Shown: piece after piece, positions 1 to 64,000 of the stretch | How positions within the stretch are numbered: position 1 is the first letter of the stretch | Layout: each line of letters opens with the position of its first letter | Origin: Christensenellaceae bacterium OttesenSCG-928-K19 | GTDB taxonomy: Bacteria > Bacillota > Clostridia > Christensenellales > Christensenellaceae | Reading direction: 5' to 3' | NCBI GenBank assembly: GCA_030266015.1 | Contig: JAJDHD010000001.1 | Span: 1-64,000, forward strand | Length of the DNA stretch: 64,000 nucleotides | Program-made: the position numbers and the translations under genes | The notes under the pieces: model-generated | Databases searched by the model: none | Told to the model about the DNA's origin: nothing | The model's input: only the letters and a program-made list of their open reading frames with translations

Positions 1-1230
1 GAACAATATGATGCGCGAATGAAACGGGTGATGGATGCGGTGGCGGTGCGTGAGCCAGACAGGGTTCCGCTTGGCCTCAGTGTGCAGGCGTTTCCCTATT
101 ATTATGCGGGCTGCACAATTGCCGATGCCATGGCGGATTATCGCAAAGCGGGTGACGCGCTGGACGTTTATTATAACCATTTTAAGCCGGATATCGGTTT
201 TGATCCCAGCCTGATGTATTACAGCAAGTATATGAAAACGACGGGTATTACGTGGCTTAAGTGGCCAGGTGAGCATTTTGACGACCCGAACCAGTCTTAC
301 CAGTTCATTGAAGGGGAATATATGAAGGCGGACGAATACCCTGAGGCAATTCGGGATATGACCAAATTTATGATAAACAAATGGCTGCCGCGTTGCTTCA
401 GCGAGTTAAAGGGGCTGGAGAAGCTGGATCTGCGCGACTCCATGTGGTTTAATCACTTGAATACGTTTTTCCCGTTCAGCGACCCGGAGCTAAAGCACGC
501 GTTAAACGCGTTGATGAAGGCGGGGGACGAATTGCTGGAATGGTTTACCTACCTTGGTGAATACGGGCAAAGAATGATAGAGGTGCATGGAATCCCGTCA
601 TACGCGGCAGGGTTTGCGTTTGCGCCGTTTGATATGATAGGCGACAGTATGCGTGGCACGGTGGAGGTGCTGATGGATATGTACGAGCGCCCGGGCGAGC
701 TGCTGGAGTTGATTGACGTGGTGGCGGATTTTGCCATCAAGGATACTATTGCGGGATGCAGCGGCAAAAGTACGCCATTTGTCATCTTTTGGCTGCATAA
801 GGGTGTGGACGATTTTATGTCGGACGAGCAGTTTGTGAAATTCTACTGGCCGTCGCTGCGGCGTTATATTCTTGAGTTGATTGACGCAGGGCTGGTGCCG
901 CTGCTGTTTTGTGAGGGGGCCTATAACAACAGGCTGGAGCATTTGGCGGAAATTCCTGCGGGCAAGGCGATTTTCTCATTTGAACATACGGATATGGCAA
1001 AGGCGAAAAAGATTTTGGGCGGCAGGTCGTGCATCAAGGGGAACATTCCCGCCTCGCTGCTGGCGTTTGGCACAAAGCAGGAGGTAATTGACCAGGCAAA
1101 GTGGTTGATTGACACATGCGCGCCGGGCGGAGGTTATATTATGGATACAGGCACACTGCTGGATAACGCAAAGGTGGAGAATGTAGAGGCGTTGTTTGAG
1201 ACGACGTTTACCTATGGTGCGAGCAAATAA
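1..1230 (+). CDS. Uroporphyrinogen decarboxylase (URO-D) family protein, 5' end cut by window
   Basis: The reading frame is open from the first base, so the true start probably lies upstream; the first internal ATG is at 19. Near the N-terminus the REPDRVP segment matches the opening signature of URO-D-fold proteins. The C-terminal part has the typical family pattern GNIPASLL, then APGGGYIMDTG. The family covers haem-pathway decarboxylases and many corrinoid methyltransferases of the MtaA type. The sequence lacks the features needed to choose, and no corrinoid protein or haem gene is adjacent. It is followed directly by a bidirectional terminator. Family assignment is firm, substrate unknown. 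Confidence 0.85.
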   Translation, partial: EQYDARMKRVMDAVAVREPDRVPLGLSVQAFPYYYAGCTIADAMADYRKAGDALDVYYNHFKPDIGFDPSLMYYSKYMKTTGITWLKWPGEHFDDPNQSYQFIEGEYMKADEYPEAIRDMTKFMINKWLPRCFSELKGLEKLDLRDSMWFNHLNTFFPFSDPELKHALNALMKAGDELLEWFTYLGEYGQRMIEVHGIPSYAAGFAFAPFDMIGDSMRGTVEVLMDMYERPGELLELIDVVADFAIKDTIAGCSGKSTPFVIFWLHKGVDDFMSDEQFVKFYWPSLRRYILELIDAGLVPLLFCEGAYNNRLEHLAEIPAGKAIFSFEHTDMAKAKKILGGRSCIKGNIPASLLAFGTKQEVIDQAKWLIDTCAPGGGYIMDTGTLLDNAKVENVEALFETTFTYGASK

Positions 1231-1248
1231 CCGGGTTTTACCCAGCAT

Positions 1249-1277
1249 AAAAAAACCGCCTGCATGGGCGGTTTTTT
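1249..1277. terminator. Bidirectional rho-independent terminator
   Basis: An A-run, a CCGCC/GGCGG stem with a short loop, and a T-run lie symmetrically between the converging URO-D-family gene and serS, so it can stop transcription from both sides. Confidence 0.85.
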
Positions 1278-1288
1278 GCACTTGTTTT

Positions 1289-2554
1289 TTATTCCAGATA
1301 ATCCCTGCCGATATAAGGGATCAGTACATCCGGTGTTTTAATACGCCCGTCCTGCTGCTGGTAATTCTCCACAATGGCTGCCACGGTGCGCCCTACGGCA
1401 AGTCCGCTGCCGTTTAATGTGTGTACAAATTTCGGCTTCCCATCCTCGTCGCGAAAACGGATATTTGCCCTCCGCGCCTGGAAATCCTCAAAGTTGGAGC
1501 AGGAGGAGATCTCCACATACCTGCCATAGCTGGGCATCCACACTTCAATATCATAAGTCTTTGCAGACGAAAAGCCCAAATCGCCGCCGCACAGCAGCAC
1601 CACGCGGTATGGAATCTCCAGCAGGCGTAGTATGCTTTCCGCGTCCTTCAGCAAAAGCTCCAGCTCGTCATAGGAATTGTCTGGATGGGACAGCTTCACC
1701 AGCTCCACCTTGTTGAACTGGTGCTGGCGGATGAGCCCGCGCGTATCCCGCCCGGCGCTGCCTGCCTCCGCGCGAAAGCAGGGTGTGCCCGCACAAAACC
1801 GCATGGGAAGCTCAGAGGCGTCCAATATTTGCTCACGGTACATATTTGTCACCGGCACCTCAGCGGTGGGGATCAGGTAATAATCGAGCCCCTCCAGCTT
1901 GTACATATCCTCTGCAAACTTGGGCAACTGCCCTGTGCCTGTCATGGATTTCTCGTTTGCGATATACGGGGGGATTACCTCGGTATATCCGTTGCGCTCG
2001 GAGTGTGTGTTTAGCATAAAGTTCATGACAATGCGCTCCAGCCGTGCACCCATGCCGCGATAGAACATAAAACGGGTACCCGTCACCCGCGCTGCCATTT
2101 CCGGGTCAAACCAGCCAAGGTTGTCGCCTAGCTCCCAGTGCGGTTTTGGTTCGAAATCAAATTCCGTGGGCTTTAGGTAATCGCGCACAAATTGGTTATC
2201 GCTGTCGTCCGTGCCTGCCGGAACAGACGAATCCGGGCGGTTGGGAATGGACATCAGCCTTGTGTGAAGCTGGTCGTCCACCTCTCGTAGTTCATCGTCA
2301 TATTCTTTAATCTTAAGGCCGACCTCTTTCATTTCGGCCATAATCTCTTGCACGTCCTCGCCATTTTTGCGCATGACCGGGATTTCCTTGGATACTTTAT
2401 TGCGCCGCGCCTTCAGCTCCTCTACCTTTTGGAGCAGGTCGCGTTTCTTTTCATCCAGCGAGAGGACTTCCTCAATCCCTGTTTCCTTGCCGCGCTTTTT
2501 CAATGCGTTTGCAATTGTTTGAAAATTATCACGTAATACCCTTAAGTCCAGCAT
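1289..2554 (-). CDS. serS: Seryl-tRNA synthetase
   Basis: Charges tRNA-Ser with serine in the cytoplasm. The 421-residue length is usual. An N-terminal charged helical arm (about residues 28-105) is the tRNA-binding coiled coil. Class II motif 2 is visible as [14 protein letters not shown] (about 260-273), and motif 3 as GSGLAVGRT near residue 395. An in-frame extension to 2623 is possible, but the ATG at 2554 matches the family N-terminus [10 protein letters not shown] and has AGGAAGG just upstream. It follows argS in the same direction after a 124-bp gap that holds its own extended -10 (TGCTATAAG). I looked for a T-box leader and saw none. Confidence 0.98.
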
Positions 2555-2581
2555 CTTGTTTTCCTTCCTGTTTCCTACCAA

Positions 2582-2590
2582 CTTATAGCA
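2582..2590 (-). promoter_or_regulatory. Extended -10 promoter element for serS
   Basis: On the minus strand the sequence reads TGC-TATAAG about 28 bp before the serS start. No good -35 is seen at the expected distance. Confidence 0.45.
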
Positions 2591-2678
2591 AATTGTTTTT
2601 AATATATGCGCCGCCACAACCAAATGGTCTCATCTTAAATCAATGATCCATGATCACATTGCGCTCTTGGGGCAGCAT

Positions 2679-4370
2679 TCACATCTTATCCGGGGCTTTG
2701 ATGCCCAGCAGGGAAAGACCTCGCTTTAGCACATCCCGCACAGCTTTGGTTAGCGCTACGCGTGTGTTAGTCTGCTCCTCATTATCATCGATGATTTTAT
2801 GCTCAAAATAATACTTGTTACATGCCTGCGCAAGGTCTGTGATGTGCCGCGTCACATAAAACGGCTCGTTCTTTTCCGTCGCGGATACCAGCACCTGCGG
2901 GAAGGACTCCAGCAGCTTAATTACGGCCATGGCTTCATCGTTTTCCAGTACAGAATAATCCATCTTTGCGTTGCGCTCTCCCGCGCGTTCCACCACACTG
3001 TTGCAGCGCGCGTGGCAGTATTGCAGGTAGGGGCCTGTCTCTCCGTCAAAATTCAGCACGCGGTCAAACGAGAACGTAATGTCCTTGATGCGGCTTTGGG
3101 ACAGCGTGGAATAAATCACCGCGCCCACGCCGATGTCCTCGGCAATCGCTGCCCTGTTTTCCAGCTCCGGGCTTTTTTCATTGATAATAGCCAGTGTTTT
3201 CTCCACTGCCGCGTTCAGCACGTCTTCCAAAAAGACCACCTTGCCTTCGCGTGTAGAAAGAGTGCCATCCTCTAGCGACACCATGCCAAAGGCGACATGC
3301 TCGCACTTGTCTGCCCATCCATAGCCCATTTTTTCCAGCACGGCAAACACCTGCTTAAAATGCAGGTTTTGCTGATACGCTACTACATAAAGGTTTTTAT
3401 CAAAGTCATAGGTTTGATGACGGTATTTTGCCGCCGCAAGGTCGCGTGTGGCGTAAAGGGTCGCCCCGTCCGATTTTAAAATAATGGCAGGCGGCAGCTT
3501 GTGTTCGTCCAGCCGCACAACATACGCCCCGTCGCTCTCCTCCAGCAGGTTCTTTTCCTTCAGCTCGTCTACCACGGCGCCCACCTTGTCATTGTAAAAG
3601 CTCTCGCCCGCGTAGGAATCAAACTGCACATCCAAGCGGTCATATACGCGCTTGGCTTCGTTTAGCGTCAGTTCCTTAAACCATTCAAAAATCCGCAACG
3701 CTTCTTCGTCGCCGTCTTCTATTTTCTTGAACCAGGCGCGTCCCTCGTCATTCAGGCTTTCGTCCTGCTCCGCTTCTTTGTGCAGCCGCACATAAAGCTC
3801 CAGCATGGCGGATACGGAGTTTTTGTTGATTTCGTCGTCGCTGCCCCAGTGCTTATATGCGGTAATCAGCTTGCCAAATTGTGTGCCCCAGTCGCCAAGA
3901 TGGTTCACACCCACCACGTCATAGCCCAGATAGCTGTAAATCTTATACAGTGCGCTGCCTATGGCGGTGCTCGACAAATGGCCTATGTGGAATGGCTTGG
4001 CAATATTGATGGAAGAGTAATCGATCACGATGGTTTTACCAGCGCCAATCTTCGCTTTGCCCCAGTCTGTGCCCGCAGCAAGCACCTCGCCCATCACCGT
4101 TTTAACATAAAACGTTTTATCATAAAAGAAGTTCAAATAGCCGCCCGCCACGCGGATTTCCGCAATATATTCCGGCTTTTGCAGCTTGCCCATAATCTCT
4201 TCCGCGATTTTTGGCGGTGCCATTTTCATTGTCTTCGCCAGCTTAAAGCAGGGAAGCGCCGCGTCTCCCATCTTAGGGTCGGGAGGCGTTTCCAGCATAT
4301 CCAGCACTTCCGCACCATCAAGCCCCACGGCTTTTGCAATCTCCCCCGCGAGGGATGCTTTGATGTCCAT
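2679..4370 (-). CDS. argS: Arginyl-tRNA synthetase
   Basis: Charges tRNA-Arg. The protein is 563 residues, as usual for bacterial ArgRS. The N-terminal additional domain precedes the class I HIGH motif, seen as KPFHIGHLSSTAIGS (HIGH at 128-131). The KMSKS position carries the ArgRS-type variant STREGKVV. The C-terminal DALR-type anticodon-binding domain ends the protein. A longer frame reaches 4418, but the ATG at 4370 gives the expected N-terminus (MDIKASLAGE) and has AAGGGG upstream. It lies divergent from the short peptide and apbE, and the two directions share a promoter motif in the 110-bp gap. Confidence 0.98.
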   Translation of the reverse strand: MDIKASLAGEIAKAVGLDGAEVLDMLETPPDPKMGDAALPCFKLAKTMKMAPPKIAEEIMGKLQKPEYIAEIRVAGGYLNFFYDKTFYVKTVMGEVLAAGTDWGKAKIGAGKTIVIDYSSINIAKPFHIGHLSSTAIGSALYKIYSYLGYDVVGVNHLGDWGTQFGKLITAYKHWGSDDEINKNSVSAMLELYVRLHKEAEQDESLNDEGRAWFKKIEDGDEEALRIFEWFKELTLNEAKRVYDRLDVQFDSYAGESFYNDKVGAVVDELKEKNLLEESDGAYVVRLDEHKLPPAIILKSDGATLYATRDLAAAKYRHQTYDFDKNLYVVAYQQNLHFKQVFAVLEKMGYGWADKCEHVAFGMVSLEDGTLSTREGKVVFLEDVLNAAVEKTLAIINEKSPELENRAAIAEDIGVGAVIYSTLSQSRIKDITFSFDRVLNFDGETGPYLQYCHARCNSVVERAGERNAKMDYSVLENDEAMAVIKLLESFPQVLVSATEKNEPFYVTRHITDLAQACNKYYFEHKIIDDNEEQTNTRVALTKAVRDVLKRGLSLLGIKAPDKM

Positions 4371-4398
4371 AATACCCCTTAGTCTCTCTTTCCTAATA

Positions 4399-4417
4399 AA
4401 TATACCACAATATACCA
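4399..4417 (-). promoter_or_regulatory. Tandem extended -10 elements upstream of argS
   Basis: On the minus strand TTGTGGTATATT occurs twice with a 10-bp offset, each containing TGG-TATATT. The same TTTGTGGTATA string drives the divergent transcript at 4465-4475 and another promoter at 29408-29420. Confidence 0.55.
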
Positions 4418-4464
4418 CAAATCACGCATTCTAGCAATGGGCGCGCTTTTTTCCGCATATCATT

Positions 4465-4475
4465 TGTGGTATACT
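4465..4475 (+). promoter_or_regulatory. Extended -10 promoter placing the start site at a leaderless ATG
   Basis: TTTGTGGTATACT supplies TGG plus TATACT (4470-4475). A start site 7-8 bp downstream would fall at 4482-4483, which is the A of the ATG of the 27-residue peptide. No Shine-Dalgarno sequence could fit in the gap. Confidence 0.55.
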
Positions 4476-4482
4476 GTATGGC

Positions 4483-4566
4483 ATGAAACTGGGACTGAAA
4501 AGATTGATTGTACTTGCCATATTCGGAGGGGCGGCCGCTGTGTTGCTGCTTTTGAGCGCGCGATGA
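4483..4566 (+). CDS. 27-residue predicted membrane peptide overlapping apbE
   Basis: ATG at 4483 encodes a short basic start (MKLGLKR) followed by one hydrophobic stretch of about 17 residues ending in LLLLSAR. Its stop TGA overlaps the apbE start as ATGA (4563-4566), which is typical of translational coupling. Just upstream lies an extended -10 whose expected transcript start coincides with the ATG, so the mRNA may be leaderless. It could be a real single-pass peptide, a leader that carries ribosomes into apbE, or chance. No homologue is recognised. Confidence 0.45.
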   Translation: MKLGLKRLIVLAIFGGAAAVLLLLSAR

Positions 4567-5555
4567 AAAAAATTGCGCTGTTTGCATTTGCCGGCATCGT
4601 TCTGCTTTTGGCGGGCTGTGCGCCTGCCGCGCAGTCAAGCGAAACGTTTGCCATGGATACCGTAATTTCGCAAACGGTATATGCCAGGGACAACTCCATA
4701 CTGATACAAAATTATGACACAATACGTGCGCTGGAGGACAGCATGTCCAAAACGCTGGAGGGCAGTGATGTTTTCAGGCTAAACCATGCGGGTGGGCAGG
4801 ATGTTGTGTTTTCCTCTGCCCAGACGGCGCAGGCGCTGACAGGCTGCCTGGAGCTGGCAAGACAGACAGGCGGCGCGTTCAATCCCGCCTTGGGCGGCGT
4901 GGTGGATGCATGGGGCTTTGGCACGGAGAACGCGTCTGTGCCGGAGCAAAGCCAGCTGGAGCGGTTGCTTGCAGAGGCTGAGTATACGCAGGTGCGTATT
5001 GATGGGGATGCCGTGAATGCGGGTAAGGCGCAAATCGACCTTGGCGGCGCGGCAAAGGGCTATGCGCTGGACGCATTAAAAATAACCATGGATGAGGCGG
5101 GCGTGGAGAATGCGCTCGTTGCGGTGGGCGGTTCCGTTTATGCGCGGGGCGGTAAACCGGACGGAAGCTGGAAGGTGGGTGTGCGCGACCCGCTGGGCAG
5201 CACGGCGGATTTTCTGGCGATACTGGAGCTTGCGGATAGTTGTGTTTCCACATCGGGCAGCTACGAGCGTGGGTTTACAGAGGGCGGCGTGTATTACCAT
5301 CACATCATCGACCCGCAAACGGGATACCCGGTGCAAAACGGACTTATTTCCGTCTCTGTGGTAGATGAAAGCGGGCTGAAGACGGACGTGTATTCCACCG
5401 CGCTCTTTGTGATGGGGCTGGAGCAAGGGCTGGAATTTGCAAACAGCAACAGCATAGACGCGCTTTTTATTACAGAAGATAAAAAAATCTATATGACTGA
5501 TGGGTTCCAGTATGAATTTGAACTGATAAACAAGGACTATCAAATTGAAGGATAA
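4563..5555 (+). CDS. apbE: FAD:protein FMN transferase, lipoprotein (ApbE family)
   Basis: Transfers FMN from FAD onto a Ser/Thr of target flavoproteins outside the membrane, using magnesium. The protein is 330 residues. A signal peptide ends in LLLAGC, so Cys19 is the likely lipidated residue. Family motifs seen are AMDTVISQTVY near the N-terminus, DLGGAAKGYALD, ALVAVGGSVYARG, HHIIDPQTGYP and TDVYSTALFVMG. The start at 4563 is chosen for the signal peptide; a longer frame to 4437 has none. It heads an operon with a NusG-domain-II protein and a Gx transporter, a grouping known from extracytoplasmic flavin-based electron transfer. No flavinylated acceptor protein is seen in the window. Confidence 0.95.
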   Translation: MKKIALFAFAGIVLLLAGCAPAAQSSETFAMDTVISQTVYARDNSILIQNYDTIRALEDSMSKTLEGSDVFRLNHAGGQDVVFSSAQTAQALTGCLELARQTGGAFNPALGGVVDAWGFGTENASVPEQSQLERLLAEAEYTQVRIDGDAVNAGKAQIDLGGAAKGYALDALKITMDEAGVENALVAVGGSVYARGGKPDGSWKVGVRDPLGSTADFLAILELADSCVSTSGSYERGFTEGGVYYHHIIDPQTGYPVQNGLISVSVVDESGLKTDVYSTALFVMGLEQGLEFANSNSIDALFITEDKKIYMTDGFQYEFELINKDYQIEG

Positions 5556-5913
5556 GCTGATAAAACCAAGTGATATTGTATTTACCGCCGTTATTGTGGC
5601 GGTGTGCATCCTCATTTGGTTTTTTGCGCTGCCCAAAGCGCAGGGCGGCGTGGCGGTGTTCCGGCTGGATGGTGAGATTATGGCGGAGCTGCCACTCCAA
5701 GAGAATGCGGAATATGAGATGTCGGCAGCCTATACCAACCTGTTTGAAATAAAAGACGGCTGTGTGCGGGTGGCGTATACCGACTGCCCCAATCACCAGT
5801 GTGAAAAAACGGGCGCGGTAAGCGCCGCCGGGGCAAGCATTGTGTGTGCCCCCAACCGCGCGAGCGTGACAATTGAAGGAGAAGGGGGGCAGGTGGATGC
5901 CGTTACAGGATAA
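5545..5913 (+). CDS. NusG domain II-containing membrane-anchored protein
   Basis: TTG start at 5545 overlaps the end of apbE by 11 bases, with AAGGAC upstream. The 122-residue product has one N-terminal membrane helix (about residues 10-30) and an extracytoplasmic beta domain. Its conserved pattern is DCPNHQCEKTG followed by SIVCAPNRASV, the cysteine-containing signature of free-standing NusG domain II proteins. Such proteins sit beside ApbE and Gx transporters in many anaerobes; their biochemical role is not established. It is not the NusG transcription factor, which has a KOW/NGN architecture. Confidence 0.9.
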   Translation: MKDKLIKPSDIVFTAVIVAVCILIWFFALPKAQGGVAVFRLDGEIMAELPLQENAEYEMSAAYTNLFEIKDGCVRVAYTDCPNHQCEKTGAVSAAGASIVCAPNRASVTIEGEGGQVDAVTG

Positions 5914-6424
5914 CAAAACAAAAAAGTTTGTGCTGGCGGCTGTTTTGTGCGGCGTTGCACTGGCGCTGTCCCTTGTGGATAACGCTGTTTCCTCCGCCAT
6001 CGCGTTTTTACCGGGGTTTAAGTTGGGGCTGGCAAATGTGATGTCGCTCTATGCGCTTTACACTCTGGGCCTGCCATATGCCATGATGATTTTGCTGGCA
6101 AGGAGTTTTTTGACCGCCCTGCTTTCCGGCAATCTCACTATGCTGCTTTTTTCGCTCACAGGCGGTGCGGCAAGCATACTTGTCATGTTTGCGCTGGCAC
6201 GGGTTGTTTCCTTGATCAAAGCAAGCGTCTCCGGTGGGATCACACACAACTGTATGCAAGTGCTGGTGGCAGTGCTCTTTACCTCCACGCCTCAAACAGC
6301 GTATTATCTTCCCGTTTTAATTGGCATGGGCGCGGTAAGCGGGTTTGCCATGGGTGTAATCTGCAGGCTGGTCGTGCGAAAAATGCCGAATACAAAATTC
6401 GTTTATGGAACATACGAAAAATGA
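5897..6424 (+). CDS. Gx transporter family protein (heptaprenyl diphosphate synthase component I-like)
   Basis: Integral membrane protein of 175 residues with about five helices, matching the family annotated as heptaprenyl diphosphate synthase component I or Gx transporter (motif PGFKLGLANVMSLYALYTLG). ATG at 5897 has AAGGGGGG at the right distance and overlaps the preceding gene by 17 bases; a TTG start at 5873 is less likely. In flavin-based electron transfer loci the family accompanies ApbE and is thought to serve quinone-precursor or small-molecule transport; that role is an inference here. It closes the three-gene operon. Confidence 0.85.
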   Translation: MPLQDNKTKKFVLAAVLCGVALALSLVDNAVSSAIAFLPGFKLGLANVMSLYALYTLGLPYAMMILLARSFLTALLSGNLTMLLFSLTGGAASILVMFALARVVSLIKASVSGGITHNCMQVLVAVLFTSTPQTAYYLPVLIGMGAVSGFAMGVICRLVVRKMPNTKFVYGTYEK

Positions 6425-6533
6425 CATGAGATAATAGTATTCTATCGATATAGCCGAGGCCGTTGCCCCAGCACTGAGTTTTTTGGCTACTGGAGCAATA
6501 CAAAATGAAAAAACAGGATGGAGGAAATTTTCT

Positions 6534-7721
6534 ATGGAACAAACACCAATGCAGGAGCCAGCAGCGTCACAGCAGCCAAACAAGAAAAAGAACAATACAA
6601 AAAGGGTTGTACTGATCGTTGTTTGTTGTGTGGTTGCCGTGGTGGCGATAGCGGGAGCCTATATCGGCACATCAAAAGCACAATACGACGATGCGGTCGC
6701 GCAGCTACAACAGCACGAGTATGATCAGGCAAGTTTTACATTGAGCAAGATACCGGAATTTGTCGCGCAGGATCTGCCGCAGTTAAAAGCGCTGGCAGCA
6801 GCGGGGGTATTGTTCGAGAGCGGGGCATATAAAGATGCACAGTCTGCTTTTGAAGAGCTGGGCGATTTCCTGTATTCGCTGGAGCTGGCAGAAGAATGCG
6901 CACAGTTTGACCGGGAGGAACGGCTTGCGCAGGCGGAAGCGTTGTTTTCCGGCGGTGACGCGGAGCAGGCTGAGGAGTTGTTTGACAGTGTGAAGGCCGA
7001 GGTGGACGTGGAAGAGCAAAACCAGATAGACCTGACGCGCGCGTTGCTCTATTATGATGCAGAAAAGTATGATGCCTCCTTTGAGATTGCTAAAGAGTTA
7101 AGTGACTATCCGGGTGCAAAAGACCTTCTTGTTTCATCTGCGGTTGAACGTGCTCGGGTTGCAGAAGATACAGGAAACTTCTATGTCGCTTATTCCATGG
7201 TCACGCCTTATCTTGATTCGACTATTGCGCAAGAGTATGTGCACAGCTTGCGGGAAGGCCTTTATCAACAAGGTGTTTCTTATGCGGCAGACTATATCTT
7301 TGAAATGGCGAAGCCCTGTTTTGATGCTGCTGGTAACTACAAAGATGCAACCGATTATCTTAAAATTATGGAATTAAGTAATAAAATTTATCAGAATGAG
7401 GGCGACGGAATCTTTGAGTTGCTGCCTTATATAGATAACGAAGTCGCACATGGTTTAATGCATGAATATTATTTGCCCTACTATTTGAAAGGGACGTGGC
7501 GGGGCGACGGTTATATGTTTGAAGCGGAAGACGACGGATATTCCTCGGACTTGCCGGGCACAAAAGACGCGCCGCAGTGCTATTTTATAGAAGGCACAGC
7601 ATATTTGAGAGACGCTGACGGAAATACTGCCGAATGGGTCGACATTAAAATCATCGACCGAGATACAATCGAAGTATATGCTTATAGCAATGAAAAAACA
7701 TACACATTGACACGGCGATGA
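6534..7721 (+). CDS. Membrane-anchored helical/TPR-like repeat protein
   Basis: Product of 395 residues not assigned to a named family. It has a short Lys-rich cytoplasmic tail, one membrane helix (about 24-43), then a long acidic extracytoplasmic region with repeated helix pairs that resemble tetratricopeptide units (for example FESGAYKDAQSAFEELGD and ALLYYDAEKYDASFEIAKEL). The last 80 residues look like a separate beta-rich domain with GTWRGDGYMF and a Thr-rich end. ATG at 6534 follows GGAGGAAA at good spacing. Monocistronic, converging with the zinc peptidase gene. Likely a scaffold or envelope protein; no catalytic motif is seen. Confidence 0.75.
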   Translation: MEQTPMQEPAASQQPNKKKNNTKRVVLIVVCCVVAVVAIAGAYIGTSKAQYDDAVAQLQQHEYDQASFTLSKIPEFVAQDLPQLKALAAAGVLFESGAYKDAQSAFEELGDFLYSLELAEECAQFDREERLAQAEALFSGGDAEQAEELFDSVKAEVDVEEQNQIDLTRALLYYDAEKYDASFEIAKELSDYPGAKDLLVSSAVERARVAEDTGNFYVAYSMVTPYLDSTIAQEYVHSLREGLYQQGVSYAADYIFEMAKPCFDAAGNYKDATDYLKIMELSNKIYQNEGDGIFELLPYIDNEVAHGLMHEYYLPYYLKGTWRGDGYMFEAEDDGYSSDLPGTKDAPQCYFIEGTAYLRDADGNTAEWVDIKIIDRDTIEVYAYSNEKTYTLTRR

Positions 7722-7775
7722 CCATATCAAAAAGAGTACCCACACAGCTTTAGGGCACAGGTGTTTTTGGTTCGC

Positions 7776-8480
7776 CTACCGTCGCCTGTTTGCAATCAGC
7801 AGCAGCCGCAGGAAGGAAAGGAACGAGGAAAGCATACCTGCTACATAGGTCATAGCCGCGGCAGAAAGCACTTTTTTTGCCTCCGCCTGTTCTGTTTCTG
7901 TCAACACGCCGGATGCCTTTATGTTGGCAAGCGCGCGGCCGGAGGCGTTGAATTCCACCGGTAGCGTCACTAGCTGGAAAATAACAACGGCAAAATAAAC
8001 CCACACGCCAATGGTGGCCAATATGCTCATGGAAGAAAAAATGATACCGATCAAAATGAGCGGGAAGGCCAGCCGGGAGCAGATGTTTGTGACAGGTACA
8101 ATGGCGTTGCGCACCCGCATGGGGCCATATTTCTTTTCCTTCTGCAGCACATGGCCGCATTCGTGCGCCGCGATGGCAATGGACGCCACAGAGTGCCCGG
8201 CATATACGTCCTCCGATAGGTTTACCGTGTTATTACGCGGGTCAAAGTGGTCGGTCAATGTGCCCGTTGTGCTATGCACCGCAACATTAGTCACACCGTT
8301 TTGTCGTAGCATGGTGCGTGCGAAATCCGCACCGGATGCACGGCTTGCCGCGGGCACCTTGGCATATTTTTTATATGTGCTGGATACCTTTGCCTGCGCC
8401 CAGATGGATATAACGAGTGCGGGGATCAAAAGCAGCCAGGTCCAGTCAAACACAAAAGCTGTGGATGCGGGGTAATACAT
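7776..8480 (-). CDS. YugP-type zinc membrane metallopeptidase
   Basis: Product of 234 residues. A membrane helix near the N-terminus (12-30) precedes the zinc-binding motif HECGH (106-110) in the segment IAIAAHECGHVLQKEK, followed by several hydrophobic segments. This is the neutral zinc metallopeptidase family of YugP; length and motif order agree. Its substrates are unknown. It sits 13 bp downstream of the PHP phosphatase gene on the same strand and may be cotranscribed with it. Confidence 0.92.
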   Translation of the reverse strand: MYYPASTAFVFDWTWLLLIPALVISIWAQAKVSSTYKKYAKVPAASRASGADFARTMLRQNGVTNVAVHSTTGTLTDHFDPRNNTVNLSEDVYAGHSVASIAIAAHECGHVLQKEKKYGPMRVRNAIVPVTNICSRLAFPLILIGIIFSSMSILATIGVWVYFAVVIFQLVTLPVEFNASGRALANIKASGVLTETEQAEAKKVLSAAAMTYVAGMLSSFLSFLRLLLIANRRR

Positions 8481-8493
8481 GAAAGATCATCTC

Positions 8494-9312
8494 CTATGAT
8501 TGTGCTATTTTATGAAAAGCGGGTTCCCTGTTTTCAAATGTGCAAACATACTCCAGCCCGCATTGCAGCAGCAAGGGATAGGCATCGTTAAAAGAACGGC
8601 CCACCTGGTCGGCGTGATGCGAGTCCGACCCAGTTGTGATAATCCTGCCGCCAAGCTCCGCGTACCGCCGGATAATTGTGGGGTGCGGCATAGGCCGGCC
8701 ATATAGGGCATAAGTGCTGGTGTTTGCCTCAATCCCTTTGCCCTGCCGTATCACAAGCCGCAATATATCGTCAATCAGCGAAGGGAAATCACGGTATTCA
8801 AACGGCGGGTTTACTGCGGGATCTATGCCGTTTTTTTTCAGGTATTTATCTGGATAACCAATATGGCCCACAACGTCATAATCGTCAAATTCCTTTAGTG
8901 TGTCGTAAATTTCCTGCAAATACCCGCGTTGTCCCTCGCGCACTGTCCTTCCATCAAAAAAACCTTCGTAATATGGGTCTTTGCCGTCCAGCATGTGGTG
9001 GGAGGCAATGACAAAATCAAACGGATGATTGTGCACAATATCCCGCAACGCGGGCAGGTCCTCTGGGGTGAGCCCCAGCTCCACACCAAATTTGATGGGG
9101 TATTCCGGCATAGAGGCGCGGGTTTGCTTCAGCGTGTCCTTGTATAAATCAAAATCACAATCCTGTGGGTCGTCTTCGTGAGGAAAACTCAGGTCATAAT
9201 GCTCTGTAAAACAAATTTCCGCTATGCCTTTTTGCCGGGCGGCCTGTGCCATTTCCTTCATCGTGGATCTGCCGTCAAATGAAATCGTGGAATGGGCATG
9301 ATAGTCAAACAT
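8494..9312 (-). CDS. PHP-domain histidinol-phosphatase family protein
   Basis: Metal-dependent phosphoesterase of the PHP fold, 272 residues. Metal-ligand motifs appear in order: HAHS at residues 5-8, FTEHYDL, GVELGL, ASHHMLDG, VGHIGYPDKY and SDSHHADQVG near the end. This order matches HisK-type histidinol phosphatases, but no histidine genes are near, so another phosphorylated substrate is possible. The start at 9312 gives the HAHS-proximal N-terminus and has GGAGG upstream; the frame is open to 9393. Confidence 0.85.
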   Translation of the reverse strand: MFDYHAHSTISFDGRSTMKEMAQAARQKGIAEICFTEHYDLSFPHEDDPQDCDFDLYKDTLKQTRASMPEYPIKFGVELGLTPEDLPALRDIVHNHPFDFVIASHHMLDGKDPYYEGFFDGRTVREGQRGYLQEIYDTLKEFDDYDVVGHIGYPDKYLKKNGIDPAVNPPFEYRDFPSLIDDILRLVIRQGKGIEANTSTYALYGRPMPHPTIIRRYAELGGRIITTGSDSHHADQVGRSFNDAYPLLLQCGLEYVCTFENREPAFHKIAQS

Positions 9313-9515
9313 CAAAATCCTCCAGTATACTTTCCTGATTTTCTCTATACTCGTATTATAAGCCATATCCGCAGGGAAGTCACAGGAATTCATAATTCTT
9401 TCATTTATTGTGCGCGGGGCTTGCCACTACTATGTTATTTTCGGTATTTATATTGCAGGCGCGTTCTTGCGCGTCCATCACTTGCCTTTAGAAGGGTTTT
9501 TGCGCAATACAACCT

Positions 9516-9547
9516 ACCGGGGTGTTGGCCTGCCGGTTTTTCTTTTT
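9516..9547 (+). terminator. Terminator-like hairpin upstream of the QueT-like gene
   Basis: ACCGG and CCGGT pair around a 12-nt loop and are followed by TTTTTCTTTTT. It lies about 70 bp before the downstream promoter, so it would end a separate short RNA rather than attenuate the gene. Confidence 0.5.
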
Positions 9548-9617
9548 GTATTCGATAGTGATCTTGATTTACCCGGTAAACTCACTGTAAAAAAATTCCT
9601 TTTTTACGCTGTTTTAT

Positions 9618-9646
9618 TTGTATTTTGCGGTAAATTTTGCTATACT
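9618..9646 (+). promoter_or_regulatory. Promoter of the QueT-like gene
   Basis: TTGTAT, 17-bp spacer ending in TGC, then TATACT (9641-9646). The predicted leader is about 20 nt and carries AAAGGAG. Confidence 0.6.
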
Positions 9647-9672
9647 AATCCGTGCAAAACAAAGGAGAAAAA

Positions 9673-10170
9673 ATGCGCAGGAAAATGAGCGGAAATGTAA
9701 GGTTTATTACAGAAACAGCAGTAATCGCGGCGATCTATGCGGTGCTTACGCTTGTTCTGGCACCGTTTTCCTTTGGCCCCATGCAGGTGCGCGTTTCCGA
9801 GGCGCTGTGCGTGCTGCCGTTTTTTACACCGGCCGCAGTGCCAGGGCTGTTTATCGGCTGTTTTATTGCCAATGCCACAACGGTGGGTGTGGGCGTGTTT
9901 GATATGATATTCGGCAGCCTTGCCACGCTTGCCGCGGCGTTTGTTACCTATAAAATCAAGAATGGCGGCAAATGGCTGTTGCCCTTGCCCAGCGTGCTCA
10001 TCAACGCGTTTGTGGTGCCGTGGATTTTGATCACGCAATATGGCGTGACAGATGCCTATTGGTATCTGGCGCTCACAGTGGGGGTGGGGCAGGCAATTGC
10101 ATGCTATGCGATTGGAATGCCGCTGTATTTTGTGCTCAACAGAAACAGAAAGGCGATTTTTGCGAGATGA
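9673..10170 (+). CDS. queT: QueT-family transporter (queuosine precursor type)
   Basis: Membrane protein of 165 residues with about five helices, matching the QueT / DUF988 family of predicted substrate-specific ECF components for queuosine precursors (segment FGPMQVRVSEALCVLPFF is characteristic). ATG at 9673 follows AAAGGAG. The stop overlaps the start of the next gene as ATGA. The substrate is inferred from family only: no preQ1 riboswitch or queuosine enzyme was found nearby. Confidence 0.85.
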   Translation: MRRKMSGNVRFITETAVIAAIYAVLTLVLAPFSFGPMQVRVSEALCVLPFFTPAAVPGLFIGCFIANATTVGVGVFDMIFGSLATLAAAFVTYKIKNGGKWLLPLPSVLINAFVVPWILITQYGVTDAYWYLALTVGVGQAIACYAIGMPLYFVLNRNRKAIFAR

Positions 10171-10754
10171 AAAATATTTGTGTCTATGGCTCTAGCAGCG
10201 CGGCGCTGGACAAGATATATTTTGATGCGGCAACCAGCCTTGGTGCGCTGCTGGCGCAGGCGGGCTATGGGCTTGTGTTTGGCGCGGGTAATATGGGTCT
10301 GATGGGCGCGGCAGCGCGCGGCGTACACAGCAAAGGCGGCTATGTGACGGGGGTAATCCCAGAATTTATGAATGTGGACGACATCCCCTATAAAAAGTGT
10401 GACGAGCTTATTGTGACGCAGACCATGCGCGAGCGCAAGCAAATTATGGAAGAAAAGTCAGACGGCTTCATCGCCGCGCCGGGCGGCATCGGCACGTTTG
10501 AGGAATTTTTTGAAATATTGACGCTAAAGCAGCTAAAACAGCACAAAAAGCCGGTGGTGTTGCTCAACACAAACAACTATTACAATAATATACAGGACAT
10601 GATGGAGTTGTGCGTTAGCGAGCAGTTTGCCAAAGAACAGACACTGGAGCTTTACACAATGGTGGATACGCCGGAGCAGGCTGTTGAGTATATTTCTAAT
10701 TATAAGCACAAGGACTTTGCGCTAAAATGGTTTACAGCCACAAGCAAGGAGTAG
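10167..10754 (+). CDS. LOG-family Rossmann-fold protein (TIGR00730)
   Basis: Nucleoside-5'-monophosphate phosphoribohydrolase-type protein of 195 residues. The characteristic motifs are GAGNMGLMG (39-47) and PGGIGTFEE (105-113), the latter carrying the catalytic/ligand residues of the cytokinin-activating LOG family. In bacteria the physiological nucleotide is usually unknown. The ATG overlaps the stop of the transporter gene (ATGA), so the two are translationally coupled. The frame extends further upstream inside the transporter gene, but that part is not coding. Confidence 0.92.
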   Translation: MKNICVYGSSSAALDKIYFDAATSLGALLAQAGYGLVFGAGNMGLMGAAARGVHSKGGYVTGVIPEFMNVDDIPYKKCDELIVTQTMRERKQIMEEKSDGFIAAPGGIGTFEEFFEILTLKQLKQHKKPVVLLNTNNYYNNIQDMMELCVSEQFAKEQTLELYTMVDTPEQAVEYISNYKHKDFALKWFTATSKE

Positions 10755-10758
10755 GCAA

Positions 10759-11682
10759 ATGACACTAAAGATGATCCTGCTGAACGCCATAAACGTATAT
10801 AGGAAAAACTTCAGTAAATTATTTGTGCCGCTTTTAATCATGCAGCTTGCCATGCTGCTGCCGCTGATGTTTTTTACCATGCCGGGCACAGTGAATGTGG
10901 CGCGTGCATTGCTTGTCACATTTTCCTCTTATTCGCAGACGGGGCAAGGCGTGAGCGGCGTTGTCTATGTGGTGGTGTTCATCCTGTTGATACTGCTTTT
11001 TTTATCACCACTCATCGTCAGCAATACCGTATATGTAATCGACAAGGATTATGACAACGAACGCGTATCGCTGAAGCAATCCTTAGGCTTTGGCAAAAAA
11101 AACTATTTCAAAATGCTGAAAAGCTATTTTGCGGTAATCGCAATGGCCATGCCTGTTTTCTTTGTGGTATGGCTGATGCTGTACGGCATGTTTGTTAATG
11201 GCTTTGACATCATGGCGCTGACCGTCCTGGATATCTTTTTTATTGTGGTGTCCGTTATTTTGGTTTTGTTGTTTGTGCTGGGAACGGTTTTTGTGCCGTA
11301 TATTATCGTCAGGGAAAAAAGAAGCGGCTTTTCTGCCGCGTGGCTGTCATTCAAATATGTCTACAAAGGGAATTTTCTCAATACGCTTGGCAGGCTTGCT
11401 TTTGCGGGGGCCATTGTGCTGGGCCTGGTGCTTATTATCAATTGGCTTTCCCAATTGCCGTTTGGCGAGCTTTTTGACCTATACCTGCGCGACCCGCTTT
11501 TGGCGTTGCAGGAGCCACTTATGCTTTTTGCCATTGTGCTTTCTATTATTGCGATTTTCTTGGTGGCGTTTATTATGCCGTTCTGGTATGCGTTCTCTTA
11601 TAATACATACCGGGGCGTGCTGCTTGATTTGGAGCGGAAAAACAAAAGCGGATGGGAAGAAGACAACGATATTATTTTTTGA
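10759..11682 (+). CDS. Uncharacterised multi-pass membrane protein
   Basis: Product of 307 residues with about six hydrophobic segments, including VVYVVVFILLILLFLSPLIV and ALTVLDIFFIVVSVILVLLF. The layout (cytoplasmic start, long helices, conserved-looking PFWYAFSYNTY near the end) recalls membrane domains attached to glycerophosphodiesterases or DUF975-type proteins, but the match is weak. AAGGAG lies before the ATG. It starts 4 bp after the LOG gene and is probably in the same operon. Confidence 0.7.
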   Translation: MTLKMILLNAINVYRKNFSKLFVPLLIMQLAMLLPLMFFTMPGTVNVARALLVTFSSYSQTGQGVSGVVYVVVFILLILLFLSPLIVSNTVYVIDKDYDNERVSLKQSLGFGKKNYFKMLKSYFAVIAMAMPVFFVVWLMLYGMFVNGFDIMALTVLDIFFIVVSVILVLLFVLGTVFVPYIIVREKRSGFSAAWLSFKYVYKGNFLNTLGRLAFAGAIVLGLVLIINWLSQLPFGELFDLYLRDPLLALQEPLMLFAIVLSIIAIFLVAFIMPFWYAFSYNTYRGVLLDLERKNKSGWEEDNDIIF

Positions 11683-11695
11683 GGAGTGAGAATAA

Positions 11696-11968
11696 ATGAG
11701 GGCAATTATCAGCGTGCTGGGGCAGGACAAGCCTGGCATTATCGCACATGTTTCGGCGGTGCTTTATGAGTGCAACGTAAACATACTGGATATGGACCAA
11801 ACGGTCATGCGGGATGAGATTTTTGTAATGACAATGCTGGTGGATTTGGATGGCATGACAAAGGCGTTTAGCGAGCTACAGGAAAAGCTGGACTCTGTGT
11901 CCGCGCAGATTGGCATGCAGGTGAAGCTGCAACGTGAAGAGCTGTTTAACAGTATGCATAAGGTATAA
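11696..11968 (+). CDS. ACT domain-containing protein (UPF0237)
   Basis: A 90-residue single ACT domain, beginning with the family pattern VLGQDKPGIIAHVSAVLYE. ACT domains bind small ligands, often amino acids. UPF0237 proteins are nearly always encoded directly before UPF0210 proteins, as here, suggesting a joint but still undefined role. GAGGAG precedes the ATG. Confidence 0.93.
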   Translation: MRAIISVLGQDKPGIIAHVSAVLYECNVNILDMDQTVMRDEIFVMTMLVDLDGMTKAFSELQEKLDSVSAQIGMQVKLQREELFNSMHKV

Positions 11969-12026
11969 TTGGATACTAAAAAAGCAGAGCAACCCATCAG
12001 GCGGGCAAGACTGGAGATTATAATTT

Positions 12027-13379
12027 ATGATAGATCAAAAAGACATATTATCCACACTGGAGATGATAGAACAGCAGGAGCTGGATATTCGCACAATTAC
12101 TATGGGTATCTCGTTGTTTGACTGTGTTTCGGACGACGCGGACACCTGCGCCACCCGGGTATATGATAAAATTACGCGGTATGCGGAGAACCTGGTACGC
12201 ACAGGCAACGATATTGAAAGTGAATTTGGCATTCCTATTGTGAACAAGCGAATTTCCGTTACACCCATATCGCTTATTTCGCAGGGCTGTGGCGGGTATG
12301 TCAAGTTTGCGCAGGCCATGGATAAAGCGGCAAAGGAAGTAGGCGTTGATTTCATTGGCGGCTACTCGGCGTTTGTGCAAAAGATGGCGACAGAAAAAGA
12401 AGGGCAGTTTATTGATACCATCCCGGAGGCACTGGCTGGCACCGACCTTGTGTGCTCCTCTGTAAACGTGGCTACGACACGCGCAGGCATCAACATGGAC
12501 GCTGTGAAAAAGATGGGCTTTGTGATGAAGGAAAGCGCGCGGCTGACGGCAAAAAAGAGCGGTATTGGCGCGTCCAAGTTTGTCGTGTTTGCCAACGCGG
12601 TGGAGGACAACCCCTTTATGGCGGGGGCGTTCCACGGCACGGGCGAAGGCGATTGCGTTATCAATGTGGGCGTTTCCGGCCCGGGTGTGGTGAAGGCTGC
12701 GCTGGAAGGCAGGCAGGGCCGGCCGTTTGATGAAATTGCGCGCGTGATAAAACGCACGGCGTTCCAGATCACGCGCATGGGGCAGCTTGTGGCGCGCGAG
12801 GCCAGCAAGCGCCTCCAAGTGCCGTTTGGCATTGTAGATCTTTCGCTTGCGCCCACGCCTGCGCAAAACGACAGTGTGGCGCATATACTGGAGGAAATGG
12901 GGCTGGAGGTGTGCGGCACGCATGGCACCACGGCGGCCCTGGCGCTTTTAAACGACGCGGTGAAAAAAGGCGGCATCATGGCTTCCTCGCATGTAGGCGG
13001 ACTTTCGGGCGCGTTTATTCCTGTGAGCGAGGACGCGGGCATGATAAACGCAGTGAAGAAAGGCTCCCTCTCGTTGGAAAAGCTGGAGGCGATGACCTGT
13101 GTTTGCTCTGTGGGGCTGGATATGATTGCGCTGCCCGGTGACATTCCGGATTACGTGCTCTCGGCCATTATTGCGGATGAAATGGCGATTGGCGTGGTGA
13201 ACAGCAAAACGACGGCGGTGCGCTGCGTGCCTGTTCCCGGCAAAAAGGTGGGCGACACGGTGATATTCGGCGGGCTTTTAGGCAGCGCGCCCATCATGGA
13301 TTACAACCACTACTCGCCGGAGGCGTTTGTGGCACGCGGTGGCAGAATCCCCGCGCCTTTGCATTCCCAGCGCAATTAA
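12027..13379 (+). CDS. PFL family protein (UPF0210 / DUF711)
   Basis: Product of 450 residues matching the full length of UPF0210. Family-like segments include [30 protein letters not shown]-type glycine loops ([17 protein letters not shown]) and [21 protein letters not shown]. The fold is related to pyruvate formate-lyase by distant similarity only, and no glycyl radical loop is present. Encoded 58 bp after its usual ACT-domain partner. Confidence 0.93.
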
Positions 13380-13624
13380 TGTGCATAAATGCAGTTGACT
13401 GGTGGAAAGCAGGCAGGGACATGCCGGGTATTACAAGCGGGCAAGGACATCCTAACATATCGAATGCTATGAATGACAAAGAAACGGCAAACGGATACCG
13501 TCGCGATGCGCGGGAAAAATAAAGCCACCCGGGTCTTTATGCAAATCCGGGTGTGTAAAGTGTACAAAATGTGTTGATCAATGAAGGAACGCAAATTTCA
13601 AACAAACCAAGCGAGGTAGCAGCC
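13380..13624. other. Intergenic stretch with one weak hairpin
   Basis: Holds a CACCCGG/CCGGGTG hairpin (13526-13553) without a T-run. I see no small gene with a ribosome site apart from the pepF leader. Confidence 0.4.
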
Positions 13625-15427
13625 ATGGCGCAAAGAGACAAAATAGACGAAAAGTATAAATGGAAGCTGGAGGATATCTACCAGACGGACGGCGATTGGG
13701 AAAAGGATTTCATGAAGCTGGAGGAGCTGTTTGAGGGCATTTCCTCCATCAAAGAGAACCTGACAAAAAGCGCGAAAGGCTTATATGCCGCGCTTTATGA
13801 AATGGAACAGATGGAGCATATTGCCGCAAATCTTTTTGTGTACGCGCGTATGCGCCGCGACGAGGACAACACGAGCGCTGTGTATCAGGCCATGACGCAA
13901 AAGGCGACCGAAATGAGCGTGCGGCTCTCCTCGGCCCTAAGCTTTGTAAACCCCGCGTTGCTGGCGCTGGAAAAAGGCGTGATAGAGCGATGGCTGGAAA
14001 AAGCCGACGAAAAGAAATCCCTCAAGGGCTTGAAAAATTATGATTTTATGCTGCGCGAGCTGTTGCGCGGGAAGAAGCATGTGCTTTCTGCCAAGGAAGA
14101 GAAAATACTCTCCATGAGCGGGGAGATTGCGGGCGCACCCAAGGACATTTTTACCATGCTGAACAATGCTGACCTGCAATTTGGCAGCGTAAAGAATGAA
14201 AAGGGCCGGCGTGTGCCGCTGACGCATGGCAGCTATATTGTACTGATGCAGTCGCCGGACAGGGAAGTGCGCAAAAAAGCATATGAAAACCTGTATAAGG
14301 TATATAAACAGAATATCAACACCATTAGCACAGCCTATGCGGCCAGCGTGAAAAAAGATATTTTTTATGCCAAAGCAAGGAAGTTTAAACGCGCGATTGA
14401 GCGCCCGCTTTTTGCGGATAACGTGCCGGTGGAGCTTTATGACAACCTGATTGGTACTGTGCACAAAAACCTGCCCACCATGCACCGCTACGTGAACTTG
14501 CGCAAGCGGATTTTAAAGCTGGACGAGCTTCACATGTATGATATTTACGCGCCCCTTGTGGCCGATGTGGAAAATGACTATCCGTTTGAAAAGTCGATGC
14601 GCATGGTGAAACAGGGCCTTGCCCCCCTTGGCAAGGAATACGCCGCACTGTTGGACGCTTCGGTGAAGGACCGCTGGATTGACGTGCAGGAAACGCCAGG
14701 CAAGACAAGCGGCGCGTATTCGTGGGGCGTATACGGCGTGCATCCGTATGTGCTATTAAACCACAGGGGCGACCTGGACAGTGTGTTCACCATTGCGCAT
14801 GAGCTGGGGCACGCCATGCACACGCATTATTCCAATACCACCCAGCCAGAAGCAAAGGCGGGATATACCATCTTTGTGGCAGAGGTGGCAAGTACGGTCA
14901 ACGAGATCCTTTTGACCCATTACCTGCTGGATACCGTGAAGGCGAAGAAACAGCGGCAATATATATTAAACCATTACTTAGACCAGTTCCGCACCACTGT
15001 GATGCGGCAGACTATGTTTGCCGAATTTGAAAAAATGGCGCACGGCAACGCGGAAAATGGATTGCCTTTGACATTTGCATCCCTCTGCGAGATGTATGGC
15101 GACCTGAATGCGCAGTACCATGGTGCGGGCATGCAGCGCGACGAGCAGATTACATATGAATGGGCGCGCATCCCACATTTCTATAATGCGTTCTATGTCT
15201 ATAAATATGCCACGGGCTTTTCGTGCGCGGTGCAGATTGCAGCGGATATCCTGTCCGGCAGGAAGGGTGCGGTGTCCGGCTACATTGAGTTCCTGTCCGC
15301 GGGCGGCAGCGACCATCCGCTGAACCTGCTCAAGATAGCAAATGTGGACCTTGCCAGCGGCAGGCCGGTGGAGGTGTGCATGAAGGAGTTTGACAAAGCG
15401 CTGACGGAATTTGAAAAGGCGCTTTGA
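13625..15427 (+). CDS. pepF: Oligoendopeptidase F family zinc peptidase (M3B)
   Basis: Cytoplasmic oligopeptide-cleaving zinc peptidase of 600 residues, the usual family length. The zinc site HELGH is at residues 392-396 in FTIAHELGHAMHTHYSN, and the third ligand region follows in VAEVASTVNE. ATG at 13625 matches the family N-terminus (KWKLEDIY follows) and has GAGGT upstream. A frame extension to 13571 has no support. Confidence 0.96.
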   Translation: MAQRDKIDEKYKWKLEDIYQTDGDWEKDFMKLEELFEGISSIKENLTKSAKGLYAALYEMEQMEHIAANLFVYARMRRDEDNTSAVYQAMTQKATEMSVRLSSALSFVNPALLALEKGVIERWLEKADEKKSLKGLKNYDFMLRELLRGKKHVLSAKEEKILSMSGEIAGAPKDIFTMLNNADLQFGSVKNEKGRRVPLTHGSYIVLMQSPDREVRKKAYENLYKVYKQNINTISTAYAASVKKDIFYAKARKFKRAIERPLFADNVPVELYDNLIGTVHKNLPTMHRYVNLRKRILKLDELHMYDIYAPLVADVENDYPFEKSMRMVKQGLAPLGKEYAALLDASVKDRWIDVQETPGKTSGAYSWGVYGVHPYVLLNHRGDLDSVFTIAHELGHAMHTHYSNTTQPEAKAGYTIFVAEVASTVNEILLTHYLLDTVKAKKQRQYILNHYLDQFRTTVMRQTMFAEFEKMAHGNAENGLPLTFASLCEMYGDLNAQYHGAGMQRDEQITYEWARIPHFYNAFYVYKYATGFSCAVQIAADILSGRKGAVSGYIEFLSAGGSDHPLNLLKIANVDLASGRPVEVCMKEFDKALTEFEKAL

Positions 15428-15439
15428 GCGTGATATAAT
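15411..15439 (+). promoter_or_regulatory. Promoter inside the 3' end of pepF for the sugar isomerase-like gene
   Basis: TTGAAA (15411-15416), a 17-bp spacer ending in TGA, and TATAAT (15434-15439). It gives a leader of about 25 nt containing AGAGGAG. Confidence 0.75.
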
Positions 15440-15470
15440 AGAGCCAATAAAAGCAAAGAGGAGACCAACC

Positions 15471-16274
15471 ATGAAACTATCGTTTTCCACATTGGGCTGC
15501 CCCGACTGGAGCTTTGAAGATATCATCGTAACAGCAAAGGATATGGGTTATGATGGCGTGGAGATCCGCGGCGTGGGTAATGAGCTGGATGGCACGCGCA
15601 TTCCGGAGTTTTCTCCCACCAGTGCGCCAAAGACGCGTAATCTCTTGGATAAGAAGGGGCTGACGATTGCCTGCCTTACCTCCGCGTGCTATATCCATGA
15701 CAAAAATATACCGGAGGACACTGTGTATCAGGCACAGGCCTATGTGGACACGGCAAGCGACATGGGTATCAGGTATGTGCGTGTGCTGGCAGATTATGGC
15801 CCGGAGCAAAGCGGAGAGCTGGACAGCGCTTTTGTTTGCTCACAGCTTAAAAAAGTGGCGCAATATGCCAAGCCAAAGGGCGTGGATATATTGGTGGAAA
15901 CAAATGGTTATTTTGCAAACTCCACCCGGTTGGCAAAGCTGATTAACGACGCGGGCGAGGACAATGTGGGCGTGATATGGGATATCCACCATCCTTACCG
16001 CTATTTTGGCGAAAGGCCAGAGTTTACGATAGGAACGATAGGTGATTTTATCCGCCACGTGCACATCAAGGATTCGGTGATACAGGGCGGCAAGCTGAAA
16101 TACACAATGGTGGGATATGGCGACCTGCCGGTGAAGGACTGTGTGGACCGGCTGGAAAAGATTGGCTATGACGGGTTTTATTCGCTGGAATGGCTCAAAC
16201 GCTGGGATCTTTCGCTGGAAGAGCCGGGCATCGCGTTTGCCGCGTATGTTTCTTACATGAATGATATGATTTGA
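15471..16274 (+). CDS. Sugar phosphate isomerase/epimerase family TIM-barrel protein
   Basis: Product of 267 residues of the xylose isomerase-like TIM-barrel superfamily. Likely divalent-metal ligands lie in the segments DILVETNGYF, IWDIHHPYRY, HVHIKDS and YSLEWLKRWD. The superfamily contains epimerases, isomerases and dehydratases for sugars and inositols, and the substrate cannot be read from sequence. It has its own promoter and terminator, and a glycerol dehydrogenase gene follows. Confidence 0.85.
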   Translation: MKLSFSTLGCPDWSFEDIIVTAKDMGYDGVEIRGVGNELDGTRIPEFSPTSAPKTRNLLDKKGLTIACLTSACYIHDKNIPEDTVYQAQAYVDTASDMGIRYVRVLADYGPEQSGELDSAFVCSQLKKVAQYAKPKGVDILVETNGYFANSTRLAKLINDAGEDNVGVIWDIHHPYRYFGERPEFTIGTIGDFIRHVHIKDSVIQGGKLKYTMVGYGDLPVKDCVDRLEKIGYDGFYSLEWLKRWDLSLEEPGIAFAAYVSYMNDMI

Positions 16275-16282
16275 TGAAGGAT

Positions 16283-16318
16283 TGGAAACCGGTGCGCTTG
16301 TGCCGGTTTTTTCTATTT
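16283..16318 (+). terminator. Rho-independent terminator
   Basis: AAACCGG (16286-16292) pairs with CCGGTTT (16303-16309), followed by T-rich sequence. Confidence 0.8.
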
Positions 16319-16342
16319 TTTTATTACTATTGAAAGAAGGAT

Positions 16343-17437
16343 ATGGCAATGAAGAAAGCAACGAATTCCCCCATGAAGTATGTGCAGGGCAAAAACGAAC
16401 TCGATAATCTGTGCGGATATGCGCAAGGCCTGGCAAAGCAGGGCGCGTACGCCGTGGTGGACGCGTTTATATTAGAGCGCTATGGCGACCAGATCCGGCA
16501 AAGCTTTGAAAAAGGCGCTTTTAAACTGGAGATAGCTGAATTTGGCGGCGAGAGCAGCAAGGAAGAAGTGGACCGTGTGGTAGCGGCGATGAAGCAAGCG
16601 GGCTGCGACGTTGTGCTGGGCATTGGCGGCGGCAAAACACTGGACACGGCAAAGGCGGCCGGGTATTTCTTTGAATGCCCCGCAATCATCGTGCCCACGG
16701 CGGCTTCGTCCGACGCGCCATGCAGCGCGCTTTCTGTGCTATACCACGAGGACGGTACATTTGATCGCTACCTGCCGCTGCGGAAAAGCCCCAGCCTGGT
16801 GCTGCTGGATACTGCCGTTATTGCAGCGGCGCCTGTGCGCCTGCTTGTCGCTGGTATGGGGGATGCGCTGGCGACCTACTATGAAGCACGGGCATGTGCA
16901 GCCTCCGGCGCGCAGACAAATGCGGGCGGGGTAAGCTCGCTGGCAGCGGGGGCGTTGGCAGACGCGTGCAGGGATACACTCTTTAAAGACGGCTACAAAG
17001 CGATGTTGGCTGTGGAATCTGGCCAGCTTTCCACCGCCGTGGAAAATATTATAGAGGCAAACACCTATCTTTCGGGTGTTGGGTTTGAGAGCGGGGGACT
17101 TGCGGCGGCGCACGCTGTACATGACGGGCTTACCGTGTTGCCCGAAACGCACAAAATGCTGCATGGCGAAAAGGTGGCGTTTGGCACACTCACCCAGCTT
17201 GTGCTGGAAAACGCGCCGGATGAGGAGATTGCCGAGGTGCTGGACTTTTGCGATTCCATTGGCCTGCCTACCACACTGGAAGCGCTGGGCATAAAGGAAG
17301 TTACGCCCGAAAAGCTTTTGCCCGTGGGCGAGGCGGCCTGTGCCCCGGAGGATACAATGAGAAATATGCCATTTACAGTAACCCCGGAGGATGTGGTAAG
17401 CGCCCTCATTGTGGCGGACAAGCTGGGAGACCTTTAA
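16343..17437 (+). CDS. gldA: Glycerol dehydrogenase (NAD+, zinc, GldA-like)
   Basis: Oxidises glycerol to dihydroxyacetone or, in reverse, reduces hydroxyacetone and related ketones with NADH. The 364-residue length fits. Motifs include GIGGGKTLDTAKAA for nucleotide binding, AGMGDALATYYEA with a metal-ligand Asp, and HAVHDGLTVLPETHKMLHG carrying the two metal-ligand histidines. ATG at 16343 has GAAAGAAGG upstream. Single gene with a terminator after it. Confidence 0.93.
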   Translation: MAMKKATNSPMKYVQGKNELDNLCGYAQGLAKQGAYAVVDAFILERYGDQIRQSFEKGAFKLEIAEFGGESSKEEVDRVVAAMKQAGCDVVLGIGGGKTLDTAKAAGYFFECPAIIVPTAASSDAPCSALSVLYHEDGTFDRYLPLRKSPSLVLLDTAVIAAAPVRLLVAGMGDALATYYEARACAASGAQTNAGGVSSLAAGALADACRDTLFKDGYKAMLAVESGQLSTAVENIIEANTYLSGVGFESGGLAAAHAVHDGLTVLPETHKMLHGEKVAFGTLTQLVLENAPDEEIAEVLDFCDSIGLPTTLEALGIKEVTPEKLLPVGEAACAPEDTMRNMPFTVTPEDVVSALIVADKLGDL

Positions 17438-17451
17438 AAAATATAGCAGCT

Positions 17452-17490
17452 GGGAGCGTTTCTTTTGGCGGGGAACGCTTCTTTTTATTT
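17452..17490 (+). terminator. Rho-independent terminator after gldA
   Basis: AGCGTTTC pairs with GGAACGCT (17455-17479), followed by TTCTTTTTATTT. Confidence 0.75.
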
Positions 17491-17516
17491 GCGGGCAGTT
17501 ATTTTCTGCGTGAGTA

Positions 17517-17525
17517 TGCTATAAT
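17517..17525 (+). promoter_or_regulatory. Extended -10 promoter for a leaderless P-type ATPase mRNA
   Basis: TGC-TATAAT (TATAAT at 17520-17525). The ATG at 17533 begins 8 bases after the last base of the hexamer, where transcription would be expected to start. Confidence 0.6.
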
Positions 17526-17532
17526 GGCTATT

Positions 17533-19920
17533 ATGGAAGAATTGGAACGATACTATCCAACAAGTGAAGAAGGCCTGACGGATGAGCAGGTACGTGAGCG
17601 TGTCGCCGCGGGGCGGGTAAACGAATACACCTCCAACACCACAAAATCCTATGGCCGGATCTTATGGGAGCATTTATTCACCTTTTTCAATATATTAAAT
17701 ATTGTGCTGCTGGTGCTGCTGCTGGCGGTTGGCGCATATAAAGACCTGGTGTTTATGATCATTGTGGTGGCGAATTTTCTTGTGGGGGTGATACAGGAAT
17801 TTTCTGCCAAACGCACACTTGATAAGCTATCGCTCATTGTTGCGGCGTGCGTGCGGGTGATCCGCAGCGGAAAAAAGCATACGGTGCGTGTGGGCGAGAT
17901 TGTGCTGGACGATGTGATGGAGCTTGTGGCAGGCAACCAGATTGCGGCGGACGCCACAGTGCTCTCTGGCTATCTTGAAGTAAACGAATCGCTGATCTCC
18001 GGTGAATCAGACGTGATTATTAAGCGGCCGGGTGATTTTTTATACTCGGGCAGCTTTGTGGTGTCTGGCAATGCGCGTGCGCAGGTAGAGCATATCGGCG
18101 CGGATAATTACGCCAACCAGATTTCCAAATCTGCAAAGGAACAAAAGAAGCGCAAATCTGAGCTTTATTCCACACTGGGAACGATTTTGCGTGTCATCAG
18201 CTATATTATCATCCCGGTGGGCGTGATGCTTTTTTACAAGCAAAATGTAATACTGAACCTGCTGCCGGAGGAAGCGGTTGTTAAAACAGTGGCAGGGCTC
18301 ATCGGCATGATTCCGGAGGGGCTGATTTTGATGACGAGTATCGCGTTTGTGGGAAGCGTTATCTTTTTGGCACACGATCATACGCTGGTGCAGGATATGT
18401 ATGGCATAGAAACACTGGCGCGTGTGGACGTCATTTGCCTAGACAAAACGGGAACGCTTACAGAGGGCAAAATCGCGTTTCAAAATATCATTCCCCTGAC
18501 GGATGTAGATGCAACCACGGCATTATGCAATATCTGCGGTGCGTCGCAGGATGAAAACGCCACTATGACGGCGATCAGGCAGCAGTTTCCGGCTGCGCAT
18601 GATTGGAAGCCGGAGGCGCTTGTTCCATTTTCCTCCGAGCGCAAATACAGCGGCGTGTGCTTTGCCAATGAAGGCACCTATATGCTGGGGGCTGCGGAGT
18701 TTTTGTTCCCGCAGGATGAAGCGCTAAAGGAACGGGAAGCGGAAATCGCGGAGGACGGGGGAAGGGTGGTGCTGCTGGCACACAGCGACGCCACGTTGCA
18801 GGAAAACGAAATACCTTCCGGGCTTTGTCCGTTGGCATTTTTGCTTCTTTCGGACAATGTGCGCAAAGACACAAAGGATACACTGGAATATTTTGACCGC
18901 TACGATGTGGAAATCAAAATCATCTCTGGCGACCATCCAAAAACAGTGGCACACATTGCGCAGCAATCCGGCGTGAAAAATGCCGAACGGTATGTGGATG
19001 CGTCCACGCTGGAGACGGAAGAACAGCTCTCACAGGCACTTGTCGAGTACAGCGTGTTTGGGCGGGTGTCTCCCGCGCAGAAAAAGCAGATGGTGGCGCT
19101 GATGAAGCAACAGGGCAAGAAGGTGGCCATGATGGGCGACGGTGTGAACGATGTGCTGGCCCTGAAGGAAGCGGATTGCAGTGTGGCGGTGGCATCTGGC
19201 AGCGATGCGGCAAAGAATGTATCGGATATCGTGTTGATGGATTCCAACCTGAAGCATTTGCTGCATGTGGTGGAGGACGGACGCAAGATTATCAACAATA
19301 TCCAGCGCGTGGCCACCCTGTTTATCAGTAAAACTGTATACTCTGTGCTGCTGGCGCTGGCCACGCTGTTTTTGTTTGAATCAGCCTATCCGTTTACGCC
19401 GCTGCAGCTTGTGGTCACATCATTTGTAACCATCGGCGCGCCTTCGTTTTTCCTGGCGCTGGAGCCGCAATATGACAGGGTCAAGGGCAAGTTTATTCGC
19501 AACGTGCTGGGCCGGTCTTTGCCGGGGGGGCTCACCATCACCGTCGCCATAATATTGATTAACTACCTTGTACCCTTGCTTGCCGCCACCCCGGACGAGC
19601 TTGCTGCCATGTGCGTATACCTTGCGGTGGCAGGCGGCATGTGGGTGCTTGTCAAAGTAAGCGTGCCTTTTACCTGGATCAGGCGGACGGTGCTGATAGG
19701 TATGATTGGCTTGTTTACAATCGGCGTGATTTTTATGCATGACTTTTTTGAAATTTCGGCCATCACGCCATGGCAGATTGTTGCGGTTGCGGTGTTATGC
19801 GGTGTTATGCCACTGCTTATGATGTTCTTTGAATGGCTGGCGCGCAAAATGTTTGCATGGATGGAAAAACGCAAGACAGGCAAAAAAATGCTGCACAAGC
19901 TGAATTCAATGGATGGGTAA
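17533..19920 (+). CDS. Cation-translocating P-type ATPase, CtpE-like
   Basis: Membrane pump of 795 residues. It has the phosphorylation site DKTGTLTEG (Asp304), the actuator loop ESLISGESDV, the hinge GDGVNDVLALKEAD and, in the ion path, PEGL (IGMIPEGLILMTS). PEGL, rather than the PEGLP/CPC/SPC motifs of other classes, places it near CtpE-like ATPases, for which calcium transport has been reported in mycobacteria; the ion here is unproven. I chose ATG 17533 because the upstream ATG at 17524 lies within the -10 element. There is no Shine-Dalgarno sequence, so initiation is probably leaderless. Confidence 0.93.
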   Translation: MEELERYYPTSEEGLTDEQVRERVAAGRVNEYTSNTTKSYGRILWEHLFTFFNILNIVLLVLLLAVGAYKDLVFMIIVVANFLVGVIQEFSAKRTLDKLSLIVAACVRVIRSGKKHTVRVGEIVLDDVMELVAGNQIAADATVLSGYLEVNESLISGESDVIIKRPGDFLYSGSFVVSGNARAQVEHIGADNYANQISKSAKEQKKRKSELYSTLGTILRVISYIIIPVGVMLFYKQNVILNLLPEEAVVKTVAGLIGMIPEGLILMTSIAFVGSVIFLAHDHTLVQDMYGIETLARVDVICLDKTGTLTEGKIAFQNIIPLTDVDATTALCNICGASQDENATMTAIRQQFPAAHDWKPEALVPFSSERKYSGVCFANEGTYMLGAAEFLFPQDEALKEREAEIAEDGGRVVLLAHSDATLQENEIPSGLCPLAFLLLSDNVRKDTKDTLEYFDRYDVEIKIISGDHPKTVAHIAQQSGVKNAERYVDASTLETEEQLSQALVEYSVFGRVSPAQKKQMVALMKQQGKKVAMMGDGVNDVLALKEADCSVAVASGSDAAKNVSDIVLMDSNLKHLLHVVEDGRKIINNIQRVATLFISKTVYSVLLALATLFLFESAYPFTPLQLVVTSFVTIGAPSFFLALEPQYDRVKGKFIRNVLGRSLPGGLTITVAIILINYLVPLLAATPDELAAMCVYLAVAGGMWVLVKVSVPFTWIRRTVLIGMIGLFTIGVIFMHDFFEISAITPWQIVAVAVLCGVMPLLMMFFEWLARKMFAWMEKRKTGKKMLHKLNSMDG

Positions 19921-20169
19921 CAATACATATTTTTAAAGAAGAGTGAAACCACATTCTTTTCAAAGAGCGCATTGTCTATATGAATGGTAGGGCGGTATGC
20001 TCATTCCATGGCATGGGGATAGCGCTCTTGTTTGTTTTCCACATGCTCTCCCCAAGTATCAAGGGCAAAACACCTAAACACTACGGAAAACGGTGTACAT
20101 TCAGGGGATTCCTTGGTAGCTTTCCACCATGGCAGCCGTGATTTTCCCTTTATAGCCATGGGTGTACGC

Positions 20170-20197
20170 AAAAAAACGCCACGCTGTGTGCGTGGCG
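20170..20197 (-). terminator. Leftward terminator
   Basis: Minus strand GCCACGC and GCGTGGC pair around a 5-nt loop and are followed by a run of T. It stands 21-48 bp after the stop of the 46-codon minus-strand frame. Confidence 0.65.
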
Positions 20198-20217
20198 CCA
20201 AACAAAAGAAATGATAT

Positions 20218-20358
20218 TTATCCAAAGCTCTCGTCTACTGTGGTCAGGGTAATGGAATACTGGGGGGTATCCAGATGGTAAGCTACAGTAGAAAAGAGAG
20301 ATTGGCTTTTCCAATACCATGCGGCACGCGTCAGCCGTTGCCCTGACGCGACCGGCAT
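20218..20358 (-). pseudogene. Protein-like 46-codon frame, possibly the 3' end of a lost gene
   Basis: The minus-strand frame from ATG 20358 reads MPVASGQRLTRAAWYW, continues SQSLFSTVAYHLDTPQYS and ends VDESFG. The amino-acid composition looks protein-like, and the frame stays open another 13 codons upstream to a TAG. The ATG has no convincing ribosome site, while a terminator follows the stop. A remnant of a truncated gene fits best, but a real small gene or chance cannot be excluded. Confidence 0.3.
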
Positions 20359-20499
20359 GGTGGTGCTGCCTGACGGCAGAATCGGAGAAAAATACAGCTA
20401 ACAATAACCGTTAGGTTATGCTGTGATTAAAGTATAGTGTATTGTGTTGTCGCGGAACACCTCCAAAAGGATGACAAAATTTTTTTATTGAGAATTTTG

Positions 20500-20508
20500 T
20501 GATATAAT
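20500..20508 (+). promoter_or_regulatory. Extended -10 promoter of the LuxR/MalT-type regulator
   Basis: TGA-TATAAT (20503-20508) without a good -35. The leader contains the perfect 10-bp palindrome GAGAGCTCTC (20529-20538). Confidence 0.55.
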
Positions 20509-20560
20509 AAAAAACGAAAAGAAGTAGGAGAGCTCTCATTTTTTTGCTATAGGGAATACC

Positions 20561-23125
20561 ATGGAAAAGTCAATCCGAAAAAGAGGCGGCGATAGTACCC
20601 ACATGCTTATAAGGCCGCGTATAAACACACTTCTTGCGCGTGCCTTGGAAAAGCGGGTCGCTTGTGTGGTGGCGGGAGCTGGTTGCGGCAAAACAACAGC
20701 GGTCAAAGCTTTTTTGCCGCAAAGCGGTGTCCGTAATAGCTGGCTGCAGCTTACCGGGCTGGACAACCACCCTACCCGTTTTTGGGAAGGGTTTGTTAAT
20801 GCAATGCAAACATTGGATGGTGGCTTGGCGCAGCGCATGAAGCGGCAGGGATTTCCCGGTTCGCTGGAAAAAACAAACCGATTTTTGCATCAACTGGCGG
20901 ATGTATGTTATCGGGAAGAGCAGCTGGTAATCGTATTTGATGACCGGCATCTGGTCACATCAAACGAAGTGCGTGGGTTTATCAGCAACCTGATTGCCGC
21001 GAATATAGAAAATCTTTTCTTCATCTTGATTTCAAGGCAATGGCCAGAGCTGGAAGGGCTCAAGGCATATCCAAGCGAGGAGTCGGTTTATATTACACAA
21101 GATGTTCTGCGCTTTACACTTGCGGAAACAGAGCAATATCTTTTGCAACGGGGACTGGATGCTGCTGCGGAATATAGCAAGCGGGTGCAGGACGCAACGG
21201 AGGGTTGGCCGCTGGCCGTGTGCCTTGTCAGCCTGTATGCCGGAAAAAAGAGTGAGCCTGCTGATTTTTTGGACAGTCCTGTGCCGCTGGTTGCCGATTT
21301 GATGGAACGTGAGACGTTTGGGCACTATCCGGAAGAGGTGCGCCGCGCCCTTATCAAGCTGTCCCTTTTGGAATCGTTCACGCGTGAGATTGCCATAATC
21401 GCGGGAGGCGAAGCCGCGAACCAGGTGGTGGAAGCGCTTCGTATTAATATGTTTGTGGCGCATAACCTCTATACCGGCATTTATACGCTACAGCACCTGT
21501 TTTTGAATTTCCTCAAAGGAAAGCAGGAGTTATTGGGGAAAAAGGAAAAAAAGCAGTTTCTTGCGGACGCGGCTCGTTGGTATTTTGAGCATGGCGATAT
21601 CATCGAAGCAGTCTCCTATTATGTGGCATGTGAAGAATACGATGCTGCCTGGGATGTTATGCGGCAATATTCATCTTTTGACGATTCCTATGGAAAAGCG
21701 TTGTTTTTTTATCGACTGATCGACAAGTTTCCGCCCGATTTTTTGGAAAGAAACCCTATGATTCGTGTGTTCCAGACACATTTGCACATTATATTTGCCG
21801 ATATTGGGCAGGCACATGAGCGGTTCTTGCAGCTGGAAAAAGAATTTGAAAGTCTGCCGAAAGGAAAGGAGAAGAACTCCCTTCTGGGCGAAACTTATAT
21901 TGGGCTGGCGCATACCAGCATCATCCAACGCTCCTGGGCATTTGCCGATTATTATAAAAAAGCGGTGGCTTGCCTGCCGGAAGGAAGCGTGCTGATAGAC
22001 CGCGACCAGATTTATGTGGGGACAAGCAATGCGGTGTTCTTGTTTTCTCCGGAAGAGGGCGAGCTGGACCGTATATTAAAGTTGCTTCTTGAGGTGATGC
22101 CGGCAACAACCGAAATGATGGGCGGATGTGGTTTTGGCATGGAGCAGCTTGCTGCGGCGGAAGTATATTATATGCGGGGTGATTTGGGCAAAGCGACAGA
22201 ACATGCCATACGGGCAGCGGACAAGGCTGCGCAAAAAGAGCAGCATGATATTTATTGCAATGCTTATATGATATTGATGCGTGTACAGTTTTTAAAGGGG
22301 AATTACCCAGAGGCAAAAGATTATCTGGAACGGATCCGCGCCTATGCCGAGGTACACCATAACTATATCTGCAACAGCATACTAGAACTAGCGGAGGGGT
22401 GGTTTTATATCAAAATTGGGCGCCATGAAAAGGTGGCCGCATGGATTTTGGACGATGCCCTTAGCGATAAAATACATGCCCCAATCGAAATAAACAGTGA
22501 AAAGCTGGTTAAGGCTGAATATATGCTGGAAAACAAAAAATACCATGAGCTTCTTGGTATGCTTGCGGGAATGGAAGAGTTTTTTATTGCGCGCGGACAG
22601 TTTTTCCTTTGCCTTCGCGCACGCGTCATCAAAGCGATTTGTTATTATCGTGCGGGGGATCTTAAAAATGCGGCTGCAGCGCTGGAGCAAGCCTATGACA
22701 TGGCGGCTGGCAACGGGCTTAGCATCTGGTTTGTGGAGCAGGGGAACAACATGCGTGCATTATTGCAGGCGATGAAAAGAGAAAAGTATTGCAAAATTCC
22801 TGCAGAGTGGATGAATAGCATACAGACAAAGGCTTCAACCTTTGCCAAGCGGCAGCTTTACCTGGCAAATGAATACAAAAAGGAAACAAAAGGTGCGGAA
22901 AATGTTACAGACAGCCTTTCCGCAAGGGAAAAGGAAGTGCTCCGCGATATTTGCCAGGCACTGACGCGCGAAGAAATTGCCGATAATCATGGAATCTCGG
23001 TAAATACTGTGAAAAGCATATTGCGCAGCATCTATAATAAGCTGGGAGCGATCAACCGTTCGGATGCCGTTCGCATTGCCATGGATCTGTGGCTTTCCAA
23101 CACAAACGACCACCGTGTAAAATGA
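20561..23125 (+). CDS. LuxR-family transcriptional regulator, MalT-like (ATPase + repeats + HTH)
   Basis: Large regulator of 854 residues. The N-terminus has a Walker A motif GAGCGKTT (39-46) and a Walker B-like QLVIVFDDRH, as in STAND ATPases. A long alpha-helical repeat region follows. The C-terminal LuxR helix-turn-helix is LSAREKEVLRDICQALTREE with SVNTVKSILRSIYNKLG. Proteins of this kind bind an inducer, hydrolyse ATP and oligomerise to activate transcription. ATG at 20561 follows AGGGA. No target is obvious; the small orphan genes at 23171-24288 are neighbours. Confidence 0.92.
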   Translation: MEKSIRKRGGDSTHMLIRPRINTLLARALEKRVACVVAGAGCGKTTAVKAFLPQSGVRNSWLQLTGLDNHPTRFWEGFVNAMQTLDGGLAQRMKRQGFPGSLEKTNRFLHQLADVCYREEQLVIVFDDRHLVTSNEVRGFISNLIAANIENLFFILISRQWPELEGLKAYPSEESVYITQDVLRFTLAETEQYLLQRGLDAAAEYSKRVQDATEGWPLAVCLVSLYAGKKSEPADFLDSPVPLVADLMERETFGHYPEEVRRALIKLSLLESFTREIAIIAGGEAANQVVEALRINMFVAHNLYTGIYTLQHLFLNFLKGKQELLGKKEKKQFLADAARWYFEHGDIIEAVSYYVACEEYDAAWDVMRQYSSFDDSYGKALFFYRLIDKFPPDFLERNPMIRVFQTHLHIIFADIGQAHERFLQLEKEFESLPKGKEKNSLLGETYIGLAHTSIIQRSWAFADYYKKAVACLPEGSVLIDRDQIYVGTSNAVFLFSPEEGELDRILKLLLEVMPATTEMMGGCGFGMEQLAAAEVYYMRGDLGKATEHAIRAADKAAQKEQHDIYCNAYMILMRVQFLKGNYPEAKDYLERIRAYAEVHHNYICNSILELAEGWFYIKIGRHEKVAAWILDDALSDKIHAPIEINSEKLVKAEYMLENKKYHELLGMLAGMEEFFIARGQFFLCLRARVIKAICYYRAGDLKNAAAALEQAYDMAAGNGLSIWFVEQGNNMRALLQAMKREKYCKIPAEWMNSIQTKASTFAKRQLYLANEYKKETKGAENVTDSLSAREKEVLRDICQALTREEIADNHGISVNTVKSILRSIYNKLGAINRSDAVRIAMDLWLSNTNDHRVK

Positions 23126-23156
23126 TAAAAGCATCTCTTGGGGGAGATGCTTTTTG
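23126..23156 (+). terminator. Rho-independent terminator after the regulator
   Basis: AAAAGCATCTC pairs with GAGATGCTTTT, followed by T. It also fits the end of the converging 53-residue minus-strand gene on the other strand. Confidence 0.85.
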
Positions 23157-23170
23157 TCTATATCATGTTG

Positions 23171-23332
23171 TTATTCCAGCGCTTCTTTCTCCTGCTCCAG
23201 ACTGCCATCCTCCATATCCTGAAAGCGGACAAAGCTGGCGGAAACATCGTCAAGGTCGCTTTCCTTTGCGGGCGTCCTCTGCGTTATATCCTGTTGCACG
23301 AGATATTCATTTCTATCCTTCTCCGTTGGCAT
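23171..23332 (-). CDS. 53-residue acidic small protein, orphan
   Basis: On the minus strand ATG 23332 is preceded by AAAGGAGGC at ideal spacing. The product starts MPTEKDRNEYLVQQDI and ends EDGSLEQEKEALE. It is strongly acidic, without Cys, membrane helix or known motif. An AT-rich -10 candidate (TATAAT on the minus strand near 23372-23377) lies upstream, and a terminator hairpin shared with the regulator gene lies just past the stop. It resembles small cytoplasmic Clostridia proteins of unknown role. Confidence 0.7.
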   Translation of the reverse strand: MPTEKDRNEYLVQQDITQRTPAKESDLDDVSASFVRFQDMEDGSLEQEKEALE

Positions 23333-23675
23333 TGGTTTAAGCCTCCTTTATGTACTAGATATAAACGAAATCCGGCCATTATAAACGAACGAAGGCCGAA
23401 GCGTAACACAATTATCTGCCGATTGCCTACTTGCGTGGCTGTTTGCAGTGCGGCTTTTGTTTGCCGCCACGCCCCCCATGCGATGCGCAAGAAAAACGAC
23501 GGAAAGAGTGGATTATTGCCTTATTGCTATTATTTGACGCGAAAAACATACGATAGTTAGGGGGAATCACAATTTGCGGTAAAATGGGCGGAAACACATT
23601 TGTTGCATTTTGGTGTAGAATACGCTATTCTGTATAATGGTTCAACGTTGTAGTAGTTTGCGGCAGGTATGGTAA
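23333..23675. other. Divergent promoter region of two orphan genes
   Basis: The left part serves the minus-strand small gene and the right part contains the promoter at 23610-23638. I see no further gene. Confidence 0.4.
23610..23638 (+). promoter_or_regulatory. Promoter with operator-like palindrome in the spacer
   Basis: TTGGTG, 17-bp spacer, TATAAT (23633-23638). The spacer carries the perfect inverted repeat AGAATA-CGC-TATTCT (23617-23631), placed for repressor binding. Confidence 0.6.
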
Positions 23676-24035
23676 ATGAAACATTTAACGAAACGTTATA
23701 AGTCAATTAAAAGAGGAGGGGCAATTGCCCTGCTTTTGCTTGCCGTTACGTTTATTGTGCTCTCATCCCTTGTGGGGCACGGCATGACAGGAGATAATCG
23801 ATCTCTGGCGTTTTCTGAAAACGGTCCATTTTCTGTGGATAAACATTCTGGGGACTTTCTGGAGCAGGAAACGATGTTTGAAGAAAGCCAGGAGTCATTC
23901 CGCCGTATTCTATTTATTTTTCTTTTTGCAGTATCACTGACTTTTGTTGTGGCGCGGTTGTTTTTAAAGGCGGCGGGACACCTGCCCGGTAAATCGTTTA
24001 CGCCTGTTTTTTCCTGCGTTAGGATGAATGCCTGA
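23676..24035 (+). CDS. Small two-helix membrane protein, orphan
   Basis: Product of 119 residues, not recognised. A basic start (MKHLTKRYKSIKR) is followed by a helix (about 15-33), an external loop of roughly 45 residues rich in acidic residues, and a second helix (about 77-97). ATG at 23676 lies about 38 bp after a good -10 but has only a weak ribosome site (GGCAGG). The spacer palindrome suggests control by a dedicated repressor. Confidence 0.6.
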   Translation: MKHLTKRYKSIKRGGAIALLLLAVTFIVLSSLVGHGMTGDNRSLAFSENGPFSVDKHSGDFLEQETMFEESQESFRRILFIFLFAVSLTFVVARLFLKAAGHLPGKSFTPVFSCVRMNA

Positions 24036-24102
24036 TTCCTTGTGTTTTGCGGTATTTTTTGCAAGGCCTTTTTTGCCTTGCGCATAGAACACAAAGGAAA
24101 GG

Positions 24103-24288
24103 ATGGCCAAAGCAATGAACAACACAGCTACCGCTACGCACACGCGCGGCGCCCTGATCGGGGTAAGTGTGTGCCCGGCATGTAAAGTAATCAATAAAAT
24201 CCGCACATCGGACGAGGTATATGAAGGCAAATGCAAGTGCCAGTCATGTGGGGAAGAGATATCCATTGATAAAGTAATAAAAAAATAA
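24103..24288 (+). CDS. Small zinc-ribbon-like protein
   Basis: Product of about 61 residues with two CxxC pairs: VCPACKV and KCQSCGEE. The spacing resembles the N-terminal zinc ribbon of thioredoxin-2-type proteins, but no thioredoxin domain follows. The ribosome site AAAGGAAAGG lies directly before ATG 24103; ATG 24115 is an alternative start. Function unknown; zinc binding is an inference from the four cysteines. Confidence 0.55.
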   Translation: MAKAMNNTATATHTRGALIGVSVCPACKVINKIRTSDEVYEGKCKCQSCGEEISIDKVIKK

Positions 24289-24602
24289 GCAATTGTTGCA
24301 TTTGATTGTTTATAAGAGTGCAGGATTGACATGTAAAAGCGCTCCGGCTTGCGTATGCGGGCTGGGGCGCTTTGGGTATAAAAGCTTGACGGTGAAACCG
24401 CAGTGCCTTGGCGGCAAGCCGGGCAACATGTGTTGCCTGGGGAATTACTGTGCTGTGTAGAGGCGCGGGATTGCCCGGGGGAGGAGAGCAAACTTTTTTG
24501 CCAAGTGGTTGGTATTCTATTCGAAATATTATATAATTATAGGCAGTTAGTAACACAGGATTACAAACACATCAAATTATTATTGAAAAAGAGGCTACTG
24601 TT
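24289..24602. other. Structured G+C-rich intergenic region
   Basis: Contains a long hairpin AAAGCGC..GCGCTTT (24333-24377) and a second strong one, GGCAAC-ATGT-GTTGCC with flanking pairs, near 24421-24445. An AT-rich stretch with ATATAAT near 24529-24535 then leads into the YciI-like gene. I could not match the structured part to a known riboswitch core. Confidence 0.45.
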
Positions 24603-24899
24603 ATGAAATTTTATGTTTTGGAAGGATCCTTTGTTGAGAACCACCCCACGGGTGAAGCTTTTAAAAAGGCTTTGGATGCGCATCATGAATATATGGATGT
24701 GGGGTTGAAAGATGGCTCTGTCCTTATTTCTGGGCCAAAGGTGGGGGCAAAGGGCGGTGTTATCGTCGTAAAAACAGATGATATCGTTGGCTTTTGCAAT
24801 AACGACCCGTTTGTGAAGGAAGGCGTGCAGGAATACCGGGTGTCTGAATTTAGCATGTTTGATTGCCAGGATTTTGTTGAAGGCTGGTTTAAGAAGTAA
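24603..24899 (+). CDS. YCII-related (YciI-like) domain protein
   Basis: Product of 98 residues with the YciI pattern: an N-terminal MKFYVLEGSF strand, HHEYMDVGLKDGSVLISGPK with the conserved His and the GPK-like turn, and NNDPFVKEGVQEYRVSEF. The ferredoxin-like fold forms dimers with a His/Asp site; its reaction is unknown in most bacteria. No clear Shine-Dalgarno is seen before ATG 24603 apart from GAGGCTAC. Confidence 0.85.
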   Translation: MKFYVLEGSFVENHPTGEAFKKALDAHHEYMDVGLKDGSVLISGPKVGAKGGVIVVKTDDIVGFCNNDPFVKEGVQEYRVSEFSMFDCQDFVEGWFKK

Positions 24900-25193
24900 A
24901 GAACCCATATGGCTTTTGAGCCGGCGCGGCCATAAATTTTATATGCTGTAAAAAGGCATAAGCTGTGTTGCAGGTTGGGCGGGTTTGTCCTGCTGCAAGC
25001 GCAAGCAGGTTGCTTTTGCTTGGGTTTATTGTTGTACTCAATGGGCATATGTATTGCCGGATGCTGTTCTTTTTGATAGTTTTTTCACTGCGATGAAGAA
25101 ATGGAGATGGGATGGCGCAGACCCGCCCTGCGTGACTGGGGGCGGGTTTTGATGTATAATGAGTGGCAAGAGAAGGACAGGGAGGTAGTTGTA
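24900..25193. other. Intergenic region with terminator and promoter
   Basis: A CCTGCT/AGCAGG hairpin lies near 24990-25012. The terminator ACCCGCC/GGCGGGT (25121-25147) plus TTT is followed directly by TATAAT (25155-25160), the probable -10 of the dehydrogenase gene. Confidence 0.55.
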
Positions 25194-26228
25194 TTGAGTA
25201 TTATTACCATTGTGGGCGCTGGCGTAATGGGATCGGCGATTGGCTTTCCCGCACGGGAAAACGGGAACGAGGTGCGGCTGGTGGGTACCCCGCTGGACAG
25301 GGAAATTATAGACCATGCCAAGAAGACGGGCGAGCACCTGACGTTAAAACGCAAGCTGCCGGAGGGATACCGATATTACCAGATTGAGCAGCTTGCAGAT
25401 GCGCTCTTGGACGCAGACCTATTGGTAAGTGGCGTAAGCAGCTTTGGCGTGGACTGGTTTGAAAAGGAAATACTCACCGTTATTCCGGAATCATTGCCTG
25501 TGCTGTGTGTCACAAAGGGGATGCAGGACACAAAAGAGGGGGAGCTGATCCCTTATCCCCGGTTGTATGCGCAGCATTTGCCCGGGCGCAAGCTTTCTAT
25601 CAACGCGGTGGGCGGCCCATGCACAAGCTATGAACTGGCCGACCACGACCAGACAGAGGTGTGCTTTTGCGGAGACGATATGGAGACGCTGCGCAAAATA
25701 AAAGCAATGTTTGAAGGGCCGTATTACCATATTAGCCTTTCCACGGATGTGGTGGGTGTGGAATGCGCTGTAGCAATGAAAAACGCATATGCGCTTGCTG
25801 TTACGCTGGCGGTTGGCCTTTCTGAAAAGCTGGATGGCAAGCTGCATTATAATTCACAGGCGGCGCTTTTTGGCCAGAGTGTGCGAGAAATGCGTAGGCT
25901 GCTGAAACTATGCGGCGGGCAGGACGACAATATCATTTATGGGGCGGGCGACCTTTATGTTACAGTCTTTGGCGGGCGCACGCGTAAAATCGGCACACTG
26001 CTGGGGCAGGGATTGTCTTTTGAGCAGGCGATGGAGGAGCTCCAAGGCGTGACGCTGGAATCCATTGTAATTGCGACCCGCACGGCGAATGCAGTCAAAA
26101 CGCTGATTGCTATGGGTAAGGTGAAAAAAGAGGAATTTCCGCTATTGCTGCATGTGGATGCGGTGATCAACGAAGGCGCGCCGGTGGATATCCCGTGGGA
26201 TGTGTTTGAAACGGAATTTGTTTTATAA
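25194..26228 (+). CDS. NAD(P)H-dependent glycerol-3-phosphate dehydrogenase family protein (GpsA-like)
   Basis: Product of 344 residues. The N-terminal Rossmann motif is GAGVMGSAIGFPARENG; the substrate-binding lysine region follows in VLCVTKGMQD and the C-terminal family motif in GVECAVAMKNAYALAVTLA. It resembles GpsA, which makes sn-glycerol-3-phosphate for lipid synthesis, but the sequence between motifs is divergent, so a related sugar-phosphate substrate is possible. TTG at 25194 follows GGGAGG; a frame extension to 25101 crosses a terminator and is rejected. Confidence 0.8.
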   Translation: MSIITIVGAGVMGSAIGFPARENGNEVRLVGTPLDREIIDHAKKTGEHLTLKRKLPEGYRYYQIEQLADALLDADLLVSGVSSFGVDWFEKEILTVIPESLPVLCVTKGMQDTKEGELIPYPRLYAQHLPGRKLSINAVGGPCTSYELADHDQTEVCFCGDDMETLRKIKAMFEGPYYHISLSTDVVGVECAVAMKNAYALAVTLAVGLSEKLDGKLHYNSQAALFGQSVREMRRLLKLCGGQDDNIIYGAGDLYVTVFGGRTRKIGTLLGQGLSFEQAMEELQGVTLESIVIATRTANAVKTLIAMGKVKKEEFPLLLHVDAVINEGAPVDIPWDVFETEFVL

Positions 26229-26252
26229 TCAGGATTATTGAAAGGAATTGGA

Positions 26253-26873
26253 ATGAAGCGAATCATTATAACGATACTGTGCACTATATTGGCAGCGGCA
26301 ATGCTGGCGTCCTGCGCGCCGGCGGCGCAAACGGAAACAAAAGGAGAACCGAATACGGAAGGGCAGCAAAGCGGGGCGAACAGCGAAGGTGCGGTTGTTG
26401 CGGAGATTGAGATGGAAAACGGCGGTGTTATTGTGGTGGAACTGGATGGCGACACCGCGCCCGTAACGGTGGAGAACTTTGTGAAGCTGGCAAAGGAGGG
26501 CTATTATGACGGGTTGATATTCCACCGCGTGATTAATGACTTTATGATACAGGGCGGCGATCCGGACGGCATGGGCAGTGGCGGGCCGGGATACACCATA
26601 GCGGGCGAGTTTTCAAGCAACGGCTGGGACAACAGCATCAGCCATGAGCGTGGTGTGATCAGCATGGCGCGCGGGAATGACCCGGATTCCGCGGGCAGCC
26701 AGTTTTTTATTGTGCAGGGCAATAACGCCACGTACCTGGATGGCGATTACGCGGCGTTTGGGCATGTGACACAGGGCATGGATGTGGTGGATGAAATTGC
26801 CTCTGTGCAAACAGACGGGCGTGACAAGCCACTGGAAGATGTTGTAATCAAGTCGATCCGTATTTTGGAGTAA
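26253..26873 (+). CDS. Secreted cyclophilin-type peptidyl-prolyl isomerase, lipoprotein
   Basis: Catalyses proline isomerisation in proteins outside the membrane. The 206-residue product has a signal peptide ending MLASC, so Cys21 should be lipidated, then a short Gln/Glu linker. The cyclophilin domain shows LIFHRVINDFMIQGGDP, SMARGNDPDSAGSQFFI and the C-terminal GMDVVDEIASV, all active-site or core segments. ATG 26253 follows GAAAGGAATTGG. Confidence 0.95.
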   Translation: MKRIIITILCTILAAAMLASCAPAAQTETKGEPNTEGQQSGANSEGAVVAEIEMENGGVIVVELDGDTAPVTVENFVKLAKEGYYDGLIFHRVINDFMIQGGDPDGMGSGGPGYTIAGEFSSNGWDNSISHERGVISMARGNDPDSAGSQFFIVQGNNATYLDGDYAAFGHVTQGMDVVDEIASVQTDGRDKPLEDVVIKSIRILE

Positions 26874-26884
26874 GGAGAAAATCA

Positions 26885-27319
26885 TTGGAGCCGAGAGTCC
26901 GTTTTTTACCGGATGATTCCGTAGAAGATTCATTGTTGCTGATTGCAGTGATTATTTCGCGTTATGAAGATAAATGGGTGTTTTGTAGGCAGCACGGCAA
27001 AACAACTTGGGAAGCCCCGGCCGGGCACAGGGAGCCGGGCGAAACGATTGTACAGGCCGCCAATCGGGAGCTGTTTGAGGAGACGGGCGCGCTGGAATAT
27101 ACGCTTATCCCCATCTGCCCTTATTCCGTGACGATGGAGGGAGAAACAAATTACGGGCAATTATTTTATGCGGACATCCACAAGCTGGGGCCGCTGCCAC
27201 CCTTTGAAATAGAAGAGGCCGCATTTTTTGAATATGTCCCCTCGCCATTGACCTATCCAGATATCCAGCCCATGTTTATTTTTAAAATAGGCGAAATGCT
27301 GGGCAACGGAAAGCTGTGA
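26885..27319 (+). CDS. NUDIX hydrolase
   Basis: Product of 144 residues. The Nudix box is complete: GHREPGETIVQAANRELF plus EETGA, with the REXXEE glutamates that bind magnesium. Such enzymes hydrolyse nucleoside diphosphates linked to another moiety; the substrate is unknown. TTG start at 26885, with AAGGAGA upstream, lies 11 bp after the cyclophilin gene, so cotranscription is likely. Confidence 0.92.
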   Translation: MEPRVRFLPDDSVEDSLLLIAVIISRYEDKWVFCRQHGKTTWEAPAGHREPGETIVQAANRELFEETGALEYTLIPICPYSVTMEGETNYGQLFYADIHKLGPLPPFEIEEAAFFEYVPSPLTYPDIQPMFIFKIGEMLGNGKL

Positions 27320-27425
27320 TACTGCGGGCAACGAAAACTAACGGGAAATTAACAAAGCAGCGGCATACGTTGCCGTATCCGCATGGAGTACTGTTTTTAC
27401 TAAATTTCTTTAAAAAAGGACAGGG

Positions 27426-28142
27426 CTATCCCCCTATGATGCCGGGCATGAAATCGAGAAGGAAATTGTGCTCGTAGAAGTAAGTGGCGATGGGTGAACC
27501 ATCCAGAAGATCTGTGAATAAATCGATTCCCGCAGGTGCGGAAATGAGAACGACGGGTATAAGCATCATCAGCGCATACATACCCAAATAGCCGCGCACC
27601 AGGCCTACCCCTGCCCCTGCGAGCATATCGCCATGCTTTAAAACGGGAAGGGGCGAGGCAAAGTTGACCGCGTTGATCATCAGCGCAATGATGACGCGTG
27701 CCATGCAGTAGATGATCAGGAACGCAAATATATTTACCACGACATTGGCAACAGTGTAATCGAAATAATCACCCACGCGTGTGAGGTCTTGCCCCTCAAA
27801 AACAAGGTCTGTCATATTCTGGCGTACCAGTACGTTGAAGGGATATGGCATATTGGCGCCGGACACGATGGTATCAAGCTCCCTGGCGGAAAGCTCGGAT
27901 ACGATGAGGTTGCCGTCCACCTGGTTTGCCAGCCGGGCCGATCCTTCCGTGAAATACCGCAAGAAGCTGTAAAATGAGCTACCCGCGATTGTTTCGGCAA
28001 GTGCCGGGCGAAACAAAAAACCCACAAGCCAGCTTGCGATCATGCCCACTGTGTTGCCAATGGAGACGAGAAAGCCTTTGTGCAGCCCCTGCAATATATA
28101 AATAGCAATAAGAAATACAAGGAAAGCGTTGATTAAACTCAT
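27426..28142 (-). CDS. CvpA-like multi-pass membrane protein
   Basis: Product of 238 residues with about four helices. The opening (AIYILQGLHKGFLVSIGNTV) and a later LAGAGVGLVRGYLGMYALM segment match the CvpA-family layout, which is often annotated as colicin V production or cell-envelope maintenance without clear mechanism. GGAGG-like sequence precedes the ATG at 28142. An extended -10-like TGGTATTAT lies upstream. Confidence 0.75.
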   Translation of the reverse strand: MSLINAFLVFLIAIYILQGLHKGFLVSIGNTVGMIASWLVGFLFRPALAETIAGSSFYSFLRYFTEGSARLANQVDGNLIVSELSARELDTIVSGANMPYPFNVLVRQNMTDLVFEGQDLTRVGDYFDYTVANVVVNIFAFLIIYCMARVIIALMINAVNFASPLPVLKHGDMLAGAGVGLVRGYLGMYALMMLIPVVLISAPAGIDLFTDLLDGSPIATYFYEHNFLLDFMPGIIGG

Positions 28143-28186
28143 TTATCCTCCGTAATGCTTCAAGCAGCTTATAATACCAAGACGGA

Positions 28187-28224
28187 GCGGCAGGCGTAAT
28201 TGTTCCGCCGCCCGCGATTTTTTT
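28187..28224 (+). terminator. Hairpin with T-run on the plus strand
   Basis: A bulged stem built on GGCG/CGCC and CGG/CCG is followed by ATTTTTTT. Both neighbouring genes run leftward, so its role is unclear. Confidence 0.35.
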
Positions 28225-28250
28225 GTATCAGCCAACAAGTTAAGTTGGTA

Positions 28251-29363
28251 TTACTGCAACGCCATGATGTAGCTTTTTTGCTGGTCCCACAGCACTGCGT
28301 AATTATCAGAAAGCTGCTTTACCTTTACAATCTGCGAATCTGTGGCAATCGTGCGCTCCAGCTTGCCGTCTTGCAGGTAGACATATACATTATCCGCAGA
28401 AAAGGCATATAGCCGGTCTTGTGTGACGGCTACGGAAAACACGCCCTGCGGCACACGAATGTGTATGTCTGTAAGGTCTGCTGTGCACAGGCGCACTGCC
28501 TCTACCTCCTGTACGCCCGAACGCGGCACATAGGCAAGGCGGAAGGAACCTGTCGTCACGCTTTGTGCGGCGGGCCTCCAGCCGTAGACCTGTTGCTCGG
28601 CCTGCTTTTCACCAAAATAGGTATAAGAGGAGATAGAATTTGTGCCGCTGGCAAATATGGTGCTGTCCGTCACATAAACAGACTCCACAATCTGGGTATT
28701 GATCATGATGTTGAAGGTCATGCTGCCATCTGTTTTATAAACATTGATATAAGAAACCGGCAGTACATTTGCCGTGTCCAAAGAAAGCACCCAGAACATA
28801 TCCGTGTCGCCATAAAAATCAAAATCAATAACCTGGCGGGTGCTGCCCATGGAAACCTGCCCTGTTTGCTCTCCGTTGGTATTAAAAATGGAAACAAGGT
28901 GCTGTGTTGCTCCTGTTTCCTCTGCGACGCCCTGCGTTAATACAGCAAGAGCCTCCACACCAATCGCCGCATCCATAATTTCCGAGTCTATGGAAGTGGT
29001 GAACATTTGCTCCTTGGAATAGTTCATTACCTGCATTGTTTTGCCGGAATAATTGCAAATAAGCGCCGGAGAGGTTACCGTTTTGGATTCGGTCATCTCC
29101 AGCGTGAGCTGCCATTGCTCCACGCCGTCTTTGTCCAGCAGATAAAGCGTGTCACTTTCGTTATATAAAATACCATTTTTATTGGCAAAAATCGCATCCG
29201 GCATGTATTTATCCATGGAACTGATATTGCCCGACATGGAAAATACAGGGATTACGCCCAGCAAAAAAAGCAGGGCAACCACACCGGCTGCCGCCGCAGC
29301 AGCTATAATAATGAATATCGTGCGCATTCTTGCCTTCTTACGTTTAGACGGCTTCAAATACAT
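28251..29363 (-). CDS. DUF5711-like membrane-anchored beta-propeller-type protein
   Basis: Product of 370 residues. A basic cytoplasmic tail (KPSKRKKARMR) precedes one helix (about 14-37); the external part consists of repeated beta-rich blades such as YNESDTLYLLDKDGVEQWQL and NVYVYLQDGKLERTIA. This architecture matches DUF5711, a family of unknown function in Clostridia. ATG at 29363 is chosen for TGGAGA upstream; the frame is open to 29399. It is divergent from dapF. Confidence 0.75.
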   Translation of the reverse strand: MYLKPSKRKKARMRTIFIIIAAAAAAGVVALLFLLGVIPVFSMSGNISSMDKYMPDAIFANKNGILYNESDTLYLLDKDGVEQWQLTLEMTESKTVTSPALICNYSGKTMQVMNYSKEQMFTTSIDSEIMDAAIGVEALAVLTQGVAEETGATQHLVSIFNTNGEQTGQVSMGSTRQVIDFDFYGDTDMFWVLSLDTANVLPVSYINVYKTDGSMTFNIMINTQIVESVYVTDSTIFASGTNSISSYTYFGEKQAEQQVYGWRPAAQSVTTGSFRLAYVPRSGVQEVEAVRLCTADLTDIHIRVPQGVFSVAVTQDRLYAFSADNVYVYLQDGKLERTIATDSQIVKVKQLSDNYAVLWDQQKSYIMALQ

Positions 29364-29407
29364 GTTTTTTCTCCACACATACTTCCGATTTTCCCACAAT
29401 CAAAGAC

Positions 29408-29416
29408 ATTATACCA
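29408..29416 (-). promoter_or_regulatory. Extended -10 promoter of the DUF5711-like gene
   Basis: Minus strand TGG-TATAAT inside ATTTGTGGTATAAT, the same string found at the argS/apbE divergent promoters. Confidence 0.6.
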
Positions 29417-29445
29417 CAAATCCTGTATTCATAAAGTATAATATT

Positions 29446-29454
29446 TGATATAAT
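29446..29454 (+). promoter_or_regulatory. Extended -10 promoter of dapF
   Basis: TGA-TATAAT about 49 bp before the dapF start; a good -35 is not evident. Confidence 0.55.
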
Positions 29455-29502
29455 AGGCCTATAATACTGTTTTCAAGTGCAACTGTCAAATGAGGTGACA
29501 CA

Positions 29503-30315
29503 ATGAAGATTACAAAAATGCACGGGCTGGGGAACGATTTTATCCTGACAGAAGAGGTCATGCCCGATTATAGCACAGCAGCACAGGCGCTTTGCGCCCG
29601 GCGGCTTAGTGTGGGCGCGGACGGCCTTGTTGTTGTTTCCCCTTCTACAGCAGCGGATGTCCGGATGCGTATTTTTAACGCGGACGGCAGCGAAGCGGAA
29701 ATGTGTGGCAACGCCATTCGCTGCTTTGCGCGGTATGTGCACGACCGTGGAATCGTGAAAACAGATATGATGACGGTGGAAACGCTGGCGGGGATTATGA
29801 AGCCGCAGCTGTTGCTGGAGGATGGCGCTGTTGTGGGTGTGCGCGTGGATATGGGCAGGCCAGAGCTTGCGCCGGAGAAAATTCCTGTTTTAACAGATAC
29901 GCCACTGGACTTTGAAGTAACGGCTGATGGGCGGCGGTTTAACGCTTCCATTGTGCTGATGGGTGTGCCGCATACCGTGTTGCTTTGTGACGGGTTAGAT
30001 GAGATTGACATAGAAAAGATCGGCTCGGAAATTGAAACGAACCCTTTGTTCCCACGCAAGACAAACGTAAATTTTGCGGAGGTAACAGCAAAGGACGCTG
30101 TCCGCGTTCGCACATGGGAGCGTGGCGCGGGGCGCACGCTTGCTTGTGGCACGGGAGCCTGCGCTACGGGCGTTATTGCCCGAGCAAAAGGACTCGTGGA
30201 TGATACGGTAAAGATTTTGGTGGAGGCTGGGGAGCTTTTGATAGAGAATATGCCGGATGGGCGCGTGTTTATGACCGGCCCGGCGGCCTATGTATTTGAA
30301 GGCGTAACGCTTTGA
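29503..30315 (+). CDS. dapF: Diaminopimelate epimerase
   Basis: Converts LL- to meso-diaminopimelate for lysine and peptidoglycan synthesis, so this organism probably has meso-DAP. The 270-residue product carries both active-site cysteine motifs: AEMCGNAIRCFARY and TLACGTGACATGV, plus the N-terminal KMHGLGNDF. A ribosome site (GAGGTG) precedes ATG 29503. The stop overlaps the next start (TTGA). Confidence 0.97.
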   Translation: MKITKMHGLGNDFILTEEVMPDYSTAAQALCARRLSVGADGLVVVSPSTAADVRMRIFNADGSEAEMCGNAIRCFARYVHDRGIVKTDMMTVETLAGIMKPQLLLEDGAVVGVRVDMGRPELAPEKIPVLTDTPLDFEVTADGRRFNASIVLMGVPHTVLLCDGLDEIDIEKIGSEIETNPLFPRKTNVNFAEVTAKDAVRVRTWERGAGRTLACGTGACATGVIARAKGLVDDTVKILVEAGELLIENMPDGRVFMTGPAAYVFEGVTL

Positions 30316-31694
30316 ACATTTGCGTGGAAAATCACATAAAGAAGCTGGGTTGCTGGTTTCGGAAAACGGGCAAGCCGATCTACCTTGTGGGCGGCGTTGT
30401 GCGCAATTCCCTGCTTGGGCTTGCGGTGCACGACATAGACGTGTGCGCGGCAGTGCCGCCACAGGGTGTGAAGAAAATAGAGAACGCGGCGTTCCACGTG
30501 GCGGAACGTTCTTATGGGCTGGGTACCGTGGTGGTTACGCAGGGGGATTACAGCTATGAATACACGGCGTTTCGCCGTGATAATTATGGGCGCGGTGGCG
30601 CGCACCGTCCGGAGGCAGTCTGCTTTACGGAGAGCATGGAAGAAGATGCGTTGCGGCGTGATTTTACAATAAACGTGCTGTATGCGGAAACTGGGGGCAA
30701 AGTGATAGATCCGCTGAGGCATGGCCTTGCGGATTTGCAGGCGCGTGTGCTGCGGATGGTGGCAAAGGATACGCTCGGTGAAGACGCGTTGCGCATCCTG
30801 CGGTTGGTGCGCTTTGCGACGCAGCTTGGGTTTTCCATAGACCCGGAAACATGGGAAGCGGCACATGAAAACATAGACAAGCTGTCAGGTCTTTCGCGTG
30901 AACGCATACGGGACGAATTTTTTAAAATATTGCTGGCGGATGTGCCATATGGAAACCGGGGCGGTGTTCTTGCGGGGCTGCACCTGCTGAAGGAGCTGGG
31001 GGCTTTTGCATACATCATCCCGCGGCTTATGGACGGCGACGGGTTTGTGCAATCGGCAAAATATCATAAATACGATGTGATGGAGCATAGCCTGCGCGCC
31101 TGTGCGGCGGCTCCGCCCGATCTTGTGGTTCGGCTGGCGGCGTTGCTACATGACATCGCAAAACCTACAGTCTATAAGGAAGACGGCAACCTGTACCGCC
31201 ACCCGCAACAGGGCGCGGATATGGCGGGCGAAGCATTGCGTGGCCTCCACGCGGATAATAAACTGGTGCAGGAAGTGCAGCAGCTTGTGCAGGCGCATAT
31301 GTTTGACCTCGACAACACCGCTCGCGAAAAAGCCGTGGCGCGCATGATTGTGAGGCTTGGCCCGGAGCAGTTTGCTCGCCTGTGCGACCTGCGGGAAGCT
31401 GATTTTGAAGGGTCAGGCATGGGAAATAAAGCGGCAAGCGCGCAAAAGTGGAGGGAGGCCTTGCGGCGTATGCGGCAGCAGGGAGCACCCCTTGACAGGC
31501 GGCAGCTTGCGGTCACCGGTAACGACCTGATGAGAGAGCTTGGGATTGCCCCGGGACGGCAGATAGGCGACCTACTTTTGGCCTTGCAGGCGTATGCAAT
31601 AAAAAAACCAAAACAAAACAACTACAAAAGTTTGATTAGATGTGCTAAAATGATGTATACTGGTAGGACGGTCAGGAAAAGTCAAGGGCGGTGA
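30312..31694 (+). CDS. cca: CCA tRNA nucleotidyltransferase with HD domain
   Basis: Adds or repairs the CCA end of tRNAs. The 460-residue product has the nucleotidyltransferase signature GGVVRNSLLG with the metal pair DID, then EEDALRRDFTINVLY, the neck segment EDALRILRLVRFATQLGF, and an HD-type domain with LLHDIAKP. The start is read as TTG 30312, overlapping the dapF stop as TTGA; a GTG at 30324 is a close alternative. A promoter for the next gene lies inside its 3' end. Confidence 0.92.
   Translation: MNICVENHIKKLGCWFRKTGKPIYLVGGVVRNSLLGLAVHDIDVCAAVPPQGVKKIENAAFHVAERSYGLGTVVVTQGDYSYEYTAFRRDNYGRGGAHRPEAVCFTESMEEDALRRDFTINVLYAETGGKVIDPLRHGLADLQARVLRMVAKDTLGEDALRILRLVRFATQLGFSIDPETWEAAHENIDKLSGLSRERIRDEFFKILLADVPYGNRGGVLAGLHLLKELGAFAYIIPRLMDGDGFVQSAKYHKYDVMEHSLRACAAAPPDLVVRLAALLHDIAKPTVYKEDGNLYRHPQQGADMAGEALRGLHADNKLVQEVQQLVQAHMFDLDNTAREKAVARMIVRLGPEQFARLCDLREADFEGSGMGNKAASAQKWREALRRMRQQGAPLDRRQLAVTGNDLMRELGIAPGRQIGDLLLALQAYAIKKPKQNNYKSLIRCAKMMYTGRTVRKSQGR
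31632..31661 (+). promoter_or_regulatory. Promoter inside cca for the hydrolase-fold gene
   Basis: TTGATT, 18-bp spacer, TATACT. It lies about 75 bp before the next start. Confidence 0.55.
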
Positions 31695-31733
31695 GCCTTG
31701 CTTTATGATTCCGGAAGCTGGAGGAAATGAAAC

Positions 31734-32633
31734 GTGTTTGAGCAAATCGGTGCAAATAATTTTAAAAACAGGCAACATACAGGCGCATATGCTGAAATAG
31801 AATTTGATACCTATGTGGAGTTTAAGGGCAAGGAAGAGGTTCAGTCCATCAACACCACCGTCCATTATTATGAGGCGGGTGAGGGCGAGCCGCTTATTTT
31901 GGTGCATGGCATTGGGCAGTCCACTTATGCCTGGCGCAAAAGCTTTGAAGAGCTGGCAAAGAATTACCATGTATTTGCCCTGGACCTGCCCGGGCATGGT
32001 TTTTCCGGTAAGCCGGAAATGAGCTACAGCATAGAGGAATTTGCACTTGCTTTAGAAGCGTTTATGAATACCCAAAAAATTGTATCCGCTTATCTTTGTG
32101 CGTTTGGCGAAGCAACCGGCTATGTGCTGGATTTTGCCGAGCACAACGCCGACCGGGCAAAGGGCATTATTTTGATCTCACCCGTTGTATCGGGTGGCGG
32201 TGGATTGTTAAAGGGCCGGGGTGCTGTTTCTGTTTTTGGCTCGGTCGCGTCCAAGATGGTGGTGAACGCGCAGGCGGTGCGTGCTGCGCTGGAGGATTGC
32301 TATTTTGACCGCACGCTTGTGACAGATGAGGTGGTGGAGGAATATTACGGCGGAATTGCCGATAAAGATTTCCGCATTATTTCCCGCCTGTGCATGAATA
32401 ACTATTTTGATACGGAAGTGATTAATTCATTAGGCGCGGTGCGCTGCCCCATACTGGTGCTTGTGGGTGGCGATGATAAAATAACCGGAGGCCCGAACTC
32501 TGACTTTTTAAACCTGAATCTGAACAATGGCAGCTTTTTGACCATTCGCAATTGTGGCTATTTGGTGCAGGAGGAAAAATCTGAAAAAACGCTGGAGGCA
32601 ATACGCACATTTTTAAAGCAACTGAGCGAATAA
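31734..32633 (+). CDS. Alpha/beta-hydrolase-fold protein lacking nucleophile and histidine
   Basis: Product of 299 residues with a clear alpha/beta-hydrolase layout: LILVHGIGQSTYAW (oxyanion region), FALDLPGHGFSGKP and the acid loop VGGDDKITG (Asp247/248). The nucleophile elbow that normally reads GxSxG is GEATG at 125-129, so Ser is Ala127. The histidine loop that normally reads NAGH reads NCGYLVQEEKSE, so His is Tyr276. With two of three triad residues missing it is unlikely to be an ordinary esterase; a binding, cofactor-free oxygenase-like or structural role is possible. GTG or ATG alternatives at the start were not needed. Confidence 0.85.
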   Translation: MFEQIGANNFKNRQHTGAYAEIEFDTYVEFKGKEEVQSINTTVHYYEAGEGEPLILVHGIGQSTYAWRKSFEELAKNYHVFALDLPGHGFSGKPEMSYSIEEFALALEAFMNTQKIVSAYLCAFGEATGYVLDFAEHNADRAKGIILISPVVSGGGGLLKGRGAVSVFGSVASKMVVNAQAVRAALEDCYFDRTLVTDEVVEEYYGGIADKDFRIISRLCMNNYFDTEVINSLGAVRCPILVLVGGDDKITGGPNSDFLNLNLNNGSFLTIRNCGYLVQEEKSEKTLEAIRTFLKQLSE

Positions 32634-32682
32634 AAAACAGGGGAGCGCTTGTTGTTTGCAAAACAGAAAGAGCAGTTGAAGC

Positions 32683-34146
32683 ATGATACGTTTTTCCGTG
32701 GATGAACAGGCTTTTACGCCTGTTCCTACTGTTTTCTTAAAAAAATATATGTGTGATGCACCCGAAGAATACGTGCGGGTGTATTTATACGGCCTTTGCC
32801 TGGCACATTCGGGCGGGCAGATGGATGTGGTGAAAATAGAAGAGCAGCTTCACCAGACGTCTGTCGAAATTTCCGCTGCACTGGAATATTGGGAAAGCAA
32901 AGGGTTTGTACGTTCTAAAAATACTGCACGCGGCACAACATATGAATTCCTGACCAGCCAAACGGTGGAAAATAGACCGCCGGAGGGCAAAAAGGTAAAA
33001 GCGGATGTTTATGAATACCAGGGCTATAACAACATGCTGAGCACCATATTAAAGCGCACACTTTCCGCCTCTGACCTGCAAAAGATATATGACTACTCGG
33101 AAGTGTTTGGCCTAAGTCAGGATGTGGTGATTACCATGGTGGAATATTGCGTTTCCTCCCGCGGGCCTACGGTCAGTATTGCATATATGGACAAAGTGGC
33201 GCAGACATGGGCAGAGGAAGGCATAGACTCGCGGGAAAAAGCGTTGCAGCGCGTGGAGGATTACAAAACACTTTCAAGCGGTGCGCGGCTGGTGATGAAG
33301 CAGATGGGGCTTATTGGTAAATCGCCCGGAAAAACAGAGCTCGACTATTACAACAAATGGACAGAGAAATGGGGATTTACACAGGAGTCGGTGCTATATG
33401 CCATGCGTGGGTTGGAGTTTGCCAAGGACCAGCCGTTTAAATACTTGGACGCTGTGCTCCGGAACCTGTATGAGAACGGCGCAACCACGTCGCGTAAGAT
33501 TAACGAATATAACACCGCCTACGCAAACCGGCGTAACAACTTGAAAGAAGTGCTATCGGCGCTGGATTATTCACGGCTCACGGTGCAGCCCAAGCACGAA
33601 CGGTTTTATGACGAATGGGAAAAGGCGGATATTCCGCATGCCATCATATTGCTTGCCTGTGAATACACGGCAAAGAACGGCAGCCGGAAATTTGAAACCG
33701 TGGACACGCTTTTAAAGGATTGGCAAAAGCAGGGTATTACAGGTGAGGACGATGTGAAAAAATATATCCGCAGGCAGGATACGCTGGAGCGGCGCATTAA
33801 GCAGGTTTATGACTGCGCGGGCATCAAAAAGCAAATTGGCGACGCGGATATGACGTTTTACGAAAATTGTATCAAGCAAAACAAGATGAAGCATGATGTT
33901 TTGATGTACGCGGCGGAGATCAGTTCTATTGCGAATGAACCGGCGGCGTTTTTGCGCAAGGTGCTTGCCGACTGGGCAAAGGCGGGCGTGACCACACTGG
34001 ATATGGCAACGGCGCAAAACCTCTCCCATTACGCGCGTGATATCAAGAATAACAAAAAATCGTTTGAGCAGCATAACTATACAAAAGACGATCTTGACCG
34101 GCAAAAGCAAAACGCTCTGAAAAAACTGGAAGAACTGGATGGCTAA
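32683..34146 (+). CDS. DnaD-domain repeat protein (replication initiation/primosome type)
   Basis: Product of 487 residues. The N-terminal part resembles the winged-helix domain of DnaD/DnaB primosome proteins (EEQLHQTSVEISAALEYWES). At least three, perhaps four, DnaD-like helical modules follow, each with a Tyr-Trp-rich pattern such as LDYYNKWTEKWGFTQESV, RFYDEWEKADIPHAIILL and FYENCIKQNKMKHDVLM. The gene overlaps the DnaI-like loader by 8 bases, which supports a joint role in loading the replicative helicase at restart or initiation. Confidence 0.88.
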   Translation: MIRFSVDEQAFTPVPTVFLKKYMCDAPEEYVRVYLYGLCLAHSGGQMDVVKIEEQLHQTSVEISAALEYWESKGFVRSKNTARGTTYEFLTSQTVENRPPEGKKVKADVYEYQGYNNMLSTILKRTLSASDLQKIYDYSEVFGLSQDVVITMVEYCVSSRGPTVSIAYMDKVAQTWAEEGIDSREKALQRVEDYKTLSSGARLVMKQMGLIGKSPGKTELDYYNKWTEKWGFTQESVLYAMRGLEFAKDQPFKYLDAVLRNLYENGATTSRKINEYNTAYANRRNNLKEVLSALDYSRLTVQPKHERFYDEWEKADIPHAIILLACEYTAKNGSRKFETVDTLLKDWQKQGITGEDDVKKYIRRQDTLERRIKQVYDCAGIKKQIGDADMTFYENCIKQNKMKHDVLMYAAEISSIANEPAAFLRKVLADWAKAGVTTLDMATAQNLSHYARDIKNNKKSFEQHNYTKDDLDRQKQNALKKLEELDG

Positions 34147-35059
34147 AAGAAATATAGCGGATGTTTTTTCCGACTTCCGCTCCAACAGCATAGCGGCGGC
34201 GCACCGGTATGAGCAGGCGTGCGCGCAAAACAGCGACCTTGCCGCCATACGGGAGCAGATACAGCAGGCGGGCCTTGCCAAGCTGGAGTGCGCGCTCACC
34301 GGTAAATCCGAGCAGCCTTACGACATAGAACTGGAACGGCTTGCCGCGCGGGAAAAAGAGATTTTACAATCACAGGTGGCGGCGCCCCGTTATCGTTGTG
34401 AGGCGTGCCGAGACACAGGGGCAATTGGCAGTGAGTATTGCACCTGCCTCCTTGATCTGCTATATCTTGAATGCTATAATGCGGTGGATATTGAAAGTTC
34501 TCCAATTTCGTTCAATACGTTTGATTTTTCCGTTTATGAGGATGAAGTGGTATTGCCAAACGGCAGAACGCAGCGCCAGTGGGCAGAGCTTTTTGTGAAA
34601 CACGCAAAAAAATATGTTGATGATTTTCCCAAGACAAGCAAGCAGAATATATTGATTTCCGGCAAAGCCGGCCTGGGAAAATCCTATTTGATGTATGCGA
34701 TGGCAAAATACGCGAAGCAGCGAGGCATCGATACGCTGCTCATGCGCGCCAATGACATGTTCTCGTTGTTTCACGCGCACCGAATGGGTGAGGAGATTGA
34801 CCTTGCGTACATGCACGGCGCCAAGCTGTTGCTGGTGGACGACATCGGCACAGAGCCCATCACACAAAATGTGAGCAACGAGTACTTTTATGACCTGATC
34901 GACCGGCGGCTGAGAAACGGGCTGCACACCGTGTTTGCAACCAATGTGAATGACCTACAAAAGCGGTATGACGACCGCATCTCCTCGCGGCTGCAGTCAG
35001 ATAACGACTGCCTGCAGTTTTTCTTTGACGGGCAGGATTTAAGAATAGACAAATCATAA
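34139..35059 (+). CDS. DnaI/DnaC-like helicase loader AAA+ ATPase
   Basis: Product of 306 residues. An N-terminal helical region ends in a zinc-site-like cluster, Cys87-Cys90 and Cys101-Cys103, as in DnaI. The AAA+ core has Walker A GKAGLGKS (175-182), Walker B KLLLVDDIG and an arginine-finger segment DRISSRL near the end. It is expected to load the replicative helicase at origins and restart sites. ATG at 34139 overlaps the end of the DnaD-like gene. Confidence 0.9.
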   Translation: MAKRNIADVFSDFRSNSIAAAHRYEQACAQNSDLAAIREQIQQAGLAKLECALTGKSEQPYDIELERLAAREKEILQSQVAAPRYRCEACRDTGAIGSEYCTCLLDLLYLECYNAVDIESSPISFNTFDFSVYEDEVVLPNGRTQRQWAELFVKHAKKYVDDFPKTSKQNILISGKAGLGKSYLMYAMAKYAKQRGIDTLLMRANDMFSLFHAHRMGEEIDLAYMHGAKLLLVDDIGTEPITQNVSNEYFYDLIDRRLRNGLHTVFATNVNDLQKRYDDRISSRLQSDNDCLQFFFDGQDLRIDKS

Positions 35060-35076
35060 CAATGGAGGTTGTTATT

Positions 35077-36246
35077 ATGAATTTTAGATACTACATTCCC
35101 ACGAAGATTGTTTTTGGCAGCGGCAGGCTTGATAAGCTAAACAAGCTGGACCTGCCCGGAAAAAAGGCGCTTATCGTTACTTCCGGCGGCAAGTCCGTGA
35201 AGGCAAACGGTTATCTTGAGCGCTTGGAAAAACAGCTTGATATGGCGGGTGTCGGGCATGTTCTTTTCGACAAGATATTGCCAAACCCCGTGAAAAGGCA
35301 TGTGATGGAGGGCGCAAAGATGGCGCGCGACAACGGCTGTGATTTTGTGATTGGCCTTGGCGGCGGCAGCCCTATCGATTCATCCAAATCCATTGCCGTT
35401 ATGGCAACAAACGATGGTGATTATTGGGATTACGTGGTTGGCGGCTCGGGCAAGGAACAGCCCGTAAAGAACGACCCGCTGCCCATTGTGGCCATCACCA
35501 CAACCGCCGGCACAGGCACAGAGGCAGACCAATGGACGGTGATTACAGATGAAGATACCAATGAAAAAATTGGGTTTGGCTATGAAAAAACATTCCCCAC
35601 TCTTGCGATCGTAGACCCGGAGCTGATGCTTACCGTGCCGCCCGTGCTCACGGCATATCAGGGCTTTGACGCGCTTTTCCACAGTGCGGAAGGCTATATT
35701 GCGTCGATTGCAAGCCCTCTGGGCGACATGATGGCGCTGGAATCCATCCGCCTGATTGGCAAGAGCCTTGCCGCGGCGGTGAAGGATGGTAAAAACCTGC
35801 AGGCGCGCGAGGATGTTGCATGGGCAAATACACTGGCGGGTATGGTAGAAGCCATCAGCAGCTGTATTTCCGAGCACGCGATGGAGCATCCGATGAGCGG
35901 GCATCACCCCGAGCTGCCACATGGCGCCGGGTTGATCATGATTTGCGAATCTTATTTCTCCACGATTGTGGATAGCCATGCCTGCGACGAAAAGCTGGTA
36001 AATATGGCAAAGGCGCTGGGCAAAAAAGACGCGAAAGACCCGAAGGATTTTGTGGCGGCGCTTCAATGCCTGCAAAAAGCCTGTGGGGTAGATAATCTCA
36101 AAATGTCTGATTATGGCATTACAAAAGAGGAACTGCCCGCGCTGGCAAAAGCGGCTCGCGATACAATGGGTGGCTTGTTCGATCTTGACCCCACAACGAT
36201 AACACAAGAAGATGTGGTCAGGATTTATGAGGAGTCTTATAAATAA
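35077..36246 (+). CDS. Iron-containing alcohol dehydrogenase (butanol dehydrogenase type)
   Basis: NAD(P)-dependent dehydrogenase of 389 residues. The nucleotide motif is GGGSPIDSSK, and iron ligands come from the Asp after ATTAGTGTEAD and from the histidines in FDALFHSAEGY, EHAMEHPMSGHH and ELPHGAG. Family members reduce aldehydes to alcohols in fermentation. ATG 35077 follows TGGAGG; a start at 35062 is possible but lies on top of the ribosome site. A strong terminator follows. Confidence 0.93.
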   Translation: MNFRYYIPTKIVFGSGRLDKLNKLDLPGKKALIVTSGGKSVKANGYLERLEKQLDMAGVGHVLFDKILPNPVKRHVMEGAKMARDNGCDFVIGLGGGSPIDSSKSIAVMATNDGDYWDYVVGGSGKEQPVKNDPLPIVAITTTAGTGTEADQWTVITDEDTNEKIGFGYEKTFPTLAIVDPELMLTVPPVLTAYQGFDALFHSAEGYIASIASPLGDMMALESIRLIGKSLAAAVKDGKNLQAREDVAWANTLAGMVEAISSCISEHAMEHPMSGHHPELPHGAGLIMICESYFSTIVDSHACDEKLVNMAKALGKKDAKDPKDFVAALQCLQKACGVDNLKMSDYGITKEELPALAKAARDTMGGLFDLDPTTITQEDVVRIYEESYK

Positions 36247-36268
36247 AGATAGAAAGATTAAGAATATG

Positions 36269-36310
36269 AAAAACCGCGGATTCGAGCTGTGTGTGAAGCC
36301 GCGGTTTTTG
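36269..36310. terminator. Strong bidirectional terminator
   Basis: AAAACCGCGG pairs with CCGCGGTTTT and is flanked by A- and T-runs between the converging alcohol dehydrogenase and DUF6320 genes. Confidence 0.9.
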
Positions 36311-36321
36311 ATTGTGATTTT

Positions 36322-36990
36322 TTATATGTGGAAGCGTTTTTTAATCTCCCCATAAGCGCGGCGTACCGCAAAGCGCAGCAGGCCGAGTATCGTAAGTCCG
36401 CTGGCGAAGGTACACAAGGCCATGGGGATGGCAGCGTGTGTAACCCCGGTGAAATAAAAGATAAATGGCAAAAAACCGAGCAGCACAAATACAACTGCGT
36501 AGACAAGGTTGTCGCGCCACTGGGATTTGTGGATGTAAGAATAAACGTCGATATAAGCAATGGCCGCGATGAGCAGGAAAGGCAACACATATTCATAAGA
36601 CCACCCGTGCCAGCCAAACACAAAATCATATGCCAGAGCAAGCCCCATAACGCCCAGAATCTGGAACAGCACCTTGGCACCCACATGCATATCCGATATA
36701 ATTGTAATGCGAACCAGTATCCACACATAAAGTATGGGTGCAGCCACCAGCAAAAACCACGGCGTACCGTTGAACACCAGCAGGTTTAAAATCACACTGC
36801 CGCCAATGAACAGAAATGTTAAGAAAAGAAACAGGTCGGTCATAAACGTGCGGCGGTCAATATAGTCCTTTTCCACAACGTCGGGATATAGGCCGTTTGG
36901 CTGGGGCGAAGATGTCAAAACCTTGCCGCAAAGCGGACAATGGTGCAGGCTGTCATCCACATACACATTGCATTCCTCACAATAATTCAT
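36322..36990 (-). CDS. DUF6320-like membrane protein with zinc ribbon
   Basis: Product of 222 residues. The N-terminus is a zinc ribbon with Cys4, Cys7, Cys18 and Cys21 (NYCEECNVYV, then HHCPLCGKVL), followed by about six membrane helices. The ATG at 36990 overlaps the stop of the upstream gene as ATGA, with GGAG upstream. It is found next to condensation-fold alcohol acyltransferases in Clostridia; role unknown. The pair suggests a membrane-associated acylation step. Confidence 0.8.
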   Translation of the reverse strand: MNYCEECNVYVDDSLHHCPLCGKVLTSSPQPNGLYPDVVEKDYIDRRTFMTDLFLFLTFLFIGGSVILNLLVFNGTPWFLLVAAPILYVWILVRITIISDMHVGAKVLFQILGVMGLALAYDFVFGWHGWSYEYVLPFLLIAAIAYIDVYSYIHKSQWRDNLVYAVVFVLLGFLPFIFYFTGVTHAAIPMALCTFASGLTILGLLRFAVRRAYGEIKKRFHI

Positions 36991-38273
36991 AGTGTTTTGC
37001 TCCATTCATTGCCACGAAGCTCCACATGAAGCCCGGCTTCTTTGGAAAAATGCTCAAAAAACAGGCGGATGATCCCTGTTTCCTCTATGCCTCGCGCAAA
37101 TGTGATCACCATTTTGTCGTTATAAGAAACAACGACGCAGTTGAGCGGGTTCAGGTCGCTCACTCCCAGCATGTAATAAACATTTTTGATATGTTTTTTC
37201 ATGGCGGAAGGGAATTGTGTGGTTTTCAGGTTGGAAAGCAGCATGGTGTAACATCCTTCGCCATACAGGCGGTAGGTGTTTGACACCACCATGTTTTTCA
37301 CAAATAATGGTGTGATGCGGATAAATGGGTTTTTTTCAAACTTTACGTTTTTGTTGATTTTGGCACGGATTTCGCCTTCGGTTAATCCCTCTTTCAGTTG
37401 ACGGGATACCTCCTCCAAAATCACATCAAATGTTACCTGGCCTTCCAGCACCATGCCCACATTGGCAAAAGAAACAAAATTGCGCAGGGTATTGGAGGGA
37501 AACATGCTCCGCAGGTCAACCGGCACAGAAATGACTATGGGATGTTTTTCTTTTTTAAATTCAAGGCCTTGGTCTTTGTAGATACAATAAATAAGGAGCG
37601 CCGCCACATACGCGGAGACTGTAACGCCCTTTTTTTTGACCACCGCAAGGAATTCCTTTAAATCCATTACGCCGTGCGTAGCGAAAATAACATTGTCGCT
37701 GAGCGCGGTGCCCACCACATGATAGGCGACGGGCTGCTTTAAAGCAAGGTGATCGCCCTTTGGCTCGTAATAGGTGTTAAAGCTGTTTTCCAGCTCGTCG
37801 GCCGGCACCTTTCCGTCCGCCGCAAGCACCATGCCTTCCGCGTCCATGTCGCAGCCTTTGAGTATAAAATACTCATACATCAACGTTTTTAAGAATTCAA
37901 TTGCCCCCGCACCGTCCGCAAGCCCGTGGAAACACTCCATGATTACATTTTTTTTGTAATACATGACGTTAAACAAAAAACCGTTGTTGATAAAATCCTT
38001 TAAGCGCCTGCAGGGAAACCGGTTGTCCTCCCTCACAACAGGCAGGGCGTTGTTTGGCTCAAAATAATACCAAAAAAGGCCGCGCTTTAATGTGACGCCA
38101 AAGGATGGAAAACGCGGCATGATTTTAATAAGCGCCTGTTGCAGCAGGTCTTTGTCCACATCCTCGTACAGCTCCAGATTTAGGCGGAAGGTTGTGTTGT
38201 TATGTGTTTGAGAAATGGACGGGTAGATTTTGGCAGCTGTATCCAGCTTGAACCAGCTATCATTTTGCGGCAT
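36987..38273 (-). CDS. Condensation/AATase-fold acyltransferase-like protein
   Basis: Product of 428 residues of the chloramphenicol-acetyltransferase / condensation fold seen in alcohol acetyltransferases and polyketide-associated proteins. The catalytic motif HxxxDG is HGLADG (in MECFHGLADGAGAIEFL), with a basic His and structural Asp both present. The DFGWG-like second motif is not obvious. ATG 38273 follows GGAGG at a good distance. Translational coupling with the DUF6320 gene supports a joint function; the acyl acceptor is unknown. Confidence 0.82.
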   Translation of the reverse strand: MPQNDSWFKLDTAAKIYPSISQTHNNTTFRLNLELYEDVDKDLLQQALIKIMPRFPSFGVTLKRGLFWYYFEPNNALPVVREDNRFPCRRLKDFINNGFLFNVMYYKKNVIMECFHGLADGAGAIEFLKTLMYEYFILKGCDMDAEGMVLAADGKVPADELENSFNTYYEPKGDHLALKQPVAYHVVGTALSDNVIFATHGVMDLKEFLAVVKKKGVTVSAYVAALLIYCIYKDQGLEFKKEKHPIVISVPVDLRSMFPSNTLRNFVSFANVGMVLEGQVTFDVILEEVSRQLKEGLTEGEIRAKINKNVKFEKNPFIRITPLFVKNMVVSNTYRLYGEGCYTMLLSNLKTTQFPSAMKKHIKNVYYMLGVSDLNPLNCVVVSYNDKMVITFARGIEETGIIRLFFEHFSKEAGLHVELRGNEWSKTL

Positions 38274-38481
38274 ATGGTGTCCTCCTGCTTGTTCTTTAAT
38301 AATTATAACTCAAAAAAGCGGGAAGAAACACTGCTTTGTTGCTTGCAGGTGTAAATAAACTGTAAATATTAGGTTTTTTATTGTAAGAGAAATTAGATGG
38401 TTTTTATTCGGGCGCTTGGTTTTTTGTTAAACACATGAAGAAGTACTCAGACTATGGCATAGATTGGAAGGGCCTTGTAAA

Positions 38482-38598
38482 ATGGGGAGGCAATGCGAGA
38501 GAAAACCTCTGCGGCAGCGCTTACTAAAACGCATTGAAAAAGATGTGGACAAAAAGAAAATTGCGGCGGAAAGGGTTGCGTTAGCAGGAAGGCTATAG
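38482..38598 (+). pseudogene. Small charged frame, possibly a frameshifted gene remnant
   Basis: ATG 38482 encodes 38 residues ending DKKKIAAERVALAGRL, strongly basic and helical. An overlapping frame from ATG 38435 begins MKKYSDYGIDWKGLVKWGG and stops in the same region. Joining them by one frameshift would give one small protein. Neither start has a ribosome site, so this is probably a remnant or chance. Confidence 0.2.
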
Positions 38599-38632
38599 TA
38601 TATTGGGATTTAAAGGCATTTGGTTGACTTTT

Positions 38633-38657
38633 CAAATGAAAACTCAAATAGCATTTG
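38633..38657 (+). promoter_or_regulatory. Inverted repeat A overlapping the -35 (operator candidate)
   Basis: CAAATG, 13-bp spacer, CATTTG; the right arm overlaps the -35. A similar copy lies at 38745-38770 with matching flanks (GAAAACTC, CATTTGA and GCGGA/ACGGA). Confidence 0.6.
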
Positions 38658-38683
38658 ACAAACGGAGGACGTTGCGATATAAT
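38655..38683 (+). promoter_or_regulatory. Consensus sigma-70 promoter of the glycyl radical enzyme operon
   Basis: TTGACA, exactly 17 bp, TATAAT. Transcription would start near 38690, giving an unusually long leader of about 200 nt before the start codon. Confidence 0.9.
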
Positions 38684-38744
38684 ATAAACCACAGAATACT
38701 TTTTAAGGTGATTTTAAAAACAAAGCAAAACGTTGTGGGTTTTG

Positions 38745-38770
38745 CAAAAGAAAACTCCATTTTACATTTG
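38745..38770 (+). promoter_or_regulatory. Inverted repeat B in the leader (second operator candidate)
   Basis: CAAAAG, 14-bp spacer, CATTTG, about 110 bp downstream of repeat A. The surrounding 40 bp are an imperfect direct copy of the sequence around the -35. Confidence 0.55.
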
Positions 38771-38890
38771 AAAACTAGCGGAACGAAAAAAAGAAAGATG
38801 TTTTTGGGCGTATTGTATTTATGTGCCCAACCGAAAATATAGAATTCTCAGTACAATTATGTACGGCAATGCTTTGGAGGAGGTAATAGA

Positions 38891-41362
38891 ATGAAGTACT
38901 ATCTTGAACAGGACAATATTAAGACAGGCAATACTTTTATGGACAGGGAAGTTGTAAGAAGCAAAAGGATGGATACCCTGAGGAACCTGCTGATTGACGC
39001 AACACCGATGATCGATTCGGACAGGGCGTGCCTGGTGACGGAAGCCTATAAAAAGAATCTTTCCGAGCCGATTGAAGTGAAGCGTGCGCTGGCGTTTGAA
39101 CATGTCTTAAAAAACATGAAGATTAACATTCTGGACGGCGAACTGATTGTGGGCAGCCTGGGTAGCAAGCTGCGTTGCGCGCCCATTTTCCCGGAGTTTA
39201 ACATGGACTGGGTGATTGAAGAGCTGGATGGGAAACCCTTCCGCCCAGAAGACCGCCCGGGGGATCGTTATGAAATTACGGAAGAGGATGAAAAAAATAT
39301 CCGCGAAATCTATAGCTTCTGGAAGGGCAACGACCATTATTCGCGCTGCCAGGCTGTAATGCCCAAAGAGACGGAGCTTGCCAAGCAGATGGCGGTGACA
39401 GATTCCGAGTGGCTGATGATTGGCGGCGACGGGCATCTTACGGTAGACCTGAAAATGGTGGCAGAAAAAGGCCTGAACCACTTTATTGAAAAAGCGGAAG
39501 CGAGACTGAAGGAACTTGATCTTTCCGACCCGGACCAGATGGTGCAAAGGCCGTTCCTGGAATCCGTAAAAATTACGTGTGGCGCGGTGATTGCGCTGGC
39601 AAAACGGTATGCCGACCTTGCGCGCGAGCAGGCGAAAACTGCGGACGCGGTGCGCAAGGAAGAGCTGCTGAAAGTTGCGGAAGTATGCGAATATGTGCCG
39701 GGCAATCCTGCAAGAAGCTTCCACGAAGCGGTGCAGGCGCTGTGGTTCATCAACCTCACGCTGCAAATTGAAAACAATGGCCATTCCATTTCTTTTGGCC
39801 GGTACGACCAGACACTGATTGATTTTTACAGAAAAGACATAGATGCGGGCGTGATCACATACGAAGACGCGCTGGAGCTTGTGGAATGCGTTTTCCTGAA
39901 AATGTACCAGTTGCTGAAAGTAATCAGCTGGGACAACACAAAGGCGTTTGCCGGGTACCAGCTGTTCCAGAACTTCACGGTTGGCGGGCAGGATAAAAAC
40001 GGCAAAGACAGCACAAACGAGCTTTCCTTCCTGGTGCTCCATGCCCAGGCGGCGATTGCACTCAATACGCCCTCCATCTCGCTGCGCTACCACAACAGGA
40101 TTTCCGAGCGCCTGTTGTTTGCGTCATTTGACGTAGTGCGCATCGGCGGTGGGCAGCCTGCTATGTATAGCGACGAGGTATACATCCCCGCCCTTGTGAA
40201 CAGGGGCATTCCGTGGGAGGACGCGGTGAACTATTCCATCGTGGGTTGCGTGGAAGCGATTGTGGAAGGCAAACAGACAGGCCGCCCCAACGGCGCGGGC
40301 TTTGTAAACTTTGGCAAAATTGTTGAGCTTGCCATGAACAACGGATCAGACCCCAAGACGGGTATCACAATGAAAAAGGGCACGGGCGACCTCTCCACCT
40401 TCAAGGATTTTGATGAAATGTATGAAGCGTTTAAGGAACAGGTGCGCTACTTCCTTAAGCTGCAGGTGACAAACGATAACCTGATTGACCGCCAGACGGA
40501 GCTTGGTATTGCGGATCCATATGTATCGGCGCTGGTGCACGACTGCATAGCGCGCGGCAAGGTGATGAAAGCAGGCGGCGCGATTTATGACTATGCGGGC
40601 CCGCTTTATGTTGGCGTTGCAAATATCGGAAACTCGCTTGCGGCTGTGAAGAAGGTTGTGTTCGAAGACAAGAAAATCACAGGCGCGCAGTTGAAGCATG
40701 CCATTGATACAAACTATGAAGACATGACGACGTCGCCGACCGGCCCGGAAATCCAGAAGATGATGCTGGATGCACCGAAATATGGCAACGATGATGATTA
40801 TGTGGATGATATCATGGTGGATTCCTTCCGCTTTGTATGCGAAGAGACCGCTAAATATCATACGACAAGGCACGGACGTGGCCCAATTGGCGGCACATGG
40901 CAGCCTTCCACGAGTTCTGTTTCCTCCAATGTGCCCATGGGGCAGGCTTGCGGGGCAACACCCGACGGCAGGAAAGCCGGCGAGCCGCTGGCGGATACCT
41001 CCTCCCCCATGCATGGCACAGATACGCACGGCATCACGTCATCGTTGAAGTCTGTTGGCAAGCTGCCTACAGTGCTTGTTTCCGGTGGCCAGTTGCTGAA
41101 TATAAAAGTAATGCCTGCTTCGTTGGAGCCGGGCCCCGGCCTCAAGAAGCTGGTGGATGTAATCCGGACGTATTTCAGCGATTTCAAGGGAATGCATGTG
41201 CAGATTAACAGTGTGTCTGCAGAAACGCTGAAGAGCGCACAGGCAAGCCCCTCCGAATACAAAGACCTGATGGTTCGCGTAGCGGGGTACAGCGCACTCT
41301 TTACGCCGCTTGACAAAGCGTTACAGGACGACATCATCGAGCGCACAGAGCACGCGGTATAA
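38891..41362 (+). CDS. Glycyl radical enzyme, dehydratase/lyase type (pyruvate formate-lyase superfamily)
   Basis: Oxygen-sensitive radical enzyme of 823 residues. The radical loop RVAGYSALF places the glycyl radical at Gly799. The active-site loop is GCVEA, with the thiyl Cys453 and the general base Glu455 found in diol dehydratase and C-O/C-N lyase members, not the Cys-Cys pair of pyruvate formate-lyase. A GDGHLTVD segment fits the substrate-pocket His of this group. GGAGGAGG precedes ATG 38891. The downstream kinase, epimerase and polyol dehydrogenase suggest a sugar or polyol substrate; the reaction is unknown. Known sugar-linked relatives include the enzymes that open 1,5-anhydroalditol phosphates. 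Confidence 0.92.
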   Translation: MKYYLEQDNIKTGNTFMDREVVRSKRMDTLRNLLIDATPMIDSDRACLVTEAYKKNLSEPIEVKRALAFEHVLKNMKINILDGELIVGSLGSKLRCAPIFPEFNMDWVIEELDGKPFRPEDRPGDRYEITEEDEKNIREIYSFWKGNDHYSRCQAVMPKETELAKQMAVTDSEWLMIGGDGHLTVDLKMVAEKGLNHFIEKAEARLKELDLSDPDQMVQRPFLESVKITCGAVIALAKRYADLAREQAKTADAVRKEELLKVAEVCEYVPGNPARSFHEAVQALWFINLTLQIENNGHSISFGRYDQTLIDFYRKDIDAGVITYEDALELVECVFLKMYQLLKVISWDNTKAFAGYQLFQNFTVGGQDKNGKDSTNELSFLVLHAQAAIALNTPSISLRYHNRISERLLFASFDVVRIGGGQPAMYSDEVYIPALVNRGIPWEDAVNYSIVGCVEAIVEGKQTGRPNGAGFVNFGKIVELAMNNGSDPKTGITMKKGTGDLSTFKDFDEMYEAFKEQVRYFLKLQVTNDNLIDRQTELGIADPYVSALVHDCIARGKVMKAGGAIYDYAGPLYVGVANIGNSLAAVKKVVFEDKKITGAQLKHAIDTNYEDMTTSPTGPEIQKMMLDAPKYGNDDDYVDDIMVDSFRFVCEETAKYHTTRHGRGPIGGTWQPSTSSVSSNVPMGQACGATPDGRKAGEPLADTSSPMHGTDTHGITSSLKSVGKLPTVLVSGGQLLNIKVMPASLEPGPGLKKLVDVIRTYFSDFKGMHVQINSVSAETLKSAQASPSEYKDLMVRVAGYSALFTPLDKALQDDIIERTEHAV

Positions 41363-41392
41363 ACTAGCGACAATAGGATAGGAAAGAAAATT

Positions 41393-41734
41393 ATGATAAA
41401 ACGAGCGTTTAAAAAAGATAATGCGGCCAACCTTTGCGATGGCAAAGGCACGGCTGTGATGGAGCACTGGCTTGTGGGCGAAGAATTAAGCCCGAATTTT
41501 ACCCAGTATTGCACGGTGACACTGGAGCCGGGCGCTTCTATAGGCGACCATGTGCATACAGGTGAGGCGGAGGTCTACCACATTATATCGGGCACGGGCG
41601 ATTATAGCGACAACGGGACGGTAGAGAAGGTTGGCCCCGGCGATGTGATGATCTGCTATGCAGGGGAGTCGCACGGCGTGGTAAACACCGGCACAGAGGA
41701 TTTGGCTTTCCTCACGGTTATTGTGACAAGCTGA
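41393..41734 (+). CDS. Cupin-domain protein in the glycyl radical operon
   Basis: Product of 113 residues, a single cupin barrel. Metal ligands are seen as GDHVHTGEAEVYH (two His and one Glu, then a further His) and GESHGVV in the second motif. It lies 30 bp after the glycyl radical enzyme and ahead of its activase. Cupins of this size bind a metal and a small molecule; here it may be an isomerase, a sensor or a sugar-binding accessory. No direct evidence picks among these. Confidence 0.85.
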   Translation: MIKRAFKKDNAANLCDGKGTAVMEHWLVGEELSPNFTQYCTVTLEPGASIGDHVHTGEAEVYHIISGTGDYSDNGTVEKVGPGDVMICYAGESHGVVNTGTEDLAFLTVIVTS

Positions 41735-41801
41735 CGCCAAGTGTATTAGTAAAAATGTCTTGCGAGGACTGGCGAGGCTGATGAATGGCACAGGTGCGCG
41801 G

Positions 41802-41826
41802 GAGCGGGGCTTTTTCAGCCCCGCTC
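41802..41826 (+). other. Strong intercistronic hairpin without T-run
   Basis: GAGCGGGGCT and AGCCCCGCTC form a perfect 10-bp stem with the loop TTTTC. It is not followed by T residues, so it is more likely an RNA-stability or processing element between the enzyme genes and the activase gene than a terminator. Confidence 0.6.
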
Positions 41827-41921
41827 GGCATCTGGATTATGGTGAAATGGCATATGTTTTTTATAAAAGACGGCAACGGGAGGGCGGCCTGTCAATTGGG
41901 TTGTTTTGTTGCCGGTAAGGA

Positions 41922-42866
41922 GTGGCATACAAATTGTTTTGGAGCGATAAAATAGAGCAGGAAGTGCATGGTGTTGTGTTTAACATAGAGAAATACCATG
42001 TGCACGACGGCGAAGGAATCAGGACAAATGTATTTTTAAAGGGGTGCAACCTGTGGTGCCCGTGGTGTTGCAACCCGGAATCGCAGGCATTTGAACCGCA
42101 AATTGCGGTGCATGAGAATATCTGCACGCGCTGTGGCTTGTGTGTGGGCTATTGCCCGCAGGGTGCGATTTCGCAACAGGAAGACGGCAGGGTGGTGACG
42201 GATAAAAAGAAGTGCACGCTTTGCGGCGTGTGCGAGGAGCGCTGCCTTCAATCGGCACGTGAGCTTTATGGCGAGGAAATGAGCGTTGCCGAGGTAATAG
42301 CTAAGGTGGAGCAGGACAGCGCCTACTATAAAAACTCGGGCGGTGGGCTTACCATCTCGGGCGGCGAGCCGTGTATGCAGGTGAAGTTTGCCAGTGAGCT
42401 GGCGCAGGCCGCGAGAAGAAGGTATATCCATGTGGCGATGGAAACGGCGGGTGCCGTTCCGTGGGAAGACATGTGGGAAGTGGCACAATATGTGGACGAT
42501 ATTCTGTTTGACATGAAATTCTCGGACGACGAGGGATTTGCAAAGGTGTCTAACCTGCCGCTGGAAATGGTAAAAGAAAATATGAAAAAACTGGTGGAAA
42601 ACGGCAAGCACGTGATTATGCGTTGCCCCATCATCCCGGGCTATAACTACACGCCCGAGCATTTTGATAATATCGCAAAATGGGCGGGAGAGCTGGGGAT
42701 CAAGGATATTGACCTCCTTGCGTTCCACCAGCTAGGGAAATATAAATACGATTCGCTGGAAATGGGGTATGGCCTGACAGAGCAAAAGGACATCAAGAAG
42801 GAAGACCTGGAGCCATACAAAGAAATGCTGATAGCAAAAGGATTTAACGCAGGAATAGGTGGTTGA
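41922..42866 (+). CDS. Glycyl-radical enzyme activating protein (radical SAM activase)
   Basis: Installs the glycyl radical on the enzyme encoded upstream, using S-adenosylmethionine. The radical SAM motif is GCNLWCPWCC (Cys42, Cys46, Cys49), after the family opening HVHDGEGIRTNVFLKG. Two additional ferredoxin clusters follow: Cys68/71/74/78 and Cys98/101/104/108. The start is uncertain: GTG 41922 touches AAGGAG, and TTG 41934 has 11-12 nt spacing and may be the real one. It ends overlapping the kinase gene. Confidence 0.95.
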   Translation: MAYKLFWSDKIEQEVHGVVFNIEKYHVHDGEGIRTNVFLKGCNLWCPWCCNPESQAFEPQIAVHENICTRCGLCVGYCPQGAISQQEDGRVVTDKKKCTLCGVCEERCLQSARELYGEEMSVAEVIAKVEQDSAYYKNSGGGLTISGGEPCMQVKFASELAQAARRRYIHVAMETAGAVPWEDMWEVAQYVDDILFDMKFSDDEGFAKVSNLPLEMVKENMKKLVENGKHVIMRCPIIPGYNYTPEHFDNIAKWAGELGIKDIDLLAFHQLGKYKYDSLEMGYGLTEQKDIKKEDLEPYKEMLIAKGFNAGIGG

Positions 42867-42868
42867 TT

Positions 42869-44413
42869 GTGAGAGCTACGGATTGTTTTTTGGGAATTGA
42901 CATGGGCACCAGCAGCGTCAAGGTGGGGATTTTTAAGCCTGATGGCACGCCGCTGGCATATGCAAATGCAGAATATCCGTTGTACACGCCAAAATCAGGA
43001 TGGGCGGAGCAAACGGTGGAGGATTGGTGGAAGGCCATTTGTATTGGTGTGCGCGAGGTTGTGGAAAAGAGCGGCGTGAAGCCTGCCGATATACTGGGCA
43101 TAGGCTATGATGCTACCTGCTGCACAGTGATGTTTGCCGACAAGGAAATGAATGTGCTGCGTCCTGCCATCATGTGGATGGATATGCGGGCGAGCAAGCA
43201 GGCCAAGGTGATGACGGCGACGGGCAACGACGCATTAAAATATAATGGGTTTGGAAACGCATCGGCGGAATCCATGCCCGCAAAGGCCTTGTGGGTGAAG
43301 GAGAATGAACCGGAGCTTTATAGTAAAGCAGAGCATGTGTTTGAATGCACTGATTGGTTGACATATAGATTGACAGGAAGGCTGACGGCCAGCATCGACA
43401 CGATAAGCCCGCGCTGGTATTACAACCGCGAAGAGGGCGGTTGGCCAGAGTCTTTCTACAGCGAGATTGGCCTACTGGATGTACTGAAAAAATTCCCGGA
43501 TGAGATTCTGGACATGGGTACGCTGGTGGGCGGCCTTTCAAAAGAGGCGGCGGCTGACCTGGGGTTGGTGGCAGGTACTCCCGTGGGTGAAGGCGGCGCG
43601 GATGCGTTTGTGGGCATGATTGGCCTCAATGTGGTGAAGGCGGGCAGCATCGCGCTTATCACCGGGTCGTCGCATTTGGCGCTGGGGCTTACGGAAAAGG
43701 AAATGCACAGCAAGGGTATGTGGGGTGCGTATCCGGATGCTGTTGTTCCCGGCCTGTATCTTGTGGAGGGCGGGCAAACATCTTCCGGCTCCATTGTGAA
43801 CTGGCTCAAGGAAAACTATTGTGGCAATATCGCGCAAATTGCGACGGCGCAAAACAAGAGTATATATGATATTTTGAATGAGGAAGCTTCTAAACTTCCG
43901 GTCGGGTCGGAAGGGCTGGTTGCACTGGATTATTTCCAGGGAAACCGCGCGCCCCATGCCGATCCAGATGTAAGGGGTATGTTCTATGGGCTGTCTTTAA
44001 AGCACAAGCCGCAGCACATGTACAGGGCAATTATTGAGTCGATTTGTTTTGGCACAGAGTCGATCATGCAGTCTTTCAGGGAAGGCGGCATGAATCCGGA
44101 TGGAATTTATATCTCCGGCGGTGCTGTAAAAAGCAGTCTTTGGGTGCAAATGCACGCGGATGTGTGCAACCTGCCCTTTTATATCCCGGAAGTTGTGGAA
44201 GCGCCTTGCCTGGGCTCGGCCATTCTTGGCTCCGTTGCATGCGGTGCGCATGAGTCGATCGTCTCGGCTGCGGCATCCATGGTCAAGGTCAAGGAAGTTG
44301 TGCAGCCGCGCAAAGAGGTACACGAGGAATATCAGTTTTATTATAAAAAATACGTGGAAGTATATGATATCTTAAAGGACTGGATGCACGATATTACCAC
44401 ACATGAATATTGA
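42869..44413 (+). CDS. FGGY-family carbohydrate kinase (xylulokinase-like)
   Basis: ATP-dependent sugar kinase of 514 residues. The N-terminal phosphate motif is GIDMGTSSVKVGIF, and the second FGGY signature region reads ISGGAVKSSLWVQMHADVCN. Members phosphorylate xylulose, ribulose, glycerol, gluconate and others; the closest look is xylulokinase-like, but specificity is not readable. GTG at 42869 has AGGTGG at 6-nt spacing; TTG 42863 overlapping the activase stop is an alternative. Together with the epimerase this suggests a phosphoketose intermediate. Confidence 0.9.
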   Translation: MRATDCFLGIDMGTSSVKVGIFKPDGTPLAYANAEYPLYTPKSGWAEQTVEDWWKAICIGVREVVEKSGVKPADILGIGYDATCCTVMFADKEMNVLRPAIMWMDMRASKQAKVMTATGNDALKYNGFGNASAESMPAKALWVKENEPELYSKAEHVFECTDWLTYRLTGRLTASIDTISPRWYYNREEGGWPESFYSEIGLLDVLKKFPDEILDMGTLVGGLSKEAAADLGLVAGTPVGEGGADAFVGMIGLNVVKAGSIALITGSSHLALGLTEKEMHSKGMWGAYPDAVVPGLYLVEGGQTSSGSIVNWLKENYCGNIAQIATAQNKSIYDILNEEASKLPVGSEGLVALDYFQGNRAPHADPDVRGMFYGLSLKHKPQHMYRAIIESICFGTESIMQSFREGGMNPDGIYISGGAVKSSLWVQMHADVCNLPFYIPEVVEAPCLGSAILGSVACGAHESIVSAAASMVKVKEVVQPRKEVHEEYQFYYKKYVEVYDILKDWMHDITTHEY

Positions 44414-44439
44414 TTCTGTGGGTGAAGTTGTAGTATAAT
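44410..44439 (+). promoter_or_regulatory. Internal promoter before the epimerase gene
   Basis: TTGATT overlapping the kinase stop, 18-bp spacer, TATAAT (44434-44439). Confidence 0.5.
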
Positions 44440-44481
44440 ACCAACTAAGTAATACGTATACATGAATGTAGGGAGAGAAGA

Positions 44482-45135
44482 TTGGCACAAATTTGGGTTT
44501 CACTGCTTGGCGCAGACGCCATGCACTATGGAAAAGCAATAGAAGGACTGATGGAAAGCGGCGCGGATTCCCTCCATATTGACGTTTTTGACGGGGTATA
44601 TGTACGCAATTTAGCGTTCAGCCCCAAAATAGTAAGCGATATCAAAGCAAAATATGATGTGCATGTGGATGTGCACTTGGAACTTTTTGAGCCGGAAAAC
44701 TATGTGGAAATGTTTTTGGATGCCGGGGCAGACGCCCTTGCTTATCAGGCAGGGACAACGCAGAACAATATTCGGCTGCTGGAGAAAATTCGATCCTATG
44801 GAGCGAAAGCTGGCCTGAGCCTGAACCCCTCTACTAATTTTGCAGACTATCAATACCTCACGGACTATATTGATTATATGATCCAGCTGAGTGTGGAGCC
44901 GGGCTTTGGCAACCAGATGTTCCAGGCGCAGGCGTTGGAGAAGATTAAAAACACAAGTGAATTGCTGCATAGCCTGGAGGCGGATATTCCGCTGGGTGTG
45001 GATGGTTCTGTGAACGAATCGAATGCGGCTGCCCTAAAGCAGGCTGGTGTGGAAATTTATATCATGGGCACGGCAATCACAAACGCGGCAGACCAAAAGG
45101 CTGTGGTGGCAAGCTACAAAGAAATGCTTCAATAA
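44482..45135 (+). CDS. Ribulose-phosphate 3-epimerase family protein
   Basis: TIM-barrel sugar-phosphate 3-epimerase of 217 residues. All expected metal/catalytic residues are present: His32 and Asp34 in SLHIDVFDG, His65 in DVHLELFEP, and Asp174 in GVDGSVN; LSVEPGFGNQ matches the phosphate-side loop. Departures from housekeeping RPE, such as VFDG for MDG and VEPGFGN for VNPGFGG, suggest a specialised paralogue (for example a hexulose-6-phosphate epimerase). TTG start at 44482 follows AGGGAGAG. Confidence 0.9.
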   Translation: MAQIWVSLLGADAMHYGKAIEGLMESGADSLHIDVFDGVYVRNLAFSPKIVSDIKAKYDVHVDVHLELFEPENYVEMFLDAGADALAYQAGTTQNNIRLLEKIRSYGAKAGLSLNPSTNFADYQYLTDYIDYMIQLSVEPGFGNQMFQAQALEKIKNTSELLHSLEADIPLGVDGSVNESNAAALKQAGVEIYIMGTAITNAADQKAVVASYKEMLQ

Positions 45136-45217
45136 AAAAGGCAAAAAACCAGGCCGCCAAAAAGACGGCCGGGACAAATATTTACCATAAAATTAAGAAA
45201 GCAGGTGGTTAAAAATT

Positions 45218-46294
45218 ATGGCAAAGATGAAAGCAGCGGTATTTTATGAACCCTTGAACATGAAGGTGGAAGAAGTTGACATTCCTGAAATTGCAGCAAA
45301 CGAGATGCTTATTAAAGTAAAGGCAGTTGGCATTTGCGGTTCAGACGTTAATTATTATTATGGCAACAGCCCGGTGGGCACGGCGGACGGCAAGGGCCCG
45401 TTGATTTTGGGACATGAGACGGCAGGCGTTGTGGAAGACCCGGGTATCCTGGGTGCTACCATGGGCTTTAAAAAAGGTGACAGGGTTGCGGTAAACCCGG
45501 TTGCGCCCTGCTTTGGCTGCGTTCCCTGCCTGAGCGGCGAGTTTAACGAATGCGACAATGTAAACGTATACGGCGTAAGCGCGGACGGCGCGTTTGCGGA
45601 ATACACAAAAGCGACGGCTTCCAATGTTTACAAAATTCCGGATGATATGTCCTTTGAGGGCGGCGGACTGGCAGAGCCTCTTGCCTGTGCAAACCACAGC
45701 GCGCGGAAGCTTCACATGCAGCCGGGCATGACGACAGTGGTGTTTGGTTGCGGCGCGATTGGCCTGATGGACGTACAGCTTGTAAGGGCTTGCGGTTCGG
45801 GTAAGGTAATTGCCGTTGACGTGGACGATTATAAGCTGGATATGGCGATTAAGCTGGGCGCGGACTACGCGATTAACACCATGGACAAAAATTCCAAGTA
45901 TTACACAGACAATATCGCGGCAAGGGTAAAAGAAGTGAATGGCGGACGCCTGGCACACAGGGCGCTGCTTCCCACGGGCGCTATGTCCGCATGGCAGCAG
46001 GCACTGGAAGTAACAAGGCCGGCTTCCACTATCGTATACTTTGGCCAGCCTTCTTCTGCGGATGCCGTGCTCAATATTCCCGCGTTGGAAGCGCTGCAGA
46101 TGGACAGGAATATCGGTTTTGCATGGCTTGCGCCGCTCGTTTGGGACAATGTATTCAATGAGTTGGCAAACGGCCAGGTGAAAGTAGACGATATTATTAC
46201 ACACAGGTTCTCGCTGGACGACATTGTGGAAGGCATCAAATTCATGAGGGAGTCCAAGGAAAAGAAGATCAAGGGCATGATGATCATCGACTGA
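45218..46294 (+). CDS. Zinc-dependent polyol/alcohol dehydrogenase (MDR family)
   Basis: NAD(P)-dependent medium-chain dehydrogenase of 358 residues. Catalytic zinc ligands include Cys40 (GICGSD) and His66-Glu67 (LGHETAG). The structural zinc site is complete: Cys98, Cys101, Cys104 and Cys112 in APCFGCVPCLSGEFNEC. The Rossmann fold is GCGAIGLMDVQL. It resembles sorbitol/xylitol-dehydrogenase-like members, so oxidation of a polyol to a ketose is plausible. Last gene of the glycyl radical operon, followed by two hairpins. Confidence 0.92.
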   Translation: MAKMKAAVFYEPLNMKVEEVDIPEIAANEMLIKVKAVGICGSDVNYYYGNSPVGTADGKGPLILGHETAGVVEDPGILGATMGFKKGDRVAVNPVAPCFGCVPCLSGEFNECDNVNVYGVSADGAFAEYTKATASNVYKIPDDMSFEGGGLAEPLACANHSARKLHMQPGMTTVVFGCGAIGLMDVQLVRACGSGKVIAVDVDDYKLDMAIKLGADYAINTMDKNSKYYTDNIAARVKEVNGGRLAHRALLPTGAMSAWQQALEVTRPASTIVYFGQPSSADAVLNIPALEALQMDRNIGFAWLAPLVWDNVFNELANGQVKVDDIITHRFSLDDIVEGIKFMRESKEKKIKGMMIID

Positions 46295-46308
46295 TTGCAT
46301 AGCCTGCA

Positions 46309-46379
46309 TATGCGGCGGCGAAAGCCGCCGCACACGACATAACAAAAAGAAGGGCATTTCCCGAAAGGGGATGCCCTTC
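46309..46379 (+). terminator. Double hairpin at the end of the glycyl radical operon
   Basis: GCGGCGG-CGAAAG-CCGCCGC is followed by GAAGGGCAT..ATGCCCTTC with a GAAA-like loop. There is no T-run, so termination efficiency is uncertain; it may instead protect the transcript end. Confidence 0.5.
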
Positions 46380-46441
46380 CATTACGTTTGTAAACTGGAG
46401 TAAAATAGTATAGTATCTTGAAAGATGAAAGGGGAAAGACC

Positions 46442-47131
46442 ATGGCAAAAAAAGTAGAGTATCCGGATTGGAAGTTGGATGGTGAGTATATTGAGAGCTG
46501 CAGCTGTGATGTAAGCTGCCCGTGCCTGGTATCTGCGCAAGCACACAACACGATATTGCCGGACTACCTGCCCTGCGATGTTATTTTGACATTTATTATT
46601 GATGAAGGGCATTTTGAAAAAGTAGACCTTTCGGGATGTAAATTCATTGTGGCGTTTTCCACGCCCAAGGAGATGTGCCTGAAAAACTGGGGAACGGCAT
46701 ACTATATCGATGCAAAAACGCCTGAGCAGCAAGCAGCGCTTACGCAGATTGTGACGGGTAAGGTGGGCGGCCCCACAGCCGGTATGGCAGACCATACAGA
46801 AGAAAACTATGGTGTGCGCCTGGTGGATATTGAATATGAAAGAAAAGATATTTATTCGCGCAAAGTTAACGTGGAAGATATCATGACAGTTAAGATAAAG
46901 GCCAAGATTGGTATGCACGATAATTTGCCGATTGTGATGGAAAATGCGAGCGACCTTGCCTATGTTGTGACACAGTCTTATGGCACAGATGTGCGCTACC
47001 AGGATCACATGAAAACGATGAACAATACCGGCAGGAACGCGTTCTATGGCCGCTATGTTTGGATTCCGGATTCTCCCATCGGTATCAAATATGACCGGTA
47101 TGAGAAAACCAAGAAAGCGAAGACGAAATAA
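46442..47131 (+). CDS. DUF1326 protein with Cys-rich motif
   Basis: Product of 229 residues. Near the N-terminus a cysteine cluster CSCDVSCPC (Cys20, 22, 26, 28) matches the DUF1326 signature, followed by the SGCKF and RDDY-like regions. DUF1326 proteins are uncharacterised and often encoded beside DUF2182 proteins, as at 49435 here. The Cys spacing suggests metal or thiol chemistry. ATG 46442 follows GAAAGGGG. A weak -10 (TATAGT near 46407) marks a separate transcription unit. Confidence 0.85.
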   Translation: MAKKVEYPDWKLDGEYIESCSCDVSCPCLVSAQAHNTILPDYLPCDVILTFIIDEGHFEKVDLSGCKFIVAFSTPKEMCLKNWGTAYYIDAKTPEQQAALTQIVTGKVGGPTAGMADHTEENYGVRLVDIEYERKDIYSRKVNVEDIMTVKIKAKIGMHDNLPIVMENASDLAYVVTQSYGTDVRYQDHMKTMNNTGRNAFYGRYVWIPDSPIGIKYDRYEKTKKAKTK

Positions 47132-47134
47132 CAC

Positions 47135-47563
47135 ATGGATGGTCAAAAAAGATTGAAATACCCGGCGGGCATTGCCGTCGTTATATTTGGCGTTTTGCTC
47201 CTGCTGCTGCTCCTGGTGATTGTACCGGTGTGCGATGGGCAGGTGGAGACCGCCTCGGGCAGCTTTATACCTATGAAATGCCACTGGATGAGCCAGGCAG
47301 TGCTGTTGTTTGCCTGCCTGCTCATTTTGCTGGGCATCCTGCTGATGGCATCGGCAGGGCGGGAGACGCGGCTGATGCTCTTGATTGTGACGGCGGCCTG
47401 CGCGGTCTGTGTCCTTTTGCTTGTGACTGCGCTGATTGGGGTATGCGGTTCGCCGACAATGCGGTGCAATTATGCCACAAAACCGGCGTTGCAGGTTTTC
47501 TCGGTGGTGCTGCTGGTGTTTAGCGGCGCGTCTATCATAAATGTAGCAAGGAAGAAAAAGTGA
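47135..47563 (+). CDS. DUF4418 family membrane protein
   Basis: Product of 142 residues with four hydrophobic helices, the hallmark MKCHW segment in the first external loop (FIPMKCHWMSQ) and a second Cys in GVCGSPTMRC. This matches DUF4418, known as a neighbour of FtsX-type ABC transporters in Clostridia. Function unknown. It lies 4 bp after the DUF1326 gene and overlaps the permease gene by 4 bp. Confidence 0.88.
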   Translation: MDGQKRLKYPAGIAVVIFGVLLLLLLLVIVPVCDGQVETASGSFIPMKCHWMSQAVLLFACLLILLGILLMASAGRETRLMLLIVTAACAVCVLLLVTALIGVCGSPTMRCNYATKPALQVFSVVLLVFSGASIINVARKKK

Positions 47564-48765
47564 ACCATAAAAAACTGACGGTATTTACACTTGCATTTGA
47601 AAATATAAAACGCAACCGTTTTCGCTCTGTTTGGCTGGTGATTTTGGTGGCTGTGTTTGCGTTCGCGATCTTTTGCGGCACGGTGCTCACCGGCAGCCTG
47701 GATAATGGCATAAAAACAATGGCTGGACGCGTGGGCGCGGACCTGATGGTGGTGGCGCAGGGCTATGAGGTGGATCTGGAAGACACGCTTCTCAGAAGCG
47801 AGCCGAGCACATTTTACCTGGATGGGGAAGTGCTGGAGGGCGTGCGCGGTATAGCTGGCGTGGAGGAGGCCTCCTCCCAGTTGTTTATTGCGTCGTTGGA
47901 TGCGGATTGCTGCACGGTGCCCGTGCAGCTCATCGGCTATGACCCGGAATCAGACTTCACGATTAAAAATTGGCTGGTGAATGTATGGGATGGCGCGCTT
48001 GGGCAGGATGATATTGTGGTTGGCAGCCTGATTCTGGCGGAACCGGGCGACCAGTTGGTGTTCTTTAACAAGGTGTATAATGTGGTGGCCAAGCTGGATG
48101 ATACCGGCATGGGGTTTGACTCATCCATCTTTATGAACCGGCATGCGGCACAGGTGATGATTGCCGATTCTGGCAGGTTGAGCGCGGACGAGCTGAAGCA
48201 CAGGGACGATCTGACATCTGCCGTGATGGTAAAGCTGTCGAAAGACGCGGACGCGCAGGAGGTGGCAGCAGCCATCCAAGCGGAATATCCGCAGACAGAT
48301 GCGGTAGTATCCAGCGACTTTATGCGTGATATTGCCTCGCGCCTGACAGACATCAGCAAGCTGACAATCGGCATTACGGTGTTGCTATGGGTGGTGGCGG
48401 TTATGGTGTTGTTCTTTGTGTTTTCTATTGTGATGGATTCGCGAAAGAAAGAGCTGGGACTGCTGATCGCGCTGGGGGCGACCAGGAAAAAGCTGGCGCG
48501 CATCATGCTGCTGGAATCATTTGTGATTACCCTGCTGGGTGCAATCTGCGGTATTTTTGCCGCTTGCCTGATTTTGTTCCCGTTCCAGACGCTGATTGCC
48601 GGAATGTTGGAGTTGCCTTATCTTTTGCCTTCCGCGCAGGTCATTTTCGCTTATATGATGCTTTCGCTGGGAGTTACGGTAGCGATTGGCCCCATTTCGT
48701 CGCTGTCCTTCATCCGTAAGCTGTCCAAAACGGATGTGTACTCTTTGATTAAGGAGAACGATTGA
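47560..48765 (+). CDS. FtsX/MacB-type ABC transporter permease
   Basis: Product of 401 residues. An N-terminal helix is followed by a long external MacB-like periplasmic-type domain, then three C-terminal helices with the coupling segment SRKKELGLLIALGATRKKL that contacts the ATPase. Such permeases act as mechanotransmitters or extrude lipids, peptides or cofactors rather than importing nutrients. GTG start at 47560 overlaps the previous gene. Confidence 0.9.
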   Translation: MNHKKLTVFTLAFENIKRNRFRSVWLVILVAVFAFAIFCGTVLTGSLDNGIKTMAGRVGADLMVVAQGYEVDLEDTLLRSEPSTFYLDGEVLEGVRGIAGVEEASSQLFIASLDADCCTVPVQLIGYDPESDFTIKNWLVNVWDGALGQDDIVVGSLILAEPGDQLVFFNKVYNVVAKLDDTGMGFDSSIFMNRHAAQVMIADSGRLSADELKHRDDLTSAVMVKLSKDADAQEVAAAIQAEYPQTDAVVSSDFMRDIASRLTDISKLTIGITVLLWVVAVMVLFFVFSIVMDSRKKELGLLIALGATRKKLARIMLLESFVITLLGAICGIFAACLILFPFQTLIAGMLELPYLLPSAQVIFAYMMLSLGVTVAIGPISSLSFIRKLSKTDVYSLIKEND

Positions 48766-49433
48766 TGCTGTTGAATGTGGAGAGCGTGTCGCATATATAT
48801 AATGAAGGGAAACCCAATAGGTGTGTTGCGGTCAACAATGTTTCGCTGCAGGTGGGGGAGAAGGATTTTTTATGCCTCACGGGTAAATCCGGCTGTGGTA
48901 AATCTACGCTGTTCCACATGATTTGCGGGTTGCTGCCTCCCACAAAAGGGAAAATATTGTTCCAGGATAATGATATTTGGCGGCAGGACGAAGCGCAGCT
49001 TGCCCTTATGCGGAACGCACAGATTGGGTATATACAGCAGGGGTCGGGGCTTTTGGCAAACTATACGGCGTTTGATAACGTACGGCTGCCCTTTTTTCTG
49101 CACAAAAGGGAGGGCGATGGCGCGGAGCGGGCGGCAATGCTGCTGGAGCGGGTTGGCCTTGCGAATAAAGCGGAAAACTATCCGGCGGAGCTTTCCGGCG
49201 GGGAACAGAAGCGGGTAGCAATTGTACGCGCACTGATGAACGATCCGGTCATGCTGGTGGCGGACGAGCCGACCGCGGATATTGATGAGGAGTCTACGCA
49301 CGAAGTGATGCGGTTTTTCTCGGAGCTTGCGCAAGAGGGCATGGCGGTGCTTGTCGCAACGCATGATATGGATATCCTGTCTTATGCGAACCGTGTGTTC
49401 AAGATGAAGGCGGGGGAGATCGGAGAAGAGTAG
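48765..49433 (+). CDS. ABC transporter ATP-binding protein (MacB/LolD type)
   Basis: Product of 222 residues with Walker A GKSGCGKST, signature LSGGEQKR, Walker B LVADEPTADID and the switch His in VATHDMD. These mark a complete ATPase for the FtsX-type permease encoded just upstream. ATG at 48765 overlaps the permease stop (TGATG) with AAGGAG at good distance. Confidence 0.93.
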   Translation: MLLNVESVSHIYNEGKPNRCVAVNNVSLQVGEKDFLCLTGKSGCGKSTLFHMICGLLPPTKGKILFQDNDIWRQDEAQLALMRNAQIGYIQQGSGLLANYTAFDNVRLPFFLHKREGDGAERAAMLLERVGLANKAENYPAELSGGEQKRVAIVRALMNDPVMLVADEPTADIDEESTHEVMRFFSELAQEGMAVLVATHDMDILSYANRVFKMKAGEIGEE

Positions 49434-49434
49434 G

Positions 49435-50289
49435 TTGGAACAACAAATAGCGCAGGGGCAACAGAAAAAAAAGTTTTTGAGTAGAGACCAGTGGGTAATC
49501 TTGATCATTGTTGTGGCACTGACACTTGTGGCATGGATCTACCTTGCGGCAAACGGGTCGGACAGCGACATGGCCGGAATGTCTATGGACATGACGGGGG
49601 CAAATGATCCCTCCATGGACCAGCAAATGGCAGAGCGCTTGGGGGCGGCGGCATACAAGCCAACCATGCCTGGGTTTTCTATGTTTGTACCTATGTGGAT
49701 TATCATGTGTATTGGCATGATGCTTCCCACGGCGGTTCCCATGTTTTTCACTTACCATACGGTAAGTAAGCGGAGAGCGCAGGGGGGTAGCGCCATTGGC
49801 CCGACCTTGCTGTTTGTCTTGGGATATGTGCTGCTATGGGCGTTGTTTGGTGTTGCGTGCTGGGTTGTGGGTACGCTGATCATTAACCTTGTGGGTGATC
49901 TCATCACATCATGGGCAGGGAATACGATTGGGGTTGCCGCCATCTTCCTGTTTGCGGGAGTCTACCAGTTAACACCGCTAAAAAACGCGTGCCTCAAGGG
50001 GTGCCAGCATCCGCTGCAATTTGTGATGCATAAATGGAAGGAAGGCATGGGTGGTGCGTTGCTTATGGGGATGCGCCATGGCATTGAGTGTATCGGGTGC
50101 TGTTGGGCGCTTATGCTGGTGCTTTTTCCACTGGGCATGATGAACCTGTTCTGGATGGGGATATTTACGATTGTCATGTTCTTTGAAAAAAATGCAAAAT
50201 ATGGAACGATAATAAGCAAAATGGCGGGAGTGCTATTCTTGATTGCTGGCGGGGTACTAATGACTGTTAGTTTGATTGGGATGATGTAA
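49435..50289 (+). CDS. DUF2182 membrane protein with Met-rich external loop
   Basis: Product of 284 residues. After the first helix (about 19-38) comes a Met-rich loop with DMAGMSMDMTG and MDQQM, then the family hallmarks MWIIMCIGMMLP and GMRHGIECIGCCWALM. DUF2182 is predicted to bind metal; the Met, His and Cys side chains are those favoured by copper, but the metal is not known. TTG start at 49435 follows GGAGAAGAG, 2 bp after the ABC ATPase gene. Confidence 0.87.
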   Translation: MEQQIAQGQQKKKFLSRDQWVILIIVVALTLVAWIYLAANGSDSDMAGMSMDMTGANDPSMDQQMAERLGAAAYKPTMPGFSMFVPMWIIMCIGMMLPTAVPMFFTYHTVSKRRAQGGSAIGPTLLFVLGYVLLWALFGVACWVVGTLIINLVGDLITSWAGNTIGVAAIFLFAGVYQLTPLKNACLKGCQHPLQFVMHKWKEGMGGALLMGMRHGIECIGCCWALMLVLFPLGMMNLFWMGIFTIVMFFEKNAKYGTIISKMAGVLFLIAGGVLMTVSLIGMM

Positions 50290-50319
50290 AACAAAAAAAA
50301 TAGGGATATTTAAGAAAAT

Positions 50320-50347
50320 TTGACAAAAAGCCTTGCTTCAATATTAC
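50320..50347 (+). promoter_or_regulatory. Upstream promoter P1 of the importer operon
   Basis: TTGACA, 16 bp, TATTAC. Confidence 0.5.
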
Positions 50348-50366
50348 ATTTCCATTAAATTTCTGT

Positions 50367-50381
50367 TGTCTTTCAAAGACA
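50367..50381 (+). promoter_or_regulatory. Perfect palindrome TGTCTTT-C-AAAGACA
   Basis: A 7-1-7 inverted repeat just downstream of P1. It may be an operator or part of a hairpin, since CTTCAA (50336-50341) could pair with TTGAAG ahead of a T-run near 50390. Confidence 0.45.
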
Positions 50382-50411
50382 GTTTTGAAGTTTTTTTGTT
50401 GGAATTAGTAA

Positions 50412-50426
50412 ACAATTGATAATTGT
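50412..50426 (+). promoter_or_regulatory. Operator-like palindrome ACAATT-GAT-AATTGT
   Basis: A perfect 6-3-6 inverted repeat that ends 1 bp before the -35 of P2. Confidence 0.5.
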
Positions 50427-50427
50427 G

Positions 50428-50456
50428 TTGACAAAATGAAGCCGGAATGATATTAT
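50428..50456 (+). promoter_or_regulatory. Main promoter P2 of the importer operon
   Basis: TTGACA (50428-50433), 17-bp spacer ending in TGA, TATTAT (50451-50456). Confidence 0.8.
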
Positions 50457-50590
50457 CAGTTATAGCAAAATCATTTTGGAGTTGGATAATCCCTAACATA
50501 TATAAATATAGGATTGGATCTAAAATACAAACATATTTTTAGTGCTCTGGTAATGTAAGAAACATAGATTTTTGTTTAAGGAGTGATTGT

Positions 50591-52084
50591 GTGAGCGGTA
50601 ATGAAGTAATATTGCAAATGAAAGACATCAGCAAATCTTTCCCTGGCGTTCAGGCGCTGAGTGGTGTTTCCTATGAGTTGCAAAAAGGGGAAGTTCATGC
50701 ATTGATGGGGGAAAATGGCGCAGGCAAGTCTACACTTATGAAAATACTGACGGGCGCCTACAAAGAAGATACCGGCGAAATCATTTTTGACGGGGCACCC
50801 TTTATGAAAAGGGATGAGCGTACAACGCTTTCGGCTGGCATCGCAATGATTCACCAGGAGCTGAGTTTTGTTCCTTACCTTACGATAGCGGAAAATCTTT
50901 TCCTGGGTAGGGAAATCATGAAAAGCGGCGTGCTGGACAAGCGCCGGATGAATGAATTGGCAGGTGAATGGCTGAAAAACTTGGGGGTGGATCTCGACCC
51001 CAAAAGAAAGATGAACTCGCTGATGGTTTCCGAGCAACAGATGGTGGAAATCACAAAAGCGGTTTCTTACAACGCGAAAATCATTATTATGGATGAGCCT
51101 ACATCCGCAATTACAGACAGGGAAGTTGAAAAGCTGTTTGGCACGATCCGCGACCTGAAAGCAAAGGGTGTTGCAATCGTGTATATTTCCCATAAAATGG
51201 ATGAAATATTGCAGATCAGCGACCGTGTAACTGTGTTCCGCGATGGGGAGCTTATCAGCACAAATGACGCAAAAGACATTACGATGGACCAGATCGTAAT
51301 TGATATGGTGGGCCGCGAGCTTACTGAAGTATATCCGGAAAAAGAACATAATCTGGGTGAAGAGATGCTGCGCGTAGAGGGATTGAAGCGCGAGGGCGTC
51401 TTTAATGATATTTCCTTTACAGTGCACCGTGGCGAGGTGGTTGGATTTGCCGGGCTGATGGGCAGCGGCAGAACGGAGACCATGCGGTGCATCTATGGCC
51501 TGGATAAGCTGGACGCGGGAAAAATATTCATACAGGGCAAGGAAGTAGCAATTAAGCATCCGAGGGATGCGATTAAATATGGCATTGGCCTTGTGAATGA
51601 GGACAGGAAAGGCGTGGGGCTGTTGCTCCCGCTGTCCGTAAAGCATAACCTGACACTTTCTAATCTGGACAAGTATTTTAAATCGCCGATCATTCAACGG
51701 GCAAAAGAAAACGAACTGGCGGAAAGAATGATCAAGGAGCTGAGAATAAAAACTCCCAGCCGCAACCAGCTCGTGAACAATCTTTCGGGTGGCAACCAGC
51801 AAAAAGTAGTGCTTGGCAAGATTTTGCTGGATGAGTCGGATATCCTGATCATGGACGAACCAACGCGCGGCATTGATATTGGCGCAAAGTCGGAGATTTA
51901 TCACATGATCAATGATCTCGCGAAGAGCGGTAAAGCAGTTATCGTGGTATCTTCCGAAATGCCGGAAATTGTCGGTCTTGCCGACAAGGTTATCGTCATG
52001 CACGAGGGGGCGATAAAAGGCGAGATAACAGATCCGAATGAAATACAACAAGAAAAAATTATGGAATTTGCGATTGCGCAATAG
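50591..52084 (+). CDS. Ribose-type sugar ABC importer ATPase (two fused ATPase domains)
   Basis: Product of 497 residues with two ABC domains in tandem, as in RbsA/MglA. The first has Walker A GENGAGKST and Walker B MDEPTSAITD, with the usual degraded signature (VSEQQMVEI). The second has a weak Walker A GLMGSGRTE but an intact signature NLSGGNQQK and MDEPTRGID. This asymmetry is normal for the class. Works with the permease and binding protein downstream to import a monosaccharide or polyol. GTG start at 50591 follows AAGGAG. Confidence 0.95.
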   Translation: MSGNEVILQMKDISKSFPGVQALSGVSYELQKGEVHALMGENGAGKSTLMKILTGAYKEDTGEIIFDGAPFMKRDERTTLSAGIAMIHQELSFVPYLTIAENLFLGREIMKSGVLDKRRMNELAGEWLKNLGVDLDPKRKMNSLMVSEQQMVEITKAVSYNAKIIIMDEPTSAITDREVEKLFGTIRDLKAKGVAIVYISHKMDEILQISDRVTVFRDGELISTNDAKDITMDQIVIDMVGRELTEVYPEKEHNLGEEMLRVEGLKREGVFNDISFTVHRGEVVGFAGLMGSGRTETMRCIYGLDKLDAGKIFIQGKEVAIKHPRDAIKYGIGLVNEDRKGVGLLLPLSVKHNLTLSNLDKYFKSPIIQRAKENELAERMIKELRIKTPSRNQLVNNLSGGNQQKVVLGKILLDESDILIMDEPTRGIDIGAKSEIYHMINDLAKSGKAVIVVSSEMPEIVGLADKVIVMHEGAIKGEITDPNEIQQEKIMEFAIAQ

Positions 52085-52099
52085 GGAGGAAGTATTGTT

Positions 52100-53062
52100 A
52101 TGGAAGAATTAACCAAGAAAAACATGGCAGGGGATATTTTTAGAAAATTCGGCATTGTGATTGCGCTGGCTATTCTATTTATTGTATTCTCTGCAATAAC
52201 GAATGCCTTTTTTACACCGGCTAACCTTCTGACCATTCTGGTTCAGACCTCGATCAACATCCTTTTGGCAATCGCAACAACATTCATTGTGTTGACAGGC
52301 GGCATAGACCTTTCATCTGGTTCTGTGCTTGCGATTGCGGGCGTTGTGTTTGCAATGTTTGCAAAAGAGGTAGATGGCGTGCCGGAATATCCGGTTGTTG
52401 TGCCTGTTGTTATGGGTATCCTGGTAGGCTTGCTGTTTGGCCTGTTTAACGGCGTAATTGTTGCAAAAGCAAAGGTAGCGCCCTTCATCGTAACGCTTGG
52501 AACAATGACGATTGCGCGTGGCGCAGCACTGCTGCTGGCGGATGGCCGTCCGGTTTCCGGAATGGCGCAGGGCTTTAAGGATTTTGCAGGCAAATCGCCG
52601 CTGGGACTTCCCAACATCGTTATTGTGATGATTATTATGGCAGTGATTTTCACCTTTATCCTGACCAAAACAAAATTTGGACGCTATGTTTACGCGATTG
52701 GCGGTAATGAAGAAGCTGCAAGGGCGTCTGGTATTGCGACAAGCAACATTAAACTGGTTGTATACACAATGGCGGGTGCTATCATTGGCCTTGCGGGCGT
52801 GTTGCAGGCATGCCGCATCAACGTGGGACAGCCCAATGTAGGCCAGGGCTATGAAATGAACGCGATCTCTGCTGTTGTTATTGGCGGTACATCCCTTTCG
52901 GGCGGTGTTGGCTCCATGTGGGGTACGCTCATCGGTGCGTTTATCATTGGTATACTGAATAACGGCCTTGATATGCTGGGTGTAAGCTCTTACTGGCAGC
53001 AGGTTGTCAGTGGTGCAATCATCATTGGCGCAGTTATGATGGACAGGACGAATAAAAAGTAG
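52100..53062 (+). CDS. Ribose-type sugar ABC importer permease
   Basis: Product of 320 residues with eight to ten membrane helices. Family segments include LTGGIDLSSGSVLA near residue 75, GLFNGVIVAKAKVAPFIVTLG, and AISAVVIGGTSLSGGVGSMWG near the end, as in RbsC. Membrane channel of the importer. GGGAGGAAG lies before ATG 52100, 15 bp after the ATPase gene. Confidence 0.95.
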   Translation: MEELTKKNMAGDIFRKFGIVIALAILFIVFSAITNAFFTPANLLTILVQTSINILLAIATTFIVLTGGIDLSSGSVLAIAGVVFAMFAKEVDGVPEYPVVVPVVMGILVGLLFGLFNGVIVAKAKVAPFIVTLGTMTIARGAALLLADGRPVSGMAQGFKDFAGKSPLGLPNIVIVMIIMAVIFTFILTKTKFGRYVYAIGGNEEAARASGIATSNIKLVVYTMAGAIIGLAGVLQACRINVGQPNVGQGYEMNAISAVVIGGTSLSGGVGSMWGTLIGAFIIGILNNGLDMLGVSSYWQQVVSGAIIIGAVMMDRTNKK

Positions 53063-53077
53063 TATAGTATATAAAGT

Positions 53078-53097
53078 TTGCGGCAATTATGCCGCAA
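53078..53097 (+). other. Intercistronic hairpin before the binding-protein gene
   Basis: TTGCGGCA-ATTA-TGCCGCAA is a perfect 8-bp stem followed by an AT-rich stretch. Placed between permease and binding-protein genes, such hairpins commonly raise binding-protein mRNA relative to the rest. Confidence 0.6.
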
Positions 53098-53134
53098 TAT
53101 AATAATAATTCATTTTGGAAAATAGGAGGAAGAA

Positions 53135-54199
53135 ATGAAAAAAGTATTATTAGTAGCATTGGTAGTAGTATTGGCAGTAGCAATGTTCGCTGGTTGTTCT
53201 TCAACGAAGGAACCGGCGGCGGAATCACCGGCAGCAGAAGAGCCTGCAGCTGAAGAACCGGCAGCAGAAGAGCCTGCAGCTGAAGAACCGGCAGCAGAAG
53301 AGCCTGCAGCTGAAGAACCGGCTGGTGATGACCTTGACTATGCTTCCATGAACTTTGGTTACCTCATCCAGACACAGGTGACAGAGTACATGCTCAGCGT
53401 GGCAGAAGGTGCACAGGATGCATGTGATGAACTGGGAATTAAACTGACAACAAATGATGCAGACGGCGACCCGGCTCTTCAGATTTCTCAGTGCGAAAGC
53501 ATGATCGCTTCCGGTATGGACGCTATCCTTGTTTCTGCAGTTGATGCTGACGCTTGCGCGCCTATCGTAGAAAAATGCGCTGAAGCAAACATTCCTTGCA
53601 TTGCTGTAACAAACCTGTTCAACCCGCCGGTAGAGCCTCTTGCGTCTATTCTTTCTGACGACACAGAAGCAGGCAGGATTGCAACTCGCGAGCTTTGCGA
53701 AGCAATTGGCGGCGAAGGCAAGATCGGTACAATCCGTGGCCTTGCTGGTCAGTCTTCAGAAGTATTCCGTGGCGATGGCATGAATGAAGTTCTGGAAAAT
53801 GAGTATCCGGACGTAGAGCTGGTTGCTGATGATATCGGAAACTGGGCACGTGACGAAGCAATGGAAATCACAGAGAACTGGATCCAGAAGTATGGTGAAG
53901 AGCTTAAAGGTATCTTCTGCCAGAACGACGAAATGGGTATCGGCGCTGCGAATGCGATCGAAAATGCTGGCCTGACAGGCAAAATCCAGGTAACGGCTGT
54001 TGACGCTGTTGCGGATGCACAGAGCTATATCGAGAGCGGCGCAATCTATGCGGACGTTGCACAGGATCCTCATGCACAGGGTTATGAAGGCGTAATGGCT
54101 GCTGTTGCAGTTCTCAAAGGTGAGACTGTAGAAAAGCTTGTTTACACACCTCTTAACGTAATCAACAAAGACAACGCTGCTGAGTACTATGGTGGCTGA
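53135..54199 (+). CDS. Sugar ABC importer substrate-binding lipoprotein (periplasmic binding protein type I)
   Basis: Product of 354 residues. The signal peptide ends MFAGC (Cys21). A linker of repeated PAAEE units follows, encoded by a 30-bp tandem repeat. The binding domain then shows the ribose-binding-protein-type fold: [48 protein letters not shown] and [18 protein letters not shown]. It captures the transported sugar or polyol. AGGAGG precedes the ATG. Confidence 0.95.
53227..53316 (+). repeat. 30-bp tandem repeat in the binding-protein linker, about 3 copies
   Basis: Three exact 30-bp units from 53227 plus a partial fourth encode alternating PAAEE blocks. The unit is a multiple of three, so copy-number change would lengthen or shorten the linker in frame. 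Confidence 0.9.
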
Positions 54200-54234
54200 G
54201 TAAAACACAGTAAACAGTAACAGACATAAAATGT

Positions 54235-54270
54235 GGCTACGGGCTTGCGCCCGTAGCCGCAATAAATATC
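54235..54270 (+). terminator. Strong terminator after the importer operon
   Basis: GGCTACGGGC-TTGC-GCCCGTAGCC, a perfect 10-bp stem, followed at short distance by a T-run. Confidence 0.85.
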
Positions 54271-54321
54271 ATTTTTTTTCAAAAGTTTTTAAAGATGGTT
54301 TATAAAGAAAGGGCGAATAAG

Positions 54322-55488
54322 ATGGATAAAGTAAAAGTTGGCGTAGTCGGCTGCGGTGATATCTCAACTATTTATTTCACAAATATCGCAAAATTTGATA
54401 ATCTCGAAGTGGTTGCCATTGCGGATTTGATGATGGAGAGAGCAGAAGAAAAAGCAAAAGAATGGGGCGGAAAGGCAATGAGCGTTGACGACCTTATGGC
54501 TAATCCCGAAGTAGAAGTCGTTCTTAATCTAACAATCCCTGCCGCCCATTATGAAATTGATATGAAAGCGCTGAATGCAGGAAAGCACGTTTACAGCGAA
54601 AAAGCGCTTGCTGTTACACTGGAAGATGGCAAGGAAATTTTGGATCTTGCAAAGAAAAAAGGACTTTTGGTTGGTTGCGCGCCCGACACATTCCTTGGTG
54701 CACGCCCCCAAACAATGATAAAGATGATTAACGATGGGTGGATTGGCAAACCGATTGCCGCTACGGCATTTATGGTTTGCTATGGCCATGAAATTTGGCA
54801 TCCAAACCCGGAATTTTACTATAAAACAGGCGCAGGCCCGATGTTTGACATGGGCCCGTACTATATGACGGCACTTGTTTCCATGCTTGGGCCAGCAAAG
54901 AGGATCAGTGGTGCGACGTCCATGACCTATGAAAAGAGGTTGATTTCAAGCCAGCCCAACGCAGGCAAGATGATTGATGTGGAAGTGCCCACTACAGTGA
55001 GCGGTACAATTGAATTTGCTAACGGTGCGATTGCGTCCACTATCATGAGCTTTGATATTTGGGATAGCAACCTGCCTCGCCTTGAGATATACGGAACAGA
55101 AGGAACGGTTAGCATGACAGATCCAGACCCGCTTGCTGGGCCGGATATCTTCCATGGCCAGACAAAATTCAGACGTGCGAGTGCATCGGACTGGACAGAG
55201 CTGCCGTATGACCTGCCGAGGAAGGAAGAAGCGACGCCGTGGGATACGGTACCGTCCATATACAACTATGACTTCAACAGCCGTGGACTTGGCCTGGCCG
55301 ATATGGCAAGGGCGATCCGCAAGGGCGGTGACTTCCGTGCGAATGGCGACATGGCATACCATGTGCTGGAGATGATGCACGGCTTCTATCTTGCTGCGGA
55401 CAGCGGTAAATATTACGACATGCAGAGCACATGCAAGATGCCTGACGTAATGCCGATGAATATGCAGGAATTCTCCATGGGGGAATAA
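54322..55488 (+). CDS. Gfo/Idh/MocA family oxidoreductase
   Basis: NAD(P)-dependent sugar or inositol dehydrogenase-type protein of 388 residues. The N-terminal Rossmann motif is GVVGCGDIS, the conserved EKALAVTLEDG carries the typical catalytic-site Glu-Lys, and the C-terminal domain has GPMFDMGPYYMTALVSMLGP. It acts on carbohydrates and cyclitols; the substrate is unknown. ATG 54322 follows AAAGGG. Own transcription unit between two terminators, but context ties it to the sugar importer. Confidence 0.92.
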   Translation: MDKVKVGVVGCGDISTIYFTNIAKFDNLEVVAIADLMMERAEEKAKEWGGKAMSVDDLMANPEVEVVLNLTIPAAHYEIDMKALNAGKHVYSEKALAVTLEDGKEILDLAKKKGLLVGCAPDTFLGARPQTMIKMINDGWIGKPIAATAFMVCYGHEIWHPNPEFYYKTGAGPMFDMGPYYMTALVSMLGPAKRISGATSMTYEKRLISSQPNAGKMIDVEVPTTVSGTIEFANGAIASTIMSFDIWDSNLPRLEIYGTEGTVSMTDPDPLAGPDIFHGQTKFRRASASDWTELPYDLPRKEEATPWDTVPSIYNYDFNSRGLGLADMARAIRKGGDFRANGDMAYHVLEMMHGFYLAADSGKYYDMQSTCKMPDVMPMNMQEFSMGE

Positions 55489-55506
55489 GTGCTTTTGTAA
55501 AAAGTA

Positions 55507-55549
55507 TAAAAAGGCTTAAAGACTGTAAAAGGTTTTTAAGCCTTTTATA
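55507..55549 (+). terminator. Rho-independent terminator
   Basis: AAAAGGCTTAAA pairs with TTTAAGCCTTTT around a loop of about 14 nt. Confidence 0.8.
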
Positions 55550-55571
55550 GCGTTAAGGAAAGGGAATAATC

Positions 55572-56960
55572 ATGAGCAGAAAAGCAGTGTTGGACAAAGT
55601 AGGCGATCCGGGAATCTCCCTGCCCAAAAAGCAGGCGATAGTACCCAAGGAAGTTTATCAGGCTCGGCATAAAGCCATGCTGGAGCAAATGAAAGCACAG
55701 CGAATGGATGCTGTTGTTATTTATGCGGACAGGGAACACTACTCAAATTTCAAATACTTTACTGGTTTTGATCCGCGGTTTGAGGAAGCCGCCCTCGTGC
55801 TGCATCAGGATGGCGCGGCGTATATCCTCCTTGGCAACGAGTGTTATGGGATGTATGCGACCTCGCAAATTGATGTGAAGCCGATTGCCTGCCAGGCGTT
55901 TTCGCTTCCCAATCAGCCCATGGAAACGTTCACAAGCTTTGAGGATGTCTTTACACAGGCAGGGCTTGCGGGCAAAAAGAAAATCGGGATGATTGGCTGG
56001 AAGCTGTTCACGCCCGCGTTTGGTGAAGGATATAAAACTATGTATTGCGTACCCTCTTTTATTGTGGAGGGGATTGCAAAGATAGCGGGCAAGGACGCGC
56101 TGATTAACGCAACGGCTATGTTGGTTGACGCGCAAGATGGCCTGCGGTGTGTCAATGAAGCAGTGCAAATTGCGGCGTTTGAATATGGCGCGGCGTATGC
56201 GTCAAACGGGGTGATGCAGGCGTGGAAGGCACTGGAGCCTGGCCTTACAGAGCGGCAGGTGGCAGAAAACCTGAAATCCTACGGGCTTGTGTATTCCTGC
56301 CATCCTGTTGTATCTATCGGGGAGAATACCAAAAGAGGCATGATAAGCCCGACGGATTATGCGATACAAAAGGGTGATCCTATTAATATTGTAATGGGAC
56401 TGGAAGGCGGACTTACCTGCCGGAATGGGTATCTGGCGGCGGACAAGGAAGAATTGCCCGAAGGTAGCAAAGATTATATTGAAGAATATGTATTGCCCTA
56501 TTACTTTGCAGTTGCCGCTTGGTATGAGATGATTGGCATAGGTACGCCGGGTGGTGATATCTACGCGAAGATGGAAGAGCTGATTCCCAAAGAAAAGTTT
56601 GGCTGGACACTGAATAACGGTCATTTGTGCGCAACGGAAGAATGGCTAAGTTCCCCCATATGGAAGGGCTCCAAGGTGCCGATTAAAAGCGGCATGATTG
56701 TGCAAATGGATATTATTCCGTTTGGCGCGCCCATTCCGCCCAATGTGGAAGACGGCATTTGTATTGCGGATGCAGCTCTTAGGGATGAGATAAAAGCAGG
56801 ATTCCCGGATGTGTGGGAGAGAATGCAGCAGCGCCGGGACTATATGCAAGGCACATTGGGCATCCGCCTGAAAGAAGAGGTGCTGCCTATGTCCAACCTG
56901 GCGGGGCTGTACCGCCCGCTTGCGCTGAACCGCGAGCTGGGGTTGAAGATTACGGAGTAA
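55572..56960 (+). CDS. M24-fold (aminopeptidase P/creatinase-type) protein with altered metal site
   Basis: Product of 462 residues. The N-terminal creatinase-type domain (FKYFTGFDPRFEEAALVL) and the C-terminal pita-bread fold are recognisable. In active M24 peptidases two Asp, one His and two Glu bind metals. Here the first Asp region reads INIVMGLEGGLTCRNGYL (272-288) with no usable Asp pair, the His region reads NNGHLCATEEW, and the TIEP-type Glu is replaced in QMDIIPFG. Creatinase, in the same fold, also works without metal, so a non-peptidase hydrolase or lyase is plausible. Confidence 0.85.
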   Translation: MSRKAVLDKVGDPGISLPKKQAIVPKEVYQARHKAMLEQMKAQRMDAVVIYADREHYSNFKYFTGFDPRFEEAALVLHQDGAAYILLGNECYGMYATSQIDVKPIACQAFSLPNQPMETFTSFEDVFTQAGLAGKKKIGMIGWKLFTPAFGEGYKTMYCVPSFIVEGIAKIAGKDALINATAMLVDAQDGLRCVNEAVQIAAFEYGAAYASNGVMQAWKALEPGLTERQVAENLKSYGLVYSCHPVVSIGENTKRGMISPTDYAIQKGDPINIVMGLEGGLTCRNGYLAADKEELPEGSKDYIEEYVLPYYFAVAAWYEMIGIGTPGGDIYAKMEELIPKEKFGWTLNNGHLCATEEWLSSPIWKGSKVPIKSGMIVQMDIIPFGAPIPPNVEDGICIADAALRDEIKAGFPDVWERMQQRRDYMQGTLGIRLKEEVLPMSNLAGLYRPLALNRELGLKITE

Positions 56961-56975
56961 ATACACATTTAATGG

Positions 56976-57011
56976 AAAAGGTGGGGAGAGAATATCCTTC
57001 CCTCCTTTTTT
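56976..57011 (+). terminator. Terminator after the M24-fold gene
   Basis: An imperfect purine-rich/pyrimidine-rich stem (AAGG..GGGAG with CTTCCC..CCTT) is followed by TTTTTT. It overlaps the stop of the converging lipoprotein gene. Confidence 0.6.
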
Positions 57012-57633
57012 AATTGATGCGGCATTTGAGCAGCACGGTGTAGTCGTTTTCCGCGAGCGCCTCGCTGCTTAATGTGGAAAGATCGCCGCCCGAGGTAGCG
57101 CCTTCCCCTGCATTGTAGAAAACAGCGGCAATAACAATATCCTGCCCCGGCACAAGGGCGGTATCCTCGGACTGGAAGGAATATTGCATCGCTTCGCCAA
57201 ATTGCATTTCCAGCCCGGTGATGGAGCTGCCTGGGGCGGTTTGCCCGCCGGAGGCGTTGTAAAAGCTGGCTTGCAGGTCAAAGCTCGGAGCTGTGAAGCT
57301 GTTATACGCTACAAGGAACAGGTTGCCGCTTGTCTCACCGGATGGGCTGATGGATGCCTGCAAAAACCCTTCCTCGGAAAACACAATCTGGTTGCCCTTT
57401 TCATAGGCCTCCAGCCAAAATAGTATCTGTGTGGTATCCTCCAACAGTGTATATTCAAACATGTGCACAAAATCCGCATGGCTGCGGGCGCTAAGGATAC
57501 TGATCAAATCGTTTTGCTCTTGGGAAAGATCCACATGGTTGATTTTGTTTTCCGCAGGCTCACCTTTTGCGGCGCACCCGGCACACGCCAATATAACATA
57601 TAGACAAAGCGCGATACACCAAGCTTTTTTCAT
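57010..57633 (-). CDS. Orphan lipoprotein
   Basis: Product of 207 residues. The signal peptide ends ILACAGC, so Cys20 is the likely lipid anchor. The mature part starts with a charged helical region and ends with a beta-rich domain (GNLFLVAYNSF, FDLQASFYNA, DIVIAAVFYNAG), reminiscent of small immunoglobulin-like lipoprotein domains of unknown role. AGAGGT precedes ATG 57633; the frame reaches 57765 but lacks support there. No partner gene is evident. Confidence 0.75.
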   Translation of the reverse strand: MKKAWCIALCLYVILACAGCAAKGEPAENKINHVDLSQEQNDLISILSARSHADFVHMFEYTLLEDTTQILFWLEAYEKGNQIVFSEEGFLQASISPSGETSGNLFLVAYNSFTAPSFDLQASFYNASGGQTAPGSSITGLEMQFGEAMQYSFQSEDTALVPGQDIVIAAVFYNAGEGATSGGDLSTLSSEALAENDYTVLLKCRIN

Positions 57634-57957
57634 GGCAATACCTCTTTTGTTTTTGCTCATTATATCATAGGGCAAAATAAAAGACGAGCCAACCATTTTT
57701 GGTGGCCCGTCGTGGCAATACCGCTGTAAATAAGGGGAAAAGGGATGTGCCTGACAGATAATCACCTCAATCTACGCTAAGGTAAAATGACAAAAGCTAG
57801 TTTGTTTTGTTCACATGTATGCGAAGGCCGCATGCCGCACACACCCCATGTCGAACGGGGAAAATAGAGGGGAGGTAAGCACGCCCGACTTGTACTTCTT
57901 GAATCCGCAGCATTAGTGAACGGTGAAACCTAACGCCTGGGTTTGAATCCTGCTCGC
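57634..57957. other. 324-bp region with leftward terminator and a tRNA-like remnant
   Basis: A leftward terminator lies at 57674-57713. The rest would be the long 3' untranslated part of the exporter operon. Positions 57877-57960 contain a T-arm-like GGGTTTGAATCC and TAAGC/GCTTA ends but no full tRNA fold. I see no gene with a ribosome site. Confidence 0.4.
57674..57713 (-). terminator. Leftward terminator of the exporter operon
   Basis: Minus strand GACGGGCCACC pairs with GGTTGGCTCGTC around AAAAAT, followed by TTTTATTTT. It sits about 250 bp past the last exporter gene. Confidence 0.7.
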
Positions 57958-59850
57958 TTAAGCGTTCTTCCCCAACTCGTGTTCCAACTCTTCCTCTGGC
58001 TCAAATTGACTCATGTAGAGGTCGGAATAGAATCCGCCTTGCTCCAGTAGTTCCTTATGCGAGCCCTGCTCCACAATGTCACCGTCCTTCATCACAAAGA
58101 TGATGTCTGCGTTCTGGATGGTGGACAGGCGGTGGGCAATCACAAAGCTGGTGCGTCCCAGCATCAGGTGATCCATCGCCTTTTGAATGAGCACCTCTGT
58201 GCGCGTGTCTACAGAGCTTGTCGCTTCGTCCAATATCAGCATCTTGGGGTCTGCTAGTATGGCGCGCGCGATGGTGAGAAGCTGCTTTTGCCCTTGCGAT
58301 ATATTGCTGGATTCCTCGTTGATCAATGTGTCGTAGCCATCCGGCAAAGTGCGCACAAAATGATCCACCTGCGCCGCTTTTGCGGCAGCTTTCACTTCCT
58401 CGTCTGTGGCGCTAAGCCTGCCATAGCGGATATTCTCGCGTATGGTATTGCTTTCCAACCACGCGTCCTGCAGTACCATGCCAAACATACCTCTGAGGTC
58501 GTTGCGCGTGAAGGCTTGCAAATCCGTACCGTCAACCTTGATGCTGCCACTGTTGATATCGTAAAACCGCATAAGAAGCTTGACGATGGTCGTCTTGCCC
58601 GCACCGGTGGGACCGACGATGGCAACCTTCTGGCCGGGGTGAATGTCGGCGGAGAAGTCCTTGATAATGATTTTATCTTCATTATACCCAAACCGCACAT
58701 GGTCGAAGGTGACATGCCCCTTCACATTTTCCGTAGGGGCAGGGCTCAGTGCGTCCGGTGATTCCTCCGGCTCGCCCAAAAATTCAAACACGCGCTCTGC
58801 CGCTGCCATTGTTTGTTGCAACACATTGGAGATTTGCGCAATCTGCATGATGGGCTGGGTAAACTGGCGTACATATTGGATAAACGCCTGGATATCACCC
58901 ACGGGTAGCCGCCCGTTTACTGCCAGCCAGCCGCCCAATATACAGATGGCGACATAGCCGAGATTGCCTATAAACTGCATAACCGGCATCATCATGCCCG
59001 AAAGGAACTGCGATTTCCAGGCAGAGGTATAGAGCTCATCGTTCATGCCGTCAAACTTTTCGATGGATTCATCTTCGCCGTTGAACGCCTTAACCACAAG
59101 GTGGGAACCATACATCTCCTCCACATGCCCGTTTACATGGCCAAGGTATTCCTGCTGTGCGGTAAAGTATTTTTGCGACCGCTTGACTACCATAACCACA
59201 AAGACCAGCGAGATGGGGATGATGGCAAGGGCGATCAGTGTCATCATCCAGCTCATGGAGAACATCATGATGATGATACCGACAACCGTTGTGACGGATG
59301 TGATGATTTGTGAGATGCTTTGGTTCAATGTCTGGCTCAAAACGTCCACATCGTTTGTGATATGCGTCAGCACTTCGCCGTAGCTTTTTTTGTCATAGTA
59401 TTTGAGCGGTAGCTTGTTAATTTTCTCCGAAATATCACGACGCAGGTTATACGTCACCTTTACGGATACCCGCGACATGATGATGCCCTGAATGTACATG
59501 AACAGGGCACTGATACCATAAAGGATGATGAGCGATACCAGGATCTTTTGGATGGAGGCAAAATCAATGCCTGTTTTGCTGCCGTCGATCATGCCCACAA
59601 TATCACTGAAGATGGTGGTGGTAGCCTGGCCCAAAATTCTGGGACCCAGTATGGCGAAAATGGTGGATGCCGCTGCAAAAATCATAACGACGACAACAGC
59701 CGCTTTGTACTTGCCAATGTATTGCACCAGCTTGCGGAGCGTGCCTTTGAAATCTTTGGCTTTTTCGCCTTGCATCATATTGCCTGCGGGGCCGTTACCG
59801 CCGGGCAGGTTCGGTTTTTTCTTTGCTTTTATTTTAGAGGATGCACTCAT
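57958..59850 (-). CDS. ABC exporter half-transporter, second subunit
   Basis: Membrane plus ATPase protein of 630 residues. A charged N-terminus (SKIKAKKKPNLPG) precedes six membrane helices and an ATPase domain with Walker A GPTGAGKTT, signature ISQGQKQ and Walker B LILDEATSSVD with the catalytic Glu. It should pair with the subunit encoded upstream as a heterodimer, one site active. Its start overlaps the stop of that gene (ATGA). Likely exports drugs, peptides or lipids; substrate unknown. Confidence 0.93.
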   Translation of the reverse strand: MSASSKIKAKKKPNLPGGNGPAGNMMQGEKAKDFKGTLRKLVQYIGKYKAAVVVVMIFAAASTIFAILGPRILGQATTTIFSDIVGMIDGSKTGIDFASIQKILVSLIILYGISALFMYIQGIIMSRVSVKVTYNLRRDISEKINKLPLKYYDKKSYGEVLTHITNDVDVLSQTLNQSISQIITSVTTVVGIIIMMFSMSWMMTLIALAIIPISLVFVVMVVKRSQKYFTAQQEYLGHVNGHVEEMYGSHLVVKAFNGEDESIEKFDGMNDELYTSAWKSQFLSGMMMPVMQFIGNLGYVAICILGGWLAVNGRLPVGDIQAFIQYVRQFTQPIMQIAQISNVLQQTMAAAERVFEFLGEPEESPDALSPAPTENVKGHVTFDHVRFGYNEDKIIIKDFSADIHPGQKVAIVGPTGAGKTTIVKLLMRFYDINSGSIKVDGTDLQAFTRNDLRGMFGMVLQDAWLESNTIRENIRYGRLSATDEEVKAAAKAAQVDHFVRTLPDGYDTLINEESSNISQGQKQLLTIARAILADPKMLILDEATSSVDTRTEVLIQKAMDHLMLGRTSFVIAHRLSTIQNADIIFVMKDGDIVEQGSHKELLEQGGFYSDLYMSQFEPEEELEHELGKNA

Positions 59851-62090
59851 GCCTGCTCAACTCCTATCTGCGATTCCGCGATTTCCTTGTATGTGGGGCA
59901 GTCCTTAATCAGTTCTTCGTGTGTGCCCTTGCCCACGATGCGGCCTTCGTCCAGCACAATAATTTGGTCGGCGTGCAATATGGTGCTCACACGCTGCGCC
60001 ACAATGAGCACAGTGCTGTCTTTGGTGTATGGCTTCAGCGCTTTTCTAAGCGTGGTATCCGTTTTAAAGTCCAGCGCGGAAAAGCTGTCGTCAAAGATAT
60101 AGACAGGCGCGTTTTTGGCAAGCGCCCGCGCAATGGACAGGCGTTGCTTTTGCCCGCCGGACACGTTGCCGCCGCCCTCTGCGATGGGCGAGTCAAAGCC
60201 CTCTTCTTTTCGTGAGATAAAATCTTTTGCCTGCGCAATTTCCGCCACATGCTCAATCTCTTCATCTGATGCGCCCGGCGCGCCGTAGCGCAGGTTGGAG
60301 GCGATGGTGCCGGAGAACAGCACACCTTTTTGCGGCACATAACCAATCTGGTCCCGAAGGTTGTGCTGCGTCACATCCCGCACGTCCACACCGTTTACCA
60401 GCACCTGCCCGCCAGATACATCATAAAACCGTGGTATCAGGTTGATGAGCGTGGACTTGCCCGAGCCGGTGGAGCCGATGAACGCCGTCACCTCGCCTGG
60501 GTTAGAGGTGAAGGAGATGTCGCATAGCACATCCTCTTCCGCCCCTTGGTACTTAAAGCTCACATCCTTGAACTCCACCACACCCATCTTACCCGTGTCA
60601 AACGGCTTGGGATCTTTAGGATCGAGAATGGTGAGGTCTGTTTCCAGCACTTCGGAAATCCTGTTTGCCGAGACAGAGGCGCGTGGGATCATCACAAATA
60701 TGACGGCAATGAACAAGAAGGACATAATGATGATCATAGCGTATTGAATGTATGCCATCATGTCACCGACTTGCATGGTGGAGGCCTCTATCTGGTGCGC
60801 GCCCACCCACACGATCAAAAGCGAAACACAGTTCATTACCAGCATCATAAATGGCATCATGGTCATCATGACCTTGTTGACAAAATACGTCGTTTTGGTG
60901 AGGTCGGTATTTGCGTCGTCAAAGCGTTTTTCTTCATGCTTTTGCGTACCGAACGCCCGGATTACCAGCATTCCCGAAAGGCTTTCGCGCGCCACCAGGT
61001 TCAGCCGGTCGATCAGCTTTTGCATAATCTTGAATTTGGGGAGCGCCACCAGGAATACTGTGATAAGCAACCCGGCGATGACAAGTACCGCCACACCAAT
61101 GACCCACGCCATGGATGTACTTTTATTCAGCGCCATAATCACGCCGCCCACGCCCATGATGGGGGAGAACAGCAGCATACGCACCGCCATTGTCACAAAT
61201 GTCTGAACCTGCGTGATGTCGTTTGTTGTCCGTGTGATGAGCGAAGCGGTGGAAAATCTGTTGAATTCATTGAGTGAGAAGTTCTCCACCTTGTTGAACA
61301 GGTCGCGGCGCAGGTTCTTTGCCATTCCCGCCGCAATCTTAGAGGAAAAATAGCCCGCAAAAATAGCTGCTGCCGCGCCAACGAGCGCGATGACCAGCAT
61401 CATGCCGCCTTTTCCCGCAATAAAGCTGCTTTGAATTTGCTCGGTATCCATGCCCAGCTCATTATAAAAAACTTTGGCAAATGCCGCGCCCGATTGCAGG
61501 CGCATGTTGTCCGGCATTTGGGCGGCGCGTTCGCGCGCGTCGTCCACCACTTGCTGTGGCAGCTGTCCGATCATGGGTAGCATCTGGTAGACCGCGTCCA
61601 TGTCTACCTGCGAAAGGTCTATGCTGCTGGTGGATGCCTCGTCTGCATCTGCTTCTGCAGCTGCTCCTTCGGCATCATCCGGCGCGTACTCCCGCATAAT
61701 ATTGATGAAAGTCCACGAGGCGGTGCCAAATGCGTTGTCCAGATCCCCGATGGTTTGTGCATCCACTTCCTTTTTCACATAAATGCTTGTATCAGCTACG
61801 CCGGGATACTCCGCTTCATAGGCGGGGTCGCCCTGCTGCACAAGTGTATAATTCTGCTCTGCCAGTTCTTTGCCGCTGTCGTCCATAAAAGCTGTCATCA
61901 GCTGCATACCGTTTTGCGATATGGCGTCCGGCGCTGCCTCCTCTATGCCGCCCTGCTGGATTCCTGTGTTTACAATGTCCGACATATAGTCGGGCAGGTT
62001 TAGCTCGGCAAATGCCTGCGCAAAAAGCAACCCAACTACTGCAAGCAGCATAAGCGTAAACGGTTTTAAGTATTTTGCTATTTTCCACAT
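59847..62090 (-). CDS. ABC exporter half-transporter, first subunit with large external insert
   Basis: Product of 747 residues. Between the first and second membrane helix lies an external insert of about 200 residues, acidic and low in hydrophobics (for example DDAEGAAAEADADEAST). The ATPase has Walker A GSTGSGKST, signature NVSGGQKQR, but Walker B IFDDSFSALD carries Asp where the catalytic Glu is expected. This degenerate site is typical of one partner in heterodimeric exporters. Start overlaps the regulator gene by 13 bp. Confidence 0.93.
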   Translation of the reverse strand: MWKIAKYLKPFTLMLLAVVGLLFAQAFAELNLPDYMSDIVNTGIQQGGIEEAAPDAISQNGMQLMTAFMDDSGKELAEQNYTLVQQGDPAYEAEYPGVADTSIYVKKEVDAQTIGDLDNAFGTASWTFINIMREYAPDDAEGAAAEADADEASTSSIDLSQVDMDAVYQMLPMIGQLPQQVVDDARERAAQMPDNMRLQSGAAFAKVFYNELGMDTEQIQSSFIAGKGGMMLVIALVGAAAAIFAGYFSSKIAAGMAKNLRRDLFNKVENFSLNEFNRFSTASLITRTTNDITQVQTFVTMAVRMLLFSPIMGVGGVIMALNKSTSMAWVIGVAVLVIAGLLITVFLVALPKFKIMQKLIDRLNLVARESLSGMLVIRAFGTQKHEEKRFDDANTDLTKTTYFVNKVMMTMMPFMMLVMNCVSLLIVWVGAHQIEASTMQVGDMMAYIQYAMIIIMSFLFIAVIFVMIPRASVSANRISEVLETDLTILDPKDPKPFDTGKMGVVEFKDVSFKYQGAEEDVLCDISFTSNPGEVTAFIGSTGSGKSTLINLIPRFYDVSGGQVLVNGVDVRDVTQHNLRDQIGYVPQKGVLFSGTIASNLRYGAPGASDEEIEHVAEIAQAKDFISRKEEGFDSPIAEGGGNVSGGQKQRLSIARALAKNAPVYIFDDSFSALDFKTDTTLRKALKPYTKDSTVLIVAQRVSTILHADQIIVLDEGRIVGKGTHEELIKDCPTYKEIAESQIGVEQA

Positions 62091-62566
62091 ATGTCGTTTT
62101 CTCCTATACCATCCAATAATCCTGCCTGATTAATTTCCTCCATAATCTCATAAAGCCGCCCTAAAAGCTCGATCAGCTTTTCCGAATCCTTCTGTCCGAG
62201 CTTGGTTAAAATAAGCTCCAAAAGGCGATCGAATTGCTTTTGGGCGCAGGAAAGCGCTTCTCTTCCCTGTTGCGTGATATCCACATAGACCTTGCGGCGG
62301 TCTGTCTCGTCCGGTCTGCGTTTTATCATCCCTTTTTTTTCCAGGTTGCCCAGCATCTGCGAGATGGCAGATGTGGTGGTGTGGTGCAGGGTTGATAAAT
62401 CGGCTACCCTGGCTGGCCGGCCGGTGTCCTCCTCCAAATGGCTGATGCACATCAGCATGGAGAATTCCCCACGCTTCAGCCCGCTGACGTCAATGCGGTA
62501 ATGCCCCATTTTCTTCAGCTTGTTCATGGTTTCCATCAGTTCCCTGATTTGGTCATCCTGTGGCAT
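62078..62566 (-). CDS. MarR-family transcriptional regulator
   Basis: Product of 162 residues. The winged helix is visible as ADLSTLHHTTTSAISQMLGN followed by LEKKGMIKRRPDETDRRKVY, the classical MarR wing with DxRxxxV. It is the first gene of the exporter operon, so it likely represses the operon until a ligand (often the exported compound) releases it. A perfect palindrome overlaps the -35 of the promoter upstream. Confidence 0.94.
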   Translation of the reverse strand: MPQDDQIRELMETMNKLKKMGHYRIDVSGLKRGEFSMLMCISHLEEDTGRPARVADLSTLHHTTTSAISQMLGNLEKKGMIKRRPDETDRRKVYVDITQQGREALSCAQKQFDRLLELILTKLGQKDSEKLIELLGRLYEIMEEINQAGLLDGIGENDICGK

Positions 62567-62636
62567 TTGCTCTGTCCTTTTCCAAATACTTTAGTTTTTA
62601 AGCGAAAATAACTGATCGCTTCCGCTTAGCGCGGGT

Positions 62637-62659
62637 TCCTAACGCTTTTTGGTGTTAGG
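62637..62659 (-). other. Leader hairpin of the marR-exporter transcript
   Basis: CCTAAC and GTTAGG pair around about 10 nt, in the untranslated leader between promoter and MarR gene. No T-run. Confidence 0.4.
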
Positions 62660-62707
62660 TGGGGCCGGATAATTAATTAAGAGTATAAATAATTAACCTG
62701 CTTAACT

Positions 62708-62735
62708 ATTATATAACCTGTATGTGAGATGTCAA
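62708..62735 (-). promoter_or_regulatory. Promoter of the marR-exporter operon
   Basis: On the minus strand TTGACA (62735-62730), 16 bp, TATAAT (62713-62708). Leader of about 135 nt. Confidence 0.85.
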
Positions 62736-62749
62736 CAAAAATTTTGTTG
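62733..62749 (-). promoter_or_regulatory. Perfect 17-bp palindrome overlapping the -35 (MarR operator candidate)
   Basis: CAACAAAA-A-TTTTGTTG, an 8-1-8 inverted repeat that covers part of the -35 element. MarR proteins bind palindromes of this length. Confidence 0.65.
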
Positions 62750-62831
62750 ATAATCATATTTTTTTGTTTGCGCTTAATGCAAATAAATCTATACAGGTTA
62801 ATCTTTGTGCTGATGATATACGCCGGATTGG

Positions 62832-63280
62832 GCTCCTGCGGCATCCATGCTGCCCGCAATACTGGGGCATCTTGCCCGTCGCATCCAATCGCCAGCGTCC
62901 TGCGGACTTGGCTCTTGGGAAACCCTTGCATGCCTTCTGCCAGCGGCTCGTTCCTCGCCGGGCAGAACGCAGCAGTAGGTTTCGTTGCTCCTGCGTCATC
63001 CATGCTGCCCGCAATACTGGGGCATCCTGCCCATCGCATCCAATCGCCAGCGTCCTGCGGACTTGGCTCTTGGGAAACCCTTGCATGCCTTCTGCCAGCG
63101 GCTCGTTCCTCGCCGGGCAGAACGCAGCAGTAGGTTTCGTTGCTCCTGCGGCATCCATGCGTCCGCAGTACTGGGGCATCCTGCCCATCGCATCCAATCG
63201 CCAGCGTCCTGCGGACTTGGCTCTTGGGAAACCCTTGCATGCCTTCTGCCAGCGGCTCGTTCCTCGCCGGGCAGAACGCA
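62832..63280. repeat. Tandem array of a 155-bp structured repeat, 2.9 copies
   Basis: Copies start at 62832, 62987 and 63142 and differ by only a few bases. Each holds a strong hairpin (TTCTGCC..GGCAGAA, 62935-62967 in copy 1, with an inner CGGC/GCCG) and a smaller one near GCCAGCGTCC. Long frames on both strands run through it, but 155 is not a multiple of three, so coding in tandem is unlikely. No spacers, so not CRISPR. The right end abuts the terminator of the oxidoreductase gene. Confidence 0.9.
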
Positions 63281-63314
63281 AACGCCGCAACCCGGGTGAT
63301 GGGCTGCGGCGCTT
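63281..63314 (-). terminator. Leftward terminator-like hairpin after the oxidoreductase gene
   Basis: CGCCGCA pairs with TGCGGCG around 15 nt. The T-run on the minus strand is short. Confidence 0.5.
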
Positions 63315-63338
63315 ACAGTTCGCTTCAGAAAATTGCGA

Positions 63339-64000
<662 letters not shown>

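Follow-up and report, generated by a model that had tools for sequence, protein, structure and literature searches.

A conserved set of five genes in a gut-type anaerobic bacterium is a genuine unit beyond chance and probably serves in the handling of copper or another sulphur-loving metal. The families are known; the combination is new. The set (hereinafter designated the cassette) spans positions 46442-50289 of the analysed 64,000-nucleotide stretch of DNA (hereinafter designated the window). An initial sequence-only reading had described five tightly packed genes, and all five open reading frames are in place, with gaps of 3, -4, -4 and 1 bp:

46442..47131, forward strand: DUF1326 protein, 229 aa (PF07040, 105.5 bits; Pfam cut-off 25)
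47135..47563, forward strand: DUF4418 protein, 142 aa (PF14387, 87.3 bits; Pfam cut-off 27)
47560..48765, forward strand: FtsX/MacB-type permease, 401 aa, GTG start (PF02687, FtsX, 58.2 bits, cut-off 25.5; PF12704, MacB_PCD, 30.8 bits, cut-off 27)
48762..49433, forward strand: LolD/FtsE/MacB-like ABC ATPase, 223 aa, TTG start (PF00005, ABC_tran, 114.1 bits; cut-off 25)
49435..50289, forward strand: PpoB2 protein (PF09948, former DUF2182), 284 aa, TTG start (191.5 bits; cut-off 28.7)

The identical five-gene order recurs in genomes G187, G126 and G152 and in a Lachnospiraceae MAG contig (JAIDFQ010000072, hereinafter L002), so that the cassette is complete in all five genomes (the window plus four others), and the cassette FtsX proteins form a single clade (support 95/95). 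The retained order and the single FtsX clade indicate co-inheritance of the ABC genes with the DUF genes. The motifs singled out by the sequence-only reading were located in the proteins (within ESCSCDVSCPC, PMKCHW, DMAGMSMDMTG and RHGIECIGCCW), and ligands are kept in close as well as distant homologues, with key Cys and Met positions invariant or almost so across distant relatives in alignments of four families. The sequence-only reading had named loss of the ligands in close homologues, or separate inheritance of the ABC genes, as grounds for its rejection; neither was observed. Together with the recurrence of the order in four other genomes, these near-invariant positions argue that the cassette is not a chance arrangement.

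A lead to function comes from PpoB2. The sequence-only reading had called the family uncharacterised and knew of no function for the combination; PF09948 in fact carries a literature-based Pfam name, PpoB2, a copper chaperone. According to a review (PMC2855505), PpoB2 of Marinomonas mediterranea is needed for copper supply to tyrosinase; it is the single experimentally studied member of PF09948 behind the copper role. The window protein belongs to the same family (PF09948, COG5486, formerly DUF2182), its residues 87-274 covering positions 3-187 of the 188-position profile, and shares its invariant residues. The Marinomonas gene lies in an operon with tyrosinase, whereas the window has no tyrosinase there and places the ABC module between PpoB2 and DUF1326.

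Ten positions are invariant among 14 aligned PF09948 sequences (W88, M91, M95, M96, C186, C190, C219, C222, C223 and W224). The window protein carries all of the family residues, namely WxxMxxxMM in TM2 (where M87 stands beside M91, M95 and M96 as a further Met), the CxxxC motif (C186xxxC190) and CxxCCW in TM5 (C219xxC222C223W). About six TM helices are predicted, with the Met-rich loop outside and C186xxxC190 in the cytosol; Lys and Arg are richer in the predicted inner than in the outer loops in 14/14 PF09948 and 10/10 DUF4418 proteins. The Met-rich loop (Met at 7 of 43 residues) is not enriched over the protein's own high Met content (p = 0.08), and the loop is weak or absent in part of the family. 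The copper importer Ctr1 has three TM helices, the second with MxxxM, as well as a Met-rich segment on the exofacial side and Cys in the cytosol. PpoB2, with about six helices, resembles it in layout alone, and no homology is claimed.

DUF1326, at the other end of the cassette, is the most conserved among the proteins compared (81-83% identity between the window protein and three relatives). Its family membership is supported both by a Pfam match above the cut-off and by the CxCxxxCPC cluster. The full Cys set comprises C20-x-C22-x3-C26-P-C28 plus C45, of which C45 is invariant and the other four almost invariant in 15 sequences. The protein is predicted to reside in the cytosol, as it lacks any hydrophobic segment. 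Neither DUF1326 nor PpoB2 has a relative among solved structures by phmmer and profile searches; three weak DUF1326 profile matches (E 0.18-0.91) were judged to be chance. Structures predicted from four-sequence alignments gave an unusable DUF1326 model (mean pLDDT 42) and an all-helical PpoB2 model (pLDDT 69), for which Foldseek found no fold match in the PDB better than E 0.9. The models are too poor for the sites to be placed by structure prediction. A literature search turned up no paper naming DUF1326 or DUF2182, and DUF4418 is named by one paper, in an expression table only.

DUF1326 and PF09948 also occur as a pair outside the cassette. Ten plasmid loci from Alpha- and Betaproteobacteria, Actinomycetota and haloarchaea were examined, and in 9 of them the two genes are adjacent. 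Among the nine paired loci, one adjoins an HMA protein and a heavy-metal P-type ATPase, one a CusA/CzcA RND pump, and one SBP56, which, by the title of PMC5739008, is a Cu-dependent methanethiol oxidase family; in the other six no copper gene is evident nearby. The pairs of proteobacteria, actinobacteria and haloarchaea share two families with the cassette, usually side by side, but unlike the cassette carry no DUF4418-FtsX-ATPase insertion. In viral contigs, a PpoB2 alignment search gave three matches, with DUF1326-DUF2182 pairs on phage-like contigs too, while single-protein queries and a DUF4418 alignment gave none. DUF4418 had no match on 72,556 plasmids.

The sequence-only reading took the transporter for a specific partner of the DUF pair, a view that the data do not support: DUF4418-FtsX-ATPase also stands alone and is, as judged by gene context, an independent module that occurs in FTR1/P19 iron-uptake clusters and elsewhere. 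Its permease has the features of the type VII ABC superfamily (an FtsX C-terminal domain, a MacB-like core, four TM segments and a large outer domain), with a predicted outside loop at 43-273 after TM1. MacB, LolCDE and FtsEX have in common with it the FtsX and MacB_PCD domains and a LolD/FtsE-like ATPase, and solved relatives include 5xu1 and MacB. All NCBIfam equivalog scores fall below cut-off (lolCE 24.2 vs 362.45 required, MacB 151.4 vs 966), including the best matches of the ATPase (LolD 193.4 vs 307.75, FtsE 186.9 vs 264.85). What sets the cassette apart from these systems is a vicinal Cys pair in the outer domain, a DUF4418 partner and the lack of an adaptor protein. The pair, C117-C118 in the window FtsX, lies in the extracytoplasmic domain; among aligned DUF4418-linked FtsX proteins C118 is kept in 21/21 and C117 in 20/21, and the CC motif is absent from the outer domain of eight control FtsX proteins. 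The 21 proteins form one side of a branch with 100/100 support, and the window FtsX, with its CC and DUF4418 neighbour, is of this type. DUF4418 itself is predicted from positive-inside topology to have four TM helices and to expose C33, C49, C104, M109 and C111, all invariant in 10 sequences from three contexts, on the extracytoplasmic side.

Four complete FTR1-P19-FtrD clusters in genomes of the same taxonomic order contain the DUF4418-CC-FtsX-ATPase module; these clusters are of the type known as Fet in Campylobacter and bfeUO-sifABCDE in Bifidobacterium, and their other two FtsX proteins lack CC in the outer domain. Elsewhere, DUF4418 modules have nitrogenase-like enzymes and PLP enzymes of cysteine/cystathionine synthase type in their vicinity. 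Given these iron clusters and sulphur-metabolism neighbours, the module need not serve copper. The cassette could be a cut-down FTR1/P19 (Fet) relative that helps to feed Fe2+ to many Fe-S enzymes, and the cassette FtsX does group with the FTR1-linked FtsX proteins (a 12-row clade, 99/99). We consider this very unlikely, since DUF1326 and PpoB2 here replace the missing FTR1, P19 and FtrD, none of which was recognised next to the cassette (FTR1 and P19 neither at 38-58 kb of the window nor in the flanks of the four other cassettes), the Cys/Met ligands are soft, and PpoB2 is tied to copper.

The same clusters also raise a thiol/disulphide redox role, in which a DUF4418 and CC-FtsX relay would supply or export reducing equivalents outside, as proposed for FetBCD in Campylobacter iron uptake, with DUF1326 and PpoB2 adding thiols. 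When iron is limiting, C. jejuni needs FetBCD, the ABC transporter of its Fet cluster; the source paper (PMC10783030) calls the substrate unclear and has the transporter provide reducing power in its model. The vicinal Cys pairs could form disulphides, and the cysteine/cystathionine synthase-type and nitrogenase-like enzymes near other DUF4418 modules fit such chemistry. But the invariant Met residues (M109 of DUF4418, MxxxMM of PpoB2) fit metal binding rather than disulphide exchange, and the cassette has no thioredoxin-fold or FMN protein, which leaves this role unlikely, if worth keeping in view.

The surroundings of the cassette comprise the following:

38891..46294, forward strand: glycyl radical enzyme, cupin, activase, FGGY kinase, ribulose-phosphate 3-epimerase-like protein, Zn alcohol dehydrogenase (Pfam, NCBIfam)
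46349..46379, forward strand: terminator-like hairpin with a short T-containing tail, just 3' of the alcohol dehydrogenase gene (scan and RNA fold)
50428..50456, forward strand: sigma-70-like promoter match before the RbsA gene (TTGACA-17-TATTAT, extended -10; consensus scan, 11/12)
50591..55488, forward strand: RbsA, RbsC, RbsB sugar-type ABC importer and Gfo/Idh oxidoreductase (Pfam, NCBIfam)

A second strong hairpin lies upstream of the cassette at about 46311-46332, and positions 46300-46400 have a folding energy of -43.5 kcal/mol (z -6.2). The promoter match ahead of RbsA, by consensus only, suggests that the cassette may be a transcription unit of its own. Rfam gave no match at 38-58 kb. 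In both G126 and G152, orthologues of the left-side glycyl-radical gene set lie close to the cassette, and the importer and Gfo/Idh orthologues adjoin it too; in L002 the importer does. In G187 the cassette and the importer next to it are both diverged. Adjacency to the Rbs importer might look like strong evidence of joint function but is weak by itself, as each genome of the better-covered genera gives 22-57 RbsB-like hits. The orthologous wider locus shared with G126 and G152 is stronger evidence than importer adjacency, but these two genomes are closely related and count nearly as one case. An importer of this type does not need the cassette, as related loci in G075 and G054 have the importer and Gfo/Idh without it.

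This neighbourhood raises the prospect that DUF1326 and PpoB2 supply copper or another metal to a dedicated enzyme in or near the sugar locus, assisted by the ABC module. The published role of PpoB2 is enzyme-specific metallation (PMC2855505), and the shared glycyl-radical and importer genes fit such a client. Yet no known copper enzyme was recognised in the locus, the cassette-free loci of G075 and G054 speak against a dedicated link, and copper enzymes are rare in strict anaerobes, to which the organism probably belongs; we regard this assignment as quite doubtful. Alternatively, the system might export or modify an organosulphur compound made by the sugar/glycyl-radical pathway, with the metal-like residues doing thiol or sulphide chemistry on it. 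The top named-enzyme score of the glycyl radical enzyme is indeed for 3-sulfopropanediol dehydratase, at 587 of the 1000 bits required and so far below cut-off, and in two roseobacters a DMSP demethylase accompanies the DUF1326-PF09948 pair. The kinase, epimerase and Gfo/Idh genes, however, fit a plain sugar or polyol, and the diverged G187 cassette and importer come with no glycyl radical enzyme above 47% identity, making an organosulphur role highly improbable.

The first proposal is supported in part: metal or thiol handling agrees with invariant ligand-type residues, with predicted sites on both membrane sides and with the copper function published for one PF09948 member. We tentatively favor, at somewhat less than even confidence, a single membrane-bound system for a soft metal, Cu(I) being the likeliest, which would pass between a Cys-cluster protein in the cytosol and outward-facing Cys/Met sites. 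From the predicted topology, DUF4418, FtsX and the Met-rich PpoB2 loop would provide the outward sites, that of FtsX and DUF4418 being formed jointly, while the PpoB2 CxxxC and DUF1326 would make up the cytosolic side. PpoB2 would act as a metal conduit, Ctr1-like in layout, and DUF1326 as its cytosolic metal donor or acceptor. The FtsX-ATPase, as a type VII (mechanotransmission) ABC machine, would spend ATP on loading or unloading metal at the outer site. A bolder version, a new kind of energised soft-metal machine in which the type VII outer domain (FtsX Cys-Cys with the DUF4418 Cys4-Met site) loads or strips Cu(I) at the cell surface, PpoB2 is the conduit, DUF1326 the chaperone, and the DUF4418-CC-FtsX-ATPase core a power module swapped among copper, iron and sulphur systems, is possible though rather unlikely.

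As to direction, we lean toward withdrawal of Cu(I) that would protect the cytosol of this anaerobe, because no copper enzyme was recognised in the locus, which does encode an activase of the radical-SAM class, and enzymes of that class are inactivated by Cu(I) under anoxic conditions (PMC9576991). CopA, CopZ, CsoR and haem genes were not recognised among the genes examined adjoining the cassette.

The cassette links DUF1326 to a testable set of partners. For the ABC proteins of P19/Fet clusters, the DUF4418-linked CC-FtsX and its Cys4-Met partner offer a precise, mutable target. The pairing of this module with a copper-chaperone family in place of an iron permease suggests that DUF4418-FtsX may not be specific to iron but may serve soft metals or thiols in general.

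The five genes of the cassette were located as open reading frames at 46442-50289 on the forward strand, where the sequence-only reading had placed them, and Pfam profiles support its family names for all five products: DUF1326, DUF4418, an FtsX/MacB-type permease, an ABC ATPase and a PF09948 protein (PpoB2, formerly DUF2182). The packing is as tight as described, with gaps of 3, -4, -4 and 1 bp. The DUF1326 gene starts at ATG 46442 or, alternatively, at an upstream TTG at 46418, and the FtsX, ATPase and PF09948 genes start with GTG, TTG and TTG, respectively. A terminator-like hairpin (scan and RNA folding; a consensus-type match only) lies 5' of the cassette and a strong promoter match (likewise to consensus only) precedes RbsA, the next gene, so the five genes probably form a transcription unit of their own.

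PF09948 and DUF1326 each score above cut-off in four of the 297 genomes of the order. PF09948 does so only in the window's own genome in a phylum sample of 398 genomes, as does DUF1326 in a sample of 237. All four positive genomes keep the genes together in the identical order DUF1326-DUF4418-FtsX-ATPase-PF09948, and a fifth copy is found on a Lachnospiraceae MAG contig (L002); the system is rare, yet complete wherever present. In a maximum-likelihood tree the five cassette FtsX proteins form a single branch (95/95), from which FTR1-linked FtsX proteins are separate (98/97). The co-inheritance of ABC and DUF genes on which the earlier reading depended is thereby borne out: since the cassette FtsX proteins form one branch and the set is complete where present, the genes were, as far as these genomes tell, joined once and then inherited together. 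One positive genome, G187, carries an extra, solitary DUF1326 gene besides the cassette (L040:8857-9519, contig 17), with no PpoB2 in view and neighboring ORFs that resemble, by eye, rubrerythrin and adenylosuccinate lyase.

Judged from gene content, the cassette is a meeting point of a DUF1326/PF09948 module and a DUF4418-FtsX-ATPase module. The former occurs as a two-gene pair lacking the ABC module in 9/10 plasmid loci, the tenth having PF09948 without an annotated DUF1326. On two roseobacter plasmids (L032:5821-12463 and L044:5196-7751) the pair adjoins a DMSP demethylase gene, with SBP56 also near in one of the two; the SBP56 family is known as a Cu-dependent methanethiol oxidase (PMC5739008), and these loci suggest that the pair supplies copper for the metabolism of methanethiol. 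Pairs on IMG/VR contigs (L083:1262-2745 and L085:5191-6687) share the contig with a phage capsid gene (L083) or a large terminase gene (L085), and are either soft-metal genes borne by phage or prophage or mis-binned host flanks. In the samples of the order and the phylum, 21 loci have DUF4418 but neither DUF1326 nor PF09948, mostly beside FtsX and ATPase, and the three-gene module lies inside four complete FTR1-P19-FtrD iron clusters. Four loci (L070, L077, L079 and L081) place DUF4418, together with FtsX and ATPase where these were found, beside nitrogenase-like (Oxidored_nitro) proteins; L077 and L079 have a truncated FtsX or none that was found, and a RACo-type protein is a further neighbor among the four. 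Several loci of the module, several of these four included, have SsuA/NMT1-type importers or cysteine/cystathionine-synthase-type PLP enzymes. At L078:4031-11373 the module's neighbors include a protein that combines a NosZ-like cupredoxin domain with a Fer4_5 ferredoxin region, another cupredoxin, a dihaem cytochrome of the MauG type and a beta-propeller lipoprotein.

The ligands proposed from the window are conserved in homologs of DUF1326, PF09948 and DUF4418. Across 15 aligned DUF1326 sequences from Bacillota, Pseudomonadota, Actinomycetota and haloarchaea, C45 is invariant and C20, C22, C26 and C28 are nearly so, one sequence starting past the Cys cluster, perhaps through a mis-annotated start. 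Invariant residues are W88, M91, M95, M96, C186, C190, C219, C222, C223 and W224 in PF09948 (n = 14) and C33, C49, C104, M109 and C111 in DUF4418 (n = 10). A further DUF4418 copy, L082, has apparently lost two of the invariant Cys, and no FtsX turned up beside it. The sequence-only reading missed a vicinal Cys pair in the large outer domain of FtsX (C117-C118 in the window, mostly followed by Ser or Thr). Among DUF4418-linked FtsX proteins, C118 is present in 21/21 and C117 in 20/21; the pair is absent from the outer domain of eight other FtsX proteins of the same FTR1/P19 clusters. We found no prior description of this motif in the open-licence literature.

Topology predicted from hydropathy and charge places the invariant DUF4418 residues, the PpoB2 Met-rich loop and the Cys-Cys-bearing FtsX domain outside and the PpoB2 CxxxC inside; DUF1326, which has no hydrophobic segment, is predicted to be cytosolic. 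Lys/Arg are commoner in predicted cytosolic than outer loops in 14/14 PF09948 and 10/10 DUF4418 sequences. The soft ligands would thus line up in a row: the FtsX Cys pair, the Cys4-Met set of DUF4418 and the Met loop of PpoB2 on the outside, the TM2 Met and TM5 Cys residues of PpoB2 within the membrane, and the CxxxC of PpoB2 and DUF1326 on the inside.

Conservation along this predicted row is uneven. Identities between the window and G126, G152 (two other cassette-bearing genomes of the order) and L002 are 81-83% for DUF1326, the highest among the proteins compared, 59-67% for PpoB2, 54-57% for the ATPase, 49-55% for FtsX and merely 28-32% for DUF4418; as a yardstick, the linked glycyl radical enzyme shows 79% (G126, G152) and RbsA 68-74%. 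DUF4418 has diverged widely but kept its five ligand-type residues, the pattern expected of a metal or redox site. The strongest alternative to metal handling is a thiol-redox system modeled on the proposal for FetBCD (PMC10783030).

The cassette keeps company with a sugar locus. In G126 and G152 it is flanked by orthologs of the window's glycyl radical enzyme (79%), importer (74% for RbsA), Gfo/Idh (73%), kinase and alcohol dehydrogenase (71% each), activase (67%) and epimerase (48%). In the window it lies upstream of RbsA and in the same orientation; in G126 and G152 the two diverge, and in L002 it is downstream of RbsB. Company kept through such rearrangement suggests that cassette and locus are linked. 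Against this link stand the tens of RbsB-like genes in these genomes, the close relationship between G126 and G152, and two genomes (G075 and G054) whose related importer-Gfo/Idh locus lacks the cassette. The glycyl radical enzyme has a GCVE motif, which we take to fit a dehydratase/lyase type. Glycyl radical enzyme repertoires are very large in the family: G152 and G187 are among the genomes concerned, with as many as 15-16 matching stretches in one genome, and RbsB-like matches number 22-57 per genome in the same genera. In the window, an RbsB-like binding protein (53135-54199) has a repeated 11-residue stretch after its signal region, and an ApbE flavin transferase gene (265.6 bits) is followed by small membrane-protein genes at 4437-7721, where no FMN-binding protein was identified.

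FtsX/MacB-type proteins belong to the type VII ABC systems, which act on the outer side by mechanotransmission. In Marinomonas mediterranea, PpoB2 is reported to be required for copper transfer to a tyrosinase but not for that to a second copper oxidase (PMC2855505). Based on these two precedents, we propose for the metal-handling reading that the ABC pair would power the loading of metal onto, or its release from, the outer DUF4418/FtsX site, with PpoB2 ferrying metal to or from DUF1326. As PMC2855505 is a review, copper as the metal would be one step removed from the original evidence. As to direction, Cu(I) inactivates radical SAM enzymes in the absence of oxygen (PMC9576991) and the adjoining locus contains a radical-SAM activase gene, so we lean, on plausibility, towards a system that draws Cu(I) out of the cytosol. 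The cassette is real and conserved, and it combines known families in a new way; its metal, direction and physiological role are predictions. The combination, the Cys-Cys motif and the uneven conservation together make the cassette merit a bench test.
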